This document shows positions 1-40,089 of a DNA stretch of 40,089 bases, one piece after another. The notes beneath the pieces were generated by a model. It was not told where the DNA came from. It worked only from the letters and a program-made list of their open reading frames with translations, and ran no database searches. Source of the stretch: Chitinophagales bacterium (GTDB lineage: Bacteria; Bacteroidota; Bacteroidia; Chitinophagales; UBA2359); NCBI GenBank assembly GCA_020629205.1, contig JAHDDV010000005.1, positions 1-40,089 on the forward strand, given 5' to 3'. The first letter of the stretch is position 1. Each line of letters starts with the position of its first letter. The translations under genes and the position numbers were made by a program.

Positions 1-1355
1 TGCACATTTGTTTCGGGAGCATAGTTGCCGTATTCATAGATTCCCGGCTCGCTAAAGCTCTCTGAAGGATCGGTACCTTGATCATCAACAATCACATAGC
101 TCTCTTCGCCGTCCAAATCTGTAACTTCCACAAGGATGGAAAAGCTTGACTCATCGCACTGAGTTCCACTGGTAAAAGTAGCAGGAGTACAAGTCAAGGT
201 AGGATCGTAAAAGCAAATCTGCCAGGTATTGAGACTTAGCAAATCGTAATCCCAAACACGCACATAAAGCCAGTCGCCGGGAGTCAGCCCATCCAATTGT
301 ACAGAGGCCTGAGTCCAGCCCGGAGCATCGCAATCTACATTGCTCAGGCTACTGCAATCCTCGCCAGTCATCACTTCCATACCAGTCAACATCTGGCCTT
401 GCGTTTGGATGTTGACAAGTCCTGTTTCCGGAACAATGGCCTTGTACCAGACGTCTACAGGATCACCTTCCCCTGCAGAGCAGAATCCCAGTCCCGCCTC
501 CTGAGTGGCACTGGCAATGAAGCTACCTTCTACCGGATTATAGCATGCCCCGCCTATATCTACAGTCACCTCAATCGCATCGACACAATCGTCATTGGAT
601 GGGGGAGGGGAGCAGTTGGTCGTGACATTTGTGAAAGCCTCGCCACATTCAGCTCCTTCTGTGAGAATAAGTATGGAAAAGTTAACAGGAACCGCATTGT
701 CATAGGGCCCAAAAGAGTATTCAGCATCACTCAATCCAGCATCGATTGTTTGTCCTTGACTATCTAAAAGGGTATAAGTCGCTCCCTCTTCCAGTCCATC
801 GACACTGAGGATAACTTCGAAAGTTTCTTCGTCCAGGCAGCTGGTATTGACCTCTAGATCGGCGCCTGTTGTACAAGTTGCACTAGGATCATATGCGCAA
901 ATAGTCCAATCATTGACATTGTTGCTATAAGCCCATACACGCAGATAAATTTGCTCACCCGGCTCCCTGTTATTAAGTTGTATGAGGGAGGAAGCACCAT
1001 CCACTCCATCGTCATCATTACAGTCAATGGCTACTAGATTGTCACAGTCACCTTCAAAGGCCTCCATCGTAGAATCCATTGGTCCAAAGGTCTCAATACT
1101 AAGCGTACCACTTGAAGGGATGGTAGCCACATACCAGCTATCCGGCGATGTATTTCCGCTCCCTATGGTGCATTCACCAACACCTTCATGTGCTGCTTCG
1201 GCGAGATCGGCACCGTCGATTGGTGAATAACAGTATCCATAATTTGTACTGATCGGAATAGCATCTGCACAAATATCGTTGTCAATTGCCTCTGCAGTCT
1301 GCCAAAGACAGGAAAGCAGCATCAGGCCGATGAGGATCGAATACAAAGACTTCAT
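1..1355 (-). CDS. Secreted modular protein, 3' end cut by window edge
   Basis: The reading frame is open from an ATG at 1355 to the left edge, giving about 451 residues with no stop. The N-terminus (MKSLYSILIGLMLLSCLWQT, then AEA-IDND) looks like a signal peptide cleaved after AEA. An LLSC tetrad could also serve as a lipobox, so signal peptidase I versus II is undecided. The mature part shows an A-B-A-B arrangement. Module A (starting NDICADAI and NDDCVDAI) resembles the pre-peptidase-C-terminal-like beta-sandwich common in Bacteroidota secreted proteins, with SWYVA/VWYKA and IYLRVW/LYVRVW strands. Module B (about 80 residues, starting at the TC that follows DPS/DPT) is a shorter Ig-like segment. 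The sorting domain, if any, lies outside the window. It is probably exported and surface-linked or released. No enzymatic motif is visible and its function is unknown. The call rests on frame continuity and composition. Confidence 0.8.
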   Translation of the reverse strand, partial: MKSLYSILIGLMLLSCLWQTAEAIDNDICADAIPISTNYGYCYSPIDGADLAEAAHEGVGECTIGSGNTSPDSWYVATIPSSGTLSIETFGPMDSTMEAFEGDCDNLVAIDCNDDDGVDGASSLIQLNNREPGEQIYLRVWAYSNNVNDWTICAYDPSATCTTGADLEVNTSCLDEETFEVILSVDGLEEGATYTLLDSQGQTIDAGLSDAEYSFGPYDNAVPVNFSILILTEGAECGEAFTNVTTNCSPPPSNDDCVDAIEVTVDIGGACYNPVEGSFIASATQEAGLGFCSAGEGDPVDVWYKAIVPETGLVNIQTQGQMLTGMEVMTGEDCSSLSNVDCDAPGWTQASVQLDGLTPGDWLYVRVWDYDLLSLNTWQICFYDPTLTCTPATFTSGTQCDESSFSILVEVTDLDGEESYVIVDDQGTDPSESFSEPGIYEYGNYAPETNV

Positions 1356-1469
1356 AGATTTACATTTGAGTTAGGATTGGGAACACTAAATAGCGAAAAG
1401 CCACTTCAAGATACTCAAAAGCATCTTCCCAACAAATCCCAAGCTATGTTGCTCCCTGACAGTTTATGA

Positions 1470-2723
1470 TTATTTGCCTTTCTTCTTCTTCTTGGATTTC
1501 TTTTTAGGTCCCTGTTCCCAATCCTCAATTTCCTTCATTACCGACTTCCAATCATTGCTTGGCTCAGCCGTAAGATCGACCGTTTTCATGTACTCTTTTG
1601 AAGAGATTTCGGTGACGTTTATCTTATTTCCAAGGAAGCCCTCGATATTGTCCAGAATCTCCCTTTCTGCATCACTACAAAAGGAAATCGCCCGTCCTTT
1701 ATCCCTGCCACGCCCCGTTCTTCCGACGCGATGCACATAGTTTTCAGGCTGCTCTGGAAGATCATAATTGACCACATACTCTACAGAAGGAATGTCTATT
1801 CCACGAGCCGTTACATCAGTGGCTATCAATACTTTAACCTCCCCTGATCTAAACTTTTTCATGACCTGATTTCGGTCGCTCTGTTCCTTCTCCCCATGAA
1901 TTGTAATGGCTTCGATATCGACCCTTGCCATGGCTTTTTTTACGCGTTCGGCCCGGACACGGGTGCGCACAAAGACAAGGACTTTTTTCTCTGGATGTTC
2001 AGACAACAGACGTTCGAGGAAGAAGCGCTTGTCATCCATTTCGACATAGGCAACCGAGTGCACGACATTCTTGCTCACCGGATCTTTTGGCGACAGTGTT
2101 ATGCGAATCGGATTGTTGACCAGCGAGTTGGCCAGCTTCTTTATTTTTGGGTTAATTGTCGCAGAGAAAAAGAGCGTCTGTCGATTTTTTGGTAGAAATC
2201 GCAGAAGATCCTGAATGTCTTTAATAAATCCTAAATCCAGCATATGATCTGCTTCATCCAGGATCACAAACTCGACTCGATGTAATCGAATATGCCCCTG
2301 ACTCACCAGATCAAACATGCGCCCCGGTGTCACGACGATAATATCCACACCATCTTGCAGCTTTTTGATCTGGGGATTTTGGTCTACACCTCCCACAATG
2401 CTCATTACCCTGACACGAGTACCACGAGCAAATTCTTCAAAGACCTCGGTCAATTGGAGCACTAATTCTCGGGTCGGAGCCATCACCACACACTTGATCC
2501 CATCCGGGCGATTCTGTCGCAGCTTGCGTTCTTGTAGCAGATGAATCACTGGCAATGCGAAAGCCGCAGTTTTCCCCGTGCCCGTCTGAGCGATGGCCAA
2601 AACATCCTCGCCTTTCAAGACCGCCGGGATAGACTTGAATTGAATGTCGGTTGTTTTGTTGAAACCCATCCGTGCAAGGTTGCGCTTGATCTCCGGACCA
2701 AAGGGGTATTTTTCGTATTTCAT
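1470..2723 (-). CDS. DEAD-box ATP-dependent RNA helicase, RhlE-like
   Basis: This is a cytoplasmic ATP-dependent RNA helicase, 417 residues from the ATG at 2723. The frame stays open to a GTG at 2792, but the extra 23 residues are not family-like, so MKYEKYPF is taken as the start. In order: a Q motif (GFNKTTDIQ, 20-28), Walker A AQTGTGKT (45-52), motif Ia PTRELV, GG, TPGRM, motif II DEAD (156-159), motif III SAT (187-189), then the second RecA-like domain with LVFVRTR, TDVTARGIDIP and the arginine-finger motif HRVGRTGRG. The C-terminus ends in a lysine-rich run (GPKKKSKKKKKGK) that probably binds RNA. Length and motif order fit RhlE-type helicases used in rRNA processing and mRNA turnover. 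It is flanked by the partial secreted-protein gene and a hairpin-rich intergenic region, so it is probably monocistronic. Confidence 0.96.
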   Translation of the reverse strand: MKYEKYPFGPEIKRNLARMGFNKTTDIQFKSIPAVLKGEDVLAIAQTGTGKTAAFALPVIHLLQERKLRQNRPDGIKCVVMAPTRELVLQLTEVFEEFARGTRVRVMSIVGGVDQNPQIKKLQDGVDIIVVTPGRMFDLVSQGHIRLHRVEFVILDEADHMLDLGFIKDIQDLLRFLPKNRQTLFFSATINPKIKKLANSLVNNPIRITLSPKDPVSKNVVHSVAYVEMDDKRFFLERLLSEHPEKKVLVFVRTRVRAERVKKAMARVDIEAITIHGEKEQSDRNQVMKKFRSGEVKVLIATDVTARGIDIPSVEYVVNYDLPEQPENYVHRVGRTGRGRDKGRAISFCSDAEREILDNIEGFLGNKINVTEISSKEYMKTVDLTAEPSNDWKSVMKEIEDWEQGPKKKSKKKKKGK

Positions 2724-2834
2724 AATGTATATATGTAATATCGTGAACCTGATTGAGAAAATCAGAATGCTTCTTTTGTTCTTTTGGAGCACAGCAGAAT
2801 GACTCGTGGCGATACCCGTCCCGCTGTCCGTTGC

Positions 2835-2937
2835 AATGCAGGCATCATCCAGGACTTCGCTGCACCACTATTGTGGTCTGCTCGTTCCTCACAGCCCCCA
2901 CTAGTGGGCGACTCAGTTCCTGCCTGCTACCTGCATT
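2835..2937. repeat. Intergenic inverted repeat with central CTAG palindrome
   Basis: The 424-bp interval between the helicase start (2723) and the gldH stop (3148) contains no convincing gene. Its left part holds an imperfect inverted repeat: 2835-2856 (aatgcagg...aggac) pairs with 2916-2937 (gttcctgcc...tgcatt). Inside lie a perfect 12-bp palindrome CCCACTAGTGGG (2897-2908) and a near-palindrome ccactattgtgg. It adjoins the longer CTAG-bounded element at 2986 and may be a diverged relative, but I could not align the two with confidence. Confidence 0.5.
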
Positions 2938-2985
2938 TTCACTTCCATCGGGGCTATTTCTCACCGTCTGTTGCTCGTAGCAGCC

Positions 2986-3151
2986 CTAGTGCTACGCAAA
3001 CCAAGTTCGCAACACCTTTAAGGGCTTCTATTTCTGTCATCCTTCGTTGCTCGTCGGTCGCGTAGCTATGGCTATGCTTCCTCCTCGCGTCTCGGCTGAC
3101 AAAAAGATAAGCTCCTTAAAGGTGCCACGTACTTTGTTTACGCAGCACTAG
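2986..3151. repeat. CTAG-bounded palindromic element, copy A (most complete)
   Basis: A 166-bp imperfect palindrome begins CTAGTGCT and ends AGCACTAG. The outer 41 bases of the left arm match the reverse complement of the right arm at about 34 positions, ending in cacctttaagg. The pairing continues inward through gcttctattt / agcttatctt to a core of about 45 bp around 3046-3090. The core contains a small hairpin (tagctatggcta). The right-hand CTAG (3148-3151) holds the TAG stop codon of gldH. Related sequence occurs at 5493-5620, 31199-31228, 35746-35815 and, more distantly, 22762-22921. It carries no coding potential. It could be a non-autonomous mobile element (MITE/REP-like) or a 3'-end RNA structure. 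Confidence 0.75.
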
Positions 3152-3648
3152 TTCGTGGCTTTTTCCAGCCGAATTCCAACATTCATGATTTCTGGCAGAC
3201 TTTCCATCCGCATATATTGCTCAATGAGCAGGGTATACTTCCCTTTCTCGGGGAAAAGTGCTCTCTCCTGAATTTGTACTTCATTATTGATGACGTTGCC
3301 GGAGCCAGATCCATACCATCTTCCTTCCTTGTTGGCCATGGGGATGTCTACTACATCTTCCTGTGATCTGCCGGAAGGGTAAATGGTCTCAATTCGCACC
3401 CAGAGATTATTGTTGTAATACTGGTTGCTATGTCGCACATTGAAAATGATATTGTAAGGCTGAAGGGTATCTGTGATTTCTGGCTCTAGCTTGACAATAT
3501 CACTCTTTTTCCAAACCTGCTGTTCAAAGACTTTATGCTCTTCGAAGATGATATTGTCATTGCAGGATAGATTTAGCATCATCAGGAATAGCAGCAAGAT
3601 TCCAGCAAGCTGTTTGCTGATACTAGTCGGTCTTCTTATTGTCTCCAT
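3148..3648 (-). CDS. gldH: Gliding motility lipoprotein GldH
   Basis: This is a predicted outer-membrane or periplasmic lipoprotein of the Gld set, needed for gliding and linked to T9SS function in flavobacteria. It has 166 residues. The ATG at 3648 is chosen because it gives a lipoprotein signal peptide (hydrophobic run LAGILLLFLMMLNL, then S28-C29); the frame is open further upstream, but that region is the out-of-frame shadow of ricT. The mature protein starts CNDNIIFEEHKVF and contains the beta-rich GldH body (YNIIFNVRHS, LWVRIETIYPSG, GRWYGSGSG, YTLLIEQYMRM). The start lies 26 nt inside the end of ricT, which suggests translational coupling. The TAG stop sits in the terminal CTAG of the adjacent palindromic element. 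Confidence 0.93.
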   Translation of the reverse strand: METIRRPTSISKQLAGILLLFLMMLNLSCNDNIIFEEHKVFEQQVWKKSDIVKLEPEITDTLQPYNIIFNVRHSNQYYNNNLWVRIETIYPSGRSQEDVVDIPMANKEGRWYGSGSGNVINNEVQIQERALFPEKGKYTLLIEQYMRMESLPEIMNVGIRLEKATN

Positions 3649-5290
3649 CTTTCTTTGGTCCTGATTTCGGATCTCCCCCTTGCTTTCCATCTTTGGCTTT
3701 CTTAGGGCCCCGATTTGGTCTTCTTCTGTTTGAGCTTTTCTTCTTATCGACATCTCCGCTTTTGTTTGGAGCATTGTCCTTTCTCTTGTCGCCAGATTGT
3801 TTCTTTGGGTTTTCTCTACTATCTCTACTATCTCTATTATCTCGATTGTTTCGATTTTCTGGTTTTCCTTTATCACTTCTTTTGGGCCTTCCTTCAGTTC
3901 TACTCTGTCCATCTCGATCGCTTCTTCTCTTTCCACCAGATCGATGGTCTCGATTAGCTGGCTTGGAGCCAGAACGATCTTTGTTCCTTTTTCCTCCTTC
4001 TGATCTTGGTTGCCCACTCTTTGAGCCTGACTTGTCACTGCCCTGTTTGGCTCCTCCTTGCTTGTTACCACCTTGCTTTTCGCCGCTCTCTTTAGAGCTG
4101 GCCCTACCTTTTGCATCTCCCGGTCCCTTTCCTCTTCTGCCTTTGGCTCGATTGCCTGGCTTCTTTTTTCTTCGCTTCTTGCGTCGTGGTTCATGTCCTC
4201 CAATCACTTCGAGCGAAGTGGAGCCAACAATCATGTCTGGATCTTCCTCCGGCTCTTCATGTCCGGTATCATAACTATAGAAAATGCTTCCCTTTAGGTC
4301 TTTTGGTTTTTCTCCTCTGGCATTCATTTCCAGAATCTCTTTGACCAAATCCAGTGATACAGGAATGAAGAGATTATTGTCTGGCAGTACATACCAGAGC
4401 TTTCTTTTGAATATATCGGTCTTAACCAATCTTGCTCTCCCTTTTTCAGTTTCCAGTGAATCGAGGTTCTTTGGGAACTCGGTCAATGCATCGAGATAGA
4501 TTTCCAACTCATAGTTGAGGCAGCACTTGAGCCTTCCGCATTGACCGGAGAGCTTCGCTTGATTGATGGCCAGATTTTGATATCGAGCAGCAGTAGTGGA
4601 TACGGATTTGAAATGGGTAAGCCAGGTCGAACAACACAATTCTCTCCCACAAGAGCCGATTCCTCCGATTCTTCCTGCTTCCTGACGAGATCCAATCTGC
4701 CGCATTTCTACTTTGATGCGAAACTCTCGGGCAAATTCGCGAATAAGCTCTCGGAAATCTACCCGTCCATCCGCGGTATAATAGAAAGTAGCTTTTCGAT
4801 TGTCGGCCTGAAATTCTACATCGCCAATTTTCATCTTCAAGCCCAAATGACGAGCAATTACTCTAGCTCTGGTCATGGTGCTGTACTCCAGTTGCTTGGC
4901 TTGTTGGTAGCGCTCCATGTCGCGCTCTGTAGGACGACGAAGCACCTTTTGAATGCCGTCTTTTCTGATTCGTTTTTTCTTAAGTTGCAGCTTGACAAGC
5001 TCGCCTTGCAGACTGACCGTTCCGATGTCGTGCCCAGAGGTTTTAGACTCCACAACAACTTGATCGCCTGTCACGACATCTACATGGTTGCTGTTACGAT
5101 AGTAGCTCTTTCTTGCGCCATTCTTGAAGCTAACTTCAATGACGTCGAAGCGTTCTTGCTCCGGAGAATAACTGAGGTCCGAAAGCCAGTCGAACACATT
5201 GAGTCGGTTACATCCACCTGTTGAACAGGATCCGCTGCTGCAACCGCCACCTCCAGTCCCGCAAGTCCCGCAGCTTCCGCCACATCCCAT
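3623..5290 (-). CDS. ricT: RicT/PSP1-domain iron-sulfur protein with long basic tail
   Basis: This 555-residue protein belongs to the PSP1/YaaT (RicT) family. In Bacillus, RicT works with RicA and RicF in an Fe-S complex affecting RNase Y; the role in Bacteroidota is not established. The N-terminus is Gly/Cys-rich (MGCGGSCGTCG..., several CxxC) and leads into NRLNVFDWL, a start typical of Bacteroidota homologues. The PSP1 core (about 45-330) has the cysteine motifs GRELCCSTWL and CGRLKCCLNYE. From about residue 370 to the end the sequence is low-complexity, very basic and probably disordered (K/R/G/S/D/N, e.g. RDNRDSRDSREN). A good ribosome-binding site (aaggaagtATG) supports the start. It lies between holB and gldH, and its last 26 nt overlap gldH. 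Confidence 0.9.
   Translation of the reverse strand: MGCGGSCGTCGTGGGGCSSGSCSTGGCNRLNVFDWLSDLSYSPEQERFDVIEVSFKNGARKSYYRNSNHVDVVTGDQVVVESKTSGHDIGTVSLQGELVKLQLKKKRIRKDGIQKVLRRPTERDMERYQQAKQLEYSTMTRARVIARHLGLKMKIGDVEFQADNRKATFYYTADGRVDFRELIREFAREFRIKVEMRQIGSRQEAGRIGGIGSCGRELCCSTWLTHFKSVSTTAARYQNLAINQAKLSGQCGRLKCCLNYELEIYLDALTEFPKNLDSLETEKGRARLVKTDIFKRKLWYVLPDNNLFIPVSLDLVKEILEMNARGEKPKDLKGSIFYSYDTGHEEPEEDPDMIVGSTSLEVIGGHEPRRKKRRKKKPGNRAKGRRGKGPGDAKGRASSKESGEKQGGNKQGGAKQGSDKSGSKSGQPRSEGGKRNKDRSGSKPANRDHRSGGKRRSDRDGQSRTEGRPKRSDKGKPENRNNRDNRDSRDSRENPKKQSGDKRKDNAPNKSGDVDKKKSSNRRRPNRGPKKAKDGKQGGDPKSGPKKDGDNKKTD
3814..3858. repeat. 9-bp tandem repeat inside the RicT tail
   Basis: About five head-to-tail 9-bp units lie on the plus strand: ctctactat twice, ctctattat, ctcgattgt and ttcgatttt. 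They encode the repeating Arg-Asp/Asn-Ser/Asn triplets of the RicT tail. Because the unit is three codons long, slippage here would change tail length without shifting the frame. Confidence 0.7.
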
Positions 5291-5492
5291 ACTTCCTTGG
5301 TTTTATGTTGAATATCCCAGGCTGGACCAAGTATTGCCAAAAATAGCAGAACAGCAGAGGATATGAATTTGCTTAATGGCCACATTATATGGCGCATACG
5401 CAAGATAGCGAAATTATTTTTAGGTTTATTGCTGTCAAATTCCGGTCCCAGAGTACTGGTACCTTGGGGCCCAATTGCTGGGTATTTTGCAT

Positions 5493-5620
5493 GAGCTTAT
5501 CTTTTAGCCAGCTGAGGCGTGAGGAGGGATTAAAGCACAGCTACATGAGCGACGAGCAACGATAGATGGCGGAAAGAGAAGCCATTCAAACTATTCAGGA
5601 ATTAGATCCGGAGGCACTAG
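5493..5620. repeat. CTAG-bounded palindromic element, copy B
   Basis: Read on the minus strand from 5620, this begins CTAGTGC and follows copy A (read from 2986) closely: gcttctctttccgccatc against gcttctatttctgtcatc, then cgttgctcgtcg, gtagct, cctcctc, and a final gataagctc. Agreement is roughly 80% over the inner 95 bp or so. The arm beyond 5493 (about 5450-5492) is eroded. The CTAG at 5617-5620 includes the holB stop codon. The element fills most of the 326-bp gap between holB and ricT. The rest (5291-5492) holds the ricT leader and a GC-rich patch (ggtaccttggggccc) in which I see no gene. Confidence 0.72.
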
Positions 5621-6726
5621 CCTTGCATTACAATATGTTTGAATTTGATCGACAGGTTTAGTAGGACAATCTTAGCGTTTGCATTGCGACCAATATGGTG
5701 ACTGGCTCTGTTGAAGAGTTGGTACATGGACTCCAGCTGAAGGATACCGCAGCGTCCTGAAAGCCATGAAGCCACCTTTTTCTCTTCTTGGTTCAACAGA
5801 CAGTCCCCTTCAGGGTGATAGCGCAACCTTAGGGTTTGTCTGGTGAAGTACAGGCAGTACTGCATGAAATGCTTCAGTGACTCGCGTCCATCTTTGGCTC
5901 GTTTGTCGATCCACTTGATGAGTTGCGCTTCCTGATTCTTTTTAATGCAGAGACTCATCCACTTGATAATTACCTCTGAGTTTACATTTTCTTCTTCAAG
6001 GTTTAGTTCAAGAGCCTTCACTACATTTCCTTCCGCAAGTGCACTCAGTTTCAGCGATTTGACTTCGTTCACTTGAAAGGAATCCTGTAGTCCTTGGCTG
6101 ATTTCCTGATCGCTTAACCTTGGTATAGCATACTTTTGTGTACGAGATAGGATGGTGTTCAGTACTTGTTCTTCCTCCTCAGCTATTAGAATCAGTACAG
6201 TATCCTCTGGCGGTTCCTCTATCAGCTTCAAAAGCCTGTTTCCCTGATCTCCGAGGTACTCTGCTCTCCAAATGATCATTACTGTATAGGGGGAGTCATA
6301 GGATTTGAGACTGAGCCGCTTGATGATACTGTTGCATTCCTGTACATTGATATTGCCCTGTTTGTTTTCTGCATTGATATGCTGCAACCATTGATAGATA
6401 CTGAAATAATTGCTCTTTGCGAGTTTCTCTCGCCATTCTGTCACAAATTCCGTACTAATGGCTCCAGTGCCGATGACGGGATAGGAATAGTGAATGTCGG
6501 GATGGGCATACTTTTGTGCCATAAAGCAAGATCGACACTTTCCACAACTATCCTCTTCCTGACGGTCCTCACAGTTTAGGTATTGGGCATATGCCAGCGC
6601 CAAGGCAAGTTTTCCCGCCCCTTCAGGGCCACTAAACAAGACTGCATGAGCGATTCGCCCGCTGTTGGCAGATTGAATTAGTCGAGATTTGATGGCCGAT
6701 TGTGCCAGTACATTTCTAAAGGGCAT
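5617..6726 (-). CDS. holB: DNA polymerase III subunit delta' (clamp loader)
   Basis: This is the delta' subunit of the clamp-loader complex, which loads the beta sliding clamp during replication. It has 369 residues, usual for the family in Bacteroidota. It starts MPFRNVLAQSAIKSRL, then a P-loop-like GPEGAGKL (33-40), a zinc-binding cluster (C52, C61, C64, C67 in SCGKCRSC), an acidic/Walker-B region with LIKLIEEPPEDTVLIL, and a sensor-type LSRTQKY. The C-terminal collar domain is recognisable only by position. Upstream on the same strand is the PTPS-family gene (53-bp gap), downstream ricT. The stop codon lies in the terminal CTAG of repeat copy B. Confidence 0.95.
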   Translation of the reverse strand: MPFRNVLAQSAIKSRLIQSANSGRIAHAVLFSGPEGAGKLALALAYAQYLNCEDRQEEDSCGKCRSCFMAQKYAHPDIHYSYPVIGTGAISTEFVTEWREKLAKSNYFSIYQWLQHINAENKQGNINVQECNSIIKRLSLKSYDSPYTVMIIWRAEYLGDQGNRLLKLIEEPPEDTVLILIAEEEEQVLNTILSRTQKYAIPRLSDQEISQGLQDSFQVNEVKSLKLSALAEGNVVKALELNLEEENVNSEVIIKWMSLCIKKNQEAQLIKWIDKRAKDGRESLKHFMQYCLYFTRQTLRLRYHPEGDCLLNQEEKKVASWLSGRCGILQLESMYQLFNRASHHIGRNANAKIVLLNLSIKFKHIVMQG

Positions 6727-6779
6727 AAAGCGATAATTGACAATTATGAGGCTAAAACGGTAGGGTTTATGAGCTGGGC

Positions 6780-7187
6780 TTAAGCTGGGTAGTCCACAAA
6801 GTTACGAGGAGTCTCGTAAAGCCTAACCTGCAATTCATACTTGGGATCAAATCGCTCCCTAAGCAGGTCATAGATCACAATGGCAATGTTCTCAACGGTA
6901 GGATTCAAATGCTGAAACTCCTTGACATCCAAATTGAGATTTCGATGATCAAATCGATCTGTAATCAACTCCTTGATAAGATCGCTGACAATCTTAAGAT
7001 CAATCACATAACCGGTTTCCGGATCAACTTCTCCTACGACCTTAAGTTCCAGCTGATAGTTATGACCATGGAAATTGGGGTTGTTGCAGAGCCCAAAGAC
7101 CTTTTGATTCTTTTCATCCGACCATGTTGGATTATGGAGTCGGTGAGCAGCATTAAAGGTGGCTTTCCGGTATACGGCTAGTCTCAT
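6780..7187 (-). CDS. 6-pyruvoyl-tetrahydropterin synthase / QueD family enzyme
   Basis: This 135-residue T-fold enzyme acts on 7,8-dihydroneopterin triphosphate. Zinc ligands are visible as H15 (FNAAHRLHN) and H40/H42 (HGHNY). The catalytic cysteine is C34 in GLCNNPNFHGH, and FDHRNLNLD supplies the partner histidine. The spacing C-x5-HGH and the surrounding residues resemble eukaryotic-type PTPS more than the C-x3-HxH seen in queuosine-pathway QueD. PTPS activity (biopterin branch) is therefore at least as likely as 6-carboxytetrahydropterin synthesis (preQ0 branch). No other queuosine or pterin genes are present to decide this. It lies 65 bp downstream of the endonuclease/phosphatase-family gene and 53 bp upstream of holB, so co-transcription is plausible. 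Confidence 0.9.
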   Translation of the reverse strand: MRLAVYRKATFNAAHRLHNPTWSDEKNQKVFGLCNNPNFHGHNYQLELKVVGEVDPETGYVIDLKIVSDLIKELITDRFDHRNLNLDVKEFQHLNPTVENIAIVIYDLLRERFDPKYELQVRLYETPRNFVDYPA

Positions 7188-7252
7188 AAATGATCTTTGC
7201 GCAAAGATAAGTCAAAGCGCTTAAATTGTTTTTTTGCAGAAGGGATTCTGGC

Positions 7253-8380
7253 CTAGAAGTGTACATCTACATACACAGGATAATGATCGCTATATCCACC
7301 AAAATACCGAGGACCACCATAGGTTTTGCTGGGCTTCTCACCGTACTTCTTGTCCATGTAGATCATGAAGTCTGCTTTGAAGATACCATCGTCTTCATTA
7401 CTGGTATGTAGGCCATCACGATCTGTCAACAGAGAAGAGGACACAACAACTTGATCAAGCATATTCCAATCCCCTCTAAAGTTGTAAGTCCCTCTGCCCG
7501 CCTTTTCGTGATCAAAGGAGAGGTTGTACAGCTTGCTTGGCTCAGGCTTTTCTGGATGTAAGCTTGCCTGCAAGCCCTTGACAAGACTATTGTTACGAGG
7601 CTCATCATTGAAATCACCCATCAGGATGATTTTGGCATCTTTGTCTTTTTCGAGAATTTTGTCAATTTCCTTTCTGGCCGTTCTTGCACAGGCCATTCGC
7701 TTGGGCTCTGTCAGCTCTTGACCTTTTCTACGACTTGACCAATGGTTTATAAAAATGTGAAGAATTTCATCAGTTGGTAGCCACTTACCTCTGGTGTATA
7801 GGATGTCACGGCTTGGTTCATCTTGAAATCGCTCAGGCAGCTCGACAAAAATCGCTTTGTGGTTTAGATGTTTGAAGAGCTTGGTGTTATACATAAGTCC
7901 AACATCAATTCCTCTCACGTCTTTGCTGTCTTCATGTACAACTGAGTAGGCCATGTTACGCATGGGCGTCTTCTCAATCAGATCCAACATCACTTGCTTA
8001 TTCTCTACTTCTGAAACGCCAATGATGGCGGGAACATCACCATCACCCATAGCTTCCAAAACCTGATAGATATTTTCCAGCTTCTTTTGATATCTTTCTA
8101 CTGTCCACTCTTTTTCTGATGTAGGTAGGAATTGCTCGTCCTTTCTATCAGGATTGTCCTTGGTGTCGAATAAGTTCTCAACATTGTAGAAGGCGAAGCG
8201 GGCAGTGTTCTTTGAAGTCTCCTTGCTTGTACTGGCTCCTGTATCGGCAATCTTGGCTTCGTTAACCGAGGTCATTTCCTTGACAACCGGTTTTACCGGC
8301 GCTCCGGTTTGGCTATTGTCACAAGAGAAAAACGCGAGACTGGCCAATGTGGCTATAGTGAGTAAGTTGAACTTCAGCAT
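7253..8380 (-). CDS. Endonuclease/exonuclease/phosphatase-family lipoprotein
   Basis: This is a predicted exported member of the metal-dependent EEP superfamily (DNase I/Mg-phosphodiesterase fold). The ATG at 8380 is preferred over 8428 because it gives a 375-residue protein with a clean lipoprotein signal (MLKFNLLTIATLASLAFFSC, Cys20) and an aaagga stretch just upstream. After a Ser/Thr/Lys linker (about 21-55) the EEP core shows YNVENLFDT, SEVENKQV (metal-binding Glu), GIDVGLMYN, HIFINHWSSRRKG, LMGDFNDEP (catalytic Asp/Asn) and the terminal SDHYPVYVDV (His). The substrate cannot be read from sequence: nucleic acid, phospholipid or sugar phosphate are all possible. As a lipoprotein it should act in the periplasm or at the cell surface. 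Confidence 0.9.
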   Translation of the reverse strand: MLKFNLLTIATLASLAFFSCDNSQTGAPVKPVVKEMTSVNEAKIADTGASTSKETSKNTARFAFYNVENLFDTKDNPDRKDEQFLPTSEKEWTVERYQKKLENIYQVLEAMGDGDVPAIIGVSEVENKQVMLDLIEKTPMRNMAYSVVHEDSKDVRGIDVGLMYNTKLFKHLNHKAIFVELPERFQDEPSRDILYTRGKWLPTDEILHIFINHWSSRRKGQELTEPKRMACARTARKEIDKILEKDKDAKIILMGDFNDEPRNNSLVKGLQASLHPEKPEPSKLYNLSFDHEKAGRGTYNFRGDWNMLDQVVVSSSLLTDRDGLHTSNEDDGIFKADFMIYMDKKYGEKPSKTYGGPRYFGGYSDHYPVYVDVHF

Positions 8381-8599
8381 TCCTTTGGATTTATTTAGAT
8401 CCGCCTTCTTAAAAGGCCGTATAATCATTAACGACCAATAGTGCTCCTAAGGTCTATGATGACCAGAATATTCTAGCTTCTCAGTAATACAGTCTGCTAG
8501 CATCCAAACATAATCAAAATTCGGTTCACTAATGGCAAAGGGTGGCCAAGCTGTCGTCACATGGCATTGAAGACTAAGGGGAAAGCTAGATCTAGTGGA

Positions 8600-9544
8600 T
8601 TAACTGTTCTTCAATTGAAGGGTCTTGGCTTCTACTACTCTTTTCAAGCCCTCTTCAAGCGAGACCAGCGGTCTCTGAAGAATTTCCTTCATGCGAGCAT
8701 TATCGGGCATTCTTCGTTTCATATCTCCCTCTTCCAATGCCGGAACATGTTTCAAAACAGATTTGGATCCGGTCACCTTGATGATCTTTTGAGCAAGGTC
8801 AAGGACAGAGGTTTCGACTGCGCTTCCAATATTTAGCACATCATTGATGTACTTCTCTTCGTAGAGGCAAGCAAGAGTGGTGTCGATGTTGTCATCGATA
8901 TAGCAGAAGGTGCGACTTTGGAGGCCGTCGCCATATATAGATATGTCTTCGTTGCGAAGCGCTTTCTTGATAAAGCGGGAAACAACAAAATCACTGCTTT
9001 GCATCGGCCCGTAGGTATTGAAAAACCTGAAAACCGTACAATCCAAACCGTATTCTTGTTGATAGGATTTGCAGAATGCTTCCCCCACATTTTTGACCAC
9101 AGCATAAGGCAAGCGAGAATTTAGTGGAGTGTTATGCTCATCTTGTGGGAAGCTAACTGACTCACCATAAACCTCTGAAGAAGAGGCATATAACACTCTT
9201 TTAACACCCGTATTCTTAGCTAGATGTAGTATGTTTTTTATTCCGTCAATATCCTGAAGTACCATTACAGGTTCCTCCAGAGTTCTCTGGACACCAACTA
9301 CTGCAGCGTAGTGAAATACATAATCAAAGGAGTAGGAGATCATGATTGAACTGATATCCTTGAAATTGTTAACATCCCCCTTTATGAATTTCCAATTGCT
9401 GTATTCTCTGGATGGCAATCTTGAACGATTCCCTGTTAGGAGATTATCAATGATAACGACATAATTGTTGGGATCCTGTACCAATCGACGGGCTAGTGAA
9501 CCTGCCACAAATCCTGCTCCTCCGGTAACTAATATCTTTGGCAT
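8600..9544 (-). CDS. NAD-dependent epimerase/dehydratase (extended SDR)
   Basis: This 314-residue extended short-chain dehydrogenase is of the sugar-nucleotide type. The NAD-binding motif is TGGAGFVAG (7-15; Ala replaces the more usual Gly at the last position of GxxGxxG). Further on come the adenine-site Asp (VIIDNLLTG), HYAAVVGV, the catalytic SSSEVYG (Ser about 121-123) and Y147-x3-K151 (YAVVK), then RFFNTYGPMQ, YGDGLQSRTFCYIDD and LNIGS. These match UDP-glucose 4-epimerase, UDP-glucuronate decarboxylase and dTDP-sugar enzymes; the exact product is not decidable. It would supply sugars for polysaccharide or glycan assembly in the cytoplasm. It stands alone between the EEP gene (219-bp gap) and the response-regulator gene (135-bp gap). 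Confidence 0.92.
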   Translation of the reverse strand: MPKILVTGGAGFVAGSLARRLVQDPNNYVVIIDNLLTGNRSRLPSREYSNWKFIKGDVNNFKDISSIMISYSFDYVFHYAAVVGVQRTLEEPVMVLQDIDGIKNILHLAKNTGVKRVLYASSSEVYGESVSFPQDEHNTPLNSRLPYAVVKNVGEAFCKSYQQEYGLDCTVFRFFNTYGPMQSSDFVVSRFIKKALRNEDISIYGDGLQSRTFCYIDDNIDTTLACLYEEKYINDVLNIGSAVETSVLDLAQKIIKVTGSKSVLKHVPALEEGDMKRRMPDNARMKEILQRPLVSLEEGLKRVVEAKTLQLKNS

Positions 9545-9679
9545 AAATGGTCTTTAAGATGCCGTAAAATTAGTGAAAATTCCGACCAATGCCTCAGAAA
9601 ATCGAATACTGGCAAGGATTGGCTATCCATAATGTCCGGTGACCAATTTTGGAGCAAGGAGCTGACTCTTTAGAGCAGC

Positions 9680-10372
9680 CTATTCTGAATCTGACTCGCT
9701 AAACTTGTAGCCGATACCCTTCACAGTCTTGATGTAGTGATTACCTATTTTTTCTCTTAGCTTTCTGATGTGTACATCAATTGTCCGATCGGTAACAATA
9801 ACATCGGGCCCCCAAACGGTATTGAAGATTTCTGAGCGCTTGAAGACTTTACCCGGTTTCGAGATCAAGAGTGTTAGAAGTTCAAACTCCTTCTTTGGCA
9901 GATAGATGAGCCGACCGTCCTGTCTGACTTCAAATTTTTCCATGTCGATCTCTATGTTTCTCTCCACCAGTTTGTTGACCGCTGGTTCTTTAGGAAAGCG
10001 TCGGAGAACTGCTTTTATGCGACTGACAAGAATAGCGAGTTTGATTGGTTTGGAAATGAAATCATCAGCTCCAGTATCAAAACCTTCAATTTGAGCCAGA
10101 TCATTGTTCTTCGCGGTGAGGAACAAGATCTTGGTGTCTTCAAACGCTGCCTTGGATCGAATTCTCCTGCAGACTTCAAAGCCATCCATTTCAGGCATCA
10201 TAACGTCTAACAATATCAAGTCAGGTTCTACGCGTTCGGTTTCAGAGATTGCGTCTTTGCCATTGAAAGCAGCAATGGTCTCATAGCCTTCCTTTTCAAG
10301 ATTGTATCGAAGAAACTCCACGATATCCCGTTCGTCGTCTACCACCAATATTCGAATCTTTCTACCTTCCAT
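9680..10372 (-). CDS. Response regulator, OmpR/PhoB family
   Basis: This 230-residue two-component response regulator has an N-terminal receiver domain with the acidic pair D12-D13, phospho-acceptor D56 (LLDVMMPEMDG), FLTAKN with the conserved Thr/Lys, and KPI. The C-terminal winged-helix DNA-binding domain has KEFELLTLL, TDRTIDVHIRKLREKI and a VKGIGYKF wing. The architecture is PhoB-like. The start at 10372 is preceded directly by caaaggag, unusually close for a ribosome-binding site, but no better start is apparent. No kinase gene is adjacent. The only histidine kinase in the window lies about 23 kb away (33355-34410), and pairing between them is only a possibility. Its targets are unknown. 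Confidence 0.95.
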   Translation of the reverse strand: MEGRKIRILVVDDERDIVEFLRYNLEKEGYETIAAFNGKDAISETERVEPDLILLDVMMPEMDGFEVCRRIRSKAAFEDTKILFLTAKNNDLAQIEGFDTGADDFISKPIKLAILVSRIKAVLRRFPKEPAVNKLVERNIEIDMEKFEVRQDGRLIYLPKKEFELLTLLISKPGKVFKRSEIFNTVWGPDVIVTDRTIDVHIRKLREKIGNHYIKTVKGIGYKFSESDSE

Positions 10373-11177
10373 CTCCTTTGTTGACTGTACTGCTTAATTG
10401 CGTGCCGTGAAGGTATCATTCCTTACCCAAAATACACGGTCATTTCCCCCAGACTTAAGACAAAATTAAAGTCTTCTCTCTCTTTTGGAACCTCAATGAC
10501 AGTGATTTTCGGACAACTTTGATCTGATTGTTATTGATATTTAGCTCATGGTCTCGGTGCTGATGATGAAATCCTTAGTGACAGGTTGACGCAGAAAGAC
10601 GTCAATTTCCTCGATAGGTCTTGTCAAAACAGCTAATTTCAAACGACATTTTTTGACAAAATGGTCAGAAAGTCACGCCTTGCAGTTCGCCTGCTGCCAA
10701 GCTCCTCATTGATGCCGCTTATTGGGAGACAGGAGATATTCGAATCAAATTCCTGGTCACAATCTCTAGAGATTAAGCGTGGTTTTTTTAGGCCGCTTTC
10801 ACACTTAAAGACAATTGGATGACATTCGGCTAAGTGTCTGAGTCTCCGCCTTGGTTGCAAGTCATGATTTTTTCCTTTTTCAGCAATATTGCAGCCTAAA
10901 CTCTTGTGCTCATAACAACAGTCATACCTCTAACATTGTTGGTTTTTCCAGCTTCGGATGTCGCTATTCTCACTGGTATTTTTGTTAGTGGCGTAATTCC
11001 TCACAAGGCCTGCCCCTTACGCGATTCGTTTATCCAAATTCACCTATCCCTATAGCTGTTTATTGATGGCCTATATGCCGCTGATGGTACAATATTTGCA
11101 CTTTTTGTTTTCGTGCCAGATTCAGGGATTTTGCCCAATCAATCCTGAGACAGGCGTCAAAAAAAATATGTGCAACA
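10373..11177. other. 805-bp intergenic region upstream of the giant gene
   Basis: I see no convincing protein-coding gene or RNA gene here. Short open frames lack a recognisable start context, family resemblance or a conserved-looking composition. Minor structure: a TGAC-aaaatg-GTCA inverted repeat near 10660, and an imperfect TAnnTTTG-like box (aatatttg, about 11090-11097) roughly 80 nt before the giant gene, which could be its promoter. The leader just upstream of 11178 is A-rich (caaaaaaaatatgtgcaac) without a clear Shine-Dalgarno, normal for Bacteroidota. The unusual length suggests regulatory content or a decayed gene. Confidence 0.45.
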
Positions 11178-14100
11178 ATGAAAAAAGTTCTCACACTATT
11201 AAGCAATATTCTTGTTCTGTTATTTTTGGTCAATGCTGGCCTTATGGCAGATTGCAACTTCGGCGTCTTCGATGCAGGAGCAGATGCAAATGTTTGTGGT
11301 CTCACTGCCACATTACAAGCAGGTGTCCCTTACTATGGAAATGGTGAATGGGCTGGTCCCGGGGTGTTTTCAGATCCAAATTCCGGCACAACTTCAGTGA
11401 CGGTCGCCGATTATGGAGCACACCTATTTTCCTGGACAATTACCAACCCCGATTGTCCTCCTTTCACAGATTTTGTGACCGTGATTTTTGATCCTCCGCC
11501 TAGTGAGGCGAACGGGGGAGCTGATATCACCGTTTGTGGTCTCAGTACAGCCATGCATGGTTTCGCCCCTGCCATCGGATCTGGCGTTTGGTCAGGTACG
11601 GGCCTGGACTTTGCGAACATCTATGACCCAGGCAGTTTGGTCACTGCTCCCGCGCACGGTAACTATACAGCAGTGTGGACAACTAGCAATTGTGATTGTG
11701 AGTTAAGTACGGATGCAGTCAGCCTGACCTTCTTAGCTTCCCTAACTGTGGATGCGGGTCCCGATGCTGAAGTATGCGGATTATCACATAATCTCAACGC
11801 CAGCAGCTCTGGGTCAACTGGTTATTGGTCTGGCCCAGGAATATTTTCTGATATTAACAGCCCAAGCAGTACTGTAACTGTTGCAGGGCAAGGGACTTAT
11901 GTCTTCTACTGGAATGCCACCAATGATTGCGGCACAACGAGCGATGCGGTTACAGTGAGTTTTACACACTCGGGTAATTCAGCCTTTGCCGGTGCCGATG
12001 TAACTGTCCACAGTTTATCCTATACTTTAGGTGCTACATTGCCGGCAGGAACCACTGGAACCTGGTCTGGAAATGGCAACTTTGCAAATGTGAACGCTGC
12101 AAACACTGTTGTAACAGTTCCAGGGCCGGGAACATATGTGTTCACCTGGACGATCAATGATGGCTGCGCAAGTTCTTCGGATTCAGTTACAGTGACTTTT
12201 GACCCCTGTACAGTGGAAGTAAACGCTGGTGAAGACATTGAAACTTGCGGATTATCCACTTACCTGAGTGCTCAGGTAAACACTTCAGGGACGGGAACCT
12301 GGTCTGGTTCCGCTAATTTTAGCAATCCAAATGATCCAAATACCTATGTCTCTGTAGATACTTATGGAGCGTACAATTTGATATGGACTGTCAATGATCC
12401 GATTTGTGGTTTTGTTTCTGATAATGTTGTTGTTGTCTTTGGAGAAGCACCCACTAGTGCCAATGCGGGGCCGGATGACAATACCTGTTCATTGAGTTAC
12501 ATGTTGCAAGCTGAGACTCCGGCAGTGGGAGAGGGGCATTGGACAGGCCCAGGTGTATTTTCAGATGTGAGTGATCCAAATGCTACAGTTACAGTTGCCT
12601 CACCTGGCAATTACAGCTTCTATTGGACGGTCACAAATTGCACCTGTCCACCTGTGGATGATTATGTCAATATCTATTTTGGGACAGAGACCCCAACTTC
12701 TCAGGCAGGTCCCGCAGGACAGACTTGTGGGCTGGCCTATGTTCTATCTGCAAATGCTCCAGCCGCAGGTATGACCGGCACCTGGACTGGCAATGGTACA
12801 TTTAGCAATCCTACTGATCCCAATACGACCGTTTCCGTTGCTGGACCGGGTACCTACAATTTCACATGGACAGTAGACGCCGGGGTCTGTGGTACTGCCT
12901 CTTCAAGTACCTATGTAGAGTTTACACAAGCACCACAAAACAACGGTGCTGGATCTGACATGAACGTTTGCGGAAATAGTGTGGTACTATCTGCTACTGC
13001 AGTGGCTCCTGGCTTAGAAGGATATTGGTCAGGACCCGCAACATTTGAGGACCCTCTGAATCCTGGAACGGTGGCCACGGTCGCAGGACCCGGTACCTAT
13101 ACTTTTTACTGGACAGTGGCTAATTGCTGTTGTGCGCCAGTTTCGGACGCTGTAGTGGTGACATTTAGTAGTGCAGGTGCTCCACCTCATGCGGGTGATG
13201 ATGCCTCGGCTTGTGGATATACTTTTCAGCTAGCTGCTAATACACCAAGCACAGGCACAGGGCAGTGGACGGGAAATGGAGTATTCACAAATGCTTCGAG
13301 CCCGACCTCTCTTGTCACGGTAGCAAGTGCTGGTAATTATACTTTCAATTGGACCGTAAGTACAGATTGCGGAAGTCAAAGTGACGATGTACATGTTCTT
13401 TTCCTTGGAGATGCTCCAGCCGCTCATGCAGGAAGTGATGACAACATTTGTGGCTTGACCTATGGACTAAATGCACAGTCACCCGCAGCAGGTATAGGCT
13501 ATTGGACTGGCCCAGGGGTATTTTCTGATCCTAACAATCCAGCCTCGACGGTAACAGTACCAGCTATTGGAACTTACAACTTTGTGTGGACGACGATAGG
13601 AAATTCCGCTTGTCCCTCTAACAGTGATCAAGTGAGCATCACCTTTACACAAAATGATCCCGATGTTAATGCTGGGCCTGACGCAAGTTATTGCAATCAA
13701 CTAAGCCATGTGCTAGCCGCTTCTGCAGCATCGCAAGGTGTTGGGAGCTGGACTGGAAACGGTAGCTTTAGCAATGTCAATGATCCAAATGCTACAGTGA
13801 CCGTTAGTGGCTATGGTACCTACAATTTTACATGGACTGTGAGCAACGGGACTTGTGGATCTGCCTCCGATGTGATGCAGGTGGTTTTTGCTGAGCAGCC
13901 TACAACTGTAAATGCAGGACCTGATGGAAGTAGTTGTTCCCTCGTGTACAATTTGACAGCCAGCAATCCGATAGGTGGAACGGGACAATGGTCTGGCCCA
14001 GGAGTATTCTCAAATGCAAATAGCCCGAATACAAATGTTCAAGTGAGTGGTCCCGGAACTTACACCTTTACCTACACAGTGAGCAATAGTGTTTGTGCTC

Positions 14101-17100
14101 CTGTGGAAGATTACGTAAACGTGACCTTTACTTCAGCACCCGACCCAGCCATTGCTGGACCGGATGCTAGCTACTGTAGCTTGTCAGCGACTCTTGCTGC
14201 TGTTCCAGCTACAGGTGGATATTGGTCGGTCCCAGCTGGGATCAGTATTAGTAATATCAACGATGAAAATGCCGTCATTACAGCAAGTACAGCTGGAACC
14301 TATACACTTACCTGGGTCACTTCAAATGTATGCTATGACAATAGTGACCAAGTTGTGATAAGTCTCAATCAAGCGCCTGCCGTACCCTATGCCGGAGCAG
14401 ATGCTTCTGCGTGTGGACACACATATCAGCTTCAAGGAACTGGTTCCGGAACCTGGTTTGGAGATGGCGTCTTTAGCAATCCTAATGATGCTAACAGTAC
14501 CGTTACAGTAGCGGCTGCAGGAACCTATAGTTTTAACTGGATCAGCTCCAATGATTGTGGTTCTGCATCTGATCAAGTAGAGATTACTTTCATAGATGGC
14601 CCGAATCCGGTAAATGCTGGTCAGGATGTCTCGACCTGCACCTTGTCTTACAATCTAATTGCAACAGGGGGCTCAGGAGGAAATGGAAACTGGACAGGTA
14701 ATGGAACTTTCAGTAATGCGGGTTCACAAAGTAGTATCGTTACAGTCGCCGCTCCTGGAACATACACCTATACCTATACAAGTACCAACAACTGTGGTTC
14801 TACATCCGACTCCGTTACTGTCACTTTTGGAGAGGCTCCAGAGCAAGCACAGGCAGGAGAAGATTTTGCTATCTGCGGCTTGACGGCCCAATTAAATGGT
14901 ATTCTTCCAAGTGGAACAACCGGGTTCTGGACTGGAACAACTTCTATTGATAGTCCAACAAATGCAGCTACTTTGGTAACTGCCCCATCTCCTGGAACAT
15001 ATACCTATACATGGACAATAAGCAATGCTTGTGCAAGTACAAGTGATGCAGTAAGTGTGACATTCCTCGGTAGCGCGCCGGAAGTAAATGCAGGAACGGA
15101 TGCTTCGGTCTGTAGCCTTGACTACGTATTAGCTGCCTCCGGTGGCTCGGGATCTTGGTCTGGACCAGGAACTTTCACTGATGCCAATTCACCAAACAGT
15201 GCAGTTAGTGTAGCCGCTCCGGGCATTTATACATTTACCTGGACTGGTGATGATCAATGTGGCATTAATAGCGATGAGGTTACAATTACTTTCGGGCAAG
15301 CACCTGGTGCAGCGCAAGCTGGTGACGATTTCGCTATTTGCGGTTTGAATGCAACGATCAACGCCATATTGCCGGCCAATACTACTGGGAGCTGGACTGG
15401 TAGTACTGCTATCTCGAATCCGACTTCGAGTAGCACAAATGTAACTGCTCCAGGTCCTGGGACTTATACCTATACCTGGACAGTTAGTAACTCCTGCGGT
15501 AGTATGAGTGATGCGATTAATGTTACCTTCCTTGGTGATGCACCAGCAGTAAATGCTGGGACAGACGCAAGTATCTGCAGCTTGAGCTATACATTAGCCG
15601 CCTCAGGAGGTGCAGGATCCTGGTCAGGTGCTGGTGTCTTTAGTGATGCCTCTCTGCCGAATAGTTCTGTTACGGTGAGCACTCCTGGATCTTATACTTT
15701 TACCTGGACAGGAAACAGTCAATGTGGATCTTCAAGTGATCAGGTGACGATTACATTTGGTGAACCGCCAGCTCCTTCAAATGCGGGAGAAGACTTTGCC
15801 GTATGTGGCTTAAGTACTAACCTAAACGCTGTGCTTCCTGCAAATGGAACAGGTAGCTGGACAAATGGTCAAGGAATCAATAACCCGGGCTTGGCGAACT
15901 CTTTAGTGAACGTGCCAAGTGCAGGGACCTACACCTACACCTGGACCAATAGCAATAGTTGTGGCAGCAGTTCGGATCAAGTAAATGTTACCTTCCTTGG
16001 AACGCTGACAGCTAATGCTGGTCCCGATCAAAGTGTTTGTGGTCTGAACGCTAATCTTGCTGCGCTGGCTCCCAATACTGGTACTGGCTCCTGGTCTGGA
16101 CCGGGGCTGTTTGCTAATGCGAATTCAACGATTACAAATGTGTCCGTCATAAGCCCAGGTACCTATACGTTCTACTGGACGGTTAGCGGTCAATGTGGGA
16201 CAAGCAGTGATGAGGTGCAAGTGACTTTCTCTAATCAGGCAACCGCCAATGCGGGTCTGGATATGGAGGTTTGTGGACTAACACACAACCTATCTGCTTC
16301 TGGTGGTTCTGGATTTTGGTCGGGCAATGGAGTATTTGCAAATGCAAATAGTCAAAACACGACGGTGACCGTCTCAAACTACGGTACCTATGACTTTACC
16401 TGGACATCTGCCGGTGGATCTTGCGGGGACAGCTCCGATTCGGTGCAGATTATCTTTGGCGAACAACCTGTGTTTGTTGAGGCGGGTCCTGATGTGGATG
16501 TATGCGGCTTGAGCTATGTGATGTCCGCGGCTATTCCTACAGTAGGAGAAGGAACCTGGGTGGGACCAGGATTGTTTAGCGACCCGAGTCAAGCCAATGC
16601 GACGGTAACAGTTCCTTCAGCAGGTACATATACCTTCACGTGGGTAGTAGAAAACTGTGTATGTCCTATCATCAGTGATCAAGTAACGATCACCTTTGGT
16701 GGCACTGCTCCTACAGCCAATGCAGGACCTGATCAAACGCTTTGTAGCCTATCTACCGCACTAGGGGCAACGGGCAGTGGAACATGGTCTGGTAATGGAG
16801 TGTTTTCGAACCCAAACAATCCCAATAGTGCTGTTTCTGTGGCTGCAGCTGGGAACTACACATTTACCTGGACAAGTTCAAACGAGTGTGGCAGTTCTTC
16901 AGATCAGGTTTCCATAAACTTTAACAACGGCTCTGCTACAGCCAATGCCGGTCCGGATATTCAGGTTTGTGGTCTTTCAGGTCAAATGTCTGGGCTGCTG
17001 CCATCAGGTGCAACAGGTACTTGGTCAGGTACAGCGACCTTCGCAAACCCTGGTGATCCCAACTCCGTGATCTCTGTCGATCAACCTGGTATCTATCAGG

Positions 17101-20100
17101 TAGCCTGGAGTGTAACCGGTACTTGTGGCTCCGGTGTCGATTATGCGGTCGTTGAATTCGGTCTTCCACCAACGGTGGTTAATGCCGGTCCTGATGGCAC
17201 CACTTGTGGGCTGAACTACAACCTTTCTGCGGCTGTTCCGGATATTGGAATTGGCACTTGGCAAGGTCCTGGACTATTTGGGGATGCTAATGAGCCAGTT
17301 ACTACAGTTCAAGTTGCATCGCCTGGAACATATACCTTCACCTGGACAGTCAGCAATTGTAACTGTCCACTGGTAACAGACGAAGTGACCATTACATTTG
17401 GCGAGGGAGGTCTCATTGCTGATGCAGGTGCGGATCAAGATGCTTGTGGTTTGAGCGCTGCCTTAAGTGCCATCCTTCCTGCTGGTGCCACTGGACAATG
17501 GTCCGGGCCCGGCAGCTTCACCGATCCGGCAAATCCGAATTCAGTAGTGCAAGTAGCTGCGACGGGAACCCAGACATTTACATGGACAGTGACAAGTGAA
17601 TGTGGTTCTAGCAGCGATCAGGTCAATATCAACTTTGGGGGTAGTGCATCACCGGCAAATGCAGGGGTTGATCAGGAAGTCTGTGGATTAGGTACCAGTC
17701 TTAATGCCGTATTGCCTCCGGGAGCAACAGGGCAGTGGTCTGGGCCTGGAACATTTACTGATCCATCCAACCCTAACACAGTTGTTGCGGTGGCAGCAGC
17801 TGGAACCAGCACATTTACCTGGACAGTTAGCAGCGAATGTGGCTCCAGCAGTGATGAAGTTATGGTAAGCTTCGATGCGGGCTCCGTGAGCGCCAATGCA
17901 GGAACTGATCAATTTGTCTGTGGGCTAAGTTTTGCACTAAGTGCTGAGCAGCCTGCCGGGACCAGCGGTCAATGGACAGGTCCAGGAACCTTCACTGACG
18001 CTAACGACCCAAATACCATTGTACAAGTTGCAGCTGGTGGCCCCTCCATGTTTACATGGACGCTTACAAGTGATTGTGGCACTTCTAGTGATGCTGTAAC
18101 GATAACGTTTGGTGAAGATCCAGAACTAGCCTATGCAGGAGCTGATCAAAGTACCTGTGGCTTAGTGGCTTTGCTCAGCGGAACACCGCTAATGGGCGGT
18201 CAATGGACTGGCAATGGTAGCTTCTCAAATCCGAATGAAGGCAATACTTCTGTGACTGTAGTAGCACCTGGAGTTTATACCTTCACCTATACAGTAAGTA
18301 ATACCTGCGGTACTTCAAGTGATGAAGTGACAGTGACCTTTGAAGAGGGTGCAGATATTGCCAATGCCGGACCAGACCAATCTGTTTGTAGTCTTTCCAC
18401 GGTTATGGCGGCAACGGGTTCAGGTGTCTGGACTGGTGATGGAATCTTTGATAGCAATGACGCAAATGCCACAGTGACTGTTACGAGTCCAGGAACCTAT
18501 CTATTTACCTGGACAGCTTCTGATGATTGCGGTACTTCAAGTGATCAGGTGGAAGTGGTGTTTGGTCAATCACCTAGTCTTGCGGATGCTGGAGAAAACA
18601 TGCAGGTTTGTGGACTCAGTTATACACTTGATGGGAATCTGCCTGCGATTGGGGTAGGTACGTGGTCAGGAGCAGGGACTTTCAGTAATGCTAATCTTGC
18701 GAATAGTACGGTCACGGTAGAAGACTATGGTGATTACACTTTCAGTTGGGAAATAGAAAATGATTGTGGCTCAGACATGGACTTGGTTATCATTAGTTTC
18801 GTCGAAGGAGAAACGGCGAATGCAGGTACGGGTGGAGACATTTGTGGTCTGAGCTTTGATCTCAACGCGTCCGGTTCCGGTACCTGGACAGGTAACGGCA
18901 ACTTCGCCGATGCGAATAGTGCCAGCACCACTGTATCCGTTGTTGCCCCAGGAACGTATACCTTTACCTGGACGATCGATGGTGATTGTGCAGTGAATAG
19001 CTCCGCTAATGTATCCGTAACGTTTATTGAGGATACTGCCGCCGCGAATGCAGGCGCGGACAGTGCTACCTGTGGAGAGATTTATACTCTTTCGGCAAAT
19101 CCGGCTTTTGGAACATGGTCGGGTCCTGGAGAATTTGCGGATGCGAACGATCCGAATACCACTGTAACAGTTACCTCTTTTGGGCCTGCCACCTTTGTTT
19201 GGACGAGCAGCAGTGATTGTGGAACCTCTAGCGATGAGGTGGTCATCAATTTTAATGATCCAAACCCAACGACGGCAGCTGTAGGTGAAAACGAAACTAT
19301 TTGTGGATTGTCTTACCAATTGACTGGAAACGTTCCTAGTGTTGGAACGGGTACCTGGTCGGGTGCAGGAAGCTTCTCTGACGTTAATGATCCCGCTGCC
19401 ATAGTTACAGTACCGGAAACAGGCGATTATACATTTGCCTGGACGATAGAAAATGAATGTGATTCTTCGATGGATCTAATGATCATCTCCTTTGAAGAAG
19501 GATCAGCAACTGCTGATGCGGGTGAGGATGCTGCGGTTTGTGGCCTCTCACATACGCTTTCAGCTACGGCCGCGATCGGCGGTACATGGTCTGGAGATGC
19601 AGGAGTAGTCTTTACTGATGTAAATAATGCCTCTAGCAGTGTCACTGTTCCGGCTCCCGGTACATATACCTTTACATGGACTGTCGACAGTGATTGTGGT
19701 CAAGCCAGCGATATGGTAATGGTCGCCTTTGAAACGTCGCCAGCAGCAGACGCTGGCGCAGATGGCAGTACCTGCGGCTTGACTTATGATCTGAATGCAA
19801 TATATACCACGGAGGGTCAGTCTGGTACCTGGTCAGGCAATGGAATTTTTTCCGATGCGAATAGCGCAAACAGCAGTGTTACAGTAGTTGCTCCCGGTAC
19901 TTATACTTACACCTGGACAACTTCCGCAATCGGTGATTGTCCACAATCGTCTGATCAGGTGTCGGTGACATTTACTGAAGGCATTGCCGCGGATGCAGGG
20001 CCTGATGCGACCACTTGTGGTATTTTCCTTTACGCGCTCGAAGCGAGCTTGCCGGAAGGTGCTAGCGGAATGTGGTCAGGAGCTGGTACTTTTGCCAATG

Positions 20101-22643
20101 CCAGTGATCCGAACACAACGGTTGCTGTTCTTGATCCTGGTACTTTCACCTTTACCTGGACAGTGAGCGGTACTTCCTGTGGAGATGGCAGCGATGAAGT
20201 GGAGATCACTTACATCGAGCCCCTAAATGCCAATGCCGGTGCTGATGGGGTCAATTGTGATCTTGACTATGTGCTGAATGCATCGAATGCACCAGAAGGA
20301 GCGACTGGCTACTGGTCTGCCGTAGATGGTTTGAGCTTTAGCGCGATGGATGATCCTTCTGCCACGGTTACCGCAGCTGAAGCAGGGATTTATACTTTGA
20401 CCTGGAATCTGGAACAAGAAGGCTGCAACAGTGATACCGATCAGGTAGTGCTTGACCTTGGTGGATCTGATGCCATCACTGCGGATGCCGGACCTGATGA
20501 TCAACAATGCGGGTTGACTTTTGAATTGAGTGCTCAGCTAAATGCAAATGCCACGGGTTATTGGACAGGTATTGGTGAATTTGCCGATGCGAATAGTCCT
20601 ACTACAATGGTGACAGTGGGTGCATATGGAGTCTACATCTTCACTTGGCATGTAGCGTCTCCTTGTGGTACTTCGACGGATCAAGTACAGGTGGAGTTTG
20701 GGACACAACCTACTATAGTAAATGCTGGTCCGGATGACTCGGTTTGTGGTTTATCCTACACATTTCAGGCAGAGATTCCAGATGTAGGATTGGGCTTCTG
20801 GCTTGGCGAGGGAGAATTTAGCAGCACGGCAAATCCTGCAGCTACTGTTACAGTGCCAGATTATGGTACCTATACTTTTGTGTGGTCAGTTGAGAACTGC
20901 AATTGCCCTACGGTGTCAGATGAGATCGTCATTACTTTTGAAGACTGTGATCCAAACAACGACGTCGTGACGGCTGTTGATGATGACTACAGCACAGAGA
21001 TGAACACGGAGTTGATGATATCTCCAATGAACAATGATCTCAATCCAGGAGGTGGAGATCTCTTCTTTACGGCTGTTACGCAGCCAGCCAATGGAACGGT
21101 GGTGCCAGTTGATGATGCGCTGGTGTATCAGCCAGATGAGGGGTATACAGGAACAGATGTATTTACTTATACTGTTTGTAATTCAGAAGGAAGTTGTGAT
21201 ACCGCGATCGTGACCGTAGATATTGTATATACCCCAAGCGACTGCGAGTATGCCGGTGCTTTCTGTACAGAACCATTAACTCCAGTGACGATCTGTATAC
21301 TACCCTGCGAGGTATCTGGTGGATTTATCACAGACCTGACAACGACTTACAATTGTAGTTTGAGTGTTACTTCCGATATCTGTTTTACATACACACCGCT
21401 GCCAGAATATCTTGGCGAGGATCAAATAGTAATTTCCTATTGTGATGCTGATGGAAACTGTGAAACACATTATGCTGATATTTCCGTTGGGAACTGTGAG
21501 GGGACCGATCCGGATCCTAATAGCACACCTATCGCACAAGATGATTTAGGGTCAACTGTTAGTGAAGGCTCGATCACGATTTCGCCGCTTTCAAATGACA
21601 GTGATCCAGATGATGATGAGTTGACGATTGCTGCCGTTGGTGATGCCGCGAACGGAACGGTTGTTCAAGATGGGTATGATCTCATCTATACACCTGCAGC
21701 TGGCTTTACAGGTACGGACTTTTTTGGTTATACTGTTTGTGATCCGGAAGGAGCTTGCGCTACAGCCATTGTAAGCATTACAGTTGTCGGAGGAGAGGGG
21801 AATAATCCTCCGTTTGCCCAGGAAGATGCGGTTTCTATTTTACAAAACGAGATTGCAGGTGTTGATGTATTGACAAATGATTCGGACCCAGACGGAGATA
21901 GTTTCTTTATCAGTAGCTATACTCAACCATCAAATGGAAATGTTGTCCAAGGAGGCAGTACTTTATTGTACACGCCAAATACAGATTATGTAGGAACGGA
22001 CATGTTTACATACGAAATCTGTGATACAGAAGGTAACTGTACTTTTGGGACGGTAAATGTTACGATCACAGCTGATGTGGCTTGCGACAATCCTGCCATT
22101 TGTACAGAGCCTATCACGCCGACAGAGGTGTGCGCTAATTTCTGCACCATCGACAATTCAGATGTGACAATTCAAGACGTTCATACACTATTTGATTGCA
22201 GTATCAATCTGCTAGGAGGAACATGTGTGCAATATACTGGTTTACCTGCCTTCATTGGAGAGGAAGAGTTAGAGATCACGGGTTGTGATTCAGACGGAAA
22301 CTGTGAGACAGTCGTGGTTATTGTAAATGTGGTGGAGGATTGTGACAATCTTGAAGAGGGTAAGAGTCCTGAAGGAGAGTCTCTCATGATTCCGAACTTC
22401 TTCTCGCCCAATGGGGATGGATTCAATGATTACTGGCTGGTTGATAATCTGCCTGAGGAAGATGATCTATATGTACGGGTATTCGACCTGAATGGAAGAA
22501 TGCTAATGGAAGAACAAATCTGGGGGATTTTACTTTGGGACGGTAGAGTAGGGGGCATTACGCTTAATAGCGGAATGTATGCTTACACGCTAGGTAATGG
22601 GAAAAATGTGCATTACAGCGGTCTCCTAAGTATCGGACGATAG
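11178..22643 (+). CDS. Giant repetitive T9SS-secreted adhesin-like protein (3,821 aa)
   Basis: A signal peptide (MKKVLTLLSNILVLLFLVNA-GLMA, cleavage before D25) is followed by 41 tandem Ig/PKD-like repeats averaging 79 residues (about 25-3254). Each follows the scheme AGxDxxxCGLxxxL...GxWxGxGxF...TVxVxxxGTYTFxWTxxxxCGxxSDxVxxxF. Three tandem-95/cadherin-like domains then alternate with two nine-cysteine modules (residues about 3356-3440 and 3636-3722). The end (about 3735-3821) has IPNFFSPNGDGFNDYW and VFDLNGRM, the gliding-motility-associated (CHU_C/type B) T9SS sorting domain. Most repeats carry two cysteines at positions expected for a B-F strand disulfide. Scanning the translation I found no Lys or Arg between residues 3 and 3729, so the mature protein is extremely acidic. 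By family knowledge such proteins are cell-surface adhesins or matrix fibres; the ligand is unknown. A strong terminator follows at 22664. No similar gene is adjacent. Confidence 0.95.
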   Translation: MKKVLTLLSNILVLLFLVNAGLMADCNFGVFDAGADANVCGLTATLQAGVPYYGNGEWAGPGVFSDPNSGTTSVTVADYGAHLFSWTITNPDCPPFTDFVTVIFDPPPSEANGGADITVCGLSTAMHGFAPAIGSGVWSGTGLDFANIYDPGSLVTAPAHGNYTAVWTTSNCDCELSTDAVSLTFLASLTVDAGPDAEVCGLSHNLNASSSGSTGYWSGPGIFSDINSPSSTVTVAGQGTYVFYWNATNDCGTTSDAVTVSFTHSGNSAFAGADVTVHSLSYTLGATLPAGTTGTWSGNGNFANVNAANTVVTVPGPGTYVFTWTINDGCASSSDSVTVTFDPCTVEVNAGEDIETCGLSTYLSAQVNTSGTGTWSGSANFSNPNDPNTYVSVDTYGAYNLIWTVNDPICGFVSDNVVVVFGEAPTSANAGPDDNTCSLSYMLQAETPAVGEGHWTGPGVFSDVSDPNATVTVASPGNYSFYWTVTNCTCPPVDDYVNIYFGTETPTSQAGPAGQTCGLAYVLSANAPAAGMTGTWTGNGTFSNPTDPNTTVSVAGPGTYNFTWTVDAGVCGTASSSTYVEFTQAPQNNGAGSDMNVCGNSVVLSATAVAPGLEGYWSGPATFEDPLNPGTVATVAGPGTYTFYWTVANCCCAPVSDAVVVTFSSAGAPPHAGDDASACGYTFQLAANTPSTGTGQWTGNGVFTNASSPTSLVTVASAGNYTFNWTVSTDCGSQSDDVHVLFLGDAPAAHAGSDDNICGLTYGLNAQSPAAGIGYWTGPGVFSDPNNPASTVTVPAIGTYNFVWTTIGNSACPSNSDQVSITFTQNDPDVNAGPDASYCNQLSHVLAASAASQGVGSWTGNGSFSNVNDPNATVTVSGYGTYNFTWTVSNGTCGSASDVMQVVFAEQPTTVNAGPDGSSCSLVYNLTASNPIGGTGQWSGPGVFSNANSPNTNVQVSGPGTYTFTYTVSNSVCAPVEDYVNVTFTSAPDPAIAGPDASYCSLSATLAAVPATGGYWSVPAGISISNINDENAVITASTAGTYTLTWVTSNVCYDNSDQVVISLNQAPAVPYAGADASACGHTYQLQGTGSGTWFGDGVFSNPNDANSTVTVAAAGTYSFNWISSNDCGSASDQVEITFIDGPNPVNAGQDVSTCTLSYNLIATGGSGGNGNWTGNGTFSNAGSQSSIVTVAAPGTYTYTYTSTNNCGSTSDSVTVTFGEAPEQAQAGEDFAICGLTAQLNGILPSGTTGFWTGTTSIDSPTNAATLVTAPSPGTYTYTWTISNACASTSDAVSVTFLGSAPEVNAGTDASVCSLDYVLAASGGSGSWSGPGTFTDANSPNSAVSVAAPGIYTFTWTGDDQCGINSDEVTITFGQAPGAAQAGDDFAICGLNATINAILPANTTGSWTGSTAISNPTSSSTNVTAPGPGTYTYTWTVSNSCGSMSDAINVTFLGDAPAVNAGTDASICSLSYTLAASGGAGSWSGAGVFSDASLPNSSVTVSTPGSYTFTWTGNSQCGSSSDQVTITFGEPPAPSNAGEDFAVCGLSTNLNAVLPANGTGSWTNGQGINNPGLANSLVNVPSAGTYTYTWTNSNSCGSSSDQVNVTFLGTLTANAGPDQSVCGLNANLAALAPNTGTGSWSGPGLFANANSTITNVSVISPGTYTFYWTVSGQCGTSSDEVQVTFSNQATANAGLDMEVCGLTHNLSASGGSGFWSGNGVFANANSQNTTVTVSNYGTYDFTWTSAGGSCGDSSDSVQIIFGEQPVFVEAGPDVDVCGLSYVMSAAIPTVGEGTWVGPGLFSDPSQANATVTVPSAGTYTFTWVVENCVCPIISDQVTITFGGTAPTANAGPDQTLCSLSTALGATGSGTWSGNGVFSNPNNPNSAVSVAAAGNYTFTWTSSNECGSSSDQVSINFNNGSATANAGPDIQVCGLSGQMSGLLPSGATGTWSGTATFANPGDPNSVISVDQPGIYQVAWSVTGTCGSGVDYAVVEFGLPPTVVNAGPDGTTCGLNYNLSAAVPDIGIGTWQGPGLFGDANEPVTTVQVASPGTYTFTWTVSNCNCPLVTDEVTITFGEGGLIADAGADQDACGLSAALSAILPAGATGQWSGPGSFTDPANPNSVVQVAATGTQTFTWTVTSECGSSSDQVNINFGGSASPANAGVDQEVCGLGTSLNAVLPPGATGQWSGPGTFTDPSNPNTVVAVAAAGTSTFTWTVSSECGSSSDEVMVSFDAGSVSANAGTDQFVCGLSFALSAEQPAGTSGQWTGPGTFTDANDPNTIVQVAAGGPSMFTWTLTSDCGTSSDAVTITFGEDPELAYAGADQSTCGLVALLSGTPLMGGQWTGNGSFSNPNEGNTSVTVVAPGVYTFTYTVSNTCGTSSDEVTVTFEEGADIANAGPDQSVCSLSTVMAATGSGVWTGDGIFDSNDANATVTVTSPGTYLFTWTASDDCGTSSDQVEVVFGQSPSLADAGENMQVCGLSYTLDGNLPAIGVGTWSGAGTFSNANLANSTVTVEDYGDYTFSWEIENDCGSDMDLVIISFVEGETANAGTGGDICGLSFDLNASGSGTWTGNGNFADANSASTTVSVVAPGTYTFTWTIDGDCAVNSSANVSVTFIEDTAAANAGADSATCGEIYTLSANPAFGTWSGPGEFADANDPNTTVTVTSFGPATFVWTSSSDCGTSSDEVVINFNDPNPTTAAVGENETICGLSYQLTGNVPSVGTGTWSGAGSFSDVNDPAAIVTVPETGDYTFAWTIENECDSSMDLMIISFEEGSATADAGEDAAVCGLSHTLSATAAIGGTWSGDAGVVFTDVNNASSSVTVPAPGTYTFTWTVDSDCGQASDMVMVAFETSPAADAGADGSTCGLTYDLNAIYTTEGQSGTWSGNGIFSDANSANSSVTVVAPGTYTYTWTTSAIGDCPQSSDQVSVTFTEGIAADAGPDATTCGIFLYALEASLPEGASGMWSGAGTFANASDPNTTVAVLDPGTFTFTWTVSGTSCGDGSDEVEITYIEPLNANAGADGVNCDLDYVLNASNAPEGATGYWSAVDGLSFSAMDDPSATVTAAEAGIYTLTWNLEQEGCNSDTDQVVLDLGGSDAITADAGPDDQQCGLTFELSAQLNANATGYWTGIGEFADANSPTTMVTVGAYGVYIFTWHVASPCGTSTDQVQVEFGTQPTIVNAGPDDSVCGLSYTFQAEIPDVGLGFWLGEGEFSSTANPAATVTVPDYGTYTFVWSVENCNCPTVSDEIVITFEDCDPNNDVVTAVDDDYSTEMNTELMISPMNNDLNPGGGDLFFTAVTQPANGTVVPVDDALVYQPDEGYTGTDVFTYTVCNSEGSCDTAIVTVDIVYTPSDCEYAGAFCTEPLTPVTICILPCEVSGGFITDLTTTYNCSLSVTSDICFTYTPLPEYLGEDQIVISYCDADGNCETHYADISVGNCEGTDPDPNSTPIAQDDLGSTVSEGSITISPLSNDSDPDDDELTIAAVGDAANGTVVQDGYDLIYTPAAGFTGTDFFGYTVCDPEGACATAIVSITVVGGEGNNPPFAQEDAVSILQNEIAGVDVLTNDSDPDGDSFFISSYTQPSNGNVVQGGSTLLYTPNTDYVGTDMFTYEICDTEGNCTFGTVNVTITADVACDNPAICTEPITPTEVCANFCTIDNSDVTIQDVHTLFDCSINLLGGTCVQYTGLPAFIGEEELEITGCDSDGNCETVVVIVNVVEDCDNLEEGKSPEGESLMIPNFFSPNGDGFNDYWLVDNLPEEDDLYVRVFDLNGRMLMEEQIWGILLWDGRVGGITLNSGMYAYTLGNGKNVHYSGLLSIGR
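14859..16018 (+). repeat. Two-domain higher-order repeat, period 465 nt
   Basis: The marker (E/D)DFA(I/V)CGL begins at 14859, 15324 and 15789, spaced exactly 465 nt (155 residues) each time. Repeats 16 and 18 resemble each other, as do 17 and 19 (NAGTDAS(V/I)CSL, AASGG(S/A)GSWSG). A two-domain unit was therefore duplicated as a block. Repeat 20 starts a third copy that then diverges. Confidence 0.8.
17418..18128 (+). repeat. Three near-identical domain repeats, period exactly 237 nt
   Basis: Repeats 27, 28 and 29 begin at 17418, 17655 and 17892, and the next unit at 18129, all 237 nt (79 residues) apart. They share AGxDQxxCGL, GQW(S/T)GPG(S/T)FTD, NPN and TFTWT with few differences. This is the most recently homogenised-looking single-domain block in the array. 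Confidence 0.8.
21243..21497 (+). other. Nine-cysteine module, copy 1 (inside the giant protein)
   Basis: Residues 3356-3440 have cysteine spacing C-x6-C-x9-C-x3-C-x15-C-x8-C-x19-C-x5-C-x10-C, with CTEPLTP near the start and CDADGNCET near the end. It is duplicated at 22083-22343 and lies between tandem-95-like domains. I do not recognise it as a named domain. Confidence 0.75.
22083..22343 (+). other. Nine-cysteine module, copy 2 (inside the giant protein)
   Basis: Residues 3636-3722 repeat the cysteine order of the module at 21243, with CTEPITP and CDSDGNCET in matching places. It precedes the sorting domain. The nine cysteines imply four internal disulfides plus one that is free or intermolecular, if all are conserved for pairing. 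Confidence 0.75.
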
Positions 22644-22663
22644 CATATAAGTTAAGTTAGCGG

Positions 22664-22694
22664 AAGGGGCAATCGAAAGATTGCCCCTTTTTTT
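22664..22694 (+). terminator. Rho-independent terminator after the giant gene
   Basis: An 11-bp perfect stem (aaggggcaatc / gattgcccctt, 22664-22674 and 22679-22689) with a GAAA tetraloop is followed by a T-run to 22694. It lies 20 nt after the stop codon and is one of the clearest terminators in the window. Confidence 0.93.
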
Positions 22695-22761
22695 GTTTCG
22701 GCATAATGCTTCTCTTTGCTAAGAAAGAGGATCGGGTTATAGAGCTACGAAGAACGGTCGG

Positions 22762-22921
22762 TCATCAATAGCCTCGATCGCAACGGCTATGAGGGCCGCT
22801 GCAGCCGTGGCGGAAGCTCAGCTATAGTGGCTCGAAGCGAAGGCGGAGAGACGCTAGAGCTGAAGCTGGAGCAGGCTGCTGTGGCCCTCATAATAGTGGA
22901 GAGCGAGACGGACGACACTAG
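22762..22921. repeat. CTAG-bounded palindromic element, divergent copy E
   Basis: An imperfect palindrome of about 160 bp lies downstream of purF. The inner arms ctatgagggcc-gctgcagcc (22787-22806) and ggctgctgtggccctcataatag (22874-22896) pair well. The right end is CACTAG (22916-22921), as in the other copies, and the distance from that CTAG to the tatgagggc box matches copy D. The left end lacks the CTAGTG. The core (cggaagctcagctatagtgg) only loosely resembles copy A. The right CTAG lies 20 nt beyond the purF stop rather than on it. Confidence 0.55.
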
Positions 22922-22940
22922 ATCGAATGCTGTTTTGCTC

Positions 22941-24386
22941 CTAAAAAATTTCCGCTTCTTTTTTTGCGAGAAGGCGCTCTTGTTCCACTGTATTTAAGTA
23001 TGCTTTTGAGCCTTCGATAGGATATTTACCGGAGAAGCAAGCCATGCAATAATGTCCGTTGTACAACTGAATCATGTCTTCCAGTGATTGGTAGATGACG
23101 GCATCTGCATTCATGAATTTTCGAATTTCTTCCAGGTCTTTACTAGCCGCTATCAGCTCTGTACTGATGGCCATATCGATTCCGTATACGCATGGATGTT
23201 TGATCGGCGGGGCGGCCGATATGAAATAGACTTCAGTGGCACCGGCATCTCTAATGATCTGGACAATGCGCTGGGAAGTGGTTCCCCTCACGATAGAATC
23301 ATCAACAACTGCCACCTTCTTGCCTGCTACAACATCTCGAATGGGATTCAGTTTATGTCGCACCATTTTCTCGCGCTGCTCTTGTGTGGGAGCAATAAAA
23401 CTTCGACCGACATGGTTGTTTTTGACGAGTCCACGACGATAAGGAACCTGCAGCTCTTCAGCCATTGCTGAGGCAAAGAAGTAGGCAGATGAAGGGACAT
23501 CGATCACGATATCAGGCTGAAGGCCACTGGTTTTGACCTTTCGCGCGAGCATCTTGCCCATCTTTACACGCTCGCTAGCAACTAGCTTTTTATGAAGTAC
23601 GGAATCTTCTCTGGCGAAGTAAATGTATTCAAATATGCAAAATTTTCTATCACTTGTTCTGCAATCTTTAACGTGCATCTTGCCTTCAGTGTCGATGAAG
23701 ACAGCCTGTCCAGGTTCGAGATCACAAAGTAGTTCATAGCCTAGATAGTCGAAGCAGGTGCTTTCAGAGGAGAAGCCATATGTGATTCCTTTTTCTGTGG
23801 TCTTTTGTCCTAGCAAGAGCGGTCGAATGCCGTTAGGATCGGAGAAGGCGAGCAGACCGTGATTAGCGATGAGTGCGATGGAGGAGTAAGCCCCTTTCAC
23901 TTTCTCCTGCAGCGAGATGACTGCATTGAAGATGTCGGCTACTTTCAGCTTTTTTAGGTCTTTGCTATTCGCTAATTCAGTAGCGAAGGTATAGAGAATG
24001 AGTTCGAGGTCATTGGAAGTTTGGGGAAGTATATGGTAATCTTCGTAAAGGCTTTTTCGGAGTTGGTTGAAGTTGATGATATTGCCGTTGTGTACCATGG
24101 ATATACCGAAGGGATAAGTCACAGAAAAGGGCTGCGCATTGACCAGTTCATTGGAGCCTTGAGTGGTGTATCGTACATGCCCTAGCCCCATGTTTCCCTT
24201 CAGTCGTTTGAGGTGTTTGGATTCAAAAACATTGTTGACTAAGCCGAGCCCTTTCTTTGTGTGAAAGTTGTTTTCGAAAGTAGTGATACCAGCCGCATCC
24301 TGACCACGATGTTGCAGGGCCGTGAGGCCGGATACCAGATCATAGACGACTTTTTGATTTCCTGCAAATCCAAGAATTCCACACAT
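22941..24386 (-). CDS. purF: Amidophosphoribosyltransferase
   Basis: This enzyme catalyses the first committed step of purine synthesis, PRPP plus glutamine to phosphoribosylamine. It has 481 residues. The N-terminal nucleophile Cys2 is directly after the start Met (MCGILGF), so no propeptide needs removal beyond Met. The glutaminase half has LQHRGQDAAG, GHVRYTT and MVHNGNI. The phosphoribosyltransferase half has the PRPP loop VVDDSIVRGTTS. Cysteines in KFCIFEYIYFAR, KHPCVYGIDM and HYCMAC match the four [4Fe-4S] ligand positions known in the Bacillus-type enzyme, so an iron-sulfur cluster is predicted. It is the last gene of the pur operon, 12 bp after purN. A divergent palindromic repeat follows it. 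Confidence 0.97.
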   Translation of the reverse strand: MCGILGFAGNQKVVYDLVSGLTALQHRGQDAAGITTFENNFHTKKGLGLVNNVFESKHLKRLKGNMGLGHVRYTTQGSNELVNAQPFSVTYPFGISMVHNGNIINFNQLRKSLYEDYHILPQTSNDLELILYTFATELANSKDLKKLKVADIFNAVISLQEKVKGAYSSIALIANHGLLAFSDPNGIRPLLLGQKTTEKGITYGFSSESTCFDYLGYELLCDLEPGQAVFIDTEGKMHVKDCRTSDRKFCIFEYIYFAREDSVLHKKLVASERVKMGKMLARKVKTSGLQPDIVIDVPSSAYFFASAMAEELQVPYRRGLVKNNHVGRSFIAPTQEQREKMVRHKLNPIRDVVAGKKVAVVDDSIVRGTTSQRIVQIIRDAGATEVYFISAAPPIKHPCVYGIDMAISTELIAASKDLEEIRKFMNADAVIYQSLEDMIQLYNGHYCMACFSGKYPIEGSKAYLNTVEQERLLAKKEAEIF

Positions 24387-24398
24387 GTTGTTTGGGGT

Positions 24399-24977
24399 TT
24401 ATGCCTTGTTTTTAAAAAGCTGATAGAGTACTTCAGAATAGAATTTGTGTTCAACTTCCAGCCCACGTTTTACGACTTCTTGTAAGTTTTCTGCCCTTCT
24501 TAGGTCGACCTTTCTTTTGTCCAAGACCTTACCAGTGTCTACACCCTTGTCGACCAGATGTACTGTGATGTAGGTGTGATCTAGTTTGTTTTCGTGTGCC
24601 CATTCGTAGGCTCCAAGACCTTTGAAGGCTTGCGTGTCTGCCGGGTGAATGTTGATAATTCGGTTCGGGAATTTCTTGAGAAAAGGTTCAGAAATAATGC
24701 GCATATAGCCAGCCAGAACAATGTAGTCGAGATTGAGAGGCTCCAGCTTATCAATGATCTGTTGGTCAAAGGATTCGCGGGAACTCCCCTTGCTCTTGAT
24801 CCACATAGTATTCAGTCCGAGATTAGCTGCTGCCTTCAATCCTGCTGCCTTGGGCGTATTGCTAAAAACGACTACAATTTCGCAAACATCGCCAAGCGCT
24901 CCATCCTCGCATTGTTTGGCGATGGCAAGCATGTTGCTGCCCCGACCGGAGATGAAGATGGCAATACGTTTTTTCAT
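24399..24977 (-). CDS. purN: Phosphoribosylglycinamide formyltransferase
   Basis: This enzyme transfers a formyl group from 10-formyl-tetrahydrofolate to GAR, the third step of purine synthesis. It has 192 residues, normal for PurN. It starts MKKRIAIFISGRGSNML; the catalytic region has Asn and His in IINIHP and Asp in VDKGVDTGKVL. The usual NIHPSLLPAFKG appears here as HPADTQAFKG, a local deviation that keeps the key residues. It sits between purD (8-bp gap) and purF (12-bp gap) in the pur operon. Confidence 0.94.
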   Translation of the reverse strand: MKKRIAIFISGRGSNMLAIAKQCEDGALGDVCEIVVVFSNTPKAAGLKAAANLGLNTMWIKSKGSSRESFDQQIIDKLEPLNLDYIVLAGYMRIISEPFLKKFPNRIINIHPADTQAFKGLGAYEWAHENKLDHTYITVHLVDKGVDTGKVLDKRKVDLRRAENLQEVVKRGLEVEHKFYSEVLYQLFKNKA

Positions 24978-24985
24978 TAGCGATG

Positions 24986-26260
24986 CTATGATTGGATAGG
25001 GAGAACGTTTCTACGTAATCCGATGTCCTTTCTGTAAGTTTTGTTTTCAAACTGAATCTTGTCCACTTCGGAATAGACCTTTTGGATGGCCGATTCCAGC
25101 GTCTTCGCATGTGCCACCACATTGAGTACCCTTCCACCATTCGTGCTAATTGTACCCTTATCTCTTTGTGTTCCGGCATGAAAAATCATAGAACCATGAT
25201 CGAGATTTTCGGAAACGAGGATCGGAAACCCTTTTTCATATTTGTATGGGTATCCGCTTGAAACGAGCACCACGTCTACAAAGTAACCATCGTGAAAGTC
25301 GAGTTTAATTTGCGACAGCGTCTCGTTCAGGCAAGCTTGTATAAGCTCGTATAGATCAGATTTCAAGGCAGGCAGAATGACTTCAGTTTCTGGGTCACCC
25401 AATCGTACATTGTATTCAAGAAGCCTGGGACCCTCTTCGGTTATCATGATGCCAAAGTACAGTATACCCTTGTATGTTATTTGTTCTTTTACTAATCCAA
25501 ACATAGTTGGGTTGATGATGTCGCGGTAAATTTTACGCAACTGCTCAATGCCCAGAAAGGGGAGAGGACAGAAGGCCCCCATGCCGCCGGTATTAGGTCC
25601 TTTATCGTCTTCCAGAAGTTGTTTGTGATCTTGGGAGGGGGACAAGATTCGTATATGTTGTCCATCTGTAAACCCTATGATGGAGAGTTCGACTCCTTGT
25701 AATCTGCGCTCAATTAGGAAGGGGAATTCGCTTCCATGAATGGCTTCTAATTCTGAGAGTGCTTCGAATGCTTGTCGATGTGTCTTGCATACGTAGACTC
25801 CTTTCCCTCCGGCCAGTCCATCGTATTTGATGACTAATTTACCATCGAGTAGCTTGATGCATTCTGTAGCTTGGTCGATATGCGAGAAGCTCCAGAACTC
25901 AGCGGTTTTTACCTTGTTGCGTTGCATGAATTCCTTGGCGAAAGTCTTCGAGCCTTCTAATTGGGCAGCAAACATATTGGGTCCGAAGACTTGAATTTCA
26001 GTGCCTTCGAAGTAGTTGACAATACCTTCTGTCAAAGGTAATTCAGGCCCCACTACAATTAGCTCTATGCTTTGTTTTTTGCAAAAGGATTTGATGGCGG
26101 GGAAGTCGAGCAAATCGAGATCAACATTGTGGTCCGTGCCGCCATTGCCAGGGGCCACAAATACTTTTGCAACCAAAGGAGATTGCTCAAGCTTCCAGGC
26201 AATTGCGTGCTCTCGTCCTCCCGAACCCAAAACGAGAATCTTAGCTTTGTTGCTCTGCAT
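24986..26260 (-). CDS. purD: Phosphoribosylamine-glycine ligase
   Basis: This ATP-grasp enzyme joins phosphoribosylamine and glycine to form GAR, the second purine step. It has 424 residues. It starts with VLGSGGREHAIAWKL and GNGGT, and has VVGPELPLTEGIV, the ATP-grasp segment KYDGLAGGKGVYVC, GPNTGGMGAFCP and the metal-binding region LEYNVRLGDPETEVILP. Its first 20 nt overlap the end of purB (26241-26260), suggesting coupled translation. purN follows after 8 bp. Confidence 0.97.
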   Translation of the reverse strand: MQSNKAKILVLGSGGREHAIAWKLEQSPLVAKVFVAPGNGGTDHNVDLDLLDFPAIKSFCKKQSIELIVVGPELPLTEGIVNYFEGTEIQVFGPNMFAAQLEGSKTFAKEFMQRNKVKTAEFWSFSHIDQATECIKLLDGKLVIKYDGLAGGKGVYVCKTHRQAFEALSELEAIHGSEFPFLIERRLQGVELSIIGFTDGQHIRILSPSQDHKQLLEDDKGPNTGGMGAFCPLPFLGIEQLRKIYRDIINPTMFGLVKEQITYKGILYFGIMITEEGPRLLEYNVRLGDPETEVILPALKSDLYELIQACLNETLSQIKLDFHDGYFVDVVLVSSGYPYKYEKGFPILVSENLDHGSMIFHAGTQRDKGTISTNGGRVLNVVAHAKTLESAIQKVYSEVDKIQFENKTYRKDIGLRRNVLPIQS

Positions 26261-27647
26261 GGGCTTGTTTCATTTGGTTCTGGAGAAACTCCTCTGCTTG
26301 GGCAATGACCGTGTTTCCAATACGTACTGCGTCTCCGATGTAGTCTCGGGTTCTTAGGTTTTTTAATTCTTCTTTTACTTTTGCATTGACATCCAGACTA
26401 TCTATGAATTCATGTAACTCCTGCAGGCTGATTTTCTTACCACGGGTGTGAGCTTTCAGTAGGTTGTATGGGTCTTCTAACCCGTGGATCTTGAGAATTG
26501 TTTGCACTGGTTCTGCCAGCAGCTCTGGACTATCTTCAAGGTGGGCTATGCAGTTTTGTTCATTTAGTTGCAGCTTATCCAGTCCCCGAATGGTCTCGGA
26601 GATGGCGAGATGTGCATAGGAGAGTGCAGTGCCCACATTTCGGCTGACCGTACTATCTGAGAGATCTCGTTGCATGCGAGATCTACACAGTCGATTTGAC
26701 ATTTTCGAGAGTAAGGCATTGGAGAGGCTTAGGTTGCCTTCGCTGTTTTCAAAGTTGATTGGATTGACTTTGTGTGGCATGGTAGAAGAGCCGACCTCAC
26801 CGGGCTTGCTACGCTCAAAGAAAAGGTCGCGTGAGATGTATTGCCAGCAGTCCAAATCTAAATCCATGACAATGTTGTTGATTTGGCGACAGAGATTGAA
26901 GTACTGAGCCCAGGTGTCATGGTCCTCGATTTGAGTTGTGGCAATGTTTGGTTCCAGGCCTAGTTCCCGGATCATCTTGTAGGAGAACTCCATCCAGTCG
27001 TAATCTGGAAAGGCGGCTTTCATGGCAGAGAAGTTTCCTACAGCTCCATTGAGTTTTCCTGCGAAGCGAAAGGAATGAATCAGCTTCATGATTCTTAGCA
27101 GCCGGTTTGCAAATACAGCTAGTTCTTTGCCGGCAGTCGTAGGGCTTGCTTTTTGTCCGTGGGTGAAGGCTGGAAATGGCTTATCCATCCACTGACTAGC
27201 CAGACTGCAGATTCTCATCAGCAGTCTTTGATGCAATTTGGCTTGCGATTCGGTCCGGTATTCTTCCAGCAGCAGGCTATGAGCGAGGTTGTTGACATCT
27301 TCCGATGTGAGGGCGAAGTGGATTAGGTTCTCGTTACGCAGATTCAGTTTTGTTCGAAGAAATATCTCACATGCCTTCACATCGTGACGAGTGGTTTGTT
27401 CAATTTCTTTGATGGCTTGGAAATCTTGATCTGTAAAGGTCTGCAGGCTGGCTTCGATGGCATGGAGTTCTTCTTCAGCAAAGCTATCGAAGAGTCCTGT
27501 CTTGTTTAAGGCCAGCAAGTATTTTAGCTCGACTTTGCATCTTGAGCGCATGAGCGCTTTTTCAGAAAAATAGTATGGAAGTTCCCGAAGCTTTGATGCG
27601 TATCGGCCATCAAGTGGTGAAATGCAATCTCGGTCCATTGGAGTCAT
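26241..27647 (-). CDS. purB: Adenylosuccinate lyase
   Basis: This enzyme removes fumarate twice in purine synthesis, from SAICAR and from adenylosuccinate. It has 468 residues. The fumarase/aspartase-superfamily signature is SSTMPHKVNPINFE; TSEDVNNLA and THGQKASPTT carry catalytic-site residues, and the start (ISPLDGRYA) is that of the longer, E. coli-like PurB class. Either Met1 or Met4 could be the start. It lies 37 bp downstream of the purCE fusion and overlaps purD by 20 nt. SAICAR made by the upstream gene product is its direct substrate. Confidence 0.97.
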   Translation of the reverse strand: MTPMDRDCISPLDGRYASKLRELPYYFSEKALMRSRCKVELKYLLALNKTGLFDSFAEEELHAIEASLQTFTDQDFQAIKEIEQTTRHDVKACEIFLRTKLNLRNENLIHFALTSEDVNNLAHSLLLEEYRTESQAKLHQRLLMRICSLASQWMDKPFPAFTHGQKASPTTAGKELAVFANRLLRIMKLIHSFRFAGKLNGAVGNFSAMKAAFPDYDWMEFSYKMIRELGLEPNIATTQIEDHDTWAQYFNLCRQINNIVMDLDLDCWQYISRDLFFERSKPGEVGSSTMPHKVNPINFENSEGNLSLSNALLSKMSNRLCRSRMQRDLSDSTVSRNVGTALSYAHLAISETIRGLDKLQLNEQNCIAHLEDSPELLAEPVQTILKIHGLEDPYNLLKAHTRGKKISLQELHEFIDSLDVNAKVKEELKNLRTRDYIGDAVRIGNTVIAQAEEFLQNQMKQAHAEQQS

Positions 27648-27684
27648 ATGGCTTGCTGTTGTTTTCCAGTGAAGATCGATATAT

Positions 27685-29124
27685 CTATGCTTCTTTTTTC
27701 AGTGCTTTGAGGCCATGTTGTTCCTTGATCCATTGTTCTTCACGAATGCGCTGATCAGCTTCTTTCAACTGTTGTTTTATGTTCCTAATCATTTCAGACA
27801 TTTGGCGACGAACAGAAGGTATGTTTAGACTCCTCAAGGCTGCATAGGCAGCATTGTCAGGATGCACCGCTGTTGTAGCTGGTGTTTTGGATGGCATGAC
27901 CAAGCTTGAATTTACATTGGTCTGAAGATCGACTGAGTCTTTGAATGGAGGACAATTTATTACTGGCAGGTTTAGGTTTGCGGCAAGAGCTCCCCCGAGA
28001 CCATTGGATCTTCCTGCAACAGCGATTACAGCACCCGGCTCAACTGAATTGTTGTAAGTGTGTGCAGCTTTGAGGATTTCCTCTCCATTTTTATGTGCAG
28101 AGATCACTCGAAACTCAGTAGCTACTTGAGGGAAGCTTTGAAGGTATCGATGGATCTTCTGGCAGTGTTCAAGGTCGGATGGGCTACCCATGATTATGGC
28201 TACGTATCCTTCGCGAATGAAGCCTTCATTCACCAGGTTTCTAGACAAACGATCATTAATATCTTCGTTTGATAGGTTTGGTAGCTTTTCATCCGTTAGG
28301 ATCTCGTAGATTTCCTGGTATAATCTGGATGTTTCTTGCACTACATTTTCAGGTAATCTGTCTGGTACCTTTCCTTCCTGTTTGTTTTCCAGAAGCCACT
28401 GCCTTACGTACTCTTTGGATACTTCAGTGCTTGTTCTTGGATCTTCTTGGTATTCGCTTGCTCGCCAGAATCTTGAAGAGTCCGGAGTATGAATTTCATC
28501 AATTAAGATCAAGTCGCCATTGAGAATTCCAAACTCATATTTTGTGTCAACGAGGATTAGTCCACGTTCAGCAGCGTGCTTACTACCTAAGTCGAAGAGT
28601 TGAAGGGCAATTGCTGCCATCTTATCGTAAGTGTCTTGAGATACAAGACCGTTTGCGACGATAGCTTCAGGGCTGATGTTAGTGTCGTCTTCATCTTTTG
28701 TGGTTGGTGTGAGAATTGGACTGTCGAATGCCTGATTCTTTTGCATTCCATCGGGAATGGAAAGTCCGCAAATGCTCCTTTCTCCTTTTTCGTAGCCTCT
28801 CCACATGGATCCAGTGAGAAAGCCTCTTACGATCATCTCCACTTTGATTGCTTGCGCTTCATGTACCAGCGTCATGTTTGGGTCGATTGCCTTGATGACA
28901 TGATTTGGCACTATATGCTCCGTTTTTTTGAACCAGAAATTTGCCAGGCTATTGAGTACAGCGCCTTTGTGAGGGATTGGTGTTTTCGAATTCTTGTTGA
29001 ACGCAGAGATTCTATCCGTTACGACGATGAGTCTTCTTTCCTCATCGATTTTGTAGCTATCTCTCACTTTTCCTGAGTGTAGCTTTTGCAACTGCGGTGT
29101 TGAAAATGTCTGGAGGCAATTCAT
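27685..29124 (-). CDS. Bifunctional SAICAR synthetase / AIR carboxylase (PurC-PurE fusion)
   Basis: This 479-residue fusion is laid out like animal PAICS. Residues 1 to about 300 are SAICAR synthetase (LHSGKVRDSYK, VVTDRISAFN, EMIVRGFLTGSMWRGY, DTKYEFG, LIDEIHTPDSSRFW). Residues about 305-460 are a PurE domain (GYVAIIMGSPSD, ISAHK at 341-345, AVAGRSNGLG at 368-377, CPPFKDS). The GRSNGLG loop and the ending EADQRIRE resemble class II (animal/Treponema-type) AIR carboxylase, which uses CO2 directly. Class I PurE instead has a GAAHLPGM-like loop and needs PurK. This fits the absence of purK in the operon. It is the first gene of the pur operon. A TAnnTTTG box lies about 65 nt upstream, and no riboswitch fold was recognised in the leader. 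Confidence 0.93.
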   Translation of the reverse strand: MNCLQTFSTPQLQKLHSGKVRDSYKIDEERRLIVVTDRISAFNKNSKTPIPHKGAVLNSLANFWFKKTEHIVPNHVIKAIDPNMTLVHEAQAIKVEMIVRGFLTGSMWRGYEKGERSICGLSIPDGMQKNQAFDSPILTPTTKDEDDTNISPEAIVANGLVSQDTYDKMAAIALQLFDLGSKHAAERGLILVDTKYEFGILNGDLILIDEIHTPDSSRFWRASEYQEDPRTSTEVSKEYVRQWLLENKQEGKVPDRLPENVVQETSRLYQEIYEILTDEKLPNLSNEDINDRLSRNLVNEGFIREGYVAIIMGSPSDLEHCQKIHRYLQSFPQVATEFRVISAHKNGEEILKAAHTYNNSVEPGAVIAVAGRSNGLGGALAANLNLPVINCPPFKDSVDLQTNVNSSLVMPSKTPATTAVHPDNAAYAALRSLNIPSVRRQMSEMIRNIKQQLKEADQRIREEQWIKEQHGLKALKKEA

Positions 29125-29185
29125 TAAACTGTCTTTAGTTAGTTTAGATTTTTAGAGAGTAATCAAAGCTCCCTGTAAGGAAATC

Positions 29186-29193
29186 CAAAGTTA
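29186..29193 (-). promoter_or_regulatory. Candidate -7 box of the pur operon
   Basis: On the minus strand this reads TAACTTTG, an exact match to the Bacteroidota -7 consensus TAnnTTTG, 62 nt upstream of the purCE start. A well-spaced -33 TTTG is not obvious. No purine-riboswitch-like fold was seen in the short leader. Confidence 0.5.
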
Positions 29194-29242
29194 AAGACAA
29201 AGCCAGAATTGCCTGACAATCTACTGTTACATCTATGTTAAC

Positions 29243-29281
29243 AAAAAAGCCTCACTACGAATCTGATCGTAGTGAGGCTTT
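29243..29281 (-). terminator. Terminator after the Cys-rich lipoprotein gene
   Basis: A stem of about 14 bp (aagcctcactacga / tcgtagtgaggctt) with a six-base loop is followed on the minus strand by TTTTTT (A-run at 29243-29248). It lies 22 nt after the lipoprotein stop and separates it from the pur operon. Confidence 0.92.
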
Positions 29282-29302
29282 CCAATTTCGTTTTCAGTTG
29301 AA

Positions 29303-30019
29303 CTAGTAGCTAATGTTTGAAAATTGCCCACTAAGGATACCGTCACCTGTTAATATGCCACTAGCATCCGTACAGGTAAAACTGAACGTTCCGCTAACCG
29401 TTTGGCTGCCAGTATCAAATGTTGTGAACGTAATAGAGCCATTGGCTGAATCGAGTAGTTGGCAGACTACAGCTTCAGTCGGTTGCAGTGAATTGTCATT
29501 GAAAAGGGTGACACCCGCCAGCAAAGGATACGTACCCGTTTCAAAGGCTCCGTCATGTGCAAGGACAACACTTCTGCCTGCTGCTGCATCTGCACCTTGA
29601 ATTCGGATAACACCACTGTTTACGACAGCATCGGCCATTGGTGCTTCCCATTCTTCTCCGTTGATGGTAGCGCTGAAATTGCTGCCAGCAACTGGATCAC
29701 AAGCAGGGCAATCATCGCCGCCACAATCTACTCCTGTTTCGGTACCATTCATTATTCCATCAGTGCAAGTAGGGCCTCCGGTAATTCCGCAGGGTGGACA
29801 AGGTCCCCCACAATCGACACCGGTTTCGGTTTGATTTTGAATATTGTCATTACAAGTTTGAGGAATGATCACGCAGGCATCGCATGGTCCCCCACAATCA
29901 ATGCCCAATTCACCCTGATTTTGTTCACCATCTGTACAGGTGTGGTCCTTGTTGCAGGAAGTGAAGATGAGCGATGAAATCACCATCATCATCACGAAAA
30001 TATAACCAGTTTGCTTCAT
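29303..30019 (-). CDS. Lipoprotein with three DCGG-type cysteine repeats
   Basis: This 238-residue predicted lipoprotein has signal MKQTGYIFVMMMVISSLIFT-S-C22. Three copies of a 23-24 residue motif, (T)C-x-D-x3-N-x2-E-x-G-(I/V)-D-C-G-G-x-C-x2-C, follow at about 27-49, 55-77 and 84-107. This motif is widespread in secreted proteins of Bacteroidota and Myxococcota. The remaining part (about 112-238) starts NFSATINGEEWEA and has IRIQGADA, TGTYPLL and TVSGTFSFTC, resembling small beta-barrel lipoprotein domains of the DUF6252 kind. Its role is unknown; surface or periplasmic binding is the most that can be inferred. It is monocistronic, with a strong terminator downstream and its own candidate promoter upstream. 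Confidence 0.88.
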   Translation of the reverse strand: MKQTGYIFVMMMVISSLIFTSCNKDHTCTDGEQNQGELGIDCGGPCDACVIIPQTCNDNIQNQTETGVDCGGPCPPCGITGGPTCTDGIMNGTETGVDCGGDDCPACDPVAGSNFSATINGEEWEAPMADAVVNSGVIRIQGADAAAGRSVVLAHDGAFETGTYPLLAGVTLFNDNSLQPTEAVVCQLLDSANGSITFTTFDTGSQTVSGTFSFTCTDASGILTGDGILSGQFSNISY

Positions 30020-30102
30020 TTGTAATAGGTCTAAGGTTCACTGTTACTGCAGCAATTGCGTAAAGTCAAGCGCAATCTTGCATTTTAAATGCCGTTCTTA
30101 CA

Positions 30103-30110
30103 CAAATATA
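30103..30110 (-). promoter_or_regulatory. Candidate -7 box of the Cys-rich lipoprotein gene
   Basis: Minus-strand TATATTTG matches TAnnTTTG, 84 nt before the lipoprotein start. A TTTG lies upstream with shorter than ideal spacing. An 11-bp palindrome gacattatgtc sits near 30150 and could be an operator. The rest of the 244-bp gap (30020-30263) shows nothing else. Confidence 0.4.
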
Positions 30111-30263
30111 TCGAAATCGGGCCAAAAGCCCCCTTCCTCGGAGTTCAATATACGACATTATGTCAGAAACTTCGATATGCCCAAATTGAGCAATTTTTTT
30201 CAGTCCTAATAGGAATTGTGCTTTCTCAGCAGCTATGATTTTGCAGTCAGGCCCTTATAGATA

Positions 30264-31088
30264 TTAGTACTGTTCTTTTTCATTAGGGAAGTCCTGCTCT
30301 TTGACATCTGTAATATATTGACTAACGGCTCCTTTGATTTCTTCGTATAAATTCAGGTATTGTCGTAAAAAGCGTGGCTTAAACTCGTAGGTGATGCCAA
30401 GCATGTCATGTACCACCAGAACCTGTCCATCTACATCTGGTCCCGCTCCTATGCCAATAACTGGAATTCTGACAGATTCTGCCACTTCTTTGGCTAGTTT
30501 GGCAGGAATTTTTTCCAGGACCAATGCGAAGCAGCCCAAGTCTTCCAGCAGCTTTGCATCATCCTTTAGTCTTGCAGCTTCCGCTTCCTCCTTTGCTCTT
30601 ACGGTATAGGTTCCAAATTTATAGATAGATTGAGGGGTAAGTCCTAAGTGCCCCATTACGGGAACTCCGGCTTTTAAGATTCGTTCGATGGAGTCGCTGA
30701 CTTCCTTACCTCCTTCCAGCTTGACGGAATGTGCCCCTGATTCCTTCATAATTCTAATCGCAGAATTAAGTGCCTTTAGGGAGTTACCCTGGTAGCTGCC
30801 AAAGGGCAAGTCTACCACTACCAGAGCTCTATCTACGGCTCGTACAACGGAGCTTGCGTGATAGATCATCTGATCCAGTGTTATTGGAAGCGTGGTTTCG
30901 TGTCCAGCCATGACATTTGAAGCAGAGTCTCCAACCAAAAGAATATCGATCCCCGCCGCATCCAGAATCTTGGTCATTGAAAAATCATATGCCGTTAGCA
31001 TGGCAATCTTCTCCTTTCGGTCTTTCATCGCCTGTAGCTGATGGGTAGTGACCTTTTTTATCTTCTTTACCTCTTTGTGAATCGACAT
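30264..31088 (-). CDS. panB: 3-methyl-2-oxobutanoate hydroxymethyltransferase
   Basis: This enzyme adds a hydroxymethyl group from 5,10-methylene-tetrahydrofolate to 2-oxoisovalerate, giving ketopantoate, the first step to pantothenate and coenzyme A. It has 274 residues, normal for PanB. Recognisable segments are [33 protein letters not shown] (metal-binding Asp), [24 protein letters not shown], and [18 protein letters not shown]. The N-terminus ([14 protein letters not shown]) is slightly longer than in E. coli. No other pan genes are adjacent. It lies 136 bp downstream of dnaK, with a terminator between them, so it is probably expressed separately. Confidence 0.97.
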
Positions 31089-31133
31089 CTCTTTTTTTTG
31101 TGAATTTACTCATAAACTCAGTAGTAGCAAAAG

Positions 31134-31166
31134 AAAGAACCCCCACCAGCGAGTGGTGAGGGTTCC
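31134..31166 (-). terminator. Terminator downstream of dnaK
   Basis: On the minus strand ggaaccctcaccact-cgct-ggtgggggttc forms a strong hairpin (arms about 31138-31148 and 31153-31165), followed by a T-rich tract (tttctttt). It lies about 60 nt after the dnaK stop, with repeat arm C between. Confidence 0.85.
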
Positions 31167-31198
31167 TTTTGTAATTCTAGCAAGAATGCGTCAAATTA

Positions 31199-31228
31199 GT
31201 GTCACGTACTTTGTTTCTGCAGCACTAG
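31199..31228. repeat. CTAG-bounded element, single arm (copy C)
   Basis: The stretch cacgtactttgttt-ct-gcagcactag matches the right outer arm of copy A (3127-3151) except for two bases. Only one arm is present; the inner arm and core are replaced by unrelated sequence and the dnaK terminator. The CTAG (31225-31228) contains the TAG stop codon of dnaK, exactly as copy A does for gldH. Confidence 0.7.
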
Positions 31229-33147
31229 CCTTCTTTCGTATCGTCTACTTCTTCAAACTCAACATCTTGCACTTCAGGTTCGTTACTGTTCGCTTGTTCA
31301 GAAGGACCCTGATCGGCTTGTGGTCCGGCTTGTTCCTGTCCTTGCTGTGCTTGGTAGATTTCAGCTGAGGCTTTTTGCCAAGCATCGTTAAGCTTATTAT
31401 TAGCTGCTTCGATTGCATCGACGTCGTCCTTGTTGTTGAGTGCTTGCTTTACATCAGCTACGGCTGACTCAATGGCCGTCTTGTTTTCAGGAGAAATCTT
31501 GTCTCCAAATTCAGAAAGCTGCTTTTCTGTTTGGAATACCATGGTTTCAGCCTTGTTTACTTTCTCGATGTTCTCCTTGGCAGCGGCATCGGCAGCTTCG
31601 TTTGCCTTCGCCTCGTCTTTCATTCTTTGGATTTCATCATCCGAAAGTCCGGTAGAGGCCTCAATGCGAATACTCTGCTCTTTTCCAGTGCCTTTATCTT
31701 TAGCAGATACTTTCAAGATACCATTAGCATCGATGTCAAATGTCACCTCAATCTGAGGCACGCCTCTTCCTGCAGGTGGAATTCCGTCGAGGATGAATTT
31801 CCCAATAGAACGATTGTCTCTCGCCATGGAGCGCTCTCCTTGCAAGACATTGATCTCAACTGAGGTTTGGTTGTCAGCTGCTGTAGAGAAAGTTTCGGAC
31901 TTCTTCGTTGGAATGGTTGTGTTTGACTCAATCAATTTTGTAGAAACACCCCCGTAGGTTTCGATTCCTAGTGAAAGCGGAGTTACGTCCAGAAGCAAAA
32001 CATCTTTCACATCTCCGGAGAGAACACCACCTTGTATTGAGGCACCAACAGCCACAACTTCATCGGGATTTACACCGCGTGATGGCTTCTTACCGAAGAA
32101 TTTCTCAACAGCTTCCTGAATCTTCGGGATACGCGTTGATCCACCAACCAGAATTACTTCGTCGATGTCAGAAGCAGAAAGTCCAGCATCTTGAAGTGCT
32201 TTTTTACAAGGCTCCAAAGTTCTGGAGACTAGACTGTCTGAGAGTTGCTCAAACTGGGAACGGCTTAGTTTCTTAACCAAGTGCTTTGGTACTCCGTCAA
32301 CAGCCGTTACATATGGAAGATTGATCTCAGTCTCGTTTGAGGCAGAGAGTTCAATTTTGGCCTTTTCAGCAGCTTCCTTCAGACGTTGAAGAGCCATTGG
32401 GTCTTTTCTCAGATCGATGTTTTCATCACTCTTGAAAGCATCAGCTAACCAATCGATGATCACCTGATCAAAATCATCACCACCAAGAAAAGTATCGCCA
32501 TTGGTGGATTTAACTTCGAACACGCCATCGCCTAACTCGAGTATAGAGATATCAAATGTTCCTCCCCCAAGATCAAACACTGCGATCTTCTGGTCAATGT
32601 CTCTCTTGTCAAGACCATAGGCCAAGGCTGCAGCCGTTGGCTCATTGATGATACGCTTGACGGTCAATCCCGCTACTTCACCGGCTTCTTTCGTTGCCTG
32701 ACGTTGTGAGTCATTGAAGTAAGCCGGTACCGTGATGACCGCTTCAGTTACTTCCTGGCCCAGGTAATCTTCGGCCGTCTTTTTCATCTTTTGCAAAACC
32801 ATGGCAGACAACTCTTGTGTTGTATAAAGTCTTCCGTCGATATCAACTCTAACTGTGTCATTGTCGCCTTTTACAACTTTGTAAGAAACCTTGTCTTTTT
32901 CTCCTCCGATTTCGGAGAATCTTCTTCCTAGGAATCTCTTGATAGACATGATGGTCTTGGTAGGATTGGTGATCGCTTGTCGTTTTGCAGGATCTCCAAT
33001 CTTTCTCTCGCCATTGTCCAGGAATGCTACGATTGATGGGGTCGTACGTCTTCCTTCGTTATTGGCAATAACGACGGGTTCATTACCCTCCATTACCGCA
33101 ACACAGGAGTTAGTGGTACCCAGGTCAATTCCAATAATTTTACCCAT
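31225..33147 (-). CDS. dnaK: Chaperone protein DnaK (Hsp70)
   Basis: This is the cytoplasmic ATP-dependent Hsp70 chaperone, 640 residues, full length. The nucleotide-binding domain has [18 protein letters not shown] at the start, [37 protein letters not shown] and [12 protein letters not shown]. The substrate-binding domain begins after [11 protein letters not shown] and includes [13 protein letters not shown]. The helical lid ends in a Gln/Glu-rich linker and the conserved acidic tail [12 protein letters not shown]. The tail then ends TKEG with a TAG supplied by the repeat arm. No grpE or dnaJ gene is adjacent. I saw no CIRCE operator in the 171-bp upstream region shared with the divergent histidine kinase gene. 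Confidence 0.99.
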
Positions 33148-33354
33148 TTTCTATTGTGATTTAGTTTTTAATTTCTTTTTCGTACTTCTAAGTAGTCAAT
33201 AGCTATGCCAAGGCAATTTTAGGTGCCAAAAGGTCCAAATCAGGCAGGTTTTGCGGATCTATGTTACCTACATGGCATAATTTTATGTCAAAAAGGCAGT
33301 GGACTGCCATCCTGAAAAGTGAATTTGGTGGCTCAAAACTGTAACTTGAAGCCT

Positions 33355-34410
33355 ATGTTGAGAAGATTTCGCAAGTGGTTTCGCCCCTTGGTGGTGTTTT
33401 ACATTCTGGTGTTCTACATCTTCGCCTCATTTTCCTGGTGGGCGTTCTTACACGTGAGAAAGAACCGGCAGGTTTTTGACCTCAAAGTTCAGCAACTGCA
33501 ACACACAAAGGGTCTGGGTCAAGAGGAACTGCTGTCTTCGCCCGAGTATGCCTATTTGCAGGAGCGCTATCATGGTGGAAACTGGATGATCGGTGGTGAA
33601 GGGATTGTATTCCTTTTGATACTTGCTTTAGGGATTTACAGGATTCATAGTGGTTTTCAGCGTGAGTTGTTACTCAATCGGCAGCAGCGCAATTTCTTGC
33701 TATCTATCACGCATGAACTGAAGTCTCCGCTGGCAGGGATTAAGTTGGCATTAGAAACCATGAACCGCAAGAATTTACCCGAGGAAAAGAAAAAAGTTTT
33801 GCTGGACTTCTCTCTGAAAGATGCTGACCGACTGCAAAATCTGGTGGAGAACATTTTGACCGCTGCCAGATTAGACAATCAATCGATCCACCTGAGCAAT
33901 ATTGAGGTGAACGCAGCCGAAATTCTTCGGGGAATCTGCAGCGAATTTGAGAACAATTTTGCGCAGCAAAGAAATTTTGACTTTGCGATTGAAGAGAATT
34001 GTCAAATGCTTGGTGATCCTGTGGCTATTGCTTCGATCTTCAATAATCTGATTGAAAATGCAATAAAGTACTCTGCTGTTGGGGATCACATCAGTGTCAG
34101 ACTCAAAAGACAAGGAAAAGTACTATTGTTTGAAGTAGCAGATACTGGCTTTGGAATATCGGACAAAAACAAGAGAAAGATATTTGACAAGTTCTATAGA
34201 GTGGGCAATGAGGATACACGCAAGTCTCAGGGCACAGGTCTAGGTCTTTTTATCGTGGATGAACTTACAAAATGGCATAACGGAACTATCAAAGTTTCTG
34301 ATAATCGACCGAAAGGAACTATTTTCACCCTTAAGTTTCATCTCGAGAAAAACCTAAGCCAACAAAGTATGATTGCGGAGAGAGCTGGAACAATCAAACC
34401 ACAAGCCTAA
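33355..34410 (+). CDS. Sensor histidine kinase
   Basis: This is a membrane two-component kinase, 351 residues from the ATG at 33355; a GTG at 33319 would add 12 residues. Two membrane spans (about 11-33 and 82-98) enclose a short outside segment of about 46 residues, too small for a standard ligand-binding domain. The cytoplasmic part has a HisKA helix with phospho-acceptor H120 (FLLSITHELKSPLAG) and a HATPase_c domain with NNLIENAIKYS, ADTGFGIS and GTGLGLFIVDEL. No response-regulator gene is adjacent. The gene for a sugar-lactone oxidase follows after 7 bp, so the two are probably co-transcribed. It is transcribed divergently from dnaK. Confidence 0.94.
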   Translation: MLRRFRKWFRPLVVFYILVFYIFASFSWWAFLHVRKNRQVFDLKVQQLQHTKGLGQEELLSSPEYAYLQERYHGGNWMIGGEGIVFLLILALGIYRIHSGFQRELLLNRQQRNFLLSITHELKSPLAGIKLALETMNRKNLPEEKKKVLLDFSLKDADRLQNLVENILTAARLDNQSIHLSNIEVNAAEILRGICSEFENNFAQQRNFDFAIEENCQMLGDPVAIASIFNNLIENAIKYSAVGDHISVRLKRQGKVLLFEVADTGFGISDKNKRKIFDKFYRVGNEDTRKSQGTGLGLFIVDELTKWHNGTIKVSDNRPKGTIFTLKFHLEKNLSQQSMIAERAGTIKPQA

Positions 34411-34417
34411 ATAGCAT

Positions 34418-35731
34418 ATGAAAAATTATCGGTGGAAGAACTGGGGTGGCAATGTAACTGCCAGGCCTGCCAATTTCAAAACTCCGAAAACGGTTGAGAA
34501 GCTCCGCAAACAACTGCGCAAAGCCAAGATGAAAGGGCAAACAGTACGAGTTGCTGGAAGTGGTCACTCCTGGACCCGGCTCTGCCCTAGTGATGGACTC
34601 TTGATTTCAATGGATAAGCTCGCAGGAATTGAGTCTATCGACTCCGAGACGGGTGAAGTCGCTGTCTATGCTGGCACAAAGCTACATGACCTTACCGCCG
34701 AGCTGCATGAGAATGGTCTTGCTATGGAAAATCTTGGCGATATCGATGTGCAATCCCTTGCAGGTGCCATGTCTACTGGGACGCATGGGACTGGTATCCA
34801 ATTCGGTACCTTGGCCACTCAATTATCAGGGATAACACTCATGAAGGCCGATGGGGAAATCATAGAATGCTCAGAAACGGAGAACAGAGATATCTATAAG
34901 GCTGCTCAAGTGTCTCTTGGAGCTCTGGGAATCATCCTCAAGTACAAGCTGAAGTGCCAGCCTACCTACAAGTTGCATTACATCGAGAAAAAGTCTGGTA
35001 TAGAGGCCTGCATGGACAGCTTGTATGAGCAGATTTACGGAAATCGGAACTATGAGTTTTATTGGTTTCCATATACAGACGTGTGCCAACTCAAGATCAG
35101 CAACGAGACTGATAAGCCAGTTCGGGATAACTCGGTCGTCAACTATGTTATCAACGATATTTTGCTGGAGAATGTGATCTTTGACGGAATGGCCAAATTC
35201 GGTCGCTTGGTGCCTAAGTCCAGCAAAGCCATCGCGAAGATTTCTGGTGCTGCAGTCTCGACCGGGGAAAAGTTAAATTGGAGTCATAAAGTTTATGCTT
35301 CTCCCAGATGGGTGAAGTTCAATGAATGTGAATACAATATTCCTTTGGCCAATTTTAAGGAGGCGTTTCAAGAGATTCGCGAAATGTTGGAGGAAAAGAA
35401 ATTCAAGATTCACTTTCCTACTGAGAATAGATTTGTAAAGGGAGATGATATCTACATGAGCCCGGCATATGAGCGTGATTCAGCTTACATCGCAGCTCAT
35501 GTATACAAAGGCAAGGAGTATCGCCCATACTTCGATGCATTACAAAGCATTTTTAAGAATCATCAGGGAAGGCCGCATTGGGGCAAGATGCACTTTCTGA
35601 GTGGTCAGGAGCTTCGAGAGCTGTACCCACGCTGGGATGACTTTCAGGAGATTCGTTCTCTACTGGATCCGCAAGGGACGTTTTTGAACCCATATTTACG
35701 CAAGCTGTTTTTGGTGGATCAGCCATCATAG
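34418..35731 (+). CDS. FAD-dependent sugar-1,4-lactone oxidase (ALO family)
   Basis: This 437-residue protein has an N-terminal FAD-binding (PCMH-type) domain and a C-terminal D-arabinono-1,4-lactone oxidase domain. V-A-G-S-G-H50-S-W matches the site where aldonolactone oxidases attach FAD covalently to histidine. LGDIDVQSLAGAMSTGTHGTG is the FAD-pyrophosphate loop, and the C-terminal GRPHWGKMH carries the HWxK motif of this family. Known relatives oxidise L-gulono-, L-galactono- or D-arabinono-lactones, or alditols. The substrate and electron acceptor here are not decidable. It starts 7 bp after the kinase gene; a short palindromic repeat lies between its stop and the methyltransferase gene. 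Confidence 0.92.
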   Translation: MKNYRWKNWGGNVTARPANFKTPKTVEKLRKQLRKAKMKGQTVRVAGSGHSWTRLCPSDGLLISMDKLAGIESIDSETGEVAVYAGTKLHDLTAELHENGLAMENLGDIDVQSLAGAMSTGTHGTGIQFGTLATQLSGITLMKADGEIIECSETENRDIYKAAQVSLGALGIILKYKLKCQPTYKLHYIEKKSGIEACMDSLYEQIYGNRNYEFYWFPYTDVCQLKISNETDKPVRDNSVVNYVINDILLENVIFDGMAKFGRLVPKSSKAIAKISGAAVSTGEKLNWSHKVYASPRWVKFNECEYNIPLANFKEAFQEIREMLEEKKFKIHFPTENRFVKGDDIYMSPAYERDSAYIAAHVYKGKEYRPYFDALQSIFKNHQGRPHWGKMHFLSGQELRELYPRWDDFQEIRSLLDPQGTFLNPYLRKLFLVDQPS

Positions 35732-35745
35732 TCTCGGTTGCCAGC

Positions 35746-35815
35746 CTAGTGGTTGTGAAGCTAACAGAAATAGCAGCCCTCATAGGAGTCACGACCTTAG
35801 TTTTAGAAACACTAG
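35746..35815. repeat. CTAG-bounded palindromic element, short copy D
   Basis: A 70-bp sequence runs from CTAGTG to CACTAG, with partly matching ends (ctagtggttgtgaagctaac against the reverse complement ctagtgtttctaaaactaag). Its right two-thirds align with an arm of copy A: aacagaaatagcagccct against gacagaaatagaagccct, ending cactag in both. The central core of the longer copies is missing. It occupies most of the 97-bp gap before the methyltransferase gene. Confidence 0.6.
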
Positions 35816-35828
35816 ATATCTACTATCT

Positions 35829-36614
35829 GTGAACAATGTAAAGATTGCCGCCCGGTACCTTCGTTTTTTGAGTACTGCACAAACAAAGTACTATGTGCAC
35901 TCCCCTTTTGTTTACGACTTCTGTGAGACTGTGCTAAGTGATCGCAGGTGGTTCTATGCTTTTTCTGATATCATTGGCTTGAGGTCTCGGCTGGAGCAGG
36001 ATAAATCTGAAATTGAGATCAAAGACCTCGGTGCTGGCTCGGCATTCAATACCACTACCAGACGGAGTATACGAGACCTAAATCGTAAAGTGTCCACCCC
36101 TGACCGAGACGGGAAATTGCTCTTTAGATTGGTCGATCGATACCAGTGTCAAAAGATTCTTGAACTAGGGACTTGCCTGGGCGTAGGTACTTGCTATTTG
36201 GCCAAAGCCTGTGCAGGCGAAGTGTGGACGATCGAGGGTGCAGAGAGGCTTGCAAAGCGTGCACAAGAGCATTTTCAGCTAATGGACATCGATAATGTAC
36301 GCCAGGTGGTAGGGCCTTTTGGGCGCTGCTTATTGCCTTGTCTTAAGGAGATAGGTGAAGTCGACTTGGTGTTTTTTGACGGCAATCATCAAGAAGATGC
36401 TACACTCTCCTATTTTGAGACTTGTTTAGAATTTGCCCACGAAGGCAGCATTTTTGTTTTTGATGATATCTATTGGTCCGAAGGAATGATGCGAGCTTGG
36501 ACAAAGATAAAGAATCATCCCTCTGTAAGATTAAGTTTGGATTTGTTTCATCTGGGTATTTGCTTCTTTCACGAGGGGCAGGCAAAACAAGATTTCAAAT
36601 TGTACTTCTTCTAG
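35829..36614 (+). CDS. Class I SAM-dependent methyltransferase
   Basis: This 261-residue protein has a Rossmann-fold methyltransferase core. Motif I is ILELGTCLGVGTCYLA, followed by WTIEGAERLAKRAQEHF with an acidic ribose-binding residue, DLVFFDGNHQED and FVFDDIYWSEGM. These features resemble the O-methyltransferase/DUF-type families with a DGxH motif. The N-terminal 95 residues or so (AARYLRFLSTAQTKYYVHSPFVYDF) form an additional domain common in Bacteroidota homologues. The substrate is unknown. The start is a GTG at 35829, without a clear ribosome-binding site. A terminator follows 17 bp after the stop. Confidence 0.88.
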   Translation: MNNVKIAARYLRFLSTAQTKYYVHSPFVYDFCETVLSDRRWFYAFSDIIGLRSRLEQDKSEIEIKDLGAGSAFNTTTRRSIRDLNRKVSTPDRDGKLLFRLVDRYQCQKILELGTCLGVGTCYLAKACAGEVWTIEGAERLAKRAQEHFQLMDIDNVRQVVGPFGRCLLPCLKEIGEVDLVFFDGNHQEDATLSYFETCLEFAHEGSIFVFDDIYWSEGMMRAWTKIKNHPSVRLSLDLFHLGICFFHEGQAKQDFKLYFF

Positions 36615-36631
36615 TCCTTGTACCAAAAGAG

Positions 36632-36668
36632 AAAGCCCGTCAGGAAGTAATTCCTGACGGGCTTTTTT
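36632..36668. terminator. Bidirectional terminator between convergent genes
   Basis: A 15-bp perfect stem (aaagcccgtcaggaa / ttcctgacgggcttt, 36632-36646 and 36651-36665) with a GTAA loop is followed by further T residues. It serves the plus-strand methyltransferase gene and, through the A-rich left flank, may also serve the convergent minus-strand gene ending at 36687. Confidence 0.93.
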
Positions 36669-36686
36669 AGTTCTGTTATTCAAGCT

Positions 36687-39551
36687 CTACTGCTTAAGAA
36701 CCACTTGACTGATGTAGTTCTCGCCGTCGTGGATGTTTAGCAGGTAAGAGCCTTGACTCATACCTTGCATGTCCAAAGTCACTTTGCTCGGGCCAGCTTG
36801 AACTTCCATAGCTTGCTCAATCATCACTCGACCTGTTAGATCATAGAGTACTATTGTCACTTCTGAAGCGGTTGCACTTGTGAACGATAGCTCGGTCATG
36901 TCTGTGACCGGCATTGGAGCAACGTAATTCAAAGTCAGCTGCAGAGCTCCCCTATGGATCACTACGGTGTTTGACATCTTCATTCGTCCTTCATCATCGC
37001 TTTGCAGCAATCTGTAGTAGAAGGTTCCAGCTCCTAGCCCATCATCCGAGTATTGGTAATGTGCAAATGCAGCACTACCTGGTTGCACCTCAGTAATGGT
37101 GCTGAACTGTTCCCCATTCATTGATTTCTGAACGATGTAAGCCTGATCATTTCCATTACCAGTAAAGCTTAGAAGATTTCCCGTTTCCATCAGTTGACCA
37201 ACCAGCTCCAAGTCTGTACTAAAGCCACCATTGAAGATTTTACCATCTGGATCATCGCACATCACTTCGATTGTCTGTGTGTATGCTTTACACCAAGCAT
37301 CATCCAAACCATAGACACTTAGAATCTCTCCTTCTGCCAACTGCATCCCGTTAGGAACAGGGTATCCTGTTTCTGAGTTGTAGAAGGCCATATCTCCTGT
37401 TCCACCTAATTGTGCCAATTGTAGTGTAGCTGTGCCGGTGGGGTTCCCGTCTACGTCTGTATCACAAACGTAGTTAATCGAGAAAGCAGCTGGGTTAGCC
37501 TCGCAAGGAATTGGACAATTGACCTCGATGGTTTGGGTCAGTGCCTTACACCAGTTCTCATCCAAAGCGTACACATGAAGAATATCACCGTGATTAAGGG
37601 TAATGCCATTCAGCACGGGATAGCCAGTTTCAGAATTGTAATAAGTCAAATCGCCAGTCCCTGCAACTTTGGACAGGTTTACTGTTGCCGTTCCTGCATT
37701 ATAGCCATTTGCGTCAAGGTGGCAATTGTATGATATGTCAAATGCTGCAGGAGCTTCATCACAATTGTCCTGTGGAGCTTCACAGGCAACAGCAATCGTA
37801 CGTGGAGCTGATGTACATCCTTGCTCATCTCGTGCGTATATGGTGAAGGTGTCTCCACTTGCAGCAGCCGTGCCACTTACAATTGAATTGTTATCCATGT
37901 CGAAGTAAGACAAGGTGCCGTTCCCGGAAATCTTCTCCAGATATATGGTTGCTTCACCAGTAAGATCGCCTTCACCATCTGTTAGACAAATATGACTGGC
38001 ATTAAAGTCTACAGGATTGAAAATACATGGGTCGGTAACCGTTCCCTCGCAAGCCACAGTAATGGTTTGAGTCAGGGCTTTACACCAAGCTTCATCAAGT
38101 CCATATACATTCACCACTTGTCCATTAGTCAATGTCATTCCGTTCGGCACAGGATATCCCGTTTCAGAATTGTAATAGGTCATTATACCAGTTCCGCTCA
38201 ACTGCTCCAAAACTAGCGTTGCTGTCCCGGTGAGTTGGCCATCAGCGTTTACATCACAGTTGTAGGAGATAGCAAATGACGAGGGGTTTCCGTTACAAGG
38301 CACTTCACAATCCACTGAAATCGTCTGTGTAAGAGCTTTACATCCATTTTCGTCAAGTGCGTATACAGATTGAATTGTTCCATCGGCCAGAGCCATGCCA
38401 TCGTGCACAGGATAGCCGGTAACCGAATCATAGTAATTCAAAGTACCTGCTCCGGATACCTTTGATAGGTGTAGAGTCGCAACACCTGTATTGAAACCCT
38501 CTGCACCTTCCTGACATGTGTAGGAAATGTTGAAGGCAGCAGGAGCGGCATCACATGGATCGCCGTCCACTGGTCCACCGCCTGTTGGTGGTGTACAGTT
38601 TACAGACATCAGTAAGACATCAGATTGGCAGTTTGAAGCATCAATTGCATAGACAGCCAAATTCTGACCGGTAGAAATAGACATTCCATGACTCAATTGC
38701 ATGCCTGTCAATTCATCGTAGTAGTTCAACTCGCCGTTGCCTCCCAACTGCTGTAAGGAAAGGGTCGCTGCTCCAGTGAAGCTTCCGTCTGCATCCAAAT
38801 CACAGAAATACAACATATCAAAGTCCGGTGGATTCAATGCGCATGGGTTATTGTCAACACAAGCAACATTGATGGTTTGAGTCAAAGCCTTACAGCCAGC
38901 CTCATCCAGTGCATATACATGATACTCATTACCATTGCTAAGCTGCATTCCATTCTGTACCGGGTAGCCCGTTAGGGAATTATAGTAAGTCAAAGTTCCG
39001 GTTCCGCTTAGCTGATTCAAGACGAGACTAGCTGTCCCATCGGCTGCGGCATTGCAATCATAGCTAATGCTAAATGATGCTGGTGCTGCCTCACAGGGAG
39101 TAGGGCAAAATACTTCTATACTTTGTGAGAATGCTTTACAGCCCAACTCATCTAAACCATAAACTGACAAAGCGTCTCCATGACTCATTGTCAATCCATC
39201 CTGAACTGGATAACCTGTTTGGGAATTGTAAAATGCCATGGCTCCATTGGAATTGGTAACCTGCAGATTTAGTGTTGCAGTCCCGCTGTTGAAACCAGCT
39301 GTATTTACATGACAGTCGTAGGAAATATTGAAACTTGGTGGATTATCCTCACAAGGATCTTCTACACCAGAGACAAATGAAAATTCCTCAGACGTTTTTT
39401 GCTGAGGGTTGCTTTGGGCTGAAACAGTAGTCTTATGTTTCTTTTTCTTTTTGAACCATTTGCCAAACTTAAAGTTGACACCGATACCAAGACCTATTAT
39501 AGCCACAGCACCTCCTAAAAGCAATAGACCTAAGTAATGAATGAGTTTCAT
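36687..39551 (-). CDS. T9SS cargo protein with eight four-cysteine repeats (954 aa)
   Basis: The N-terminus has a hydrophobic segment (about 5-25) followed not by a cleavage site but by KFGKWFKKKKKHK, so it may stay anchored or use an atypical signal. Residues about 65-765 hold eight repeats of about 87 residues. Typical features are PC-x2-xP-x2-F-x-I-S-Y-x-C, TATLxLxQLSGTGxxxYYNSxTGYPVxNGM, (V)YxLDExxCKALTQTI and a final C. After a linker the C-terminus (about 885-954) is a type A T9SS sorting domain (PMPVTDMTELSF, LYDLTGRVM, GSYLLNI, QVVLKQ). Export through the outer membrane and surface attachment or release are expected from the family. No enzymatic domain is seen. Repeats 3 and 6 deviate most, lacking TGYPV. 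Confidence 0.92.
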   Translation of the reverse strand: MKLIHYLGLLLLGGAVAIIGLGIGVNFKFGKWFKKKKKHKTTVSAQSNPQQKTSEEFSFVSGVEDPCEDNPPSFNISYDCHVNTAGFNSGTATLNLQVTNSNGAMAFYNSQTGYPVQDGLTMSHGDALSVYGLDELGCKAFSQSIEVFCPTPCEAAPASFSISYDCNAAADGTASLVLNQLSGTGTLTYYNSLTGYPVQNGMQLSNGNEYHVYALDEAGCKALTQTINVACVDNNPCALNPPDFDMLYFCDLDADGSFTGAATLSLQQLGGNGELNYYDELTGMQLSHGMSISTGQNLAVYAIDASNCQSDVLLMSVNCTPPTGGGPVDGDPCDAAPAAFNISYTCQEGAEGFNTGVATLHLSKVSGAGTLNYYDSVTGYPVHDGMALADGTIQSVYALDENGCKALTQTISVDCEVPCNGNPSSFAISYNCDVNADGQLTGTATLVLEQLSGTGIMTYYNSETGYPVPNGMTLTNGQVVNVYGLDEAWCKALTQTITVACEGTVTDPCIFNPVDFNASHICLTDGEGDLTGEATIYLEKISGNGTLSYFDMDNNSIVSGTAAASGDTFTIYARDEQGCTSAPRTIAVACEAPQDNCDEAPAAFDISYNCHLDANGYNAGTATVNLSKVAGTGDLTYYNSETGYPVLNGITLNHGDILHVYALDENWCKALTQTIEVNCPIPCEANPAAFSINYVCDTDVDGNPTGTATLQLAQLGGTGDMAFYNSETGYPVPNGMQLAEGEILSVYGLDDAWCKAYTQTIEVMCDDPDGKIFNGGFSTDLELVGQLMETGNLLSFTGNGNDQAYIVQKSMNGEQFSTITEVQPGSAAFAHYQYSDDGLGAGTFYYRLLQSDDEGRMKMSNTVVIHRGALQLTLNYVAPMPVTDMTELSFTSATASEVTIVLYDLTGRVMIEQAMEVQAGPSKVTLDMQGMSQGSYLLNIHDGENYISQVVLKQ
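37256..39359 (-). repeat. Eight tandem 87-residue repeats in the 954-aa protein
   Basis: Eight units of about 263 bp occur in tandem. Repeats 1, 2, 4, 5, 7 and 8 share the Y(N/D)SxTGYPV box. Repeats 3 (LTGMQLSHG) and 6 (MDNNSIVSG) are diverged, giving an order of two alike, one different, two alike, one different, two alike. Each unit has four cysteines. Confidence 0.85.
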
Positions 39552-39667
39552 GAATAATAGTTTACTTCAGATAAAAATCGATTTCTCCAGATGTTTCTTG
39601 CAGTGTACAAGCTGCGCTATTAGACTTCAGCTCAGTGGCATGGTTTAATATTCCTGGTAAAGTCAAT

Positions 39668-39764
39668 ATTGGCGTCTCTGCCAATAAGATACAATTTCCC
39701 TGCCATCTTTACGTATTAGGCTAATATAGCACATTAGTACATCAATTTGTGGCGTTTATCGCCA
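39668..39764. other. Two small GGC hairpins in the 228-bp gap
   Basis: The gap 39552-39779 contains no gene. Two similar hairpins occur: ATTGGC-gtctct-GCCAAT (39668-39685) and TGGCG-tttat-CGCCA (39750-39764). The second is followed by TTTTT on the plus strand only, so it is a poor terminator for the minus-strand gene ending at 39780. They may be leader structures for the 954-aa protein gene. Confidence 0.4.
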
Positions 39765-39779
39765 TTTTTGCGCATTAAA

Positions 39780-40089
39780 TCAGTATATGACCAATTTAGC
39801 GCGCTGTCTATTCTTTTGGTCAATGGCATCAATTATGTACAATCCAGAAGACAATCCCATCCATTTCAGGGACTGTGTTCCTGTAACATTGTCGATGCGA
39901 CCTTTTACTTTGCCTTCCAGTGAATACACAATTACTGTATCCCAGTCACCATCTCCAAAACTAATCTGCAAATTAGAATTCAATCCAATAGGATTGGGGC
40001 TTATCTGCAGACTGTGTCCTGACCCATCTTCCGGACTACCCAGATTGGCTACCTGAGGATCACCAATGCAAGCCACGGCTGCCAGACCC
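39780..40089 (-). CDS. C-terminal end of a T9SS cargo protein, 5' part outside window
   Basis: The frame is open from the right edge to a TGA at 39780, giving 103 residues. The sequence has SPNPIGLNSNLQISF, VIVYSLEGKVKGRI, SGLYIIDAI and a basic end (QRAKLVIY). This is the pattern of a type A T9SS C-terminal sorting domain (NPxxxxxxI, Y(D/S)LxGK, SGxYxI, KLVxx). The functional part of the protein lies outside the window. A GTG at 40076 is internal and is not taken as a start, because the frame continues upstream of it (ending GLAAV) to the window edge. Confidence 0.85.
   Translation of the reverse strand, partial: GLAAVACIGDPQVANLGSPEDGSGHSLQISPNPIGLNSNLQISFGDGDWDTVIVYSLEGKVKGRIDNVTGTQSLKWMGLSSGLYIIDAIDQKNRQRAKLVIY

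Follow-up and report, generated by a model that had tools for sequence, protein, structure and literature searches.

A predicted T9SS surface protein with 3,725 consecutive residues free of lysine and arginine

A single gene in the window, the 40,089-nucleotide stretch of Chitinophagales DNA analysed here, encodes a 3,821-aa protein in which 3,725 consecutive residues include neither lysine nor arginine. Substitutions relative to an orthologue show that selection keeps this core free of both residues, and as a class the genome's long structural T9SS cargo is depleted in the two (hereafter K+R). We infer that the likeliest cause is an exclusion of positive charge that prevents non-specific cross-linking of a many-copy fibre, with a probability of roughly 0.4.

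Extent and anatomy of the lysine- and arginine-free run

Only four lysines and four arginines were counted in the translation (K2, K3, K3729, R3767, R3774, R3790, K3809 and R3821). A reading of the sequence alone, which we refer to as the sequence-only reading, had placed an uninterrupted run between the signal peptide and the sorting domain, and the count reproduced its limits exactly, with no Lys or Arg codon inside (Table 1). At the K+R rate of cytosolic proteins of this genome (12.3%), such a run would arise by chance with a probability of about 10^-212; with the genome's other giant type-B cargo as the baseline, whose own rate is very low, the probability is still about 10^-7.6. Alternative frames across the ORF encode 5.6–16% K+R, so the DNA is not short of Lys and Arg codons, and 13.2% of one-step missense mutations in the ORF would produce one of the two residues. 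The run is neither a reading-frame nor a base-composition artefact.

Table 1 Features of the giant protein and of one neighbouring gene in the window
Feature	Position	Strand	Basis
Gene of the 3,821-aa T9SS type-B surface protein (predicted)	11178..22643	+	Single ATG-started ORF; sorting domain above curated cut-offs
Signal peptide, residues 1–25 (boundary approximate), contains K2 and K3	11178..11252	+	MKK, then hydrophobic core
Lys/Arg-free stretch, residues 4–3728 (3,725 aa)	11187..22361	+	Direct count
About 41 PKD-like beta-sandwich repeats of 74–81 aa, residues 26–3254	11253..20939	+	Repeat split, alignment
Big_9/tandem-95 repeats alternating with Cys-rich domains, residues 3255–3735	20940..22382	+	Pfam Big_9
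T9SS type-B C-terminal sorting domain, residues 3736–3821, ordinary K/R content	22383..22640	+	Profiles (see text), counts
954-aa T9SS type-A cargo, neighbour	36687..39551	-	TIGR04183, 34.8 bits

The protein has a predicted pI of 4.05. The extreme acidity anticipated by the sequence-only reading therefore stands insofar as the protein is acidic, but its cause is absent positive charge, not added negative charge: D+E amounts to 9.9%, compared with 12.8% in cytosolic proteins. Halophile-like acid enrichment was rejected on the same count. The resistance to trypsin-like proteases that had also been proposed is borne out as far as the sequence goes, with zero trypsin sites across the run.

From its domains, the protein is predicted to be T9SS type-B cargo that is secreted and anchored at the surface. 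A Sec signal peptide was recognised by inspection of the N terminus, the type-B sorting domain scored 43.7 bits with TIGR04131 (cut-off 35) and 39.8 bits with CHU_C (cut-off 27), and the SprA family of the T9SS translocon is present in the genome, in pieces on several contigs. The PKD-like repeats share a mean pairwise identity of 44%, with two nearly invariant cysteines and one invariant tryptophan. An AlphaFold2 model of two repeats is all beta (pLDDT 95), and Foldseek matched this model to Ig tandems; a K319L-like PKD profile reached 198 bits over the whole protein, with no single stretch passing alone. Pfam Big_9 scored 165 bits (cut-off 23.6) in three stretches, and the tandem-95 profile NF012211 scored 84 bits, under its curated cut-off of 90. 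Although non-homologous to the PKD-like repeats, this second region likewise contains no Lys or Arg up to residue 3728, according to segment counts. A search of PHROGs gave no match.

The sole PDB sequence match was GhpA, the grappling hook protein A of Aureispira sp. CCB-QB1 (PDB 9flp, 9fly and others; E = 4e-75, best stretch GhpA 4495–5297), which is also a T9SS-secreted giant. For the modelled PKD-like repeats, the best fold match was the GhpA base (residues 4151–5009, E = 4.8e-11, 31% identity). The hook is a heptamer of this 5,898-aa protein and attaches to prey flagella (review, PMC11205867). The likeness to the shorter protein studied here is one of homologous repeat domains, and we file the latter as a GhpA-related T9SS type-B PKD-like fibre, not as a grappling hook. 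The 844 residues of GhpA that can be read from the alignments, a part of its chain, hold one lysine and eight arginines (1.1%). SprB and other T9SS type-B gliding adhesins share the type-B sorting domain and the giant multi-repeat surface build; a Pfam profile search for the SprB repeat (PF13573) found no match in the 3,821-aa protein.

Beside the giant gene, at 22941–27647 on the minus strand, lie purine genes (purF-like, phosphoribosylglycinamide synthetase and adenylosuccinate lyase), and an Hsp70 (DnaK-type) gene is located at 31225–33147.

Substitutions relative to the orthologue

We compared the core with its orthologue from the same genus (L148, G070 record), which is syntenic and 67.9% identical. 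This single pair underlies the test, as L148 and L238 are one orthologue, not two, and the expected substitutions were derived from BLOSUM62, which serves as a yardstick and not as a fitted model. Among 1,198 core substitutions, two involved a gain of Lys or Arg, compared with approximately 130 expected; mutational opportunity (13.2%) would predict approximately 158. Per residue, the observed and expected numbers were 1/72 for Lys, 1/57 for Arg and 5/28 for His. By contrast, the controls stood at expectation: the gene's own sorting-domain segment showed four Lys or Arg for 3.1 expected, and two neighbouring genes six for 6.4. Drift, founder effect and mutation bias thus cannot give the pattern, and selection, which the sequence-only reading had regarded as implied, is now evident in the substitutions themselves.

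That reading had named a biased repeat origin as the other option. An ancestral repeat that by chance lacked Lys and Arg and was then copied would account for the 41 homologous repeats, all of which lack both residues. We give such a founder effect next to no chance: the repeats have diverged to the low mean identity given above, the run extends into the Cys-rich and Big_9 domains, which are not homologous to these repeats, depletion also occurs in unrelated cargo, and the orthologue comparison refutes it. G+C or codon bias was rejected as well, given the ordinary K+R of the other frames and a G+C content of the depleted loci that ranges from 37 to 67%.

Depletion across T9SS cargo and lineages

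To place the protein among the cargo of its own genome, we used a sample of 80 stretches with 387 ORFs, picked mainly around T9SS sorting domains and supplemented with unselected large-contig stretches; the sampled regions are therefore biased towards T9SS cargo. ORFs, signal peptides and sorting domains in this sample were called by simple patterns, and many cargo ORFs are truncated in the 579-contig draft. The draft spans 5.8 Mb and its T9SS cargo set is very large: sorting domains of type B number about 50, and those of type A at least 150.

Type-B cargo of at least 1,500 aa averaged 0.47% K+R, set against the 12.3% of cytosolic proteins. The mature parts contained 0.22% Lys and 0.25% Arg, those of type-A cargo 0.56% and 0.47%, and cytosolic proteins 7.2% and 5.1%, respectively. 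Relative to the cytosol, Lys was down 32-fold in giant type-B cargo, Arg 20-fold, His 5-fold and Met 3-fold. Further long runs without Lys or Arg were found in L077 (3,359 aa), L082 (2,682 aa), L105 (2,503 aa), L092 (2,103 aa) and L116 (2,073 aa), and the mature part of a 668-aa structural cargo protein (L083) contains neither residue. The depleted proteins include PKD-like, Ig_7 and Big_9 types, plus proteins with no Pfam domain except the sorting domain. Type-B sorting domains keep 3.3% Lys and 4.4% Arg, and the change from the depleted part is abrupt, some 100 residues before the C terminus; in type-A sorting domains, lysines have been reported to be necessary for secretion (PMC10202324).

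The sequence-only reading had taken the 954-aa neighbour as a contrast and concluded that the composition was not general to this organism's cargo. Neither point survived: the neighbour is itself depleted (1.85% K+R in its mature part), as are dozens of other T9SS cargo proteins of the genome. That related repeat proteins might have the same composition for trivial reasons, as it had also considered, is correct only in that the composition is partly shared; the reasons are not trivial, as the depletion spans unrelated families and G+C contents.

The clear exception is the type-B cargo protein at L108:223-3720 (minus strand), which has SdrD_B and Big_9 domains and retains 8.1% K+R, whereas the Big_9 protein L092 has 0.04%. 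Neither fold nor T9SS route therefore forces depletion, and a fold requirement was rejected. At L067:1065-9467 (plus strand), a 2,801-aa C25 peptidase combines both states on one chain: its first ~600 aa contain ~7% K+R and its long tail 0–1%, and Lys and Arg reappear at the sorting domain. This argues that the stalk, not the route, is selected. A collagen-like protein with a signal peptide at L133:9032-12151 (plus strand), which ends at the edge of the stretch examined, has 0.8% K+R.

Relatives were collected with a query alignment of four two-repeat rows. Giant proteins of Chitinophagales (L148–L150), Saprospiraceae (L155) and Flavobacteriales (L152–L153) contained 0.3–0.9% K+R, and giant cargo in further genomes of the window's family 0.05–2.3%. 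In other families, the ranges were 0.1–2.1% (f7 and f8), 1.5–3.1% (f3) and 1.1–6.5% (f2), and giant type-B cargo sampled in f6 was depleted only to 1.2–5.8%. The trend is thus extreme inside the family and milder in several others; examples from Hymenobacter and Aquimarina, each under 1,200 aa, were not depleted. Two T9SS cargo proteins have hardly any charged residues at all, namely L181 (G041:C14:1-9000; K+R 0.1%, D+E about 2.5%) and L166 (G017:C9:216500-228000; K+R 1.1%, D+E 2.3%).

Candidate causes of the depletion

The 3,821-aa protein stands at the extreme of a genome-wide rule, by which purifying selection clears positive side chains from T9SS repeat stalks, Lys and Arg almost fully and His partly, and exempts sorting domains, signal peptides and cytosolic, periplasmic and outer-membrane proteins. 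The target of this selection is probably the stalk once it is in place on the cell exterior, and not its transit. Under the exclusion of positive charge that we favour, a stalk with only neutral and negative side chains would not cross-link to neighbouring stalks, anionic lipopolysaccharide or nucleic acid, and a many-copy stalk of this kind would leave adhesion to dedicated domains.

Several observations agree with this proposal. Lys and Arg fall together and His falls less, which is the order expected from charge, and when all 20 amino acids are compared, their enrichment in giant type-B cargo over the cytosol correlates with positive charge at r = -0.91. Acidic residues need not rise, as L181 and L166 illustrate. 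Selection is ongoing at the level of single substitutions, the depletion crosses unrelated domain families and the full G+C range, and short structural cargo such as L083 can be free of both residues too. Among the exempt proteins, SprA and part of TamB each contain 10.1% K+R.

The same amino acid comparison bears on economy, whereby proteins lost to the outside would avoid costly residues, Lys, Arg, His and Met being costly among replaceable surface residues. The concurrent drop of Met and His is in keeping with this; however, biosynthetic cost correlates with enrichment at only r = -0.19 (r = -0.28, p = 0.28, without Lys, Arg and His), His is costlier than Lys yet less avoided, Trp is doubled in the 3,821-aa protein, and Thr and Pro are up. 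Side-chain nitrogen had no effect once Lys, Arg and His were excluded and Asn is enriched, and nitrogen saving was rejected on these grounds. We regard economy as very improbable.

A cost of transit has more in its favour. Positive charges might delay or block a chain in Sec or in the T9SS channel of the outer membrane, a burden that long, abundant cargo would escape by shedding them. In vitro, Arg limits the rate of Sec transport (PMC9110029), and K+R declines with length in type-A (rho = -0.82) and type-B cargo (rho = -0.34), compared with +0.03 for cytosolic proteins. However, signal-peptide proteins of 100–600 aa without a recognised T9SS tail retain 9–10% K+R, SprA and TamB keep their normal content, and the 668-aa L083 protein is already free of both residues. 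T9SS cargo can also be rich in both residues, as in L108 and towards the N terminus of L067, and in E. coli the giant Ig-like adhesin YeeJ, which is exported by Sec, has 6.6% K+R. Lys is not retained in preference to Arg (ratio 1.05 versus 1.41 in the cytosol), contrary to what the Sec model expects. Sec transit is an insufficient cause, and we consider a transit cost as a whole improbable. The Arg-poor Sec substrates (Allen et al. 2022, PMC9110029) are a further case in which selection acts on positive charge in exported proteins, but there the effect is mild and Lys replaces Arg; here the two residues disappear side by side, and do so in T9SS cargo alone. Lysine deserts are also long, conserved Lys-free stretches, but they concern Lys only, in proteins of ubiquitin or Pup degradation pathways, and Arg is not lost in parallel (PMC10665810); here, Arg is lost along with Lys, the proteins concerned are exported, and the 3,821-aa protein itself carries export signals.

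The main rival is protease proofing, in which a single K/R-directed cut would sever a long fibre, the threat being the organism's own C25 (gingipain-family) enzymes or trypsin-like enzymes of the habitat. This would explain why Lys and Arg are lost together while aromatic and acidic residues remain, and a cost at every site would explain their total absence. Genomes of the window's family also contain 4–11 C25 genes, compared with 1–4 in the other genomes sampled. However, residual Lys and Arg are not enriched before Pro (3.5% versus 5.8% background), His is avoided too, the secreted peptidases themselves hold 4–7% K+R, and the depleted genomes G041 and G045 have only one and two C25 genes. 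In an alignment of L207 with gingipain R, the catalytic Cys and His match, and the specificity position, which we take to be Asp at position 163 in gingipain R, does not look like Asp, although the alignment is weak. Protease proofing is somewhat unlikely, if less so than a transit cost. C25 peptidases are expanded here, with nine in the window's genome (G000; C38, C65, C169, C88, C3, C78, C481 and C548; L206–L213) and 11 in its congener. At L140:288-2027 (minus strand), this Chitinophagales-like genome also encodes a peptidyl-arginine deiminase domain of the Porphyromonas type (PAD_porph, 145 bits).

The exclusion of positive charge has difficulties of its own. Total absence of Lys and Arg exceeds what a net-charge argument alone needs, the avoidance of His and the loss of Met may reflect the general composition of surface beta-proteins, and L108 shows that the rule has exceptions. 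Some other cause retains a small chance, on a par with economy. In the open-licence papers of PubMed Central, we found no description of giant adhesins free of Lys and Arg.

It is possible, and we put it forward tentatively, that many Bacteroidota bar positive charge from their structural T9SS cargo, so that strong selection at each site, acting through an undescribed mechanism, holds large parts of the surface proteome, hook-formers included, free of Lys and Arg and thus largely invisible to trypsin-based proteomics. Proteins of this kind, which include some of the largest that these bacteria make, would yield almost no tryptic peptides and be missed by standard proteomics. What began as one odd protein becomes a measurable rule for the cargo of a secretion system. 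As this rule has built-in controls in the sorting domain, catalytic parts, cytosolic neighbours and exceptions, the question of what excludes positive charge from the cell exterior can now be put to the test.

Follow-up and report, generated by a model that had tools for sequence, protein, structure and literature searches.

A bacterial PurC–PurE fusion with a predicted class II, CO2-using AIR carboxylase half, in a genome where no PurK was found

The textbook difference between purine synthesis in animals and in microbes lies at the step from AIR to CAIR, which for that reason is a drug target. Does the animal arrangement, in which a CO2-using PurE half is fused to PurC in one chain, have a counterpart in bacteria? 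The question is raised by one gene in the stretch of DNA analysed here, 40,089 nucleotides from a Chitinophagales bacterium (hereafter the window). In the passages available from the literature, AIR carboxylase is described as almost exclusively eukaryotic (PMC4177761), the CO2-using fused enzyme is assigned to eukaryotes in reviews (PMC4177761, PMC10912719) and fused PurCE is called common in eukaryotes (PMC3261824), whereas a class II PurE is named in Treponema denticola (PMC9376930). No report of a bacterial PurC–PurE fusion was found among the open-licence papers searched, and such proteins may be annotated in protein databases.

A sequence-only reading of the window had proposed a PurC–PurE fusion with the domain order of animal PAICS, and the gene, here named purCE, bears out both points and adds the strand, which that reading did not give. 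purCE is a single open frame on the minus strand, with its ATG at 29124 and its stop at 27685, encoding 479 residues; the plus strand over the same interval (27685–29124) is full of stops. Both domains lie in one chain, PurC first, as in a PAICS-like bifunctional enzyme (Table 1). The AGRSNGLG loop and the EADQRIRE end read earlier from the PurE half were also found, the latter as a C-terminal stretch of that half at residues 455–462. At the site equivalent to the SAHK motif, the class I proteins examined have SAHR instead.

Table 1. Positions of purCE, its domains and motifs, and the pur genes that follow it in the window
Feature	Position	Strand	Basis
purCE, 479-aa PurC–PurE fusion (predicted SAICAR synthetase + class II AIR carboxylase)	27685..29124	minus	ORF, Pfam, predicted structure
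PurC (SAICAR synthetase) domain, long yeast/Mycobacterium type	28375..29085	minus	Pfam SAICAR_synt, residues 14–250, E 2.8e-71
PurE (AIR carboxylase) domain	27769..28203	minus	Pfam AIRC, residues 308–452, E 8.4e-32
MGSPSD phosphate/ribose-binding motif, residues 312–317	28174..28191	minus	residue roles from passages of PMC9376930
SAHK motif with general-base histidine, residues 342–345	28090..28101	minus	His role from passages of PMC9376930
AGRSNGLG class II loop, residues 370–377	27994..28017	minus	sequence reading
purB, adenylosuccinate lyase, next gene after purCE	26241..27647	minus	
purD, phosphoribosylamine-glycine ligase	24986..26260	minus	
purN, phosphoribosylglycinamide formyltransferase	24399..24977	minus	
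purF, amidophosphoribosyltransferase	22941..24386	minus	

The PurE half resembles class II enzymes. Against the PDB its top four matches were all class II (4ja0, human PAICS and two T. denticola entries, 60.9–91.1 bits), with scores of 91 bits for 4ja0, 86.5 for human 2h31 and 62.7 for T. denticola 3rg8 against 45 for the best class I entry. When the 18 AIR-carboxylase site residues of human PAICS listed in passages of PMC9376930 were compared, 17 were identical in the PurE half, the exception being Thr275, which is replaced by proline. The class I motifs SAHR and AGAGGAAHLPG are absent from it. The NCBIfam PurE mutase domain model TIGR01162 would name this half, yet its score of 100 bits falls far under the cut-off of 149.6. 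The whole chain was also predicted as a monomer from a 17-row alignment (mean pLDDT 88.9, pTM 0.83); its PurE fold was closest to T. denticola PurE (Z 20.9, compared with 19.4 for the best class I structure), and its PurC fold was closest to yeast SAICAR synthase 2cnq (Z 33.4).

Phylogenetic analysis gave the same assignment. In a PurE tree of 62 rows, class I (32 rows) was split from class II (30 rows) with support of 100/100, and the PurE half sat outside the class I clade, in class II with animal PAICS and T. denticola PurE. The earlier proposal of a class II, CO2-using half is therefore supported by sequence and tree, and the grouping with class I that could have refuted it was not seen. 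The 18 fused PurE rows formed one clade (100/98), separate from animal PAICS PurE, with the animals beside it at 95/79. A sister relationship between the two is not firm, as neither placing the animals outside (p-AU 0.35) nor placing the fused forms outside (p-AU 0.31) was rejected. Sequence and tree thus show the PurE half to be of class II, and its use of CO2 is predicted.

Next, we consider the genes around purCE and in the rest of the genome. purCE is the first gene of a tight same-strand cluster, purCE-purB-purD-purN-purF, with gaps of 37, −20, 8 and 12 bases. The earlier statement that this operon lacks purK held, and the genome-wide search that it called for extended it: in the assembly (5.8 Mb in 579 contigs, 90.8% complete) PurK was not found, the best match to TIGR01161 scoring 44.8 bits where the cut-off is 318.4. 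Inspection of the five ATP-grasp stretches identified in the genome agreed with this, four of them being biotin/pyruvate-carboxylase-like and the fifth (72 aa, L005) matching a D-alanine ligase model weakly. A purK elsewhere, named beforehand as evidence against the proposal, was thus not encountered in this genome. The search of the same genome for AIRC domains returned purCE as its sole match, with no second PurE found, and PurH is encoded elsewhere in the genome. No Rfam RNA, riboswitches included, reached the gathering score in the window. As to other neighbours, a DUF6252 protein is encoded directly upstream of purCE (29303–30019, minus strand), and its homologues adjoin purF in two genomes of the window's family (G324 and G326). 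Further along, at 11178–22643 on the plus strand, lies the gene for a secreted repeat protein of 3821 aa, which combines PKD/Ig-like and cadherin-like domains with a type IX secretion signal domain (CHU_C).

We hold it very probable that purCE is a bacterial counterpart of PAICS, with a PurK-free, CO2-using PurE half, built in bacteria and spread horizontally. The class II PurE half would carboxylate AIR directly with CO2 to give CAIR, without ATP or PurK, and the PurC half would join CAIR and aspartate, with ATP, to give SAICAR, which would then be cleaved by PurB, encoded by the next gene. PurK and one ATP would be skipped in this way. The two halves, a PurC of the long type and a PurE of class II, would have been joined in bacteria. 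By analogy with PAICS, the protein may assemble as an octamer, and CAIR might possibly be passed between the two sites.

One alternative, which we regard as very improbable, is that the PurE half is in practice an N5-CAIR mutase, its substrate forming spontaneously or being made by a PurK missed in the assembly. The completeness and the number of contigs given above leave some room for the latter, an archaeal class I PurE without PurK is explained in this manner in passages of PMC3261824, and most Cloacimonadota lack a clear PurK (see below). The class II sequence, the loop and the lysine of SAHK argue against a mutase, as does the distribution of PurK in the window's own family.

This family offers a natural test, covering 20 genomes. 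An intact fusion is present in five of them (G000, G314, G321, G325 and G327; 82–98% complete), all without PurK and without a second PurE. PurK together with a separate class I PurE is present in five others (G315, G320, G322, G324 and G326), and none of these has an intact fusion. In G320, G324 and G326 the fused PurE half is dead, with 0–3 of the 18 site residues left and the SAH deleted, and was unrecognised by Pfam in both genomes of this trio that were scanned; the G315 protein ends right at the PurC/PurE junction, leaving a PurC stub; and G322 carries an ordinary Bacteroidota PurC that was never fused. PurK is thus found in none of the five genomes with an intact fusion and in all five where the PurE half is dead, has been deleted or was never attached, an exclusion without exception (Fisher p 0.008, ignoring kinship; because the three dead-half genomes are of one genus, the independent events number approximately three). 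That PurK and an intact PurE half exclude each other across the family supports the PurK-free mechanism.

The other ten genomes of the family contain neither state. In G317 all that was found of PurC is a fragment at a contig end, and PurK is absent; matches to PurC and PurE are lacking in nine (G309–G313, G316, G318, G319 and G323). Four of these nine, namely G309 (of the window's genus, 96% complete), G310 (98%), G311 and G313, are also without PurH, and thus are probably purine auxotrophs. The remaining five (G312, G316, G318, G319 and G323; 68–86% complete) have PurH.

Outside the family the picture is less simple. The absence of PurK was rejected as a general proof, since 113 of 117 Cloacimonadota genomes, 32 with the fusion and 81 without, have no clear PurK. 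The fusion is full-length in 30 Cloacimonadota genomes and present as fragments cut at contig ends in two more; a clear PurK was detected in 0/32 of these and in 4/85 of the genomes without fusion. As the absence of PurK is the rule in Cloacimonadota, it gives the mechanism no support there. Furthermore, two Bacteroidota genomes from another family of the same class (G072 and G166; loci L074 and L075, with L039 and L040) have a fusion whose loop reads AGLSNGLG rather than AGRSNGLG, one site residue being changed. Both also encode a class I-like PurE whose motifs are SPHR and AGGGG, and despite this PurK was not found in either.

A separate observation concerns the unfused PurE of Cloacimonadota (L179–L194 and L201–L237), where a third loop type, AG(M/L)(A/S)A(H/A)LPG, follows SAHR. 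It occurs in 44 unfused, PurK-less genomes, and AGAGGAAHLPG occurs in all four PurK-bearing ones; G413 has both loop types, and G474 has AGAGG with no PurK found. The third type may be another PurK-free form of PurE.

Where did the fusion come from? The PurC half had been read as bacterial or yeast-like and the fusion as perhaps an independent joining, a view that the match scores of PurC favour. The PurC half scored 190 bits with yeast PurC and 156 with that of Mycobacterium abscessus, but 28 with human PAICS; conversely, a short-type PurC query from M. jannaschii scored 99–100 bits with animal PAICS and 54 with yeast. One clade of the PurC tree (100/99) took in every fused half together with the stub and the dead-half forms, and the ordinary Bacteroidota PurC (22 rows, 99/99) lay apart from it. 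In Chloroflexi, purC and a class II purE were adjacent and unfused in 6/6 loci examined, an arrangement that may resemble the state before joining.

These data bear on the very unlikely alternative that the fusion was captured whole from a eukaryote as an animal-type PAICS gene. The shared domain order and the position of the PurE half beside the animals (95/79) would fit such a capture, and the class II PurE of Archaeoglobus is interpreted as eukaryote-derived in passages of PMC3261824. However, the PurC half is of the long type, whereas animal PurC is of the short type, so that descent of both halves from an animal PAICS gene does not fit, and for this reason we set the capture of a eukaryotic PAICS aside. 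The clade in which the PurC half lies (100/99), shared with ordinary PurC of Bacteroidota and Chloroflexi, and the adjoining but unfused Chloroflexi genes as a possible pre-joining state, argue in the same direction. From the difference in PurC type, the joining in purCE was most likely independent of that in animal PAICS; purCE would thus work like PAICS without being an orthologous fusion.

The fusion is sparsely distributed among the genomes surveyed, which are incomplete MAG assemblies. A full-length form was found in 3/296 sampled Bacteroidota genomes, that of the window included, and a pattern-limited scan of named genomes (28 loci) added one 'Flavobacteriaceae', one Chlorobiota and two Cloacimonadota records. 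In most of the clusters examined purD, purN and purF come after the fusion, preceded in some clusters by purB, and on the Cloacimonadota contig L191 the order purCE-purB-purD-purN-purF is identical to that of the window. A single clade of all fusion-type PurC from the window's family was rejected (p-AU 0.007), as was a clade uniting the fusion-type PurC with the ordinary PurC of the family member G322 (5e-6); Bacteroidota and Chlorobiota fusions as one clade were not rejected (p-AU 0.34). The two rejections and the patchy occurrence suggest that the fusion gene, along with purD-purN-purF, has moved among Bacteroidota, Cloacimonadota and Chlorobiota, in part at least by horizontal transfer.

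The dead PurE halves were analysed further by comparing substitution rates. Between G324 and G326, dN/dS was 0.084 for PurC and 0.032 for the dead PurE half; between either of these and G320 it was ~0.10 for PurC and 0.10–0.23 for the dead half, all values being rough because dS is high in some pairs. The low dN/dS indicates that the remnant is not drifting freely, and the dead halves of G320, G324 and G326 are under purifying selection. They are probably kept because they serve a structural purpose, such as assembly. That the PurE half of the window is itself already such a non-catalytic scaffold is very doubtful, for although selected dead halves exist in the same family, the window half keeps 17/18 site residues compared with 0–3 in the dead ones, and its genome, which has purH and the other genes of the cluster, yielded no other PurE.

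Returning to a catalytic, PurK-free PurE half in purCE, a broader scenario can be drawn, to which we give about an even chance. A mobile purine operon built around the PurK-free, CO2-using PurCE would move among Cloacimonadota, Chlorobiota and Bacteroidota, and upon meeting a resident PurK and class I PurE its PurE half would be cut off, or made dead and yet be selected as a structural part of PurC. This would amount to a natural swap of the two known CAIR routes.

How does purCE compare with known systems? With animal PAICS (human 2h31 and 6yb8; invertebrate 4ja0) it shares the two activities, predicted in purCE, the domain order and a class II PurE half with MGSxSD, SAHK, AGRSNGLG and the 17 conserved site residues; it differs in its long yeast/Mycobacterium-type PurC and in lying in a bacterial operon. 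T. denticola PurE (3rg8) is likewise bacterial and class II, and has the nearest PurE fold, but it stands alone, has an AGRSNALS loop and belongs to a class II branch with Chloroflexi and Acidobacteriota PurE rather than to that of purCE. The E. coli-type class I PurE shares the pathway step and a homologous fold, but it carries SAHR and AGAGGAAHLPG and works with the ATP-using PurK; the window half has neither motif, and its genome has no detected PurK. Yeast and Mycobacterium PurC (1a48 and 3r9r) are of the long type like the PurC half of purCE, but are stand-alone proteins. What is new is not the chemistry but a bacterial fusion family, most likely built independently, along with its operon and the partial decay that it shows where PurK is present.

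Since the bacterial fusion has the layout of the animal enzyme but another type of PurC, this layout would have arisen more than once. From the conserved dead halves it seems that the PurE fold has a second function, keeping the PurC part together. Moreover, the two routes to CAIR replace each other within one family, providing natural before-and-after pairs, and such pairs let one ask why ATP and PurK are required by one route but not by the other, and whether the supply of CO2 decides between them.
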